Source: Vitis vinifera (Eukaryota; Streptophyta; Magnoliopsida; Vitales; Vitaceae). Taken from it: a stretch of 64,000 bases of DNA. The position numbers were made by a program, and so were the translations under genes. The notes under the pieces were generated by a model. That model worked only from the letters and a program-made list of their open reading frames with translations, was not told the origin of the DNA and did not search any database. The DNA is taken from the NCBI RefSeq assembly GCF_030704535.1, contig NC_081811.1, positions 857,501 through 921,500 of the forward strand. Direction: 5' to 3'. How positions within the stretch are numbered: position 1 is the stretch's first letter; each line of letters starts with the position of its first letter. Below are positions 1-64,000 of this stretch, one piece after another.

Positions 1-844
1 AACCAACTTTGAAGAGTAGAGACTAAGCAAAATATTTTATATAATAGTTCAGAAGGATAGACTGCCACGAAATGTAACATATTGCATGCATAAACTAAAT
101 AAAATCTTAATCCTAAGACAGGTCGGCCACAACCTCAAGATCCATGTTCATAAGGTGTGTATATGTCTTGTATCAGCTATTTATTTATGACAACTACTCT
201 TGTTATCCTGAAGCTTGGAACCAGCTGCCCATATATAATTACATAAAAGGTTATTCAAAATTCATGATTATATCCTTTTGAGAGCAACATTCAAGCAAAT
301 ATTAAATGAATTACAGATGTTAAATAATATATAAAGATGAACAAACTTCACTAGAAATATCCAAAAAATATAAGTACAAGAAAAGGGGAAGCCAATCAAG
401 ATTCAAGTGGGGAGAGTCTTGCTGGCTTCAAATTAAAAGTCACTGCCACACAACCTGGGTCTAACATGCAACATCACTATTTCAGGTCATATACAGCATC
501 AAATGTCACATAATTGCATAAATATAGTGAAATCAATACCTTAAGATCCCATATTTCAATGTAAATTCAATTGTTTATAGCACATAACACTGCTCAGATT
601 TGAAACAGCACATACATTTTGTAAAATCAAATCCAGCATCAAATTCAAACAACAGAGAGAAACATTATTGGCAAAATTATGTGTAAAAGCATGTCACAGA
701 GCCATATTTATAACTGTTTCTTAATATAACAGATTTCATCAAATTATTCAAAGGAGGTGTATAGGAAATAGGCAAAACCTAAAGGCTATACCAAAGGTAA
801 AATGAAAGATTAATAGAAATGACGCCAGGAAATAAATAACATAC
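1..844 (-). other. Intron of the BEACH-domain gene (partial)
   Basis: This stretch lies left of the last visible exon of the BEACH-domain gene, whose reading frame stops being protein-like at a GT donor just after an Asn-Ser-Met codon run. I looked for the next expected exon (the PH-BEACH linker and the start of the BEACH domain) on the minus strand and did not see it. I therefore take the whole stretch as intron; no other gene or clear repeat is visible. Confidence 0.6.
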
Positions 845-3800
845 ATGCTGTTCCTTGGAAGATTCATGGCAACCAAGTTCTTGAACACTTCTTCTCTCTC
901 CTTTTTGTGGAAAACTAGGAGATCATTGCATCCATCCATACTAAATATCTCAATAGCAACTGGACGCAACTGGTAATCACGCTTCAAGATTTCATGAACA
1001 CTACTAAGTTTCCACATATTCCAAGCATGAGGTAGATTACCACTAGAACACACTTTCTCCTTTCCCCATGCACCACCATTGTAGGCCCATGCCCTTCCAC
1101 CAACCCATGCCTTTGTCACACCCCGAGATGGAGTGGACTTGGGTTGGAAATCCATACCACCATTAACATCCTTCTTTACTCCCAAAGCTTGATCAATAAC
1201 AGAGAGTTCATCTTCACATTCCTTTTCACAGATGCACCCAGTGTCATCAATGTAAAAATTCTCAATGACATACAAACAGAGTTCCCCTATCAGAAAAATA
1301 CCATCATGTTTGTCAAGGCCAACTACTCGTTCACAATTATATCTGAATCTTATCTTTTCAAGAGGTTCCAGATAAGGTCTGATTAAGTATTCACCATTAT
1401 CAAGCAGTTCCTTATCCAATTTATCCTCAGTACCTTTCCCCTCCTCAATTTTCACAGAAGAAGACTGCCTTGGAGATCCTGTGTCAGATCTTCCATGAAT
1501 GCTCTCTGACATTGGGACAGAGATAGCACTAGACTTGACACCAAATTCAAGAGCAGAGTGAAGACTTGCTTCATTTATACTACTAGCTCGGTCATCATTC
1601 CATCCACTCCTTGCAGAAGCAACATCTTTAATATCATCTGATTCTTTAAAAAATGATTCATCATAATATTTGTCATCAATCTGTTTGACACCACTGTCTA
1701 AAAGAGGGAAATATGACTCAGAATCAGTATCAGATGCTTCAAAACCATTCTCATTTTTCTCTCTGGACAGCTCTATTTCCACTGATTCAAACTGCCCATC
1801 TAGAACATTTTGGATGGTATCAATTTTTAATTTGCATCTTTCAAGCTTCTTGCGCATCCTATATGGACCTTCAATGGGACAAAGCTGCCATTCAGGATCT
1901 TCAGTCAGACTGGTTTTGCGCATTGGAAATATTCCTCGCTCATGTACAAGTTGCTGGAGATAGGTTTGCCACTCACTTTCAGCATGGAGAACCCATCCAT
2001 ACTTATCTTGACGAACAACTCGCAGCTCAGTAGACATTGCTTCACGAACCAATTCAAGTGCACACCGCCGCTCATTGACCTGCTCCCAGTGTCTCAAGTC
2101 TAATTTCGCAATATCCCGTGATCTGCGCCCCAATTCCCGCTTACGACGCTCCTCCAAACCTTTCATTCTCACTCCATGAAACTTTGCTGATCCAGCAATA
2201 TGCTGCACCCACATAATAGCAGCACACTGCTCCAATACTTTATTAACAATCTGTTCACTAGTCTGAAGCCACTCAAAGAAAGCAGATAAGCTTCCTGTCA
2301 ATAGTTTGTCAAAACCACCATGTAGTACATCCAAAAGCTGACCTTGGTTCAGTTTAGAGACTAGCAAGTCTTCTAGTGCAGCCCTGCGATGCACCAATAG
2401 ATACTTGACAACATCAACAGCCATATTCACAGCATTTCGTCTTTGGTCACAGAGAAGAGGAATTAAATTTATGCAGAGACAGCAATTTAGACTGCGACTT
2501 AATTCAGTATCAAGATTGCTGGGACAGAATATTATTCGTCTGTGAGCAACTAATAACTGTAGAACCGTGCAGATATCAATTCCTGCATCTTCCTCTGAAG
2601 AGTTTGGGGATGACTTTTTCTTAGGTTCAATTTGCAAACCTAAGCGTGAAAGAAAATCATCCTCTCCGATGCTAATCAAGAATGATGGCAGGAAACAATA
2701 CAATATCATACGGTTTGTGTTCTTAATTATTGACTGTATATAAGCATCAAGCTGCCTGCTCCCTCTGGCGATGGACAAAAGACCTTTTCCAGGAGCTGCT
2801 CCTTCAATTCGTCCATCTTTATTTGCAAGCTGTAGCATAGACAACAAGAACTCCAGAGTTTTCAGTACAGTGGCAGGCTGAGGAAAAGCACCCATATATA
2901 CACGATCTACAATCATTGTGCACAATGCATCTAAGTTGGACGACCAGCGGCTCTTATCTAACTTTTTCTCATCTTCCTCGTCATCACGCAAGAGGCGCCT
3001 TTCAAGGAAGTTCATCAACCTACTAAGGCACAGACCCTGAAAAACTAAAATGGATTCAGCATCAACATATAAAGGAGCAGTTTCCAGAATGGTCTCCATA
3101 ACCTGCGCTGCTTTCATCTGCTCAGTAACAAAGTCAGAAAGCACTTCTGCCATAAAATCTAAAACTGCAGTAGCAGCAGCAGAACAAGGACCACCACCAT
3201 AGCCAGAATCATCCATTTCAAGTAGAAGCTTTGGGCTAACTGCAAAAAATGTGTTTGTGGCAGATGACCCCTGAGAACTGGATTTCAAGTCTAAAGATGG
3301 ATCAGATTCACTCATAGAGGCAGAAGATTCCATGGAAGGAGTCCCAACTAAGTGAGCTTTTGATTCATTTACGCTGGCACTTCCAAGAAAATTTGACAAT
3401 GCAATAGCTGAGGATGAAAAGGGCGTGAGTGGAATTCTAGAACCAGATTTCTCAGATAAAATGGGAGAATCAGGTATGAGTAAAGATGCAGAACTCTGTG
3501 AATCTGTCAGGTGAATGGGATCCGGAGTCCCTTTGTTATTACTGAAACTAAATTCATTAGAGCAAGAAGTGGCAGACACCTGGTCAACAGTTTCACCATC
3601 CAACCTCTGAACAGCTTGAACATACTCTTGCATTGACTTGCTTGATTCCTGCTGGGATGCAGTAATCCTTACTTCTGATGTTTCACCAGCTATATAATTT
3701 AGAGGCATAGACATATCTTCAGAACTTGTACTTACCTGCCCTTGTGGGAAGCTTCCAACACTTATGGAGGTTTTGGCAGACTGTTCCTGCTCATTAGGCA

Positions 3801-6800
3801 AGCTAGAGAATGTATTCTGGGAACTACAGGTATCATCACAATCGTTTGAATTTCTCTCCTCTGTCCTCAAAGAAAGTTCTTTAGCCATCTTCACCGCATG
3901 AGCAGCCCTGAAAGCACAGAACAATGGGTCTAGTCAATTATTAAACAAGATAAAACAACACATCAAATTTAGGAAAACGGTTTCAAATCCCAATCCATGG
4001 TACAACAATAATCAGAGCAAAGCACTGCAATAGAAACATACAAGCCAGAAAGGATCTCAAGACAGACCTGACACAAGAAAAATAAAGATCAACACAACTT
4101 TCAAGAAATTCAGCTCGTCTGCAAATAGCAGAAAAGGGAGGGCACATTTTGGCTAGATCAACCATGAATCTCAGCACTGAAGTTGCAGCAGCAGGTGCTG
4201 AGGCCTCGCCACCCATCAGGCGTGCTGCATATGTCTTATGCATCAATGCTTCACCCTGAAGCTCGCCAGCCATGTCTGAATTTCCTTCCACAAGTTCTGC
4301 CACAAGACCAGCACTGACCTGGGAAAGATTTCCAGTTTGGTGGGCAAGCATTGATTGCATACTCAACCTATCATATGTAGATTTCGCCATTGCTATCACA
4401 GATTCCAACAATTCTACAAATTTCAACTCACCATAACTTCCATCACTTGGCATAAGAGCATGAAAATCTAGCATGCGAACTTCCGGTAATCTTGGATAAA
4501 CAGGCTTTCCAAACATCAGACAGAACAGAATATAGTATACATCTGGGGAATCATAGAAACTAGGAAGTACTCGTGCCAAACCTTGATAACCTCCACTAGT
4601 GCGGAATTTAAGTGCAAATGTAGGAGAAGATGCAAGACACACACCAAGAAGAGTCATCACCCATCTCATACTTGTGGGATGAACAGCTTCATCGAGAAAA
4701 TATGTTATCAATTTGGATGAAACAATCTTATGCCACTGCTCAAGCAACTCTTCTGAATGTATTGTAACTTGTAGATCAATGAGCATCTCCAACAGCATGT
4801 TTCTCACAATAATGTGCTTCCCCATCGTCTCTCGAATAATTTGACGCCGTGGTGTCGGTTCTGGTGGATCAAATGTCATAATCACAAACCTGACCACATG
4901 TTCCAGTTCAGAAGCCAGAAATCCATCTTCCAAAATTACCCCAAGCAACACCACCAATTTTTCTAACACAGGAACTTCAACATCACCCCTCTGCAGAGTA
5001 ACTAGCAAATGTTGAACAAGGTTAATTCGGCGCAGCACTGTAAGATTATGATTCCTATACCAATGCATTGACACTAAATGCTCAAGAAAGCCCAATAGAG
5101 CAATTTGAACTGAAATTGATGCCTTAACCCACAAGGTCCAGTCCAACAAGACATGCTCAACCATATCTGCATTTGCCAACACAATACAATTTGATGTTTC
5201 AACTGGTATATCAGTATTTTCAAGCTCCGAAATATGACTAAATGAATCTTTGTGTGCAGAAAAATCATCCATATCTCCATGAAATCCAACTGAAGAAAAT
5301 TCATCACGGAACTTTGAGAAATTAAGATCCTCAATGCTGGCTTCTGGAATAGTTGCAGCAGGCAAGGAAATATTATGAGTATTTTCCAACTTCTTTGGTT
5401 CAGAAAATGAAGCCTCACATGCAGCAATCTGGAAAAAGATCTCAAGAGATTGCATGTCAAACAGTGACATTCTTCTATGAAGAAAGAGAGATAGCAGATG
5501 GTATCCTCTGCAGGTTTGCATGTCTTTAACATTCTGAGGATTCTGATGAAGTGCACAAGCAAGTAAAGTCAGGGCCATGTGCAGCATATCCCTAGTTTCA
5601 GAAGCTTCAACAAGAGCAAGGACAACAGCCATCCCACCAACGGGGCGGATGCTATCACCAATAACACATTGACCGCAAACATAAACATCCCCATGAAGAC
5701 GTCCAAAGCGTGGTATACCTGGCAACAAAAGGTATTCAATAAATATATCTCCTCTGCTTTTGCATAAAGAAAAGTTCAAATTACAGGTGTATACAGATGA
5801 GTAGATTAGTTACAGACCTCCAATGGGAGAAGCAGCAGCAGACATTGGATCAACTAGATTGAGCATGGACAAGGCCCCAGATGCTCGAAGTGCTTCTGTA
5901 CATGTTCCATCAAATGCAAATATAAGCTTTTTCCCAGAGAGTTGCAATGAGAGATTTCCTAGTCTCTCTAAATCCCAAACAATCCCACTGCCATCTGCCT
6001 TAGAATTTCCTAGCTTGCTGGCACTGTCAAGCCTTTGCACATTGGAAGCCAAAGGTGATTCAGCATCTAAGGAATCTAAGATGGCCATGCTACCTCCACC
6101 ACAAGACTGATTTGGAACAAATCTCAAAAGATCAGTGTCTTGGAAGAGCCCTCTATAGCCTCTTCCAAGAATATACATGAAACAAATACAACCTGATGTG
6201 AGCACCTCCTCAAAAAGATAGCAGCATCGAAGTTTCCACGACGAGCCACTAACTCTTGCACAAGTAACTGGCGTCCCAATGGTCACCTGCAAAGATTTTC
6301 CAACTGGAGATGGTGAATATCCAAGTTTTCCTGTGTGTCTCAGCTTTCCATTGAGATATACATGTGCAACGCTAGCTTGAAAAAGTCCAGCCAGAGCATT
6401 AGGTTTGCTATGAACAACGGCAAGGTGATGCCATCTATCCTCCTCCAGTTCTAACCCTGAAAAAGATAAGGAGCTGGAGTTGCTGGTTGCCAGGGTTAGA
6501 ACACCATCTTCTTGAAGATAAAGTTCTGCATAGAATGCATTCCCATTTTCCACTGGACCAACAGAAAAAATACGGAGAACATGGCCCCCATGTTGCTGCT
6601 TGCCAGATGTGCTCTGCCTTTTAGAAGGCCCAGCCTTAGAAGAATCTGTTTCCTTGGAAAGTGATGTCAAGAAGTTACGATACTGGAACCAACAAACAAA
6701 TGAATAACCAGCAGCTGGAGGCCAAGATCTTGCCCCCAGAGATACTTGAACAGAGGCATGACCGATCCTGCTCATGTCCATCTCTACAAATGGTGCCAGA

Positions 6801-9800
6801 GGAACACTTTCAAAAGCCAAATCTTCCATGAGAATTAGCCTTTCCATCATACTAACAAGAATATGACCAGAACTCTTGAGCCTCATCTGAAGAATGTATC
6901 TAATAAGCACTCGAAGTTCAGATGTTGACAACCTGTCATGAGGAATATAAACTTCATCTCCAACTATAACAGAGGTCAAGTAACATTGTGAAAAAGAATG
7001 AATGAGTAGATGCAGTAATTTCCAGATATGACCAAGGTTCTTACCTATATGCTCCAAGAACTTCCACAATCTTCAGAGCATAAGAAAGCAATGGTGATAA
7101 GCCCAAAAGAAAAGGGTGAATTATCTCCAGCAGAAGTTCCACACAACCTAAATACATGTAAACAGAAATTAATACAATAACAAATCATTATTTCAGGAAA
7201 CAAAACGGCAGAACAAAATGATCTAATTCGCACCAACAGAAGTGAGGTTTTCCTGATTATAGGGCCCAGCACGTGCAAGCTTGTCAATGATATTCAGTAC
7301 TTCTAACTGCACTTTTGGAGTAAAAAGCAGCAACGATCGGATGAGCACTCTAACAGCACCAGCATTATACACCCTTTCCTTGTCGGGGTTAAAAGAACCT
7401 GATGGAGTCGCTAAAACAAAAGTAGATGATCCAGTTTCACTCATATCAGATGGTGTGGTGAGTTCTGATGTCAAGGGTGGTGGAAGCACTATTTCAAGAG
7501 CAAGTTCCAACAACAACTGTATGACTTGCTTTTCCCACTCTACAGAGAGCAAACCAGACTCACATAGAAGATCATAAAAAGTTTGGGATAATATAATAGT
7601 ATGCAACTTTGTCCTATTAGCAGCATTATCAAACACTCCAGCCGTCACAACACGTAACAGGTATGTGAACACCTTAACGTAAATGACTAAAGAAGATTGA
7701 TCTGTGTGCCCTTCATTATTCTGGAAACTATGGAGTGTGGTCAGTAGAAGAGAAAACCCAGTAGCTTCACCAAAAACCCGCTGTGCTGAACTGTTAACTC
7801 CCAGAATGCGCCACACGGATCCCAAAATATCACATTTTGCATCATTTTGAAGCCTGTACTGAGATCCTGAAACACTTGTAACCATTCCACTTTTAAGAAC
7901 TTCAACTAGTGCACCTAATTCTTCAGGATGAGCCTGGCAAAAAAAATTCAAAGATCTTCAGTGATACTACTCAGTTCAAACAATTTAGTAACAGAAGAAG
8001 TTCATAGTATGCTCTTGCATGCAACGCATGCAAGTATATATGTTTCAAGTGCTAAAATTGAAGCCACCAATTCTAGAAACAGATGGATCAGAAAAGCAAT
8101 CTGGAAAAACCCTTGAAAGAAAGACCAATCAAAATTCAATAAACAGCAGGACAGAAAATAAGTAAAACTCACAAACCTGAGTAACATCTTCGATAATCAA
8201 ACATGAGAACACCCGGAGAACCCCTGAACGGTGAATATCAGAAACCAAAAAAGGGAGAACAGTGGTCACACCACTTGTTGATCGGAATGATGCTTGATTT
8301 GTTTCAGTTTTCTTCAATAATGAAACTAAACAATCCCATGCAACAGCAACCGTACTCTCAATTTCAAAAAGAGGAAACTTCTCAGAACCAGATTCAATTA
8401 GCTTTGGTGAAGATATGATAGCATCCTTACTGTCAAAGTGTTTCTTGAAGCCGCCAGAGCTCGATTTTCTCTCCAGCTGATCAGGATTACCATTGTGTTG
8501 ATCTGCACCCAAAAGAAACTTGTGCTGCTTCAGATCATCCAACAGAACTTCCAGCACACCAACTTCTCGCAGCACTTTCTTGTACTGTTGATCAAAGGAT
8601 AAGAGTTTTACAAAAAATGAAAGAATGGTGTGCTTTAATTCAGACGTGATTGGCTGCTGCAACAAGCAGCAAAGTGAAAGCAATTCTTGCTCAGGAATGC
8701 AGTTCACAACAGTCACAGCATATTCAAGAATTTTCAAGATGATCTCTTGCAAAGATGGAGGAAAACCATCCATATTTAAGATAAGGAGTGGCACAGTCCT
8801 TAGCTGCTGGCACAATTTGTAGTTTTCAAGATGACCTGAGAAAATCTTAAACATCCTATTTAATACTTCTGCCTGCAGTTCCCTGCTGTTCGCTTTGAGA
8901 AAAATGTCCTGCAACATCTGAACTGCTTCAAGATCCTTAACTTTATAATTGTCCTTCTCCCAAATTTCATCACCAATTCGATCAGAAGATGATGTACGAC
9001 TTCTGCCATGGCCAATCGCCTTGGTATGAGAAGATTTGAAACCTCTGGATCCAGCTGATCCTGCAGAGTCAGCAGGCCCTGTTTGAGCTAGATTAACAAG
9101 AACATCAAGCAACCTGGACAACGTTGGCGAAAGATTTTGAGGCGAGTTGTCCCCTCTTTTCTCAGTGAAATTTTGTGTTCTAGTATCATTAAATGTATGA
9201 GAACCAGCTGAAACAGAATTTTGCTCAGAAGAAGAATTGGAATGGGTAGACTGAATGCCCTGATAGTTTGGCATGGTAGAAAGAAGTAGTGCAAATTGAA
9301 CAAGGAACTGATAACCATGGGCATTATGTATATCCTCCCTCAGCTTGATACCACCAGCCTCTACAAGTAAATTATCCAATATCAGCATTAACACAAAACA
9401 GTAAACAGTCCCAAAACAGTGAGAATTTAGAAAGCCAAATTTTAGCATCCAGGACCATGGAATTCATGGTCTATTTGAAGAGTTAAAATAGAACCAAGAG
9501 TTTTTACTAATTAATTGTTTGTATAAAATGCAGAAAGGAAAACTGAAAAGCTATTTACCAGGTCTATATGACAATTCCACACATTCAAGTAACAAGTCGA
9601 CAATGCCCACCGTGTAGGCAGAATCCCCAGAGTCAGGATTGAAGCCCTTGACAGCCATCAAAAGAACTTTTATCTGCACATAACAGTAATATATCAAAGC
9701 ATATTTTGAGCCATATCAAAAGATAAAACGCAGAAACAGAAAGTAAATGAAGAAATAACAAACAGTTACATGTATTTAAGTTCTGGGAAAAAAAATTTAA

Positions 9801-12800
9801 ATATATGAAAGCAAAAAATTTCAAGGAAGCACATGATAATTGTCGAGTTACCAACTTTCCAAAAATCTTAAGTTTTTAGAATTTGAGTCAATAATATATT
9901 ATACTTTAACACGCTCTTGAGGCCTGGCTCAAGTGGTAAAGGATGGGGAGGGTTTGTGGGAGGTTCTAGGTTCAAGTCCCAATGGGGACAAAAATTTACC
10001 TATCAAAAACAAAATATTGTACCTTAACACCCTAACGTGCAGGTCCCCATAACCATATGTGGAGAGACAGACAATAAATCACAGATTTTGTGATACTGGA
10101 TAATTAGATAGATAAATAGACCATGCACTCTCACTGAATCATACCACAAATTTTGTGATCACCGTCTCAGGATAATAGAGATCTAGTACCATGTTGAGTT
10201 ACCAACTTTCCTAAAAGCTTACAATGTTAGAATTTGGGCTCAAAAGGTATATCATGCTCTAACATCCACCATGTGAGAGTCCTAGACCAACACAAAGAGA
10301 GATGGACAAACAAACAAATCAGAAATTTTACAATCATAGATAACTACAGAAACAAATAGATGGGGAAGGACCCAACTCAAGACCTCCAGTTAACTGGAGC
10401 TTTAATACCATGTTGAATTACTAACTTTCCTAAGAACTATTAACATTTAAGCCACAATGCATATCATGCTATAACACTTACAAATCATAAAAAAATAAAA
10501 AATCAATATTTTAAGTTTTATATAGGAAAGGTTCAAAATACGAATAGATCCATAGCACATGAAAAAATGACCGGATTCTCAAAATGTAACCCTTTAGCAT
10601 AAAGATAACATTATAGTCCAATTCCAAGAAGAAAACTTATCCAAGTGATGAGTTCAAGCATGGATGTGAATGCAGTAAAACATGCTGCAAAGAAAGAGCC
10701 AATTTCTGAAAACTAAAATTTTAAAAAACAATATTCATTTTTTTTCAATCAACTATAAGTAGCACAGTGAGCAGCATAAAAAATTTTAGGACTACTGAGG
10801 TCAAAAAGTCCCAAAGAAACTTAATATGAGACCCTCATAATCACATAGCAGATGAAAACAAAAAGAGAACACAAGTTTTGAGCAAATGTCCCGTGTAACA
10901 TTTAAGTCAGTTTCTGAATATATTCTCAAAATACCTTCAAGGCAATCCTTAATCTTAAATAAATTTAAGATGAATATTAAAAGCTCAGATAAAAGTAAAC
11001 AAATAAACAACAATAATAATAAAATAAATCCTACTTAAGACAAAATATAAAATTAACAATAAATAATTCAGAATCTTGATTTTCTAAAAGGGCTAGCATG
11101 GAGGTGTACATCTTAAACATTTCAAGGTGTTCCTCTTGCACCTTGCCTTAAGAGTTAAAAACTAAACATTAGCCCCAGAAGCCTTTTAAAACCTATAATA
11201 TAGTCATCTCACAAATTGGGGATTAAGCCCACAAAGCCAGTGAAGCCGGATCTTTAGAAAAATAAGCACAAAAACATAGTGAGATGAATAGATCTTTAGC
11301 AAACACACTTAGGTAAAACGTAAAGAAAAAAAAATGTATCCTTGACAATCACACCAAGGTGGCTATTAAATTCTCAATAAATTCTATTTATTAAAATTGA
11401 AAGACTAAAGCTTTATATAGATTCATGGAACTCCTTTTCCAAAATCCTAATAAGACTAAGACCTTTTTCGTAATAAGAATATGATTTATTTTCCTAGTGA
11501 AATTAGAAACTAAAACAAATAAAAATGTGACCAAAAAAGTAAACTACTAAAATCAATTCTAATAATATATATCTATAAAGACTCCAATTAAAACTACAGC
11601 AATGGTTGTTGGCCCTCACTTATGCAATCAGAACAATTTAATTTAAGCTCCAATCTAAAGGATTTCTAACAAATAGCATGCTTATTCTTCTTTACATTGT
11701 TGAAGTAAACCTTTGTAAGTGATGCCAAATTCCCTAGGAATCAGTCTCCTACATGTCATGGCTTTTTTATTCCCCTAAAAATGGAAGAAACAACGCTGGT
11801 AAAACCAAAACCCCCTACCCAAAGAACAAAAATAAAACAAAATAAATAAATAAAAATAAAATAAAATAAAAACGAAAAGAGAATGGTAACCTTCAAGAAA
11901 TGAGTAACCCAGGGCAACAACATTGTTCTCAAATCTAACAAATCAGTAAAGTTACAACTTAGAGGCATACCAGATGATGTTTGTGTATATACTTGGCTGT
12001 GCTTCCATTGTCATTAACCAAAAGAAGACCAAGTATCTGGAAAAATAGCCAATCCATAAACCACCATCAGCAAATAAAACCAATTTGAAATTTTTTTATG
12101 TGAACTCAACTAATTATGTAGCTTCAACACCACTACTGCTGTAAAAGAGTCTGAGTCAAACCAAGTACTGGGCTGCTTGAGCTTAGTTTGATGAGGTTAC
12201 ACTACTAACAACCAAGACTTTGATCAAGTACAGCTCATTCCTTTGTCTAAATACCTATCATCAACTTAGCTTGAACCTTGCAAGAAGCTTGCCTACAACC
12301 AGCTTAGCTCAAACCCTGTGACAAGCTTAGCAACAGCCCATGAAATGGATGGCCAAGCTCAGAAGTAATTGAGAAACTACTGTGAAAGAGAAATGGAGAA
12401 TTCAGGCGTACATTCATGCCAGCAACCACTAGGGTATAAATTCCCTCTTACTATATTTCTTAACTGTTTCTCAATGCTTATATGCTTCACAAGCCAAAAT
12501 GTTTTACGTCCCCAAGAAGCCCTGGTGGTTATAAAGATAGATGACTGCTCTGGATTGGATCAAAATATTGATCACTTCTTGTATTTGTTTTGGCTAAACT
12601 CTTCTCTTAATGAAAAAGCTCAAGCAAGCCCGACATTGAATTGAACATGAATCCAGCCTAACTACTCTGACCATTTTACAGCCATATGCCCTCATTTTTT
12701 ATTTTTTATTTTTTCTGATAGGTAAATAAGGATTGTATAAAAGAGAAAGAATGTGCCCTCATATGTATAACTAAACACTTCTGAGAATATGCTTTACCTG

Positions 12801-15800
12801 CATCGCATGTCTATGAAGTTGAATAGTATGCAATGGGATAAGACCATCCTTATATTGAGAGAAAACAGTTAAAGACCCATTGGCTACCATCTGAAAAAGT
12901 AATTGAAGGGAATCATCCTCAATCAAACTCTGAGCAGCTGAAGGATGGCTTGCCAATGCTTTCATAATATGCACAACACTTCCCTCAATCTGCATGAAAT
13001 AAAGGAATTTATAAGATAAACTAATATTGTTGTTCTAGCCAGTTGCATCCCCAACCACTCAATAGTTATATTATATTGAGTAGTACAAATCTGGAATCTT
13101 TAAAAGACTGGAATCAAATCAATCACAATGTCAAAAGATACCATTCTGTATGTCTTATCCAATTAATATACTATATAGATGCATTTGTTTTGTTAAAATG
13201 GTTTTGGAGTGTCAATGTGTAAAAAACCAAGTTAAACAAGGAAAATAAATGAAAACTTAATAGATAATCAAAAATCAAGTATACTCCATGTGTACTTTAT
13301 TGCGCCTTTTTGCAAGCGCCTTAATATATTCTGCTTATTTACCTATCAAAAAAAATATAGATAATCAAAAATCAAATGTCTGCACAGAACAGAGTTTTAA
13401 ATCTCAACTGTTTTGGATACTAGGGGACTTTGCATAGTTATTTATTTAATCCCAATTGCGAAAAGCGTGCTTCATTTTCTACAGGTAATTAGTTTCCTAC
13501 AAGGAACAGGTGCTCCCATGGATATACACCTTCATACCAAGGATAAACAAGTGCTATGCCTCATGTCCAGACAATTAGAATAGACCAAAGCCTAGATTTC
13601 TAGTGAATAGAAAATGTGAAACACGGTGAATTTAAAGACACCTGAAACAAAGTTATTACCCCTAACGTAGGAAAACTAATTGATGAACAAGCAACAAGAT
13701 ATCATTTACCTTAAAAAGTGTGCAGCAAACTACAAATACTATCAGACATTGTCAGGCAAAACTGACATGCTCAGTTCAGTTAGATTTAAGATCATAGAAG
13801 GTCTGAAACAAATCCATCAGTAGTAGCAACATGAAAAGACCACAAAAAGTTACTGCCAGCATAATCCAGAGGGGTGAGAAAATGTTTGCAGAGAGATTAC
13901 AAATTTACAAGTATGAAGGACGTCTTAATAATGCTATGTGTCATGTTATGAAGGGAGTCTCTAAAATGCTATGTATCATGTTATGAGGCCAAATGTTTTG
14001 TTCTAAGAATTGTCATAAGAAGCTAAAAAAATTCAAGCACATAAAAGCAATCAGAATGGAAAGCACCACAGAGAAGACTACCCCTAGTTGGCGAACTTGT
14101 GCTACGTCACCATCATAATCTTTGTTGGCTAGAGATAGTTCTTCCTTATCAGGAGTCTTTTGCCTTTGATTAGCATCACTGGGATCCAGGAGAGCATTTA
14201 GAATATGAATGAGACAGCAAAAAATTCCAGAATCAAGGAGAGATTGCTTATCAATAGGCTGCACACAGAAAACATATAAAGTTACCAAAAATGGAGAGAA
14301 CTGATGTAATATAGTAAAGCTTCATCATGTATGCGTCTATGAGGGTATTTTCCATATTATTGATATCAAGTCATCCCAGAATAACAAACAAAAAAAATGC
14401 CTTCCACAACTATATGGATGAAACTTACTTTGAGCATACACACACACACGCACTCACACGTGTATGTATGTATGTATGTATCACAATATAGAAAGTGTGA
14501 AATAAAGCGAAACTACAAATATTTTTTCACACTGATGAAGCTTACAGATATATACCCCAGATACAAGAACTTCCACTGCATTTAACAAATTCGAACCAGG
14601 GCTGATGCCATCCTGCAGAGAAGTGCATGCACGATTGCTAAGTCAAGTGACGCATTCTCCAACAAAAAGAATAGCCTTCAAAAAACATCTAAATACATAC
14701 CTTTGTAACTTCAGAAAAAAAATTTAGCACTTTCACAACATTCAATGATCTTGTTTTGCTACCAATTTTCAACTTCTCAATATCTGTTACAAATGCTCTT
14801 CCCACAACAAAAGAGAATATATGTGTTTCAACTAACCTGAACCATCAACAGTTTAGAAGTTAGTTATTTGCTCATAATAAATATAATTACTTTTTTTTTA
14901 AGTTGCTGATTTTCTTGAAACATAGAAACTGTTATACAAGAATTAGTGACTTTTGGGGTGAATTATATGAGGTGAAGGCTTAATCCATAAAAGGAAGTAT
15001 AGAACACAGAGAGAACTTATCAAATTGGGGGAGGATGTGCAGATCATGGAAATCTAAATTTATTGGTAAATAAATCTTCAAGATGAAATCAAAAGGTAAA
15101 AACTACAGAAAACCCCTAAAAAGAAATTATGCATGTGTTTCCTGATCAGCATCCTTCAAAAGAAGTTAATGTCCATGAACTCTTTATGTACCACTTATGA
15201 AGCAAAAGAACTACAGAAATCAGTGATGTCAAACTATCAAATTTTCCAGGGAATACACAAATATTTACGAAAGTAGTAAGCTGAAAATTAAGAAAATTAA
15301 TAGCAAAACATAATCAAAAGTCCTAAAAACCTATTAACCAGCACCAAAAACTGCTCTACCATTCATAATAAGTCGTTTAATAATCTTAGTTTTATTTTTT
15401 TATAGATGTTCGGTAATTTTACTTTTATTATGAAAAAAATAAATATATAAATAAAGGCGGTACTAACCAATAGCAAGGCAATATCATCACAACTATATTG
15501 TAAAGTTGAGGCAATAAATTAAGAAGAGTAGTGTTCATACATGGTGACTAATTGGGCTACATTAGCATGTTGCTTCACTAATCTACAGAAAACATCTACA
15601 GTCAAATTCAAGGCCGCTTCTTTCTCCTGCATGGAAAAGAACCATTAAAAACCATGCTTATTATATAGATACTGAAAGTTCTCCCTAGAGTACAAAAATG
15701 TAAAATGGTATGCACTAATGGAGAACCAAAACAAGGTAAAAAAATTGATGGGTGAGCACAAACCTTTTCGGAACTGGAAGAACGGAACTCTTCCCAAAAT

Positions 15801-18800
15801 CTTTTGAAGTCCAATTCCAGTTCATGTTTGTCTCTGCTTTCACCAAAAAAATAATAATAATAATCAATTGATTAATTAAGCCATACAAGTGTTTGATGCA
15901 ATGTCTGACTAAATAAAATTAAAAATTAAAAAAAATCAATCTAAAGAAAATATATGCAAAAAGGAAGCCCCGATCATGTTTACAAAGGGCACCAGAATAT
16001 AAAAAGGTTATAAACTCTAATGTATAAGTTAAAATGAAATCATGCAACAAAACTCCCAGAAACAGCTCAAACAACCAAAGAAAACATGGCTTATGATTTA
16101 AATCCATAACAATAAATAACAAAATGCCAACATGTAAGAGCTAAAAGTTTAATGGGCCTAGCAGCCTTGTTTTCCAAATGCAAAATCAAGCACAGAACAA
16201 AGAGAATTAGCCAAACATTAAGAAATGTGAAGAGGAAAAAAAAGACTCCACATGGCATCAGCAGAAGTGAAGCGGTACATATTTATCATCCGACTTGATT
16301 GGGAAATGAGGTAATATACCTAGTTACCTACTAAGAAATAGTCTTCTTATTAGAAAAGAAAGCTCTATGAATCTATATAAACCTATATAGGCTTTTAAAA
16401 TTTATTACTAGAACTTAGCGAGAGTTTTTAGTAACTTCCAAGCTTCTTTAAAAGGTGGTTGTCTTCTCATAAAGGAGATGGCTTAGCAAACCTAGGTGCA
16501 ATTGTCAAGGAACCTAGGTGTTCAGTCTTTCTTGACCTTTGCATCTCATTCTACAACCCAATAAACTTCTATAGTGCTAAAAATTTAACGATCCTACATC
16601 ACAATCATTTCTATGTTTATATATTTTTTTCCCTATTGTCGCTCACCCATCTTAACATCCTCATTCCGGTTACACCCATTAACATGATGCTTCTGAATTG
16701 CTCAAAAAAGAAACGATTGCACAAAATAGAGATCTAATGGCCAGATTTTGACTAACAAATAAAGAAGCAAGGGAGAGGGGTAGAGACAAGAACAACGACA
16801 AATAAGTTGACAGGTGCCAACACTTTGATTCTTGAGATGATAAGAAACCAGCAACCTAATTCCAGGCAGAAGTCCAAAAATATAAGCTGTTTTATCCCTA
16901 TTCAGACCATTCATTCAGCCGCTAACAGATACATCTCAATGGAAAAAATCCAATTAAGTGTCAGAGTGGAGCCAATATTTTAAAAATGAAATAATGTCCT
17001 TCCAAAGCCTTAAGGAGAATCATATTGGAATCTTTGTTGAATAGTATTTCCTGCCTAAAAGGAATTCTTGAGGTGCTTCTGAAATACATGATGGCAAAAT
17101 ACTTGACATACAATTAACCCCCTAACTAAAAGTTTAACAAAGTAATACAAAACTCTTATCTTCCTATAGCACCAAGAAATGTCAATTACGGTATTCCTGG
17201 AGCAAACTGTAGCAATCACAAGAACTCTGATTATACAGCAGCCATACCAATGACCACATACACATATATACTGCATCAATCACATAATAAATTCTACTTA
17301 ACAGAACCTTATATCCCAACTAATTGGACAAACCCACACATCCTTTTCATCATTTAGCATTATCTGGTGACAGACAATCAAATCTTTCCTCACGGCCCCA
17401 ACACATGTCCTTTTTGTCTTCTTCTTGTCTTTATAACATTTTCAAGTTGAACTAAATCACCCTTCTTCACTCAGAAGTCACCATCTTCCTTGCAGACAAT
17501 TAAACCATCTTCCTTTTCAAGAATGCATCCATTTCGAGTTCTATATTTCTCTCCAACAGCATCCTAGACCATAAATAATGGGGAATACTGCTGGAAATAT
17601 TTGAAGATTTACAATAGAAGAGGAAGGCTGGTTCCAAAGCCTAAACATTAATTAGGGAAATCAACGATAATGTAAAATATTTTTAGGACCTATCGTAGTT
17701 TGTGTTAACTTAAGCCTTACATTAATTTTTAGGAGATAGTTTACCATTTGTCAAGTTTTTATTTCTTTCTTTTTTTTTTCTTTTGTCTTTTTTGTTATAA
17801 AAAAATATTTCTTTCCCTTATTAATATTTCTGTAAGAAGAGATAAGGAAGTACACAAGTTATCCTCCTAGGAAAAAGTTATGACTAGAATTTTAATAGAC
17901 ATTTTTAACTTCTTTTTATGCTTCTTCTTACATGGGAGTAATTAAAAACCCTTAAAGTATGACTGCCAAAGAAACTTGGCAAGATTGTCAAAGATTTCTG
18001 TTCCTCATTTCAAGTGTCTGTAATCCTTTCATCTTATTTTATAACTCAAGGAATTTATCTAATGCCAAAAATCTAAAGATCCTACATAAAGCATTAGTCC
18101 TACAGCCATCTTGTAAAATTTTCTTCCAATTTGATAGGTATTCAATGATCACATAGTAATCCAAAAGCATTTCCGATTCCATCCATCTTGATCCAGTTTT
18201 ATGAATAACATCCTCAGCAATCTCATTTTTAATCTAGGTCTCTAAACCTATGTTCCACGTGTTTTACCTCATTCTAGGTTATTCCAAGAGTTATAGACTC
18301 TAAGGTGTATCTCCTTAGCTTTAACTTAGAATTTACCAGTGGTCTTGTCCACCTACTGAGACTATAACTATATGCCTAACAAGACCACAATAACTAGCAT
18401 GCCCAACAAGATCATCCATAACCAATGCAAAAGCTTAAGGTCAAGGCCAAACCTTCACATAAGCATACTGTCCTCTAGCTACTTTTGAACAAACTACAGC
18501 TCCGTTTTATTATGAATATTTAGATTTCTTAAAAATTTATATTGCTTTCCTCCAACTACTTTCACATTAGTTCCACCCAATGTTTTCAAAATCGGACTGG
18601 ACATGAAACCCAAAAAGTTTATGGTTCACTCTCCTCCAACTACTTTCACATTAGTTCCATGGTTCCATCTCCACAACTCCACATGCATGCCATTGATCAC
18701 ATCATAATATGCACCTAATACTCTTTTCTTTTCTAAAAGTCACCATATAACTCTACCCTTATATGTTTCCTCCACATTAGCAAATTCCATTCTAATGAAT

Positions 18801-19614
18801 GAGTACCAAGCTAATCAATGGCTACCACTTAATATCAAACCACATTGACAAACATTTAACATTTAATCCCCATCCATCATTTGTGCCACCATCCAGAAAA
18901 AGGGAACTCTGAGATGCATTATTATCCTATACAATGCAGCTCCCAAGAGAAGCATCTTGAGTGAGGAGTAAATAGTAGAATGTAGTTATCACCTATCAAT
19001 AAGCACATGAGCTTTTAGAGGACTCAATTGAAGACAGACAATGAAATGAAGCCACCTGCTCCTTTCAATCCCATACAACACCAGCACTCAATATTGACCA
19101 CATGGGCACCTAGCAGGCCACGGTCCCCATCGAGAGTTGAAACATGAAAGCACTTCTGCAGTTCTACTAGAACCCAGAAGATCTCTATCAACAAAAATAT
19201 CAAATCAAGAAGCATACCAATGTTAATTTTACAATTTATCACTTCACACGGCACAAAAAGTCCAGTTCTCTAGTAAATCAGTGATCAACAACCAATAAGC
19301 AACATTTGCGTAGATTCAAAACGTACAAAAATAAATAAATAAAAAGACACCTTTTAATGCTCAACAGCCAGTGGTCAGCCCACGGTAACAGTCCATGATT
19401 TCATCAAAATCAACATTTTCAGAAACAAACAAACGAAAAATCAGGAATCAAGATTGAACCTTGAAGGAGACCCCGAGAAGTCCTGACGTGCCGACTGGAC
19501 ATTTTCATTGCTGGAAAAAGGAGATGAGGATGACCCTGAAACTGGCGACGCCGCTGGAGTTTGCGATAAACCGACCTTCTCTTTGATGTCCTTAAGCAAT
19601 GATACCCATTTCAT
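845..19614 (-). CDS. SPI: SPIRRIG-type BEACH-domain protein, N-terminal 15 exons (3' end outside window)
   Basis: Giant scaffold protein of the LYST/WDFY3 family; the Arabidopsis relative SPIRRIG acts in membrane trafficking, cell shape and mRNA-body function. Coding exons in order: 19614-19460, 15833-15764, 15626-15541, 14836-14701, 14612-14556, 14258-14082, 12989-12798, 12036-11971, 9673-9559, 9360-8177, 7933-7234, 7147-7045, 6932-5818, 5718-4068, 3907-845. All joins are GT-AG and keep phase, giving about 2,956 codons; family members are near 3,600 residues, so the BEACH and WD40 parts lie outside. The protein opens MKWVSLLKDIKEKVGL, a family signature. A concanavalin-A-like lectin segment lies near residues 1073-1290, a conserved helical region at 1390-1930, and the PH-like part of PH-BEACH at about 2780-2956. 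An in-frame ATG eight codons upstream (19638) could serve as start; I chose 19614 by family match. The Arabidopsis paralogue BCHA1 fits nearly as well. Confidence 0.93.
9841..10480. repeat. Three-copy degenerate tandem repeat in BEACH gene intron 8
   Basis: Units begin near 9841, 10192 and 10411, each with a variant of GAGTTACCAACTTTCC, followed by a run ending in a version of 'tatcatgctctaacac'. The second spacing is 219 bases. The first is 351 bases, which falls to about 233 once the SINE and its duplicated target inside unit 1 are removed. This resembles a dispersed plant repeat ending in a 'taccatgttgagttacc' motif, but I cannot name the family. Confidence 0.65.
9913..10013 (+). mobile_element. 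tRNA-derived SINE with target-site duplication
   Basis: The head has a tRNA-like A box (TGGCTCAAGTGG) and a B box (GGTTCAAGTCCC) about 40 bases later, the layout of an internal RNA polymerase III promoter. The tail is TTTACCTATCAAAAA followed by A-rich sequence. It is flanked by near-identical 17-base direct repeats at 9896-9912 and 10014-10030 (two mismatches), as expected for a retroposed copy. It sits in intron 8 of the BEACH gene, antisense to it. The tail is shared with LINE fragments elsewhere in this window. Confidence 0.82.
11300..11480 (-). repeat. LTR-like retroelement remnant
   Basis: On the minus strand this piece of BEACH intron 8 reads a 'ccatgaatctatataaag' promoter-like run and, about 90 bases later, 'gtgattgtcaagga'. 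The same two landmarks recur on the plus strand at about 16360-16510 in intron 1, and the second landmark in a weaker form at about 17970-17995. They look like scattered remnants of one LTR family, but no intact LTR ends or target duplications were found. Confidence 0.3.
12696..12750 (-). mobile_element. Very short LINE/SINE 3' tail
   Basis: Read on the minus strand, this ends in TTTACCTATCAGAAAAAA and then an A/T-rich tail. It is bounded by imperfect 12-base direct repeats at 12684-12695 and 12751-12762 (one mismatch). It lies in intron 7 of the BEACH gene. The piece is too short to tell whether it is a truncated LINE or a SINE. Confidence 0.5.
13279..13356 (+). mobile_element. 5'-truncated LINE tail with perfect target-site duplication
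   Basis: A 78-base insert ending in TTTACCTATCAAAAAAA is flanked by identical 19-base direct repeats (13260-13278 and 13357-13375). Long perfect target duplications and an A-rich 3' end are the marks of target-primed reverse transcription with severe 5' truncation. It lies in intron 6 of the BEACH gene, antisense to it. Confidence 0.8.
14437..14480. repeat. Compound microsatellite (CA)n and (TATG)n
   Basis: A run of CA dinucleotides is followed by about five TATG/TGTA units, within intron 5 of the BEACH gene. Confidence 0.85.
16360..16510 (+). repeat. LTR-like retroelement remnant, second copy
   Basis: Plus-strand copy of the remnant at 11300-11480: 'ctatgaatctatataaac' and, further on, 'gcaattgtcaaggaacc'. 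A more decayed relative of its downstream part lies at 17950-18110, where both read a version of 'gatcctacat' after about 130 bases. All are in the 3.6 kb first intron of the BEACH gene. Confidence 0.3.
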
Positions 19615-20300
19615 TGTTTTCCTGGATCCCTGAAACATGTGAAGTTTCTCATCCGACGCACCGCAGATCGCAGCCTCCTGGAACAACCCCGCCGCGATCT
19701 AGAAGGATCTGGAAGCTCAATTCCCCTATCGCCCAATCTTCCCCCCTCCCTCCGATTCCTCCAGCCCCCCGCAAAAAAATAAAATCCCAAAATTCACGAA
19801 ACCAGATGAGCAAAAACCAATCAAAGATTGAGAGCAGCAACCAAGATCCGGCCACAATTTCCCCCACTTCCTGATCTCCGCCCGCTGCTCTCCAAGCTGG
19901 CTTTCTTCCCTTGTTTTTCTTTTTTATTAAAATAAAATAATAACAATAATAAATCTTTTGCCCTAAAAAACAGGGCAGCTAACGAATACGCGACTTCGGT
20001 TGTGAAAGGAAGGCGAAGAACGAAGCAGAGAAGAAGCTCCTTCCTCTCTTTCCCTCTCTATCTCTCCTTTCTCTCTCTTGAAAGACCTTCACTTTCTCTC
20101 TCTAGAAATTCTCTTTCTCTCTCTTCTCTCTTCTCTCTTCGCCTCTCTGGTTTTTTTTCGGACGGCCTCTGAGCGCGGGCTCTATATCTGCTCTTTTTCT
20201 TTTGTTTCTCTGTCCCAGCTCTCTCTATCCACGTCAGCGTGGGATCCACCAGTGTGGAGTCGCCACGTGGAGTCTCGAGATCAACGGAGAGCAAACGTGA
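19615..20300 (-). promoter_or_regulatory. 5' leader and promoter region of the BEACH gene
   Basis: Upstream of the start codon the transcript strand is strikingly GA-rich between about 20037 and 20140, typical of a plant 5' leader. A CAG at the end of 'catgtttcag' just before the start could be the acceptor of a leader intron. Further out are a CCACGTCA box (20229-20236) and a GCCACGTGG G-box (20262-20270), both bZIP-type sites. The transcription start cannot be fixed from sequence alone. Confidence 0.5.
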
Positions 20301-22744
20301 GAGCCTCTCTTGGTCTGCAATGGAAGTTAATGACAAGGCCGTTGTGCCTGTCCCTTTTCTTTTTCTCTTTTTTAAAATTTTAAAAAAATTATTAATTAAT
20401 GTTTCTTTTAATTGTTGATGTAACCTTTCCTCATTTCTTATTCCCTAAGAAATACCATCCATCTTTCCTCAATTCAAATCCTAAATGGTCTTTGTCTTAT
20501 TATTTAAACAATATGAAATAATTATTTAAACTACCCAATTTTGAAATTCAATTGGATAAAGAATAAATTTTTGTTCCTCATTATTTTCAAAAGTTAGAAT
20601 TAAATTCAAAATTTATAATTTAAAAAAATAGTATTTGTATTATAAAAACTTACAAAAACAGATAAATTATTATTTATTTTTTTATTTTAATATCTAGGTA
20701 TAGTAAACTAAAATATAGGAGTAATTTTTGTAATTTACCAACAAAATTTTACAACCCCATAAAAAGGAGGAGATACTACAAGCGTAATGATGGCATTTCA
20801 TTATTCTATTGGGCAAGGGGAGAAGGATGTGCCATGGTTTGCCTTTTATTGACCCTATAAAATGAAATGATACATGTACATGAATCCTATCAAGCATGGC
20901 ATCCTCCATGATTAGACCATGTTAGAACTCAACATTTTGGTCTTCAATTTTCATTAATTTGATTTTTGGGTAGTGCTAGAAATTCCGAATATGTACATTT
21001 TGCACACATTTTCCCTTCAATTTCTTGTTTGACAAGTCAATTTTGGGCTTCCCAATAGGGGAACTCTTCCAACATGCTTTTGTCACTCCCATCTATGTAT
21101 TAACTACCCCTTTACATAATTGGTCATTGCTTGTTTTTGAATGTTTTTTTGCTTCCAAGCTACCTAAAAAACTTAAACACCCACATTAAAGAAACCCATA
21201 AAAATGGTAAAAAAATGTAGATTAAAAGGCTAGAGATACTAAATCATGTAAGAATAATCCACCCCCACATCATTCAATGCAACAAATAAGTAGATTAGGT
21301 GAATTAGAGTATGACACTAGACCTAATTTAAGGTGGCAACAAGAACAAGAAAATCAAATTTTGATGGCAATAACATTGAATAGTAGATTGGTTTGAGTAA
21401 ATTAGGTCAGTCTACTCTCCCCATGCTTTCTCTTTCCATTGAAGTGAAAACAAGTTAGGCGAGAATGAGTCCTTCTTTGACCCTTAGAAGATGTCAACAT
21501 GAGATCAATACTAATGTGGAAGAACCCTAATTTTCTAACTCGTGTTGCAAGGCAAGACCCAATAATATATGCATTGATTTTATCAAAGTCCCTTTCGTAT
21601 TTTCACTATAGATTTAGTACCATGGGGGGTGGAAGTGGAGCCAAAAGCAATGTCATCCATTAGAAAATTTGTCCTTTTAACCCATTAGAATCTAAATTCA
21701 TGGTGGGCTTTGCTCATAGTATAAGAAGGACCCATTGTCCCCAAATCATCCCACAAGATAAAGTTATAAAATTTTGCCTTACTTTGTAGAAAATTTTTGA
21801 CAATAGTGAAGTAAAATAAGGAGATAAAAGGGAAGAAAAAAAATCAAAATTAAATAAGAATTTGATAAATGATATTTTAATATAATTTTTGCCTAATGTC
21901 AGGCAATTGGGAACTTTTGTTTATTGGGTTTATACCAAACACACTTTTGAACAAGTTTTGATTTTGATTGCAACTTTGTTTGAAGAGAATTTTTTTTAAA
22001 ACAAAAATTGACCATATTTGCTTGAAATGGATTCAAGCTTTTGAGATGATGGAGATGCTTTATAGAAAGTAGAAAATGTCATTGAAAAGCACCAATGTCA
22101 CAAGAAAGTATTGGGGAAAAGTAAAGGACAAGTTATGGTTTGATTGTTTTTTCCTATTTTAAATTGTTTGGCTTTTTACATTATGCTTTAGTCTTCAAAC
22201 ACGTGAGATGGAAAAATCAAAATTTAATATATTTTAATTATCTAAATGTAGATTTAAAATAATTAAAAAATATTTAAAATATTATAAAAAATAATATTTA
22301 ATATATTAATTTATTGTCATTTTGATAATAATTTTAAAAAACGTTTTTAATATTGTTGGGATTTTTTAATCGAATTCAATAAAAATTTATTTCATAGAAA
22401 CTTAATATTATGCGATATATTTGGATATGTGAATTTATTTTCATACATGTCACATAAGTTTGAATAAACTAATATTTTTTACATTTTGGGTATAATACCA
22501 AAACAATTTTTATTATTATTATTATTATAAAATATTTACCCTTTTATTTATTTTTTATTTTTTAAAATTAAATTAATTTATAATTTCATTACCTCGCAAA
22601 TCCTAGTCGAGTGGGTTGGTACTAATCTAAATTAAAAATTTGCATATCCCATTTTTTTTTCCCTACTTTAATGGATTTTGGAGACCCGATTTCCAAGTTG
22701 GAGGAGCCTTGATTTTCTACAATGATTTTTTTTATAGCAATAAT

Positions 22745-23100
22745 AAAAATTCTCCCGCCAATCCCGTGCTGCGGCCGTTGTCATGATTCATCACGTCGGC
22801 GCCTCATCACACTCTTCCAGAGCGCGTGACATGTGAACAACCTAAAATGCAAGACCACCGATAGAGCGTGTGTCCCCATCTCACTTGCGCGTGGGATGGA
22901 AAATCTTGCTAAACGATAAACAAGTGAGAAAAAGAGAAATAAAAAGAGAAAATATCACGTGTGGGACCGACCACGAAATGAGAAAGGGGCGAGAGTGGTC
23001 CCCACCGTCGGATTGTGCGAACGTGGAAGAGTGCGAGAGTTGCGGAGTGAAAAAGCTTGATGGGTCCTTCATCTTTCCATCCATTTGTTTGACCTTTCGA
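22745..23100. promoter_or_regulatory. GC-rich island with G-box-like motifs, no gene attached
   Basis: About 350 bases stand out from the AT-rich surroundings. They contain ATCACGTC, GCGCGTG, a TCACGTGTGGGACC run near 22957, GTGGTCCCCACC near 22998 and AACGTGG. This composition resembles a plant promoter, yet no coding exon begins within several kilobases on either side. Confidence 0.3.
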
Positions 23101-24365
23101 ACTTTGAATCATCTCTTTTTAATTTTATTTTATTGTTTTTTTCTTTTTTTATGGCTCTCGTGAAATTCAAAATTTGAAGCCAATTACCCATCCAAAATTT
23201 ATCATATATATAATATTTAATATGGTATTTTTTTTAAAAATTATTTGATTTTTGAAAACTATTCTTAGAAATAACGGTAATATTGATTGAAACTAAGTCT
23301 TATGTACAGATGGTAATTTATGATGGTGTTTGTATTAAAATTAAAATATTCTATCATATAGCTCAACTTAAACTCGACACGAATAATAATTATATCAAAA
23401 AATATAAACTCATCATATCTAATAATCAGGTTGAATTATGTTTGGTATATTTTAATATTTTAATAATATTTAATTAAATTAATAGCGATATTATTAGATA
23501 GTTCAATTTGGATCAAATACGGGTTATAAAGATTGACCAAAAAATTATACATTTATCAAACAAGTTATGCATGTCCACGCGAACTTGATTAAAACCGATT
23601 TATACTCGACTTAAACCTATGAAAAATGTATTAGGTTCGTGTCATATCGGTGAATTCATCTTTATTTTTCAATATAATTTATTTATATTTGGGATAAGTA
23701 TACGTTTTTTTACTCAAATTTGAATAAAATTTTATTTGATTAAACTTTTAAATGGATTATTATTTTTTTTGGTTACGTTTGAAGAAATTATATTTGAAAA
23801 TGATAGGACATGTTTAAAAATTATATTCAAATATTTTAAAATTCATATGTTAATGATCATGAAGTTTGAAAAATTCTCCCAAAGATAAATTTATTAAAAT
23901 ATACAAATTTATTTAAAATAATTGAATTTTATATTAGAATGGAGTAAGTATCGGTTCAAACTTGCTTATAATGAAGCCAACAAGCTTAAAAGTGTGATTA
24001 AACTAACAAACATGTTGCATGCATGTAGAATAATTAAATTCGCATACAATTTTTAATATGAGAAAATGTAAATAATTAATTTACAATATAGTTTTCTTAT
24101 ATTAAAATAATTAATTATTTTTAAAAAATAATTACCAAACATAATCTTAACCTCCAACCCTTAAGACCATGTTGTTGGGAAAATCTATTACAATATGCCA
24201 AAATACCACATCTAAACGAAAATAATGATATTAGCTTTAATTTTTATTTTTTTTTGTCCTTTTTCAATGTTCATATTCTTATATATATCTATATATCTAG
24301 TTTCAATAAATATTGGATTCCATGTGAATGTGAAAATTATTAAAAAAAATAAAATAAAAATATGA

Positions 24366-24910
24366 AACTATGTTTGGTTATTTGAAAATCGAGGAAATAG
24401 CATAAAAAAATAGAATAAAAGAAAATTAATAAATATGTTTTAAAGTAATAATTTATGTCAGTATTCGGTAAATTAACTTAATAACTTAAAAGGTTTTCAT
24501 AACTTAATTCAAATCATTAAATAAATTAAGTTAGTTTAATAAAATAACTTAAAATAAAAAATAATATTAAATAATAAATAAAAATAATTGATTTATTTTT
24601 AAGTCCATATATTAATTTTACTTTTTTACCCTTATTTTAATTACTTTTACTATCTCTTTTGTTATTTCATGACATATTGATTATTACTTGATCTCATTTG
24701 CTCTAATTGTAATTTACAATAAAAAAAAAACATGTTAATTTGATGATTTAAAATAAATTTTATCAAACAATATTAATACTTAAAATAAAAATTAAATAAA
24801 AAATTTTAAGTAAGCAACATGAATATAATTTAAGTTGTTTTTTCCTTAATATTAATTTGAAATTTTCTTTAATTTTTTTCTTCTATTAATTTGCAACAAC
24901 CAAACATGCC
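24366..24910. mobile_element. Foldback (MITE-like) element
   Basis: The left end reads 'atgtttggttatttgaaaa' and the right end is nearly its inverse ('gcaacaaccaaacatgc'), giving imperfect terminal inverted repeats about 540 bases apart. The inside is non-coding and AT-rich with repeated 'aacttaa' words. I did not find a clear target-site duplication, so the boundaries are approximate. Confidence 0.4.
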
Positions 24911-25734
24911 CTAATCAAGTGAGAAACTTTCCAAAAGAAGAGTCCCATTGAAATTGGGATCACAGACAATGATAAGTCTCATTTTAGGTGAATTTGGGCT
25001 TCTTCCTAAGGCCAAAAAATAATAATTTACGGGAATCATAGTTTGTAAAAGTCAATGCTTGGTAATGATGCTAAACAACATTAATTTAATAAATCATGTG
25101 TTCTTTATTCTTAGGGTTTACGCGGTTTGAATTTTTTTGGCTATCGGATCAGATTAATGAACACAATTCAAATGTTGTGTAATGCATTATATTATATGAT
25201 TGAGTTTATAATTGGAATCCACAGATTATAACAACCCACTTGCTGAAAAATTATTAATTATAGTACTTTTATAAAATCTCTAAATATAATTTTTTGGTTG
25301 TAAGTGTTTTAATAACATATAGAAAAAAATGATTTTCTTTGGTTTTGAAAATAAATATTTAAAAAATAGTTTTAATGTATATATATATATTTTTTAAAAT
25401 AAAAGGTGCTTGAGAAATTTTAATATCTTCAACATATTTTTTATGTTTTAAATATTTTTTAAAATAATAATCATATATAATATTTTATTTTCAATAATTT
25501 CTTGGTATATTTACGATTATTTTTAAAATCAGAATCAAACAATAATTAAGACTATCCTTAAGAGTGATTCAAAAAAACATTCCTATAAACTTTCTAATTC
25601 TTGAAGAATAAAAAAAAAAATAGTATTATAAATGATAAAAATGTTTCTTAAAATCACTATTAAACGGGTTATAAGAGTGCGTTTAACAATATTTCGAGTA
25701 GAAATATTTTTTTTAAAAGTGAATTTTAAGATAA

Positions 25735-26295
25735 TCACCTTAAAAGTGTGTTTAGTAGTGATTTTATAAAATGTTTATAATATTTTTAACATTTGAATTA
25801 TAATTTTTTTTAAGTGTTAAAACGGTTAAAAATACTTCCTAAAATTATCACAAATAAGCTTTTTAAAGTTTATCCATAAAATACTATAGGTAATTTATCA
25901 ACATTATAAGATTTTATTTCAGAGTGATTTTAGGAAATCTTTTTTTAATTTAAAAATCTTTTTAAAAAATGAAATTAGATGTTTAGTAAATTTTATGAAA
26001 CACTTCTAAAATTTTGAAAATTCGTTTATAGTGTTTTTTCTTTTAAATATTCAACAACATTTGATAAATGATTCTCTTAAAAATATTTTACTAAAAACAT
26101 ATTGAATAAAATACTGTCAAATATATTATAAGTGAATTTTTTTTTCCAAAATTTTAATAATATTTTATCAATTTCATCAAGTATAATGCATTTGGTATTG
26201 ATTATAAAAAAATATTTTTAACATTTGAATTTTTTTGTTTTTAAATATTAGAAAAACTAAAAATACTTCTTAAAATTACTCCCTAACACAATCCT
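25735..26295. repeat. Two diverged copies of a short foldback repeat
   Basis: Copies near 25740-25855 and 26185-26290 share 'aatatttttaacatttgaat', a T-rich centre and 'aaatacttcttaaaatta'. In the better copy, 'gtgattttat' at the start and 'aaaattatcac' at the end are inverted, so it can fold back. They look like relics of a small MITE family. Confidence 0.4.
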
Positions 26296-26976
26296 TCATT
26301 TTTTTCAAAATCCTTTTTAAACTTAAAAGTTAAAAGTGATTCCTATAATAACCGACAAATGGATACGTTGCAAGAAAACTCTCTATTTTCAAAACAATTC
26401 TTAAAAATCTATTTTATAAACTGTTAACATTACAGGCAGTTTTCTTGTTGTTTTATTACCAAAAAAAAGGAGAAAAAAGCCGTTGAGAAAAACATTTACC
26501 AAAGTTCCCAAACATAATGTAAGATTTGATTGGGTGATTGGATTATTAGTTAAGATATCTGATACCGTCATCCTAACAATATGTTGTTTCATCCATATAC
26601 CCAAACAGAGATTAACAGAATAGAACCACTGGGACCACTTGGTGGAGAAGTCATTGGGACTACTTTTGAGGCATCATTTTCTCACGAAACAAACACATCT
26701 GCCAATTGGCTCACACTTGAAAACCCCACCAAACTCAATTCTGTCGAGAAGCAAAAATTGAGACGTGATTGTCAATTTTCTTTTATCATTGAAGACTCGA
26801 AGTTGACACCTATATCCATCGTGTCCAAATATTTATAATTATTATATTTTTGGACTTACTATAATATCCAAATTAAAACTAATAAATTAAATGTAAGACT
26901 CAATTAAAAAAAAATCCTAATACCAACTATTCTCGTGATTCATGAAAGATAGTATGAAGAGATTTGGGGTTCATGT

Positions 26977-28235
26977 TCAAACTCTATTGTATGCGACTGA
27001 CTTGCTAAATAGACGACGAATGTATACCACTTGGAGCCCACTTGTAGCTGCCAACAAAATGTACTCTGCCAATGTGTAGAAGACCACACGCCTTCGGGTG
27101 CTTTCATTTGCTACAATGAGAAAACAAACAACGATTTTGGTGTAAGATAGAAGTATGCAACAAGTAAATGTATAATTTTTTTATGAGTAAGATGTGTATC
27201 GTTTGCATCTTGGGTGGATTGGTGTAATCGATTTGATCTTTCGGTTTGATCATCATTTTTAATAGTTGGATCATATATAAATTAAGTTAATTTAGAGTGG
27301 TTTAATTCAGGATTCCAACACTCGTAATATAATGAAGTTAATTTAACATTTTTTAGGGAATTTGGATTGAATTTTGACTATCTTATCTGAAAACTAATTA
27401 ATGGTTAATAAATGTTTATTTCAAGATTTCAACAATCCTAATATAATTAAGGATTTTAACAATTTCATGTGAAAATTAATTAGTTGTTAATAGATGTAGT
27501 ATTGTTGTATCTTAACAATTTTTCCCTCAACATGAGACTCTAGTGATTTGAACTCATGATTCTGACTTTGATACAATTTTTTTGATTGGGCTTTGATTGT
27601 CTCACCGAAAACCAATTTGTGGACGTTGAGATCAGGGTAGAATTTTTCTAACATTCAACATCATACCTTACAGACTTATTGTAAGAGTTATCATTTGGGT
27701 AACATATCGTTAGGTTTAAGAGTGACATTGTTGCGGCCTAACATCATGAAGTAATGTTTTGTTTATTATTTAAATTTTTTAAATATAAATATATATAAAA
27801 TATCTTAAAATTAGACAATACCGTGCAATCCAATTTTACAAATTATGAATTATATAATCCAATTAATATAACTAATCTGAACCTAACTCGATCAACTCAA
27901 TCTTAATCTAGACTTGAAAAAATGAGTATGAAATGGACTTGGGTTAAAACTCCGGGTTTAAACTCCGGTTTGGTTATACACAATATTTCTCAATCCATTA
28001 AGACTTAAGTTTACCACCACTCTAATCCAACCCAAAAGAAGGAAATGTGTGATATCTATTGGATTTTTTTGTTTATAAAATAGAATGCAATTTAAGGTAA
28101 CTTACTAGCACGGTGCCTAGCATCCCGGGCTTTCAAATATTTTTGCTCGGCCGCGACAGACAACAGGGCCTCCCTCAGCTCGGTGATCCTCACATTCACA
28201 GGGTCCAAATGTTCTGCAAAATGTATGCATACATT

Positions 28236-28273
<38 letters not shown>

Positions 28274-28908
28274 GAAGGGTAGAAATTAGAATTGAACTGA
28301 CCATCTTTAGCTAAATCATACTCATTCGGGATGTGGCCAACGTGTATGTAGAAAGACACAGTCTCTGGGGTAGCAACTGGATTATTGAAACAAAATTTGT
28401 ATGTTCCACTTTGTGGGGCCTTGAACTCAAATTTTTCTCCGGACGTTCCCTTCAGAGCATGCACTATGGCGCCTCCCGGAGATGTTACCTGCAAATTAAA
28501 TCCAAAGACATATTGCAACCAAAAATGTCAAAGAAAATCGTCTTTGAAATTCAAACATTTTTTTAAAACCCGTTCTATCAAAAATAATTCCAAAACCATC
28601 GCAATTAATGATTTCTCGTATCCAAAAAAAATAGTTATACCAAACTCTAGTTCATGAACTTTTAGGAGAAGAACGACACAGAATCGGATCAATGGAAAGC
28701 TTACAGTGAATTCGATTCCGGGGTGATCGGAGTTCCAAAAGATGTCGTGATCAATAACAACGAAGTAGCCAGAAACGGTGTCTCCTTCAAAGTGAACGGC
28801 CTCGGAGACACATTCCATGTTGCTCACGGTGATTGAAAGAGAGCATCCACGGCTGAAAAAGCTCAGAACGAACCCCAGCGCTGTGAAGAAGCTTCTTCTT
28901 AGCTCCAT
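26977..28908 (-). CDS. p24-family cargo receptor, p24beta3-like (complete)
   Basis: Type I membrane protein of the early secretory pathway that cycles between ER and Golgi in COPI/COPII vesicles and helps sort cargo. Exons 28908-28705, 28488-28302, 28213-28106 and 27110-26977 join through GT-AG sites with consistent phase to 210 residues, the usual family length. An N-terminal signal peptide (about residues 1-24) is followed by a GOLD domain. The cysteines in NMECVSE and YKFCFNN are the conserved disulfide pair, and EGDTVSGYFVV and FYIHVGHIPNE are family signatures. A coiled region (ELREAL..EQKYLKARD) leads to one membrane span near residues 172-192 and the short cytosolic tail RRLFSKSVAYNRV. 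That tail lacks the usual KKXX signal, as in plant p24beta proteins. The start is the first ATG after a stop in frame; a TTG further up is not used. It is divergent from the JmjC gene. Confidence 0.93.
28236..28276. repeat. (GA)n microsatellite
   Basis: About 40 bases of nearly pure GA repeat with one GGG interruption, inside intron 2 of the p24 gene, close to the polypyrimidine tract of that intron on the transcript strand. Confidence 0.9.
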
Positions 28909-29176
28909 TGGAGATTTGCTTTTTGAGTTTTTCAGAGAGGAAAGGGTCTGCAATGGCCTGAGGAGAGGGAAACAGTCAAGGCCGAAAGTTCGGTTTTATG
29001 GTTACTCCTTTAAACGTTCTTGTGATACACCCAGAAAGCACTGGGCCTCAGCCCAACGGATTTAGATTGGCCCATCATAAATGGGCCTTGGCTCTAACGA
29101 AGCTAAAATAGTGAAGGCTTGGGCTATGTTTGGTTCGGTAATCGTTTTAAAAATAATTTTTTGAAAACTTTATTAC

Positions 29177-29211
<35 letters not shown>

Positions 29212-29271
29212 CAAAACCCCCTAAACCCATCTATTTGTTCCTGTTTGGAGGCTCAGCTCACAGTGGTGAAA
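28909..29271. promoter_or_regulatory. Bidirectional promoter between the p24 and JmjC genes
   Basis: Only 363 bases separate the two divergent start codons. The middle holds several TGGGCY/RGCCCA boxes, including a perfect inverted pair GGCCCAT (29069-29075) and ATGGGCC (29081-29087) with a 5-base spacer, plus TGGGCCTCAGCCCA just to the left. Such site II boxes are known to drive housekeeping genes, often in both directions. A (TA)15 run at 29180-29209 lies on the JmjC side. Confidence 0.6.
29180..29209. repeat. (TA)n microsatellite
   Basis: About 30 bases of pure TA repeat, roughly 60 bases before the JmjC start codon, probably in its promoter or leader. Confidence 0.9.
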
Positions 29272-32200
29272 ATGGAGGGTTCTCTGCAAATTCCCGCCTT
29301 CAATCTACTTCCTTCATCTCTTGATTTTGCTTCGGTCGAATCCAGAAACGTTCCCGCTGTAATCTCACGCATTTTTTTTCCCCTTGAATCCTTAAATGTA
29401 TGTTTAATTTTCAAATTCATATATGTTATTTAATTTAGCATTTTTTTCTTGTGATCCAAAAAGGTATTTATTGGATGCATCAAGAACTGGAGAGCTTTCT
29501 CCAATTGGAACCCCTCCAATGGCGGCCTCGATTACTTGCAGGTTTGTCGTCTTACCCTCCGTTTGGTTGCTCAGAAACCTCAAGAAAAATACTAGGAAAG
29601 TTGTTCTGGAATTCATATTCATTTTACAGTGACTGCAAATCCTAGTACCGTTATATTCTATTGCACAATAATCGTTAACAATAATTTGTACCAATAATTT
29701 CATCATCATGGATGAATACATAAGACAATTGCTGATGGTCATGATAGATATGTTGGGTATGATATCGAAGTTATTGGCATTCTTTTTTTCTTAAAAATTT
29801 TATATGTTATTTTTATTTTTGTTGTTATATTTGGTTATATGAAAGAAAATCAAATATAATTAAAATTAGTTGGAAACTCATATACTTTAAAATTATTGAA
29901 TCCTCGGATAGAAGAGAAGAAAAAGTGAGATGAGTTTGAGGAAACATCTAAAAGTAATTTATTGACTTTAAATCTAGTATTTATTTTATTTTTTTTCCAT
30001 TTTTTATTTCCTTGCATTTTTTTCTTTCTATTTTCTTTCCATCACACTTTCCATCAAATTTTCTAAGAACCAAACATGGGTTTAGTGTGTTGCTTTGTAT
30101 AATGATTATGTGATGAAACTATGATTTTTCATGAGTAATACACCTAACCATTATGGAAGAACATTGTTTGATTTGTTTCAATGCTTTGCCTTCAGAGACT
30201 TATTAAGGTTTATAATTTGCATTTTTAATCAAGGTCTGCACTCACTGTTATCCATGCATGAAAATTTAGGAAAGAGTGGGTTCGTCCACAGTAGAGGCTA
30301 TGCTATCGAGGTCTGCTCCAGTATTTTATGGCGATCTTAGAAGCCATGAAAGGGTAATTTTTCATAGCTTTTCTATGTATTTCTACCATTTCCATATTGG
30401 ATGAGAATAGCCAGTTTATTCCATTACCCTTTCTTTTTGTAGGTTCCCTTACCATTTTCAGACTTTATTGGTTTTTGTAAGCAACGCCTCCAAGACAAAG
30501 ATGTTGGTGGCAGAGTTTGTTTTGAATCAGAAAGGCATGGACTGGCAGGGTCTGATGCAGAACAATCCAATTCGCTTTTAGGAGATGCTCCTCAACAAAT
30601 TTATTTAGCACAGGTTGCAAACGGGAGGCCTGAGATAGTTAGATTATTTTCTTGCTTATTTTATTTTATTATTATTACCTTCTTTATTTTTATTTTTTTA
30701 ATTTTAAAATTAAAATTAACTTCCTTAATATTTTATTCTTCAAATATTTGTAACTCTCAAATCTATGTTGTTGTTCTTATTAGGGTGTGCTACCAAACAT
30801 ATGCATTTGTTTATAAGGATAGCAATGCTGTTATTTTGAAATGAAAATTTGGTTACTTCTGTAATTCAGGTACCAATTATGAATGTGGAGAATGATGATA
30901 AAGTTCAACTGGCAACTTTGATAGAAGACATTCAAACGGTTTGGCATTTCTTTCCAGCACTCCCTCTATGTATTTATTTTTTGTGGCTCACCACCAAAAG
31001 AGGCTTATATATATTTTAAATTTATTTTTTTTGGTTTTTTACTTTTAATTTTTGTCATTGGAGTTTGATTTTCTGATAAACTCTTTTATCAAAAAAATAT
31101 CTTCTGATGAGCTCCTTGTGCAGTATGATTTTTCTGAAAGACTCTGGTGAACTTCTGCAGCCTGCATTTTTGGAGACAAAAACACTTGCTTCTATTAACT
31201 TATGGATGAACAGTGCTCAAGCTAGATCAAGTACTCACTACGATCCACACCATAATCTTCTATGCATAATTGCTGGCTGCAAGCAAGGTTTGCTTTTTGT
31301 TTCTAAGGAAGCATCTTTTCCTACTTACCTTCCACTCATATGTTCATGGTTATGTAAGGGCTCCTTCAATATTTATTTGAGGATGATGTAAAGCATCTAA
31401 AGATCTTTTGGTGCTTACAGCTTGATGAACTTTTCATGTTGTTTGCATTATCTGTCTTGTAACACAATAAAATCTGGTGACATATGCGGAGTTTAATTTA
31501 TTGACTAAGAAAGCATATATGTGCTTGTGTGAGAATCATGGGAACTTCATGTTCCAGTAGTGGACTCTAAAAGGAAGAATTAAAGAAAAATGTTCACAAT
31601 CTGGGAAATGATAAGGTGTATTGCAAGAAGTGAATAGTATTATTGTCTCTGAATCATTTCAAATTTGCATTGGATGATGTTACTGAGGGTTTTGAGATCT
31701 GTGGAAAACTACGGGATCACATAGCTTACCTTAAAGAGAAGGTGAAATGAAGAATTCCAAAATATGGGAAAAGATGATGTGTAACAAAAGCAGAGAGTAA
31801 GGTTATTTCTTTGAGCATTATTTCAAAATTGCATAGTATTAGTATTGTTGAGGATCTTTTAGATATATGGTAATCAATGGGAACCTAAATCTTATTCTTG
31901 CCTTAAAAGTCTATTAAGTGGCTTTCAATTGTCAATAATTACAAATACCATTTTGGGTGGGCGATTTTGATTTTTCAATCCAGATCTTCCTCAATCATGT
32001 AATATTAGTTAAGCATGCCTCAAGTGGATTTCCTGGGATGTTTTTACAATTTGCAGATTGCTTATGGTTATCTTTTAATCACACTTCAGGCTCCAGCAAA
32101 TACAATTGATCTTAATAAACTTGAAGGAATCAAGTACAGGAGAGGAACTCTGGAGCTGGCTCGTACAGGTGCTATGGAGGAAACTATCAAACTTAATATC

Positions 32201-35200
32201 AGACTTACCATCAAACTTGCTATTAGAAACCTTAGGGTTTTGGTTATGGAGGAAAATTCTCTGGCCCATACAAGGAAAGAATATCATTTAAGCAGGCTTG
32301 GGACCAAAATCTGTCAGTAAATTATACTTGAATAATCCTGCATGAAACAAGCTTTAACTCCAAAAGAAACCTGTACTTTATAATATTTGTAGGGTGATGG
32401 CCTCCTCAATCCTCAATCCTCAAAAGGACATCTTTTGTATCCTACTCCAATTTCCAGTAGGTTGAGTAGGTATAAATTACTTCCCCATGCATCTAATGTA
32501 TAATGCCTAAATGTGTTTTGCATAGTACCGCCTACCATGGTCATCATTATGCATTTTTTTATCAAAGAGAATGATATTTAAATATATATTGATTCTGGTA
32601 AAACAAATTCAGTAAAATATCAGCACTGATGTGCTAGGCAGAAGGCTTCAGGTGATGTTTTCTGTTCCTTGGCTGTAGGCTGTAGCAATCTGAATCTAAC
32701 TAGGTTAGGAGATCTTGACTCATGCAGTGTGGAATTGTCCTTGGCCTGAATTTAATTTTATCATTTTCTCAATAATATCTGCCAATGCATTGTTCCAAGG
32801 GTTTTGGGTGTATTGCAATTTTAATTTCCACGAAAATTGAACTAGTTTTGGACTCTATTTTGTGTGTGATAGAGGTTTCCCTCTGGAATAAGCTTCATTT
32901 ACATCCTTTTGACTTTTATGAAATCATTTGTCTATTTCAAGATGAACTAGTTTAAGATTGAGCTTTCATGTGGAATGATTTTGTATTATATATTTTTATT
33001 TTTGCTTTCAAGTTTATAATGTGCTCTTATGATGACCAATCTAATCCTCTTTTTGACAAACTTTTTGTGCTTCTCAGTTGTTTTATGGCCCCCTTCTGCA
33101 AGTCCCTTGTTATATCCAATGCCTATATATGGAGAGGCCTCAAACCATAGGTATTCTACATTATGTATCAGTAACAGTAAACTAAAATGAAGAAAATTAA
33201 TTGCTTCTAGTATTAGGCTTCCATTCAGGGTGGACTTTTAAATTTCCAGCTTGTAAGGCTCAATCTTTTAATTTCTTGTTTATTCTTCTGGAAGTTCTGT
33301 GGCTTTAGAGGATCCTGATTTTTCAATTCATCCAAGAGCCGAACACTCAATGAAGCACTCTCAGAAGGTTATTCTTCATGCAGGGGATGCACTGTTCATT
33401 CCCGAAGGCTGGTAAGGTTTAAATCCTTGCTTCTCCAAAACAATATTGCCTTCTCACCTTTTGATTATTCCATGTGGTTTCTAAATTTATTGATGACCTC
33501 CATGAGGATTCTGAAATGACAATTACATCATTTCTGTTTTGTTATTAACTGGAACCTCTTTTTGGCGGCCGTTGTATACACTGTGTGTACTTTTGTGTGC
33601 CCCTTTTGGCGCTTTTATACTATTTTCATTTACCTATCAAAAGAAATTAACTGGAACCTCTTTTTCTACCTTACCTGCTATGTGTTTTATGACTGTTTTG
33701 CTCCTTATTCATCAGTTAATGAGAAATCTAATATTGGCCACTATAAACCTCTGACATATACAAAGAATATTTTGCATTATATATGTAATGTTGACTCCTA
33801 GTCAGACTTTGGACATGGACGTGTGAACGATGGTTTGAAAGCCATAAGGAAAATTTCATTTAAAATATCCTTTTCATTAGGCCTGAGCTAGGTCCATTCT
33901 TGAGTGGCATTTAATTTGTTTTGTGATGGAACATCAAATTTTCTCCCCAACATTAAAAGGTTAGAAAGGTAAATGCATCTTGATAATATTTATAGAACAA
34001 AGGGACGATTTTTTTTTTTTTTTTTTGAGGAAGGATGATGGAATCATTTTCAGAAATCTCAGGGGAGTTCACTGTTATTTGATCCTTTAATGGAGCACAT
34101 AGTAATTCAATGATGTTTTCTTATGTTAACAGTCCCCAGAATCATATAATCACTAATTGGCTCTGGGAATTGGGAGCATCATCTCTCAATTCTAGGTAGA
34201 GTCATTTTTCTTGCCCATATTTTGATGTCACTGAATTGGATTTCTAGTGCTAGTTTTGGTGTTTAAGTGCAAACAAAAAAGAGGGTAGAGGCTCTAGCAG
34301 CACCATTTTATGAGCTTATTGTGGTTAACTCAGTTCATGTTCTTTATGGGAGTTTGAGTCTGCTGTTACTTCATATTTTTCAAATTCAACTTCCTTTACC
34401 TATGGAAATGTATGTGTTTGTCTGGGCCCTGATCTTTTCCTGTCATTTCATTCTATCAAAAGTCATTCTGCTATTGAAGTGTGCATCTTTGGACCATTTT
34501 TTTTATCCCTACTTTATAAATTTTAACCTTTCCCAAATCCTAAGATGCTTCCATTTTCAATGATGCACTCATTACTGTTGCTGTCACTAGTCTTCATTAA
34601 GCATTTTAAAACTGTCTCCTTCAATGTGCCTGTCACTGATCTAGTTGTTTCTATTACTGTTTTTATTTATGCCGGCATGGCTACTTGTAGAATCATAACT
34701 CAATTAACCCTTTTTTACCTGACCATTTTGTGCTGTTAACCCTAGAAGTATTGTAATTGATTGAGCTTCTCACCATACACTAGTATGATACTTCTGAAGG
34801 CGCATCTCTGTTAAGCCAAGAACCTTGTTTCTATCTGCTTAAAGCTTACTCCTCTAGATTTGGTTGTATTTATTTGTTCCTTTAAGGACTATGAAAAACC
34901 TGCAAGTTTTAAGCAAGTTTCTTGGTCATAGATCTGGCTACGATTCTGCATCTGATTGTTGATTCTTCAATTGAAAATTTTGATCTGAAAATCATGCTCA
35001 TTCAATGACAAAAAAAAAGCACAAAATGATGTAGCTCATTGGAAGCCTACCATGTTAGTGTAGATGCAATTGACTTGAGGGAAGTTTTATGTGAAAAACT
35101 GTGAGGCTTCTTGCTTGGTGATGGATTAATGTGTATATGTAATTTAAGTGATTGCAACAAGCTTCCTTTTTCTAACAAAGCCTGCTAATTTGATATTGTC

Positions 35201-38200
35201 ATCCCTGCCCTGGTTGGAAGCATAGTTCACTTTTTCATTCTTGTTTTACATATTTCTTTTATATTGTAAAATTATACCTAACATGCTTTCTCTATCATCA
35301 GATTTAATATATGTGTTAAGGAATTTTGTTGTTTCTGATTGCTTCAGGTTCCATCAAGTGGATAGTAATGATCTGACTATTGCTGTTAACTTCTGGTGGC
35401 GGTCAAACATAACGTCCAGCCTGTCAGAACACATGGATGCATATTATTTGAGGAGAATATTGAGGAGGTATTTGTGGTTATTTTCTTTCAAATATTTCAT
35501 TTAAGCATTAGTAACAGAGTAGACTTACTTTGGTTCTGTTTCCATTTCATGGTTCATTTGCTCGCCAACCATTGTCTTAAATTCCAGATTAACTGACAAA
35601 GAAATGGTATGTCTCCCCTCTCTTAGTTTTCTCATTTTCAAAAAGTGTTGATAATGCTGGATTGAAACTGACTCTTTCTCTTTTTCTTTCTTTCTTATTT
35701 ATTTAAGGTTTTCATTTTATTTTATTATTATTATTTTTACTTTCTTGCATAAGGACAAATATTTCCTTCACTGGTGGAATATTGTAACTTTTATAGAGCC
35801 TTCCCTTATTCATGATTTCCATCAATAATTTATCTATGCCTTTCTAATTTTGAACCACTATTTATCCATCTCACTTCTGAGGATAGAAGGACTTTGTCAT
35901 CGTCTACTCAAATGCTTGACGGTCATGAAAACTACAAGTTTTCCCTTAAAATACTTGTTGAACTCTAATCTCTGCAAAAACTTGGGACAAGTAATTGACA
36001 TAATGGTGAATGTGGTTATGTATATTTGGCGATATTATCAAATCTCTAATGAAGCTCTCTGGTACTTGTCACAAATTATCCCAGATTCATCTTGTTGCCT
36101 TTGCTGCACTCTGCTTAGAGCAACATGTGGGTTCTGATAGCCATGGGGTAAAATAGTTCAGCTTAAAATATTTGTTCTGAAATTATCATTGCTGGATCTT
36201 CTGTAAAAACTTGAGTGAAACTGGCAGATGTAATGCTCAATGTGGTATATATCTGTGCAAATATTGCCTCAGCTAAACTGATGTTCTCTAGAAATTTGCC
36301 TTGATTTATTCCAGAATTTCGCCTTGTCACATTTGCCATCCAAAAGCTCCAGCTATGAATTAAATCATCTGAGGCCTTTATCACATGATCCATGATCTGT
36401 TGTTAAATTTTGATTCAAATTTATTATATAGTGTCAGTCCTTTATCAGTGAATTTTACTCTACTTTTCTCTTTTTCTTTTTTCCTTAGTCAAAAGCATAA
36501 GGCATCTTCCTTTTTTTAAATAGGACAGAATCAACTGCTAGGTGAGAATTCTGCTGGTATGGAGAAAATGGAAAAGCATTCATGTGAGCTGCCTAATAAT
36601 GGAGAATCAGGTCAGTTTCTTTTGGTTGCCCTTTATTTTAGTGGAATACCCTATGGCTGGTGGAGATACTGAAAATATGCATATGTTAAAATCTTTCTGA
36701 GAAATTTATTAATACAAAGATTACTTGGTCTAGTATTTTCTTTACTCATTAGAGAGATGAGGATGTTGTTCCCTATTTCTATACAAGGTTTAATTTTCTG
36801 ATTTGTTCAACTTATTACTTGCCAGATAATCATGAAAGTGATTTGGATCAGACGTGTGCGAGCAAGGATTTAAAAGGGAGTAAGCTAAAGCAGAGGATTA
36901 TGTTGCATGAAGTGGAACCCCTTGCACTGCAGGCACTTCACAAGCTTGTTGCTTTAGTCCATGACTCAGTTAAGGTTGCTGATCGAACTGAACCAGTGCA
37001 CTCCACTTCAGGAAATGATTCTGATGTTAAAGTGAAAAGTGAACAAAAGAGAATTGTGGCAAGCGATCTATTTCATTTAGAAGATGACCCGCTCGCTAAA
37101 ATTTTGTGGACCCTCGAGCCACTTACACTTCAGAATGTCTTTCTTGCCATGGTGGTGAGTTTGTATCTCCTTCAAAGCCTACACTTTTTAGTTGGTGAAT
37201 GGACTTCCTGTCAACCTTTGGTTGAAACAATCCATGCTTCATGTTGTTTTCCTTGATAATTTAATCTGCCCTGTTATATTTATTGTGTCATGGAATAAGT
37301 TATTTAAATCTAAATGGACACTCCTATGTTTATTGTAGCTTGATTAATACTTATGAGGAGATCTGCTAACATGCATCTTTATTCTCACTAATATGCTAAG
37401 CATCAACTTGAAGTGGGCAACAGGTAATCATACAGGAGTTGATTGATTTAGGTCCCTTGCATCTTGAATAGAGATATAAACCCTAGTGTGACCAATTTGG
37501 TTGCTTGATTTTTGGTCTGAGATGACATTATGAAAATGTCAGCCTTGCATCATGATTAATTGTAGGAGATGATGCTGGTAGAACACCCACCTTTTGTCAT
37601 AATGAAATCATTGTATGTTTGGCCACTATGATTTGTATTTGTTGAAACTAGTCTCTGAAGGAAATACAAACTCTTTTCCAAGTGTATCACAATATATTGT
37701 TCTTTGCAGCACAACTTCCCAAGAACTTTGGAGGCTCTAATATTATACTTGCTTTCACCGGTAGGGGCTGAAGTCCTAACACGGAAATTTGAGGAAATGG
37801 ATCAACATATCACTGAAGAAGAAAGGTTCATGTTGGGCTACACATAATAGTTTATGAATTTTTTTTTCATTAATTAGATATTTGTCTCTGATCTGTTATT
37901 CTGCATTCATGGTTTTAGGAATGAATTCTACCAGCTTTTTTATGGTGTATTTGATGACCAATTTGCTGCAATGAAAGCAATCTTAAATGGGAAAGAGTCA
38001 TTTGCACTCCAGGTAATATTGTTCTCTCTCTCTCTCTATATATATATGTGTGTGTGTGTGTGTGAGTATGAATGCATAAGCTTTTTAGAAGAAAACTTCA
38101 TTGCCATATCAAGACCATGAATAATCTCTTTGGTTTGAAATATTGTTGGTGAAAGGAAAGCATTATCATGCCAATGACAGATGGGCACCCATTTTGTGCA

Positions 38201-40065
38201 TTGATTGAACTCTTTCATAGGTGCTTCTTGTAACCTTGATTATCTCTTCATTATGAAGGACAAATGGCAAGTCCTGATGCTAGCTGAAGTTCTCTTGAAA
38301 TCTTAAGAGGCTATATTTTTAATTGTTGTAATTATAGAAATCAGGTTCTGGAACTTCTGAACCCCACCTAACTTGGGGGGTTTGCAAAATAGCCTGAAGA
38401 TTGAACGAAGTTTAGGGCTGTGATCGTCGGGTTTGGGCTAGAGAAACAAGATGGCTACTTTGCAAGTTTAAACAGAAGTGTGGAAATGTAGTAAAATGTG
38501 CAAGTGTGGAAAAAAGGAAGAAAAAACCAGGGATCCATGCTTCTACTTAAACTAAGCTTACACATTTTCACTAATCAAACTCTAATATCCATTTTACATT
38601 AAGGGGCCATGTTTGTAGAATCTGGAAGAGTTTCTAAATGTAAAAATCTTGTAACAAGACGGACAAATGGTGGACTCAAGTTACTCTGCAGGAAATTTCT
38701 GAACATGGCTAGTTTAACAACCTGACTTGAGACTTCTAATAACTCAAGTTACTCAACTAAACCCAAATAAGAAAAAACCTGTGTAAGCTACTTCTGACCG
38801 AGATACCAGACTAAAACTTGATATTTACCATTATAAAAATCACTTTGGTAGATTAAAACTTGAAACAGTGAGATAAGCTGAGACCCTAATGACTTAAACA
38901 TCTATCATAGATACCTGTTGTTGAATTGAGAAGGTTTTGTAATTTGTTTATGGTCTGAAGCCATAATCTTAGGCTTCCAAAGAGGCTATGCCTTTTCTAA
39001 CCAAGAACCACTACTGCATCACTGTTAAAAAATATATTTTTTAACTGTTAAAATGATTGCACATAAAAATGGTAGAATGATAGTTTGTTTTTTTATGTTA
39101 ATAATGTTTGATAGATTTACCTATTTGATGAGTTTTAAAATATTCAAGGGAATTAGTTCAAAATTTCCTCGGGTAGTGAGCCCAAGAAATGGCAGCCTTT
39201 TTGCTATTGGAATTTAGTAGCAGCCAAAGCTTATATGGAAGAACTACTGCCAATAACACTCAAATAGGTGGGTACACCTGCCCTTTGTTGAGGTTGTTTA
39301 CAAGGATGAAATAAGCTGGGGTAGGAAAAGGGTTCGAATCCATGTTCATACAATTATTGAAGATAATAGTGAATTATTATTTGAATCTTTCTGGGCATAT
39401 AGTAATAATTCAGAATAGTTTCTTCTTGGGCCATGTACCTCATTTGTCTTAATGTCTTTCTACTTGTAGGCCATATATCATCTCAATTTCTGTAAATCTA
39501 CTAGATTCTTTTAGAATTTTTTTTCCCTTGACCCACAGTCTTACAGTCTGAATCATGATTCAATTTGAATTCCTACTCATAATTTTTCTGATCCAGTTCA
39601 GCTTTGACAACATTTTTCCCAATGAACAGTCTTTTCCTTTATTTTAATCATGGCATTGTTTTCCTTTTTGCTTCTCTACTTTTCTATAATTAATCTCATT
39701 ATTAATATGTTTATAAGCATGAACTTGTGTGCCTTTTTTGCTTCTTTTATATTCTTCGTCTATTATTATTATGTTTTTGGATTTGTGTGCTTTTATTTTC
39801 CTGCATCTGCATCTGTCTCCAATTTCAACCCCTTATAAGATCTCTAAGCTTGCCCATGAAAAATAAATCTTAGAAGTTTCAGAATCCAACATAAATGAAC
39901 CTCATTGTCCAAGATTAGAAAAGTTTGTGTATTTATGATTTTCTATTTTTTGGACATTGAGATAAATTTTTTTGTTCCTGTTGTTTTCTGCTGCAGGCAT
40001 TCAAGAATGTATTGGATCAATATCTGGGAGTAAATTATGATGGCCCAAAACCATTGGTTGGGTGA
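29272..40065 (+). CDS. JMJ31: JmjC-domain Fe(II)/2-oxoglutarate oxygenase, JMJ31-like (complete)
   Basis: Fifteen exons join in phase to 544 residues: 29272-29358, 29464-29541, 30270-30353, 30443-30613, 30870-30938, 31161-31287, 33078-33150, 33295-33411, 35348-35467, 35588-35606, 36529-36610, 36826-37154, 37710-37825, 37919-38012, 39997-40065. The cupin-type JmjC fold is clear: the HxD iron ligands His189 and Asp191 in STHYDPHHNLLC, the likely 2-oxoglutarate-binding Lys204 in CKQVVLWPP, and the distal iron ligand His271 in EGWFHQVDS. The family hydroxylates or demethylates protein or RNA targets; the substrate of this clade is not evident from sequence. The C-terminal third (from EPLALQALHKL) is a helical extension without known catalytic motifs. 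Exon 10 is only 19 bases. The exon 11 acceptor at 36529 is chosen because the alternative AG five bases upstream runs into a stop at once. The first ATG lies 363 bases from the divergent p24 start. Confidence 0.9.
29558..30078. mobile_element. Foldback (MITE-like) element in JmjC gene intron 2
   Basis: The left end 'ccgtttggttgctcagaaa' and right end 'ttttctaagaaccaaacatggg' are imperfect inverted repeats about 520 bases apart. The inside is non-coding. Ends of the type 'tgtttggtt' recur at 24366, 29128 and 63612. I found no convincing target duplication. Confidence 0.4.
33564..33645 (+). mobile_element. 5'-truncated LINE tail with perfect target-site duplication
   Basis: An 82-base insert is flanked by identical 20-base direct repeats at 33544-33563 and 33646-33665. 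It contains 'cccttttggcgcttttata' and ends TTTACCTATCAAAAGAA, close to the tail at 13279-13356. It lies in intron 8 of the JmjC gene, sense to it, and the perfect duplication implies a fairly recent insertion. Confidence 0.85.
38024..38064. repeat. Compound microsatellite (CT)n(TA)n(TG)n
   Basis: Three adjoining dinucleotide runs directly after exon 14 of the JmjC gene, starting about 12 bases past the donor site. Confidence 0.9.
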
Positions 40066-43000
40066 GATATACACTGACACAAACTTCTCTAAAGAAATTG
40101 GTCCCGCCAGTAACCACAAGTGCAAATCGATGCATGTCCCCAGAAGATGCTTTTGTCTCAATTGGTACTTTTACATGTGAGTCATCCACAGAATTGTAGA
40201 GTATGAATCATTGCTAACTTTAGATGGTGCTGTATTTCTCAGTTGAGTACGTGCTATCTGAGCCATGCTACATGATCTGCAATGCTAGTCCATTCATCAT
40301 TTGATGTTCTGTCTCTGGTTTTAAGTTATGAGACATGTTTTTGTTCTTCATCCAAGTTACATGGCATAAAACATACTGATCCAACACTGTTCACCAAGAT
40401 GATCTCAACTACCCACTAGTGTATTAAGAATATCACTCCCTGAGTATGATAACAAAATTTCTAAGTTTACCTTATAACCTCTTGATATGGGTGCCAAAGA
40501 AGTTAGATGGAAAGCTAAAATGGTATGTTGGTTAATGTTGAGATAAGAATTAGTTCTTTAAAAGATATAATTCATAAAATCTACAACCACCCCCAATCTT
40601 AATTGGCTATTGGTGTCCAAAGATCAGCAACAAGATGGTTAAAAGTGAAACCCTCTTGAAGCTTACCTGTAGCATAAACTCTTATGAATTGAAATGAGAA
40701 ACAAAATTGCCAGAAAATAGAGGGTATCCTTAATGAATTAATGAAAATTTTTAGGCCAATGCTGTGTAAGAAACTAGTAGTTCTGGTGGGTCTCTCTTTG
40801 GTTACCTTCTCTTATCCTTTCCTTCGGTAATCTTTTCTTTACGATGATTCAGAATCTGCTGCTTCCATTATTCTTATCCCTTCTCAGGTTTTGAACAATT
40901 CGTATCAGTGAATATGAGTTTTCACTGTGGATAAGTAAAGCCAAACACCAAAGTTACAGTTAATGTTTGAAGAGGGCCATGAAAATATGTCCTACCCATG
41001 TACTCCTTTATCATTGAATGGTGTAATACTCATGAGGGTGGTGGAAAAAAGGGTGTTTGTATGGGGATTTGCAGCAGAAGGGGAAAAAGAGAGAAAAGCA
41101 TAGAAAAGAAGTGGTTGGTAATAATTAGGATTGGAAGGGAAAAGGAAGGACTGTTGAGATGAGATTCCCTGATGGAAGATGACATATGCAAGTGTGTTGA
41201 GAGTCTTGAGACTTGAGAGAGAGAGAGAGAGAGGAGGGAATAGAAGAGAAGCTTTTGGTTTGTCTGTTTGTGCAACCGAGGGAAATAAAAAGAGGCAGTC
41301 TTTTTTACTAGGCAAATAGCATGTATTGTACCTTAACCCTGCAACTTACATATACTTTCTAAAAGCTTGGATATACCTTCACAACCCAACCCCTTCCTTT
41401 CATTAATCCCTAGGCCCCCTTTAGCCTTTATCTCATGAATATACTCTCATCAACTCTTGTAATTTTGGGTTTTTTTTCATAGGCTCTCTCTCAATTACAA
41501 TGATCCGGTTTTTGCTCATTTTTTCTTCCTTCTTTCCTTTCCTTTCCTTTCCATTTGATTCCCATGCGCACACACTTTTCTCAATTTTAGTCAGAGAAAT
41601 GATTAATACATAGAATGGCTTCTTCTATTATACATGATATCAAATCCTTTTCATTAGTTGAAAAACTTAAATTCTATCCTTGTATTTAGTTGAAAATCTC
41701 TGAAAACACCCGTCCCATTGGACTTTGACCTCGTTGTTATTTACTTGTATGCATCAATGGTTCATGGTAAAGGTTTTTTGATACGATATCACTTGGGTGA
41801 CTTATCATTTTCCCAAGTTCTATTGAATCGTAGGGGTTGAGGTGCTGAGGCGAAAGGCTGTAGTATGGGGACGTGCACAGAATTTGAGAAAGGGGAAAAG
41901 AAAAACACACAATCCTTTGGTGATTCAAACTCTCAAAGTTGAATAGAGCATCATTTTCATAACCGTTGACATTTTCTCTTTCATTTTCTCACCATCCCCC
42001 ATTGCCCCCTCTTTCTTTTTTCTATCTTCCATTTTTTTTTTTCTTTTCCTTTCTTTTCTTTTCTTTTCCTTTCTCTCCTTTTGGTTTTCTACCACCAAGG
42101 CCCCGGACCACCATCACCACCTCCCAAGCACAAACACACACACACAATCAACTCAGTCTCCTTTCTACACTCACGCTTACTACAGGTTTTACAGCTTCTC
42201 TGCTCATCTTTAGAAAAGGTTATTTTCCTTTGAATTTATCTATAATTTTTCCCCCTTAGTACCTCAAAAGAAAGTGAGGAGGAAAAGAATTTCTTGGAAT
42301 TTGATTGAACTTTAACCCTCTTCAATTGGAATTTGAAGCATGTACAAAAGGTGAGCTGCTAGAATTTTCCAAAGCAGGCCTCCTCTGTTCTCTTGGGGTT
42401 AGTGTTTAGATTTAAAAGCTAAGAATCTCAATTTTTTTTTTCCAAAATTAAAAAAAAAAAGTAAATAGATAACCATCCAAACGCCACGTCTTTTTGACCT
42501 TTTTTCTTAGCATTTATGGAATAAAAAATTAGTTTTGAAGTCATAATAAAGGTGGGTTGTATGCCATGAAAGAGGTATATGCCCTTTTTTTACCTGTCAA
42601 ATCCGAAAATTCTTTCATATTCTCTTCAAATATCCTAAATGCTTTTCATGTAAAAGAGTACACAACTAATTGAAAAAAGATCTAGAATCTTTCATATATA
42701 TATATATATATATATAAATATTTATATATTTTAATAAAAATCCAAAATATTTAAAAAAAAAAGCTCTTTTGTTTAGATGAATTCAAAATTATATTTTAAA
42801 AAGATTTAATTTCTATAATAGTAAACGAGGATGATAATTTTTTAAAAATATATTTTTGAGAATGAATAAAATTTTGAAGTGGTAAATATTTTTTTTTAAA
42901 TAAAAAATTATTTATATCTCCATAAGTAATATGACATTCTTGATTGACAAAATTACAATAATATCATTCGGATGCCTCATTATACTTTTTATGTCTTCTA

Positions 43001-43197
43001 GGCTACATGATTACCTCTGACGAAAAAAAGAAAATAAAATGCATCAAACCCTTATGAGGAAATTAAACTACTAAAGGGAAAAAAAACAAAGAAAAAGAAA
43101 AAGAAAAGGGGAAATATGAAATGATGGGAGGCGGAGGGGGGTGTTTTCGTCAATTCGAGCAAGGGAGTTAAGTTACTGTTTTACCGTTGGGTTCTTT
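40066..43197. other. Convergent intergenic region with two outward-facing leader-like stretches
   Basis: This lies between the 3' ends of the JmjC and IDD genes. The minus strand at about 41310-41000 is CT-rich like a transcript leader, and the plus strand at about 41960-42360 is also CT-rich and ends in ATGTACAAAAG followed by GTGAGC, which resembles a start codon and donor. No further exons follow on either strand, so I do not call genes. Microsatellites (GA)n at 41215-41233 and (TA)n at 42694-42716 and a TTTTC-rich run at 42035-42075 are present. Confidence 0.4.
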
Positions 43198-46018
43198 CTA
43201 ACAGTCACCCCAGGTTTCGAAGCCATGGGCCTTCAGCAAGGAGTGGTCACGGTCGTAGGGTTGGAACTCTACGCCTCCCGTGTACTGTAGCATGTCCCTC
43301 ATATTCACGCTAACGTTAACCGCTCCATCAGCACCGCCACCACTGCCTCCTCCTCCTCCTCCTCCTCCTCCTCCTCCACCACAGCCACCAGACTCACCGG
43401 TCAGACCCAGGAAGTCCCTGGTCAGCCGGTCGCTTTTTTGCCACGTGGAAAGGTTTCCAGAGGCGAAACCCAGGTACTCCGGCGAGATTCCGGCGCCCAC
43501 GTGGGGGAATGAGCCAAGCTCCGCCATGTGTAGGCGAGACATGTGAGATTGTGAAGAGCCTGTGAATGAGATGTTGGCAGTTGCACCAACAGTTGCAGCC
43601 TTCTGGAGGAGTGCAGTGGCTGACAGGTGTGCCGAGGTGGGCTGTGTGCTTACGTGGAAGTTTTGGAAGGGTGAAGTCATCAAGTTCTTCTGCTGTGTCG
43701 GTGGGGGTGGTGGTGGTTGTTCTTGGAAAAATTGTGGAGAGATGGGAGATGGGATTTGGAGGTGGTGAATTTCAGGCTTGATCTGAAGTGGGCTTTGGTT
43801 AGGGTTGTTAGGGTTAGGGTTTTGAGGTGAATCCCATGAAGTTAGAGAAATGTGGGTTGGTGGGTTTGGGAAGTGCTGCTGCTGCTGGTGGTGGGTTGAG
43901 AAAGCAGGAAAGAAAGAACATGGGTTTTGTGGGTGAAGATTGAGAAGTTGGTTGGTTGAGTTCATCACTGAAAGCCTTGCACTTTCTTCAGCTAAAGCAT
44001 CACAAAATGCTCTGTGGGTGATGAAGCTATCCTTCCTGAAAATCAAACCAAATAACTTACATTATCATCAGGACATGACCCACCAGTTCTAGTAGTGCAG
44101 ACCGTAGAAAATTACTCACAATATATGAATAATTCCAACTATCATTCTAAGTAGAAGAACTTGATGCAAAAAGATCTTCTTAGACCAAGAAGAAACGAAA
44201 AAGAGGGGAAGAAGGAGAAGCCATGCATGTCTTGAAGAGTGCAAGAGCTCATGCATGCATAAAGCAAGCAAAAAGAAAGAGGAATTATCTTTGTGGGTCA
44301 AAATTAGAGAGAGAGAGAGATCATTGACTGAATGCTTTATGCATGCAAAAATGGGGGAGACATACAGGCCCAAAATTTGAAGAAACTAATAATTAAAACA
44401 ACAATGACAATCTTTTGATATTAGAGCTCATGCACGAAGCAGGGATATGCAATTGAAGCCCACCATATAACTATTGATGAAGGAAAGAGAGAGAGAAAGA
44501 AAACAATAATAACTCACCATATCAGATATTTTTGCAGACTTATCAGTTTTCATAATGATGTTGCTCAGAGTTTCAGAGATTATCACCGATTTTCTTATCC
44601 ATGAACACCCAAAAGTAATTAAACTTCCTAGCTTTTTTCTTAGACGAGCAGAGTTACCATCATTGTTTTTGAGACTGCAGTCGCTCCATTACCAAGTACA
44701 CAACCAAAATGGAAGAGGAATTAACCCAAACAAAAAAAAAAGAAAGGAAATCAACCCATGCATCCAACAAATTGATAATTTATTAAAAGGGTGTCCTTCT
44801 AACTCAAAACCCACAATCTAATAAGTGAGGTTTCTCCGGATCGCAGGTTCCTAAAAGTAATAATAATTCTAAGAACACATGCATATACAGTTGGGACTTG
44901 AGAAAAACTCATGCTTGGTATATATATATATTGAAGAGCAGATAGTACAATACATAATGAAACAAAAGATTGTGTTGATTATTCTTTTTTTTTAAACTAT
45001 AAGCTTAGCAGGTTCAGTCTTTGGAGATGGGTTTTCAGTTTCTCTTCCGTTGTCATCAGTAACAGACACTTGTATTAATGGTGCCCATTTCCAGGCAACC
45101 TGCCACTGCATTTAAGCTCCAGATATATTCCATGCAAAGCCTTGCCATGCTCTTCTGTTAAATCTAATATACACAAAAACAAAAACCCCCTTCTCTCCTC
45201 CCAAAGACACCAAACCACACTTCCCAGTTTAAACCAAAGGCCAACATGAGTACATGAGGGTCCAAAGTGATGAGTATATGATGGGATGCTGAGAAGTAAT
45301 GAAAGAAGGGAAGATTATTGAGAATAAATTAAGGAGATGAAATGAATTACCTGGAGAAAAGGGTTCCGCAGTCACATCTGTATTCTCTAGTTCCACAGGT
45401 TTTAGAGTGAGCCTTCCAATCTGATTGAACTGCATAGATCTTTGAACACTTCTCACACTTCCATTTCTTCTCCCCATGTTTCCTACAGAAGTGTTTCTTG
45501 ATTCCTGTAAGATCGCCAAGGGCCCTCGAGGGATGGTGGTGGACACATGTGGGCTCAGGGCAAACATAGGCTTTCTTTTTTATCTCTTTGCTGTTTCTTT
45601 GCTTCAGCTTCCATGGAAGGTTGTGGCCTCTCCTGTGGAGCTGAAGGTTCTGATCTCTCTGAAACCCTTTGTTGCAGATCTCACAGACAAATCTATTGGT
45701 AGCAAGTAGGGTCTTTGGAGATAAAGCAATCACTTCAGCATCTGGGTCTGCAAAACCAGAAAAGAGTAAGACCTTGTAATAAGACAAAATTCAGACATAT
45801 AAGGTGTACAAAATTGAAGAGATGATAGAACAAGGATATATCCTGCCTGGGTTTCCAGGGAGGTTTCTCTTCTTCTTGATCTTCTGTTGATTTTGCTGCT
45901 GAGAAGAAATGCCTGAAACCACTGGATTCAAGCTGCTGAAGTCCTGAACTCTGGTGCCAGAAGAAACACTAGCTTCCTCAGATAAAGAAGTTGAATTGGA
46001 CATGGCTGCAGGAAACAT
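43198..46018 (-). CDS. INDETERMINATE-domain (IDD) C2H2 zinc-finger transcription factor (complete)
   Basis: Nuclear DNA-binding factor; IDD proteins regulate root patterning, sugar and hormone responses, and partner GRAS proteins. Exons 46018-45847, 45747-45351 and 44035-43198 give 468 residues. KKKRNLPGNPDPDAEVIALSPKT precedes four fingers: C2H2 FVCEICNKGF, C2H2 YVCPEPTC, C2HC WKCEKCSK and C2HC YRCDCGTLF, the hallmark ID domain. The C-terminal part carries the IDD motifs SATALLQKAA and TRDFLGLTG, a glutamine/histidine run and a polyglycine tract coded by a trinucleotide repeat. Intron 1 has no GT donor at the phase-correct site: the exon ends CCAG followed by GCAGGA, so it is probably a GC-AG intron. 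A CAG two bases before the ATG suggests a leader intron. The IDD12 type is my best guess at subgroup, helped by memory that Arabidopsis IDD12 adjoins a BEACH gene. Confidence 0.92.
43346..43377. repeat. In-frame (CCT)n trinucleotide repeat coding polyglycine
   Basis: About ten CCT/TCC units on the plus strand encode an uninterrupted glycine run in the C-terminal region of the IDD protein. Its length is likely to vary between alleles without shifting the frame. Confidence 0.85.
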
Positions 46019-46790
46019 GCCTGTGAAGAAAAGTCCAAGAAAGAAAACCAAAAGGCAGAGAGATATGTAATCTCTCTTTGTTTTGTTTGATATCCACCAC
46101 TTCCACCCTCGTAAGCAACCCCTACTTTTGCACCTTTGAAGAAAAAACCAAGAAGAGGAAGGACGAGAGGGAGGAAGGCAGAAACAAAGAGAATCCCCAC
46201 CTCTAGCTTTGATATGCAAACTAAACACAGGCTTGATGGTGAACAGGTGGCAGTGACATTTAGCCACAGAAAGGCATCATTCAAAGGAGGGTGGCAAAAG
46301 CAAAATCTCGTGAAGAGATGATGATGATGGGTTATTCTCCAAGTCGCTATCTAACCATGGATTGCTTGTCTGAGCAGCTCTGCAAAACAATTCAGATATC
46401 TCTTTCAAATCTCCCTTAAACCCATTGAGCCCACACCATGCAATCAAACATGGAAAGAACAGACAATAAGATGGTTTTCCTCCAAATCCCTACAACCCTC
46501 TTCTTTCTATCTATATATGTGAATAAAGAGAGAAATTTTTCAGTAGCTGGGTTTTGTAGAGATGGTGTACAGATTGTGATGATTACAGTGGCAGACCATG
46601 GAGAAGGGGGTGACAAATTAGCCCAAAAGAAAATTCCTAAACAAAGAACATGTTCAGCTAAAGAAAAGGCAAGATAACCAAGAAAAAGCTAGGAATTCTG
46701 CAAAGGAAAGAGTGAGAGAAGATGTGAGGTGGTTTGGACTTTGGGTGAGGGCCAGCCCCAACTAAGGCAAAGACCATGAAGAATCCCACT
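46019..46790 (-). promoter_or_regulatory. Leader region of the IDD gene
   Basis: Directly upstream of the IDD start the minus strand reads 'ttcttcacaggc', a plausible acceptor. At 46680-46740 the minus strand is CT-rich ('cttctctcactctttcc'), as expected for a leader exon. No coding frame with family resemblance lies here. The transcription start is not fixed. Confidence 0.35.
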
Positions 46791-49700
46791 TGATCCCACC
46801 TCTTCCTTTGAAATTTCCCTTTAATTTTCTTTTAACATTTTCTCCTTTTTCTATTCCATTTTCTCTTCCTCTCTATATGTCTGACGTTGGCACTTTCTGT
46901 CTTTTCCTTTGTTGCTGTTATAAGACACCCAAACCCTAAAAGGACCTTGATTTGAATAGAACTGTATTAAAAGGAGGGATTGCTTATTAGGAGGCTTAGG
47001 AGGATGAGAGACTTGGAAAGCTTGTTGTGGTAAAGGCAATAGACCCTCTCAAGTCTCAACCTTTTCTAAAACTCCACAATACATGATTGATTCTTTGATT
47101 GACTCTCCCACCTTTATTTTCTTCTTTTCATTTATTTATTTATTTATTTTTGTACTTTCATCCTTCTTCCATCCCTCCAAAACCCATTTATCAATCCATT
47201 TTTTTCCTTCTCTTCTCGCTCAAATAATTGAACCCCTTTGCCTAGCTAATCCAATCCTTATGTTTCATTCATTCATTCATGGTTCCCTTCTCTCAAACTC
47301 ACTTTTTTTGACCAAATTTTTAGGCCTTCAAAAAACCCCAGTTTCTCTTTTGACAATTTTTGCAGTTTTTTTCATTGAATCATGATGGGTTCCATGTTTT
47401 CAATCATTTCTATGAGGATTCATCTCCACTCCCCTTTCTATCTCTGCATCTTTTGTTACTGATTGTGTAGTGAACGTGCCCAACCCCAAACCCCACCAAG
47501 GGGAATTTTGAAGCTCCCTTCTTTTCCTTCCCTTTCACCTTTTTTTTATTCCAAACCCAAATCTAAAGCCATTGAAACCAAAGTGACCATTTTCTCCCTC
47601 TCATTTACCAAAATCAAACCCAATTCTTTTAACCCTTAAAAATAAAAAACCCCACTGTCTAAAAAGTTTCATTACTGCAAAAAAACAATGCAAGGGAACC
47701 CCTTCTTTTAGAGGGCATGCGTGCCCTAAATATGGCAGCTTCTTTAGTCTCAAACGGGTGCATAGGACCCATCTAAAAATCTAGACTACTAATATTTTTC
47801 TCTTGTGACAAATCCTTGGAATCCTATGTGGGTTCTTTTGATCTTAATCTTTTGAATCAGTAGGGCGAGCTTTTGGGTGAGATTCATGTTCCCTTTGCTT
47901 TTGGGATAAGGTGAGGTTTGTGCTTCATTGATTCACCTTTAAGGCAAAAAGTTAGGGCTACACATACTCCACATACCTATTGGAACTAATCCATATTTTT
48001 TAGGTGGTTTTCAACTCACTTGAGTTGTCAAATTTGGGAATTCATGAGACTTCTATATTAACACTTCTTTCTCAAATTTAAAAATTGAGAAGTATGACTG
48101 ATGGGGTTTTGGATTGTGTCACAAGAGGCTTCGGAATCCTTTTGTTTTTATTTATTTATTTGCCATTTTTCTAACAAAAGTTTGGTCATGTGTCTACTCA
48201 TTAAGACCAAAAATGTTTGAATAACATTGAAATTTCGTCTTTACCAACATCAATATTGTTGTGCTATTGGTTGGTGGCTGCCTCAAATAACAAATTGGAA
48301 AGTTTCTAGAAATATCAAAATTTAAATCATGTTTGAACTAGCTTCTTGACCAAGAAAAACCCTATCTTTAAATTTAATAACCTTTTTTGTGCTTGTGATA
48401 CTATAACGACTCCCATTTATATTATAAAAGCTTTATCCGAGGTGAAATATTTTTTCTTATAAAAATTTAATTTATATTGTCGTTTTTTCTTTTTTTTCTT
48501 CTTTCTCTCGTTTTAGCGTTGAACAGCTATATTAAGTGTTAATCAAATTGACCATTAGGGCTCACTTTTTCAATCAATTTAAGCTTTTACTCCTTGATTC
48601 TCCATTCTCCATTCTCCATGCACACATCCAAGACTATTGCATTGAACCAAAACCCTAATGGACCTTATGCAATGATTTTGCCCTAGTAATTTTCCTCAAA
48701 AAAATTACCACAACCCAATTCCCAATTCCAAAGGTTTTGTTTTTGTTCAACCACCATCTCCCATTTTGATGGCCAGCTTGCATGGAAATATCTCAACTTC
48801 ATAAACCTTTATTTTCCTAAAATAAAAATAAAATAAAAAAATTGATAACTCTCCCTCCCCCCTCATGTAGACTACTAAGTACTAACCCTTGTTTAATGCA
48901 CCCTTTGTTATTATTATTTTTTTCATTTTTTTTAAGATTTAAATTTGAATTATATTCTTTTCTTTGTTCTTCCCATTTGGATGCAGAGAGACATATTGAT
49001 GAATGGGAAAGAATAGGAGGGGCGCGGGCCACCACCTTGTTCACGGGTTTCTTCTATTTCCAGATTCTCAGCATGCTCCCTTCTCTTTCTCTTTCTCTTT
49101 CTTTTTCTATTCTCTCCAGCCCTAATTCCATCCCATTATTGCTCTTTGTGTACACCCTCCATTTTGATCTTTTTTCTGTGTCTTCCTTCAGATTCTCTCT
49201 TCCTTTTTCTTTTTTGTCTCCTATTCCCTCTGTTGATCCTGGTTTTAACAAAATCTTTAAAATTCAACACTAATATACCGTCCTGTTTGGAAGAATACTA
49301 ATCATGGGCCCATTTAAATTATCCTTATGTTTAATAAAAATATTATTAAAGGTCCTTTTATAATATTAATTTAGTAAAAAACCGGGATGAATCAAATCAC
49401 CTCGGATATTTTGGATTTCATTATTTTGTATGAAAGTCCAATTTCATTATTTTATACCTTATCTCTTATATATATGTTTTTTTATATCATGGTCATGACT
49501 TGTCCTTCTCTGTATCTAAGTCTTATACGTTTGTATATTAATTTAACGGTTTAAATTTTGTAATATATTTTCAATGACTAGAATTGTATTCTCATTATTT
49601 TTAAATTTTTATTTAAATAAAAATCTACTTCCAAATTCCAACGTAATTGTTTTCAAAAACATGATGTAAGTCACACTGAAATAGGACCCACATATAAGAG

Positions 49701-50510
49701 TTGAGTTGCCTCCTGTTTGAAATTCAAATGCTGCTGCTTTTTGGCTAGTATTTGTTTAGGGTACGACATTTTTAGAAATGGTGAAAAATTAGCCTCGAGC
49801 CTTTTTATTTTTAATTTTAAATATATTTTATTTTTATATATTAAAAAAAAAACTATTCATAACAAATTTGTAGTCGTAGGTTTGTGTCTCGTTACTTTGT
49901 ACATCGAGAATGATTTCATTTCTTTATATCCGAATCTCATTTCTTTGTATCTTTGTTCAATGATCGAGATTTCGCCATACACTTCAAAGGCTCGGATCTC
50001 GAGATTAGTGTAATACTTGTCGTATTTCGGTGCCATAGCATTTTTTTTAGGTATAAACATAAAACATAGTAGATGGATAGGAGTGAAGCATTGGGCTTTT
50101 CACAACAGTTGGGCCAGGCCCAAGAAGAGATGAAGTGGGCTAATGCACAATTGTTGAGAGTGAAGGGTCCCACACCAACAAACATGATCTCTCCTTCACG
50201 AGAAAGGCAAAGATTTCGAAGTCACGAGCACCTTGAGACACGTGTCACAATCACGTGGTTCCAATAGGACAGCTATTATATTAATATTAATGCTTTTTTA
50301 TATATATATATATAAAAAAAATTCTCATATCACGGATGAGAAGGCAAAAATATGCTACAAGTAGGACCACAAAAGTACAGTGAAGACTACTAATCATTTG
50401 ATGTATCATTTCAAGATTGTTGGGATCTTCATAGGTATTAATGGACACGGTAAGAGTAATAGCTTGAATGAGCACTACCATTCCATATTTTTCTGCATTT
50501 CAACTCATTT
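46791..50510. other. Gene-free region
   Basis: The DNA is AT-rich with T/C-rich tracts, several at 47090-47240 and 48850-49270. Open frames are low-complexity translations of these tracts. At 49880-50035 short degenerate words such as 'tcatttctttgtatc' recur two or three times. The only strong regulatory-looking signal is the G-box cluster at 50237-50265. Confidence 0.5.
50237..50265. promoter_or_regulatory. Palindromic G-box/ABRE cluster with CCAAT box
   Basis: GACACGTGTC at 50237-50246 is a perfect 10-base palindrome. It is followed within a few bases by TCACGTGG (50251-50258) and CCAAT (50261-50265). Paired ACGT-core boxes are the standard architecture of an abscisic-acid or bZIP-responsive promoter. 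No gene start can be tied to it with confidence. Confidence 0.45.
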
Positions 50511-53500
50511 TCAATGGAAGAAATTAAAAAAATTCAACAAATATATCAGAGTAGAGGCACATTGTACTTGTACATGGGAAACAGGAGGCAGCAACATCTG
50601 ATAATTTGAGGTGGAAGAGACCCTTTTAACCAAATCCAAAGTGGGAGTTCTTGGTGGTATCATGACGGGGGACAGGTTGCTGACTTTGTAAGGCATGGCT
50701 TTTGACGTCCTTTGTTCCAACAAGGCGGTGGTGGTGGTGGTGATGATGGTGATGATAGTGACAGTGATATGGGGATGAGGAGGACGTTTGGAACCTGGGA
50801 ATTTGAGACATTGAACTATAATGTAGTTGGAAAAAAATTCAATGGTGATAACATTATAGCACAGTGATCAAACTTGCATGATTTATGAAAAAGAATGATT
50901 AAAAAGCAGGTAATCACTTACTCTGGTAGGAACCGAGTCCAGCCATAGCTGAGCCATCACTGCTCCAGGCATAGTTTATTTTGCATCTAAAATGGGTTGG
51001 TGCCTGGCCTGAGTCATGCACAACGAATAGAAACAGTGTTAAATGGTATAGAGATGCATGGTAACTGATAAATCAGGGATCAGGGATCGTTTAACCGTTG
51101 ACTTCAATCCATGGTTCACCAAATTATCATGTGATCCACATCATGGAGCAACTATGATAAATGGCCACAACTTTCCATCATGTCACAAGATGTCCTTTGA
51201 ATAAAAACAAGAGCAACTTTAGATGCTCGTAGGCATTTGTTTGTACAGTTCTGAATCCCTGATAAACAAATGAGGACAATAATGAAAGACTATTTGTTTT
51301 CCTATTTATGACCCAAGCAGCCCCCTGCATTGTGTTCTTAACAGACTGTTCAGTTTCATGCGCTCCCCAATTCAGTAAGGGCATTTTGTATCTCTGAGGA
51401 GCATGTGGAATGCCAGTATCAATAAACTCTATCTACCAGAAGGCTACAATTGGTTGCAAAATCAAGAGAGGAGATATAGGACACCTGGGTTACTAAAATT
51501 CCCAGGAAAAAGCTCGCTTTTGCTTAAATTTCTGAATGCTGAGTGATAAGATTTCGAATTAGTTTGTTGGAACCAGAAAGGAAGTTGCACGAGAAAATAT
51601 AGAAGAAATGCCAACCAGATCAGCCTATTGCCACAAGTGGGAAGCAACATGAACCTTGCATAGCAGCCATCAATAACGACAGATTGTAACATCAGATGGG
51701 ACTGCCTGCTGGCATGCATTACTCGCCAGGTGTTGCTGGCGGGACTCTAAACGACGGAAGTATCAACATCAAACTCCCATCACCGAGTATTCTTGTGCAA
51801 AAGTTTTTAAACTTTTTCCGGGGCACATATTAGACTCTTCAACAGAGTGATGTGCAAGTTTAGACCTGTAAATTTCATTTCTGCTTTTGGCAGATTGAGA
51901 TGAGAGTAAGTTTAGGAGATCTCATATGTGTAATGCTAATCAAGTTTTGAAGACAATTTGATATGTACAACTGAACAAGCATTGTGTGCAAAACTATCAT
52001 CTCCATATGAAACTTATTTTTACATATGTCAAAGATTGGTATAGTTTAGGTTCAGAAGTTAGTTCCATAAACTATAACACCAGGTCAACTCAACTCAACA
52101 GAACTTTATCCTATCTTGCTTCAATACGGAGATAATATTTTGCTAATCACTATTATGACCATTTTACCTGTGCCATAGATAACAACTTTTCTGCTTAGTA
52201 GTCAATACTTCTGCCGTGTTTTTCAGTCTCTCCCTTGCCTTCAACATATTTCACACAATGTGCAATCATCTGTTTCTGCTACAAATGGCCAAACTCTTTG
52301 GCTGGCTTTCTCATATCAATCCCAATGAAAAGTACATTCAACCCATCTAGTATTCCTTCATTCCTGGCTTTCTTGTCTTGACAACATTCAACAACATTAA
52401 ATGCAACTGATATTATAGATAGCTTAAATTTTTTCAGAACTTAAAAACTCCACAAGAACTTATATCCCAACCACTTTAAGATTTGATACACAAATCCTAT
52501 TTGGGCACCCAACTCAATATGGAGCCATGTCCTCTGTTAAATCACAAGCAGTCTCATGTCTATCATCACTGATTCCACTCACATCTTTTGGCCCTTCCTC
52601 TCGTCCCTATATCACCTCTTGCACCAAACTAGTTCTGATGCAATCAAAGAATCAAATCTCCAAGATGACTTTCCCTCATCTTGTTGTTAATTGAGGATAC
52701 CTCTAGCTCCTCGGGAATGCATTCACTTCCTATGACATCTTTTCTTGTATACTCATTGCCAAAATTCTCATCAGGTACACTTATTTAATTGGCATTTCTT
52801 TTCCACTCAACATGTTGCACGAGTTTCACATCATTTTTATAACTATTATAAATATTTGTTGCTTCAGTCTGAAATTTATTACACACCAAACCATACTTCA
52901 AGAGTTATAAATTCACTTTATGGGCAACATCCTCTCAGCCATTCACTCTTTCTACCATCCTTATGGAGAATCAAATTCAAGAAATAATCCCTTATCTAGT
53001 CCTCTAATTGCTAAATAATTATGTATGTGATATATCATATAATAATTATATGATAAGCACTACCATTCTGGTTATAGTGATATAATAAGATATAGATAAT
53101 ACTTCCATATATTGTTCATGTCTTTGCAACAGATATTTTCCTAGTATATCCTTTATCTACCATAGTTTTGGGGTATTATTCTTTAAATTCTGTTCTACTA
53201 TGAGTTTTATGACACTCAGTTTCGTGAATCTTATTAATCCTAGTAATGCAACAGGATATGCAAGTCAACTTATTCATAGTGGAGTCTCTATTCTTGGAAC
53301 CATTTCCTATCTCTGATATGTTGATTCAGTGTTACCTGGAACATGAATTAATGGGCATGTCAAATGGGAACTGGTACACAGTATGCCACTTGCTCAAAAC
53401 GTAGTATAGAAGGCATATTAGCATATCATACAGGAATTAACCAAGTAAAGGACACCACTGCTTATTTCTTATTTATGTTGGCCCATAGATGTATTAAGGT

Positions 53501-56500
53501 CATAACCGCTTTATCCTATTGAATTTGATTTAATTACTTCATTAACACTTTGGGGCAAAAAGGGAACATAAGGGAATGGATAAGAAGGAATTTTTGGATC
53601 TACAACAATAGTCATTCGAACACAGGCATAACACTATGTTACAGATCACATCCAGATCACATATTGCTAAAATATTAGTGAATTGTGTTATGATTTTCGG
53701 CTATCTCATCATAATTAGGAGTGTAGCACCATCTCTTCACACGTCTGCTTTCTGTCTAACACAATTCCACCCACTAGATTCTGTAAATCAAGTATATGTG
53801 ACAAGCAGAACACAACAACCGACCATGGGACCATGTAATTGATTAGAATCATTTGATTATCGACTTAAGTAAAACTTATTTAGCCGCCACCGCCATCATC
53901 TGTAGCAACATTAGAGAATTTTATCTTTCTTCGTTTTTTTTCTTAAGTTGGTACATGATTGTCACCCTTTTCTATCATATCATAAATTCCTACAAGATAT
54001 AAAAACAAAAAATACAAAATTAATTTAGATTCTCTAAGTTAAATCTTTGGATAGTCAGGTATTGTTCAATAAAACAGGGTATATTTTATGATGGCAACAG
54101 TTCTCAATATTATATTAGTTCCTAAAGTACAACTGTAGTTTCATGAACTTACAAAACTTACCGCAAAAAATTGTCTCATGGATCTTGACAGAGCATCAAC
54201 AGCTTCTTGACAAGACAACTTTCCACTTGCTCAATTCACCATCTCAAAGCATATCAACCTCCTGTTGTGTAAGTGCTGAGGCAGATGAACAACTATGTTA
54301 GCTATTTCATAGTGAACAATCCCATATGGTCATAAACATGAAGACAAAAGACAAGTATTGACACTTAGACAAATATGTTTTTTACAAATATGTGTTTGTG
54401 TGTGAACTGCCAACATCTCAAAACACTAATGTGTGTGTGTGAATTGCCAGCTTCTCAAGACACTAACTAATTATAGAATGCAAAACAGGGCAGTAGGTAA
54501 TTTAGAGAAAAAACTATCACAATCAGCGCATTCTGTACATGTGAAGCCACATCCGGAGTACATAACTGTCCTTCACCCGTAATGATGGATGGAAAAGTAT
54601 TTCCTGCAGTAGTTCACTATTTCTTTGATCCATATTAGAGTATTGAGTATGAGTTGGCTTTTTATGAATATAAATAAAGACCAACACATAAGGTTATAAA
54701 AGCCTTTGTCAATTTGAAATATGAGCCAATTTCTAAGATCTCACATGCATAATGCTGATAACTTTAAACTAGTCAATGTGGCATTCTGTTGCAAATATGA
54801 GAAATAATAATAATAACAAACATCATCCTAAGATAATATGAAGCTTTGTAAATTTTAAGATTGTTCTATATGCTCTAAAGTTCTCAAGCATTTCAGTTTG
54901 GAGTATATGAATTTAAATTCTAGAATGGTAAACAAAGCAACTCAACTCAACAGAGACTTATCCCTAACATTCTATAAGCTCTAAAGTTTTCAAGCATTTC
55001 AGTTTTGAGTATATGAATTTAAGTTCCAAAATAGTAAACAAAGCAGCTCAACTCAACAGAGACTTATCCCAAACTTTTGGTACCTGCTATATTAGTCTTC
55101 TCATGCAACCCACTCTATTTAGGGCTATTAAGTCATAATCCATCATGTTGTTTCTTGCTACCACTTCCACATTCTCTTCATCTTCTCCTTGCAGTAATGT
55201 CATTCATTATTGGTTTTTGGTGCACATGACCAAACCATCTCAATCTAATCTCTCACCTTGTTGCCAATTAGTTCTACTTACAATGACATAGTCCTCACAA
55301 ATGTATCCATTTCTTATTACAATCCCCTTTTGTCATTCCACTCACCCATTCATATTTCCTCAGCCTATCAACACCCAGTTCATGTATGTGGTGTTTATTC
55401 AAATGATACATTTTGATAAAACTGGTGTCTGCAATTGATCAGTTGGAAAACCATAACACACAGGCAAGTCTCATAAAGCCAAAGAGGGGTAGTGGGAACA
55501 AGAAAGAGGCTACTAAAGGGAAAGTCTAAAGAAGATAACATCCAATAAGTCACCATATAAAGAACCTTTTTCTTTTACTCGGTTTATAATTTATCTGACC
55601 AGCCTGATCAACCCATCAGTTCTAGTGGCCCAATTCATCAATCCATTTTTTGGATTAAAGTGACTAATGAAATGGGTGAGAAAACAATGATGGAAATCCA
55701 TTTCCAAGGTTAAAATGTTCTGATGCAGTTCACCGTTTTCTTAACTTACAAAGCTGGACAACTACCGATTAAGGCCATGGAAGAATTTCACTCTCCAAAA
55801 AATGATATATTTGGCAGACTGCAAACATCGAGACAACTTCTACCATAACAGTCATGGTTATTTCATCTCCATTGTATTAAAAAGGAAACAAAAGAAGAGA
55901 CACATATGTTGTATATTTTTCCTTTTCACTAATATAGGATGAAAATAAAATCAAGATGTATATGATAGAGGGTTTTGAGGAAGATTTTTCTTTATAGGCA
56001 AGAAAAAAGTTGAAGTAGCATGTATTAATATCGAATGCAACTTACCAAACATAAGAACATACACATGATTAGTATATAATTGGAATACATGCAAACCATG
56101 TATGATGAAATCACTTCACTCACACTCAACATGTCATATATAATTCCAAACATCTTAAATAGTTTTCAACAATCTAGCTACAATTTCAGTCAGATTATCT
56201 TTACTTGTTTCACCACATCAATGTAATCCTGTTCAATTGATTGTTAGGAAGTTGACAAAAATATGCAGCTCTTTCAAATTCAGTAAATACAAAAATTTGG
56301 CATCCAAAGCTCAAGCCTCAGCTTGGTTGAGCTGACCTCGGTTATGACCTATAAGCATCTTCTCATTTCTCATTTCAGCAAATTTAAGTCCAACAATCAC
56401 TACCCAATTCTGTAACAAAATACACCAAAATTTTGGTGTAATCTAGATGAAAAGCAAGTCCATGACCCAATAATTCTTATACTCTAATAAAATGCACCAA

Positions 56501-56841
56501 AGATTTGGTCATTTAGATACTGACATTCATTGACAATGAACAATACTTCATTTAACAACATTCACTCTACAAAAACTACCTATGATTAATCTAGATAACA
56601 GGCAAGCCCATGACCCTTTTTCCAAGTACCCAAACCTTAAACCCTAAACCCAATAATTCTATACTGTAGCCATGAAAATCAATGTTTGTATAAGCAAAAT
56701 AGAAGAGGAATGAGGAAGATCATGACATACCCATGTGTCAAATGTGCTGAGGAAAAGGAAATAGTGGCAAATCCGTGCATGAGTTTCAACCAATTTTAAA
56801 GGGCAAATCACTGAAATCTCACAAGCTTGTTTTGGAAACAT
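50511..56841 (-). CDS. Unidentified spliced gene or pseudogene, incompletely resolved
   Basis: Two pieces look like true exons. One ends at 54162 and reads GKLSCQEAVDALSRSMRQFFA before a GTAAGT donor. The next, 51003-50922, starts after a CAG acceptor and reads APTHFRCKINYAW then SSDGSAMAGLGSYQ before GTAAGT; the phase between them is exact. A last exon starting at 50794 or 50815 keeps frame to a stop at 50511 (containing AMPYKVSNLSPVMIPPRTPT). A further candidate starts at 54603 (NTFPSIITGEGQLCTPDVA), and a first exon may begin with the ATG at 56841, ending in ACATGG before GTATGT. I could not join the upstream pieces in one frame: a stop lies just before the GKLSC segment unless an inner acceptor is used. 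I do not recognise the family. It may be a decayed gene. Confidence 0.3.
54864..55074. repeat. 106-base direct tandem duplication
   Basis: Copies start at 54864 and 54970 with TTCTATA and both run through 'gctctaaagtt', 'caagcatttcagttt', 'gagtatatgaattta' and 'ctcaactcaacagagactt'. They differ at roughly ten positions. A shorter relative of the last part occurs at about 52084-52112. Confidence 0.8.
55120..55420 (-). mobile_element. Degenerate LINE reverse-transcriptase 3' fragment
   Basis: The minus strand near 55248-55218 reads RLRWFGHVHQ, the near-C-terminal signature of a common plant LINE polyprotein. Just upstream in another frame is LIGNKVRD, matching the normally contiguous sequence, so a frameshift has occurred. 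The 'actcaactcaacagagacttatccc' words at 54940-55070 resemble the known 3' tail of the same family. It is non-functional. Confidence 0.55.
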
Positions 56842-59185
56842 GGTTTTGATCTGAGAGAGCGCGCCAGCTTAGGGAATACCTCAAAACGCTGTCGTTTCGG
56901 TTCCACTTCCTCGGTCTTTCGTCACTTCTGTGATGAGTTCATCATGGTAAAGGGTTTGAAATATAAGGACTTAAGGCAGGAAAAAAGAAATCCCATTTGT
57001 TTTTAACAAAATTCTAAAATAGTTCAAAAAGTATTATAAAAAAATATTAAAAATAAAAATATTAATTTATTTCAAGAGTAAATATACTTGGTTTTCATTA
57101 AAAATATTTATAATATATAAAATATTATGAATTTAAATTTTTTTTTTCTCTAAGAGATTAAGGGCCTTTTTTAGAGCAATGATAGCAATATTATTTTTAG
57201 TCAACAACATTTTATCTCTAACACTATTTATTTGGATATAAAAAATGTACATCAATAGATTTTTTGAAAAACTTATGTACTACCAATACTAATTCAACAA
57301 CTATTTCAAATCATTCTTAATATTTTTAAAAGTAATACCTGGTTCTTTATATTAGAAAGTATTTTATGATGCTTATAAATTGGAATATAAATGAGTATGG
57401 ACAAATAAGTATTTTTGACATATGCAATGCAATTTGATTGTTTTATACCTTGACTGTTATCATATATCTTATATTATATTATCATTTATTTGTAATCTTG
57501 TTTAATTACCAAAATTTCATCGTACACTTAAAATCACGATAGCGTCAAATGTTTCCATTGTCTAGAAACTTTTCTTGTGTTGGAAGATAACAAAATTATT
57601 TTGGAATCTTTGATTTAGGTAGGTCCTTGAATGGAAAGTACAACCCAACCAAATCAAATCAACATGGGCCTTCATTTGGGTTGATGTTTTTGTCTTCAAC
57701 CTAACAGGTCAATCACAAGTAATAGGTTCTGAACAAATTTCATTTAGGAAAAAAGTACAGCAATTACAGAACATGTATGTTAGACCAATGGCAACCTTTT
57801 GCAGAACCATCTTCATCAATATCCCAAGATTGCACACACAAATGAAACTTTCAGAATAGACCCAAGTGCAGGGACACAGAGCATAGTTCCACCTCAACAC
57901 AGTGACTCTTACCACCTTTTCATATGCCTCTTTTCCCCTATATCTCTCTGCAGGCCATCTATATTCTATACCAACACAAAAAAATGGCATTGATGTCATG
58001 AGAAAAACTTGGTTGATCTTGTTTCAAAATCAAGCTAATCTTTTTTACATCTGGAACTAACACTGACCTACACTGAATCCTAAGCATTCGCAAGTTCAGA
58101 CTTACTTCTTGAGTCAATACCAAATCACAGGACAAGCAAATTTTTTTTTTTTTATATGGTTCCAAGTCATACTGGATCCCGAACCAACAACATTGAGCAT
58201 ATTTCTAGACCGACACCAAATCCTAAGCATACATCATTTCAGACTTACTTCTTAAGCTAATACCAATCCCGAGACTATTTAATTCTTAGGAATATTTTTT
58301 TGAGGCCAATATTAAATCTCAAGCACACCCCACACCAAATCTCGAGCTTTACCTAGCATTGCCAACCATTGATTTAGCCATTGTGACAGAAGGGGTTACA
58401 AGAATTACCAAAATGATTGATGTGGACAAAGATGTGACAAGGAAAAATCTTGATTGCCACCCACCTTCACATCATCAAATTCATCACCGACCATCTTTCA
58501 TTCTTTGTCTTGTTGAAACCTAAGATGACAAAGGAGGAAAAAAAAAATCTTCATATGGCTTTCACTTCATAAAGGACAACTGAAAGCAAAAATATCCAAC
58601 CGACCAAGTTAACAACCATTTGCTACTGGGTTCCAGAAGCTTCAATTTATTGTGGTTTCTAGGCTCTTGAAACTTGCAGCCACTCTTTCTCAAGTTCAGC
58701 AGGTTCTGAACAACGTACGAATTGTTTTAGGCCAAAGATAAATAATCATAGTCAATGAATTTGATGCAGAGAGTAGTGGGTTTCGATGGGGAAGAAAACA
58801 AGAACCTCAGACAAATTATGATGGGAACTTCCACAAACTCTGTTCAAGCAATTCCTGCAACTTAGAGGAATTGAAAAGAGGAGTGTACAAGAAAGAAAAA
58901 AAGGGAGAGTGAAAGAAAATTTAGAAGAAAAAATACAAGAGTTAGAACAGTAGGACTAATATTTGGTGAGGATACACTGCTTGGTAATCCTCGTATCCTG
59001 TCAATAGAGAGAAACCCAGATGAAAGTTATGGTCTAATGACACTTGCAGGGTTACAAAATGAGACAGGGATTAACCAAACAACTAGAGAAAACCTCCTAC
59101 CAAAAGAAACAGCCATTGAAGTGAAGTAAAAAGGCAACTGATGCAGAAAACTGGGGGTGGAAGACTATTGATGCAGAATGGGCTC
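56842..59185. other. Gene-free region, including the 3' flank of the heat shock factor
   Basis: AT-rich sequence with no convincing exon on either strand. The minus strand at 56900-56880 has an AAACGACAGCGTTTTGA box, a motif common in plant promoters. The part nearest the heat shock factor stop codon (about 58950-59185) is probably its 3' untranslated region. Internal repeats at 58070-58340 are listed separately. Confidence 0.45.
58070..58340. repeat. Degenerate direct repeats
   Basis: Two blocks starting near 58076 and 58218 both read 'atcctaagcat', about ten variable bases, then 'ttcagacttacttctt' and 'aataccaat'. A third, shorter echo ('aaatctcaagcac', 'caaatctcgagc') follows at 58313-58350. 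The period is about 140 bases. Confidence 0.55.
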
Positions 59186-61012
59186 CTACTGTGGGCTGGA
59201 GCCCAGGTAACCAAATCTGCCAGCCAGGACATTCACATCTTCTTCTTCTTCCTCTCCTTCAGCACCAGGTAGGCTTGATGGACAGCCAAATCTCTCATTC
59301 AATAGTTCTTCCCAGAACCCCTCATCAAGTTCTTTATCTTCACTTTCAGGAGGGTCTAGCTCTTCATGATCCTCTAGCTCCTTTCTTGGTCTACCCAACC
59401 CTTGCATTTCAAAAGCAAGTGCCTCTAGCTCTGAAACTTCAAAGCCATTTCCTTCTGTGAAATGTAGAGGCTCAATCTTAATGGGGTTCCTCAATCCATT
59501 GCCATGGCTGGATTCAGTGCCTCCAGCTCCACTAGTCCCTTGATCAATAGGCCTTCTTCTCTTCTTACTAATGGCTTCTACAATCTCCTTTCTCCTCTCC
59601 TTCTGCTGGACTAACTGCTGAATAAAGGCAGGGTTCTGCATTGCTCTTGCCAAGAAATTCATCATCTGTTGCTGCTTTATCTCTGTCCCTTGTAGCCTTT
59701 GCTCCATTGCTTGGAGTGTGATTCTAGTATTCTGCTGCTGCTGCCTGAGCTTAACCAATTCCATCATCAGAACATGCTTGTCACGCTGCAATCGATCGAC
59801 TTCTCCATCCAGTCCAAACCTTCCTACTTCAACACAAGGATCCAAAGCTTGATGTGGGGGAGGAGCCTGAGAAGGTGTCTTTCTTCTCCTGATGTTCTTA
59901 AGGAGATGTCTTTGACCCCTGATGAATCCTTCATTTGCAAACTCCCATCTGTCCGGATCAATCTTTCTAAAACCCTGTAGAGATCAAATTCCATATTTAG
60001 GATGAAATTTCAAGAACCAGTGGATAGATACTTCACATCGACCCATCAAAGGATTTCAGGCACTTGATTTAGCATTCCTGCTCCTGATCAGAGATTGGGA
60101 GAAGTGCATTTATTTATTTTATGCCCTTTCTGCATCAGATTTCAAGTTGGGGAATGGACCCACTTCCAGAAGCAACCATTGATTAAAAAATTCATTCAAG
60201 AACGGATAGAGCCACTCCATAAAAGAAGTTACTAGAAGAAACAATGGATCTGTTATTTTATACTGAAAAATCAGGAATCCAGAAACTAAATATAATTAGA
60301 ACTTTTATTTTATTCTGAAAACCCTACAGAGAACTACTCATAGCTTCATATCAGCAGTTTTTACTGAAAAGGGGAAAAAAACCAGTGAAGGTTCTAATTT
60401 TCATGGCTCTGTTACACCAAAAACCCATTAAAATAATTACACAAATGAAATTTAGCAAAGAAAATGACACTGGAGAAGGGATACAAAACTCATTCCACCC
60501 AAGAAAGCAAACAGAAAAACTACAGAATTTATAATAATTCCATAAGCGTGCAGAAATTTGGGATTTCAACAACCCAAATGAAAATTTTAACTAAAAAAAT
60601 GATTTAGGGAATTTCTCATGATTCAGTAAGCATACAGAGATGTGGGATTTCAAGAATCCAAGGGAATTCTCATCTGATATCCCTGGAATTAGATTTTGTT
60701 GAAGCTAATACTTACATAAGTGTTGAGCTGCCTGACAAAGCTTGAGAAATTATTGTGCTTGAAGTTTTTGGGGAGGAGATTGGTGGAGAAGGCATGGGGG
60801 TCCCATACAACAAAGCTGCTACCTGCTCTGCTCCAAGAGACCACATGATCGCTTGCTGGGTCATCCACAATGTCAAATGTCTTTGTAAGAAATGGCGGAG
60901 GACCCGCATCATGAAGCCCCTCAACCGGCTGTGGCACTACCGGTGGCTCACCGGACTGGGGGGAGGAACTCGATCCTGGAAACTCCTCCTTCACAGGGTA
61001 CATCGGATTCAT
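59186..61012 (-). CDS. Class A heat shock transcription factor (HSFA2/A6/A7 clade, complete)
   Basis: Binds heat shock elements as a trimer and activates chaperone and stress genes. Exon 1 (61012-60716) and exon 2 (59974-59186) join in phase to 361 residues. The DNA-binding domain spans about residues 37-131 ([16 protein letters not shown] to KNIRRRK), and the single intron falls after RQLNTY, its conserved place in plant HSFs. A coiled HR-A/B region (about 158-215) has the long insert typical of class A. It is followed by the nuclear signal SKKRRRPID, an AHA activation motif [13 protein letters not shown] and a C-terminal export-type motif [12 protein letters not shown]. All expected parts are intact. 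The N-terminal [10 protein letters not shown] and [19 protein letters not shown] resemble HSFA6b most, but A2 and A7 are close. Confidence 0.95.
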
Positions 61013-61410
61013 GATTAAAAATCAATGGGTCTCGATTCTTTCCTCGAAATTATACGTGAGTAGCCGATACAGAGCCTAATCCGAACGTGGGATTAGCCGG
61101 AAAAACAGAGTCCATACACCCAAAAAAAAAAAAAAAACAGTATTATACAGTGAAATAAAACAGAATTCTAGATGATAAGAAGGAGACACAGTGCCCCCAA
61201 TGAACTATTTCAAAAAAATTTCAAAAAATTTGGACAAAGTGAAAGTGAGATTGAGAATCAGATGAAGAGAGAAAGTAAGAGTTTGGATTATTCTTTTGCT
61301 CCACACAAAGCTTTCCTCATTAGGAAGGTAGTTGAAGCCGTTATGGAGTTGGTGGTGGCACTCCATGGACAAAGGAGCCGAGGAAGTGGTGTTTAGGCCT
61401 ATTAATAGAG

Positions 61411-61505
61411 TCTAGAAAAATCGAAAGTTCTAGAGGTTTGAGGGTTTTCTCCGTTTCTTGAGAGAGAGAGAGAGAGAGGCCGGTGGTCCATGGAAAGTTC
61501 TGGAA
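61411..61505 (-). promoter_or_regulatory. Heat shock elements upstream of the HSF gene
   Basis: A perfect three-unit element GAA-nn-TTC-nn-GAA occupies 61493-61505. A second, nearly perfect one (GAA-ag-TTC-ta-GAg) lies at 61423-61435, with a further half-site (TCtaGAA) at 61411-61417. They lie about 400-490 bases upstream of the start codon and on either side of a (GA)n run at 61460-61478 that looks like leader or core promoter. They suggest auto- or cross-regulation by HSFs. Confidence 0.7.
61460..61478. repeat. (GA)n microsatellite
   Basis: Nineteen bases of pure GA repeat between the two heat shock elements; on the HSF transcript strand it is a CT run, common near plant transcription starts. 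Confidence 0.85.
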
Positions 61506-62218
61506 TGTGGGGGACTTGGGATGGTGTGGTATGGTAGAGGCATGGTGTGGGCCCCACACGTATTAAAAAGAGGTGGATTTAAGGTCTATCAAAGGTTTTT
61601 GGACAATTTTTTTAATAGGTGCCCTTCGTTTTGAGCCCACTAATAATTGGATGACATCATTGACAACATCCACTAGGTTTAGCTAGAGTCACAAAAAACT
61701 GAGTCTAAGTTGGCCATTTCTTTTCTTTTTTGGTGGGGATTTTCTAAATTATGGTCTTGTTGAAACCTAAAAGGCCTTAGAAAATGACACCCCAAATATA
61801 TTTCAAAATCCAATAATTAAAATCAAACAAATATTTCCCTTAAAGTCCATCTCATTTCACCAATTCCATTTGCTCCAAGTTCATTGGGTGAGTGGTCTTC
61901 AAAGCTTCCTCGTCATATGGTGCCTTTCACTTCCTGAAAATATCTCAAAAGTTGAAATGTTACTTAGTTTTCGACGTGAACTTTACATATTTGCAAATTA
62001 GACCCGATGTGAGCTGTAAGTGTTACCGACACAAAAAAAATCAATGAGCATCTTTTGGGATTTGCTCGTTTCATATCACTAGAGAGAAAATAGTCCGAGG
62101 ACACACCCGCCGCTTGTTTTTTAAATCATTCAATGGGTCCAAAAGGCTGATTTTATTAAATCAATTTCCTCAATTTTCTTTTTTATTACACACTGTACGG
62201 ACAAATTTCAACTGTATT

Positions 62219-62724
62219 ACGTGTCGATTGCTCGGAAACAATGCCGGACAGGTGGGGGTTTTCTACTGGCTGCAGCAAATATTTGAAACTCCCGCTGAGT
62301 CAGAGTACAGCGAACTCTTACGTGTCAAGCTGTGTTGGACAGGTGGATAGTTGTCATTGGCCACTGTAGTATGAAATGCCCCCCGCCGAAATGCAACGTG
62401 TCAAGTTGTTTCAACTTTCGGACACGTGGGGGATCTGTAGGCATGCTGCGATACAAGAAACTCGGTCCGAAAACCGTACTGTGGCCGTTCCGAAACCGTT
62501 ACGTGTCGAGCGATTGTTCGGACGGGTGGGATTCTATCATTGGACCAATGGTTCCGAAATACAGTTGGTGGCACAGTGGAAGTATTACGTGTCGAGTTGT
62601 TATACAGCATGGGACAGGTGGAAGTCTCCCATTGGTTAATAGTGTACTGAACGGCGATAGTATCGAAACTGTTACGTGTCAAGATAATTCAGGGTATTCT
62701 GGAAACGTGGAGGATTCTCATTGG
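62219..62724. promoter_or_regulatory. Six-module array of ACGTGTC plus inverted ER-stress-element-like boxes
   Basis: ACGTGTC starts at 62219, 62320, 62396, 62501, 62587 and 62674, always in the same orientation and mostly continuing as ACGTGTCRAG. About 16-32 bases later each has GGTGG or CGTGG, then exactly nine bases, then ATTGG: GGTGG 62251/ACTGG 62265; GGTGG 62342/ATTGG 62356; CGTGG 62425 (box lost); GGTGG 62525/ATTGG 62539; GGTGG 62617/ATTGG 62631; CGTGG 62706/ATTGG 62720. Read on the other strand the last is a perfect CCAAT-N9-CCACG element. The nine-base spacers differ from unit to unit. It lies between the heat shock factor and the divergent gene at 63875. Confidence 0.75.
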
Positions 62725-62835
62725 CTTCTGTAAAACGATAAATGGTGCTCAGACTTACAGGAAAAAGAATTATATGAACTAAGTAAGTAAGATTACTATT
62801 ATTATTATAAATATTAAAATAATCTTTGAACAGTG

Positions 62836-63260
62836 CCACGTGGATGCCTCTGCAGGTGCCATAGTGGTAGCAACGTGGCTAACGCTGAACTGTTGGAGAA
62901 CTAAATAATAATATTATCTACAGGAACTTTCTATTACACTAACATATTTATGTCGTAATTTAAATATTTGTGAGAGGAGTCGGAAGAGAAGGTATTGTGG
63001 CTTTTGCGTTTGATAATTATATTACGTGTCAAGCTCTGTCAGCACGCGTATCGAGAAACCAAATCACGTGTCAAGTTGTTATTGAAGTACAGTGGGCAAG
63101 TGGTCGATGCAAGAAAAAGACTACTGTGTAGAAAAAAAAAAGAAGCGATTATATAAATAGCTAAATGCAAGTGGGAGGTTTTAGTTATATATATAATATA
63201 ACATGATAAATATTAAATAATTTTATGAACACGGCCACGTGTTATCGACAAGTGGGAAGG
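62836..63260. promoter_or_regulatory. Outlying ACGT-core boxes beyond the array
   Basis: CCACGTGG palindrome at 62836-62843, AACGTGGC near 62872, ACGTGTC at 63024 and 63066 (each followed by AAG) and CCACGTGT at 63235-63242 followed by GACAAGTGG. These are the same words as in the array to the left, but the nine-base CCAAT geometry is not kept here. Confidence 0.55.
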
Positions 63261-63287
63261 CGATTGTAGGACCACGATCATCGATAA

Positions 63288-63530
63288 ACTATAAATAAAT
63301 AAATAAATAAAATTATCCATATCAAATTTCTACAATTAAAAAATTGAGAAACAGAACCTTCTACATTGTTCTAGTATCTACTGATATTAGAGGGCCTTTC
63401 TAACAACTAAATTCAACGGCCCAGATCAGTCCAGATGTAATGGTAACTTATCTCTAGAACTTCCCTATCTTAAATAAAAAAAATAAAAAATAAAAAATAA
63501 AACAAATAAATAAAAACACGACAATTAGTG
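63288..63530. promoter_or_regulatory. A/T-rich tracts and site II boxes before the right-edge gene
   Basis: An (ATAA)n run near 63288-63312 and an A-rich tract at 63472-63515 occupy this part. Further toward the gene are GGCCCA-type boxes at about 63418, 63530, 63565 and 63585, and 'gtgtgtttggtt' at 63611, which resembles the end of a foldback element. The transcription start cannot be placed exactly. Confidence 0.35.
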
Positions 63531-63854
63531 GCCCAGACCACCCCCATTTTCTATCCCTAGGCCCGGCCCACAGGTTATAACATGGCCCGACCCACAGAAA
63601 ATCCAAGGGTGTGTTTGGTTACAAATTTTAAAGAATAATATTGATAGTTTAAAAGGTGTCACTACTATCAACGACCTTCAACTATAATTTTAGCGGGCAA
63701 TCCAAAACTGGCTCGGAGTCAAATATAAGAGCGGGTTCGGGTCGGTTCAAAAAACCGCAGAAACTACAGCGACCATCTTCGTACACGGAGCGCGAATCTC
63801 TGCTTTCAATCTCTAGTATTATTCTCTCACCATCTCGTGCTCTGCAGGAATGGA

Positions 63855-63878
63855 ATGATTCCATCATCGAATCCATGA
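63855..63878 (+). other. Short upstream ORF overlapping the next start codon
   Basis: ATG at 63855 opens a seven-codon frame whose stop TGA overlaps the ATG at 63875 as ATGA. A second ATG at 63850 is followed after one codon by a stop. If both are in the mature leader they could limit or shape initiation at 63875. Confidence 0.4.
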
Positions 63879-64000
63879 TTCAAACATCAAGAATTCTTCT
63901 ATTTCTATTATGGTTTCTCGCTTCCCAAACACCTCCATTGAATGGGGAATCGTCGACGTGTTTGATGGTGTACAAAGAGGGCGGTGCTCCGGCGGTTTTC
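63875..64000 (+). CDS. Secreted or membrane protein, N-terminal fragment cut by window edge
   Basis: An open frame of 42 codons runs to the right edge. It starts MIQTSRILLFLLWFLASQ, a clear signal peptide (short positive start, hydrophobic core), then GESSTCLMVYKEGGAPAVF. That second part reminds me of the N-terminus of a plant protein phosphatase 2C/kinase-like family, but this is from memory and only 20 residues support it. The start is the first ATG that opens a long frame; two earlier ATGs give tiny upstream frames. The product should enter the ER, which fits the ER-stress-like boxes upstream. Confidence 0.55.
   Translation, partial: MIQTSRILLFLLWFLASQTPPLNGESSTCLMVYKEGGAPAVF

Follow-up and report, generated by a model that had tools for sequence, protein, structure and literature searches.

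Six related units at positions 62219–62724 of the window, by which we mean the whole 64 kb stretch of grapevine DNA that was analysed, probably form a distal promoter or enhancer of six duplicated modules, each an ABRE-led composite of bZIP and NF-Y sites, between an HSFA7-type heat shock factor (HSF) gene and a protein phosphatase 2C (PP2C) gene. The array probably turns on one or both of these neighbours under stress.

The six units were anchored on ACGTGTC (box A) and GGANNNGTGG. Box A starts at 62219, 62320, 62396, 62501, 62587 and 62674, with intervals of 101, 76, 105, 86 and 87 bases, confirming the original prediction of six such units 76–105 bases apart. Each unit also contains a box B (GGA-NNN-GTGG), with the core GGTGG in four of the six and CGTGG in two, as predicted. 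Box C (ATTGG) lies exactly nine bases after box B in units 2, 4, 5 and 6, while its place is taken by ACTGG in unit 1 and by AGGCA in unit 3, the same counts of exact, altered and lost copies as had been foreseen. The B–C distance had been described as always nine, which is true of the exact units 2, 4, 5 and 6 and of unit 1 with its ACTGG, but not of unit 3, where there is no box left to measure. The consensus is TTACGTGTCRAG for box A and CATTGG for box C. Box B reads GGACAGGTGG in three units, and GGACACGTGG, GGACGGGTGG and GGAAACGTGG in one unit each (Table 1).

Table 1. Units of the array and surrounding features (positions in the window)
Feature	Position	Strand	Components
Unit 1	62218..62269	+	ABRE TACGTGTC 62218-62225; box B GGACAGGTGG 62246-62255; decayed CCAAT (ACTGG) 62265-62269
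Unit 2	62319..62360	+	ABRE 62319-62326; box B GGACAGGTGG 62337-62346; N9; ATTGG 62356-62360, matching RRCCAATSR on the minus strand
Unit 3	62396..62443	+	ACGTGTC 62396-62402; box B GGACACGTGG 62420-62429, which reads as an ABRE (CACGTGTC) on the minus strand; AGGCA (62439-62443) in place of the lost CCAAT
Unit 4	62500..62551	+	ABRE 62500-62507; box B GGACGGGTGG 62520-62529; N9; ATTGG 62539-62543; a second, plus-strand CCAAT (GACCAATGG, 62543-62551) overlaps it
Unit 5	62586..62635	+	ABRE 62586-62593; box B GGACAGGTGG 62612-62621; N9; ATTGG 62631-62635, matching the NF-Y consensus
Unit 6	62673..62724	+	ABRE 62673-62680; box B GGAAACGTGG 62701-62710; N9; ATTGG 62720-62724, matching the NF-Y consensus; sole exact ERSE of the array (CCAAT-N9-CCACG, minus strand, 62706-62724)
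Possible degenerate extension	62835..63241		ABRE-type sites 62835 (-), 63023 (+), 63065 (+), 63234 (-)
HSF gene, HSFA7a/A6b type	59186..61012	-	ATG 61012; two exons
Three-unit heat shock element	61493..61505		HSF side, outside the array
PP2C gene start	63875..64000	+	ATG 63875; runs out of the window

The spaced B–C pair, [CG]GTGG-N9-ATTGG, occurs four times in the 64 kb window on both strands, and all four copies are inside the array; the looser CCAAT-N10-CAC[CG] occurs five times, once outside it. When the 541-bp array was shuffled 5000 times with its dinucleotides preserved, the spaced pair appeared 0.0048 times on average and at most once, as compared to the four observed. ACGTGTC, observed seven times in the array on both strands, reached a mean of 0.17 and a maximum of three. 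The array is real, and the B–C module is far beyond chance. On the other strand box B reads CCACSTGTCC, and from the letters it looks like a diverged, inverted version of the box A core. If it is, each unit would hold two bZIP-type sites in inverted orientation, the second of them with a CCAAT beside it.

The array may extend beyond 62724 in degenerate form. Positions 62660–62842 align with 63048–63241 as a gapped, diverged duplication with many gaps (z 6.2). Aligned as a whole with 62741–63300, the six-unit half did not exceed shuffles (z 1.8), and no GTGG-N9-ATTGG was found within the putative extension.

Alignment of the six units bore out the expectation that the boxes are kept better than the spacers, and that the B–C distance is fixed. 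Mean pairwise identity between units was 1.00 for box A, 0.88 for box B and 0.68 for box C, as compared to 0.28–0.52 for the flanks and spacers, with a random expectation of about 0.25. The original prediction had further called the spacers unrelated. This is correct for the 8 bases before box B (31% alike, p 0.12) and the 15 bases after box C (28%, p 0.21), which are at chance level, but not for the 14 bases before box A (40%, p 5e-5), the 8 bases after box A (52%, 0 of 20000 random draws) or the nine bases between boxes B and C (37%, p 0.006), all of which are more alike than chance allows. When whole spacers were aligned, the C-to-A spacers gave a z of 3.0 and the A-to-B spacers a z of 1.7. 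Since the spacers are not wholly unrelated, the units share descent, in line with the proposal that composite sites grew by tandem duplication, and this residual similarity also implies that part of the box conservation reflects common descent. On the other hand, free drift after tandem duplication would make all sites diverge alike, which the boxes and spacers of the array do not. The distances behave just as unevenly: the four exact units all have a B–C spacing of nine, whereas equal A–B spacings occur in only 1 of 15 pairs and equal C–A spacings in 0 of 10, and the A–B distance takes five values across the six units (8–18 bases, counted from the end of ACGTGTCRA). A neutral, decaying minisatellite, with boxes that look conserved by chance, would explain the similarity left in several spacers as tandem descent. 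We nevertheless consider it very improbable, because all six units share the same box A and their box B copies are 88% alike, yet the stretches before box B and after box C have fallen to chance, and because the A–B and C–A lengths vary and the B–C length does not.

The best-kept box is an ABRE. Box A matches PyACGTGTC in five of the six units, and the ABRE core PyACGTG(G/T)C has six matches in the 541-bp array, four in the next 560 bp and 14 in the whole window; a second ABRE-type site and a CCAAT are present in the units as well. The NF-Y consensus RRCCAATSR is matched four times in the array and 12 times in the 64 kb, the matches in the array being three of the four ATTGG boxes and one that overlaps unit 4. 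Against the published definitions of the ER-stress element (ERSE-I, CCAAT-N9-CCACG; pERSE, CCAAT-N10-CACG; PMC3645738, PMC3935401), ERSE-I is exact in one of the six units, CCACC stands in for CCACG in three, and CCAAT is absent in two. Neither TGACGT nor ERSE-II was found in the array. Unit 6 is an ERSE by sequence; taken together, the six units are no more than ERSE-like. Hence the predicted ER-stress-element geometry survives as the nine-base spacing of four units, with the exact element confined to unit 6.

The array resembles ERSE-I and pERSE in order, in orientation and, in four units, in the nine-base spacing, with one exact copy. It differs from ERSE-I in that three of these four units have CCACC, in its tandem arrangement, and in the inverted ABRE-type box that lies ahead at a variable distance. 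The second relative is the ABRE with a coupling element, in which an ABF/AREB bZIP acts with NF-Y. In A. thaliana, the COBIND analysis describes the same NF-Y-like co-motif beside ABF1, ABF3, ABF4, GBF2, GBF3 and HY5 sites, where it forms the ERSE motif (PMC11472169), and the PyACGTGTC boxes of the array share this likeness. Here, however, there are six tandem units, and the CCAAT keeps its fixed distance from the second, variant site rather than from the canonical ABRE. The COBIND authors add that the pairing had no protein-interaction support in their set, and that the NF-Y motifs at HY5 sites may be used only when bZIP28 binds (PMC11472169). Meanwhile, NF-Y has been proposed as an ABRE coupling element, and a two-hybrid interaction between NF-YB2 and ABF3 is described (PMC3602376). 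Given that an NF-Y motif in the ERSE arrangement also accompanies ABF, GBF and HY5 sites, and that NF-Y is a proposed coupling element of the ABRE, the ERSE spacing does not by itself indicate ER stress.

We examined the nine-base spacing in the whole genome by counting anchor boxes followed by ATTGG within 30 bases. Nine was fixed beforehand, near-copies were collapsed by hand, and an anchor with two ATTGG was counted twice. For GACACGTGG..ATTGG, corresponding to CCAAT-N9-CCACGTGTC, 18 of the 87 collapsed matches were at nine, as compared to 2.3 per other spacing (binomial p 3e-10); the 87 were kept from the first 100 of 122 matches, and the uncollapsed count was 18 of 100. Because CCAAT-N9-CCACGTGTC so strongly prefers nine, this genome follows the ERSE spacing as a working rule. 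For GACATGTGG..ATTGG (CCAAT-N9-CCACATGTC), nine was found in 10 of 78 collapsed matches (p 2e-4) and in 12 of 100 uncollapsed ones; the 78 came from the first 100 of 158 matches, and 2 of the 12 spacing-nine rows were dropped as copies. This enrichment may in part reflect CpG decay of CCACGTGTC, or CCACATGTC may be an accepted variant. The control GACAAGTGG..ATTGG (CCAAT-N9-CCACTTGTC) had no preference for nine, with 1 of 81 collapsed matches (kept from the first 100 of 130) and 1 of 100 uncollapsed.

The array's own version, GACAGGTGG..ATTGG (CCAAT-N9-CCACCTGTC), was at nine in 6 of 56 collapsed matches outside the array, as compared to 1.7 per other spacing. The p value was 0.009 when collapsed, 0.045 when uncollapsed (6 of 80 outside the array), and 0.23 were all 31 spacings open. 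From its 82 matches, 23 were dropped as copies with an identical or near-identical spacer, and 59 rows (58 distinct) were used; since 0 of 8 spacing-nine rows were dropped, the collapsing favours nine. At nine, the array version differed from the control (p 0.019 collapsed, 0.031 uncollapsed), while the CACGTG and CACCTG versions did not differ significantly (p 0.17). The patterns read backward gave 38 (GACAGGTGG), 24 (GACACGTGG), 25 (GACAAGTGG) and 29 (GACATGTGG) matches, and this control is uninformative on spacing. CCACCTGTC would not arise by CpG decay of CCACGTGTC, and it looks like an accepted ERSE half-site variant, as judged from six sites. The suggestion that CCACC is a variant recognition site therefore gains a weak preference for nine, tempered by the uncollapsed p value.

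The spacing also bears on the identity of box B. B3 factors of the RAV/NGATHA type prefer CACCTG, and box B could be mostly a CACCTG site for such a factor, or for a bHLH, next to NF-Y, leaving bZIPs at box A alone. CACCTG is indeed present on the minus strand in three of the six box B copies. However, at this position the remaining copies have CACGTG, CACCCG and CACGTT, and CACGTG sites genome-wide prefer this very spacing to CCAAT, so that we regard this assignment as improbable.

A rather stronger rival, though still an unlikely one, is a dedicated enhancer of the ER-stress response (UPR), in which bZIP28/bZIP60 and NF-Y would read the ERSE-like half and accept CCACC, the ABRE boxes would be secondary, and the HSF would be wired to the UPR as in maize. 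The exact ERSE of unit 6 and the ERSE spacing of four units are consistent with it, as are reports that maize bZIP60 activates Hsftf13, an HSF of the A6/A7 group (PMC7833377), and that bZIP28 competes with HY5 at the ERSE G-box (PMC5826264). Against it, five of the six units lack an exact ERSE, the ABRE is the better-kept box, and TGACGT and ERSE-II are missing from the array. The canonical CCAAT-N9-CCACGTGTC sites were searched as a potential regulon. The 30 open frames scanned beside 18 of these sites, a small part of all frames and sites, included no ER chaperone, and the 18 loci were without a visible [KHR]DEL end, although two secreted-type proteases among the frames would fit the UPR. 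The Pfam matches in these frames are of many kinds (PP2C, aspartyl protease, serine carboxypeptidase, polyubiquitin, zinc-finger and ribosomal proteins, and others), with many frames unmatched, and the regulon is not decisive between ABA and the UPR. At one of the loci (L031:4546-6222), a canonical site lies about 150–180 bases before a PP2C gene (best PDB match PP2C 37), a possible ABA feedback target.

HSF genes of this group have both inputs on record, as Arabidopsis HSFA6b responds through AREB/ABF–ABRE control by AREB1 (PMC7833377). Acting on the grapevine HSF gene, the array would be another case of bZIP control of an HSFA6/A7-group gene, like AREB1–HSFA6b and bZIP60–Hsftf13, although no array is described there in the available text (PMC7833377). 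Since box A is an ABRE, an exact ERSE is confined to one unit, the NF-Y co-motif accompanies ABF sites and both inputs are on record, we place ABRE-led control first and UPR-led control second. Of the original suggestion that the array may link ER-stress and heat responses, the HSF neighbour is confirmed, but an ER-stress input is not established, with box A an ABRE and one exact ERSE in six units.

To our search, the array had no relatives elsewhere. Both halves of the region matched themselves alone in the genome (495.6 Mb, 21 contigs, the window being C7:857501-921500) at E up to 10; the search skips very common words and could miss diverged short copies, and the lack of a match is thus not proof of rarity. 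At this sensitivity, the array is apparently single-copy. The strict A–B–C pattern has seven matches genome-wide, three in the array and four in near-identical copies of another stretch on contig C5. These copies, about 103–108 kb apart (G000:C5 near 1989589, 2092468, 2200354 and 2308233), carry ACGTGTC, CACGTGTCC and GGTGG-N9-ATTGG, and are another place with the module. A triple ACGTGTC arrangement was matched twice genome-wide, both times at the array, which adds little because the reversed-pattern control also had two matches.

Short repeated motifs with variable spacers, in both orientations, are typical of the subterminal repeats of plant CACTA and hAT transposons, and the array has the same look. 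It could be the relic of such repeats, once kept for transposase binding, and its direct and inverted motifs, together with the possible larger duplicated region, would suit this origin. A scan for inverted ends (left ends 61850–62225, right ends 62725–63700, 12 bases, up to 2 mismatches) returned 74 pairs, as compared to 6, 21 and 35 in three shuffled controls; flanking duplications of 2–3 bases accompanied some of the pairs. The best 25 of the 74 pairs were A/T-rich or low in complexity, and in the ranges scanned no pair had a flanking duplication of at least 5 bases, a result that leaves room for ends with shorter duplications. Further copies, which CACTA and hAT elements would lead one to expect, were not found within the limits of the similarity search, and the boxes match host factor sites with the spacing preferred genome-wide. 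The array is probably not a mobile element, and we consider a transposon relic quite improbable.

The 541-bp array holds 33 CpG, the most among 541-bp segments stepped by 100 bases across the 64 kb. Its observed/expected CpG ratio is 1.12 (0.92 with the boxes masked), as compared to a window median of 0.26, 1.25 for 62740–63300 and 0.44 for the HSF-side flank (61100–62200). This would fit long-term freedom from methylation, or young sequence. Elsewhere in the window, 22000–27000 is very A+T-rich (24% GC) and has a ratio of 1.02, as compared to 0.17 in 30000–36000 and 0.24 in 52000–57000, and a 106-base unit is repeated twice at 54864–55074 with 91% matches.

The neighbour on one side is indeed a heat shock factor, as predicted. 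Its protein matches a Vitis vinifera protein with 305 of 307 aligned residues identical, both mismatches being at gap edges, and where names are given among the 120 best relatives listed, they are mostly HSF A-7a or A-6b, and some A-2. On the other side, four open frames were scanned, and two of them gave hits to Pfam PP2C (1.7e-17 and 3.2e-8). The N-terminus of this protein, for which the original prediction named a signal peptide, looks hydrophobic. Between the PP2C exons, an open frame (L008:5783-6178) resembles, by eye, an RNase H remnant of a copia-type retrotransposon. The array lies 1207–1712 bases from the ATG of the HSF gene and 1151–1656 from that of the PP2C gene, and this distance of more than 1 kb from either ATG counts against the promoter or enhancer reading. 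Heat shock elements were rejected as the purpose of the array, which contains only a single two-unit element. In about 4 kb upstream of each of five HSF paralogues, a selection from those identified, neither ACGTGTC nor CCAAT-N9-CCAC[CG] was found; one of these upstream regions has 11 ACGTG and one PyACGTG[GT]C. The array is thus not a general HSF feature, and it arose or survived at this locus. It may serve the PP2C gene rather than the HSF gene. The listed literature on grapevine HsfA7 promoters yielded no mention of the array.

We infer the bound factors, the stimulus and the target as follows. Box A would be bound by an ABRE-type bZIP dimer of the ABF/AREB group; other bZIPs that recognise ACGT could compete for it. 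Box B (CCACSTGTCC and variants) would be a second bZIP-type site in opposite orientation, lacking the ACGT core in four of the six copies, and an NF-Y trimer on the CCAAT nine bases away would hold this low-affinity site, acting as the coupling element. Repetition of the module would both strengthen and steepen the response. As inputs, ABA or drought are likely, together with ER or heat stress through bZIP28/60 at the ERSE-like half, and the likely output is the HSFA7-type gene, the PP2C gene or both. More speculatively, and with little confidence, the array could be a locus-specific tandem enhancer that repeats an ABRE with a weakened ERSE (CCAAT-N9-CCACCTGTCC), in which NF-Y rescues bZIP binding at the low-affinity site. 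Such an enhancer would integrate ABA and ER/heat signals for the HSFA7–PP2C pair in an AND-type or graded manner, and CCACC would be a selected, accepted plant ERSE variant.

Discussions of composite bZIP/NF-Y sites usually treat them as single elements. The array offers a natural six-copy series in which the CCAAT spacing is fixed, the bZIP sites vary in quality and the spacers are free, and hence a ready-made experiment on spacing, affinity and copy number in the stress response. The genome-wide spacing counts provide a simple ranking of the ERSE half-site variants that a plant accepts. The array is also a case for how the pathways of heat, ABA and ER stress could converge on a single HSF gene.
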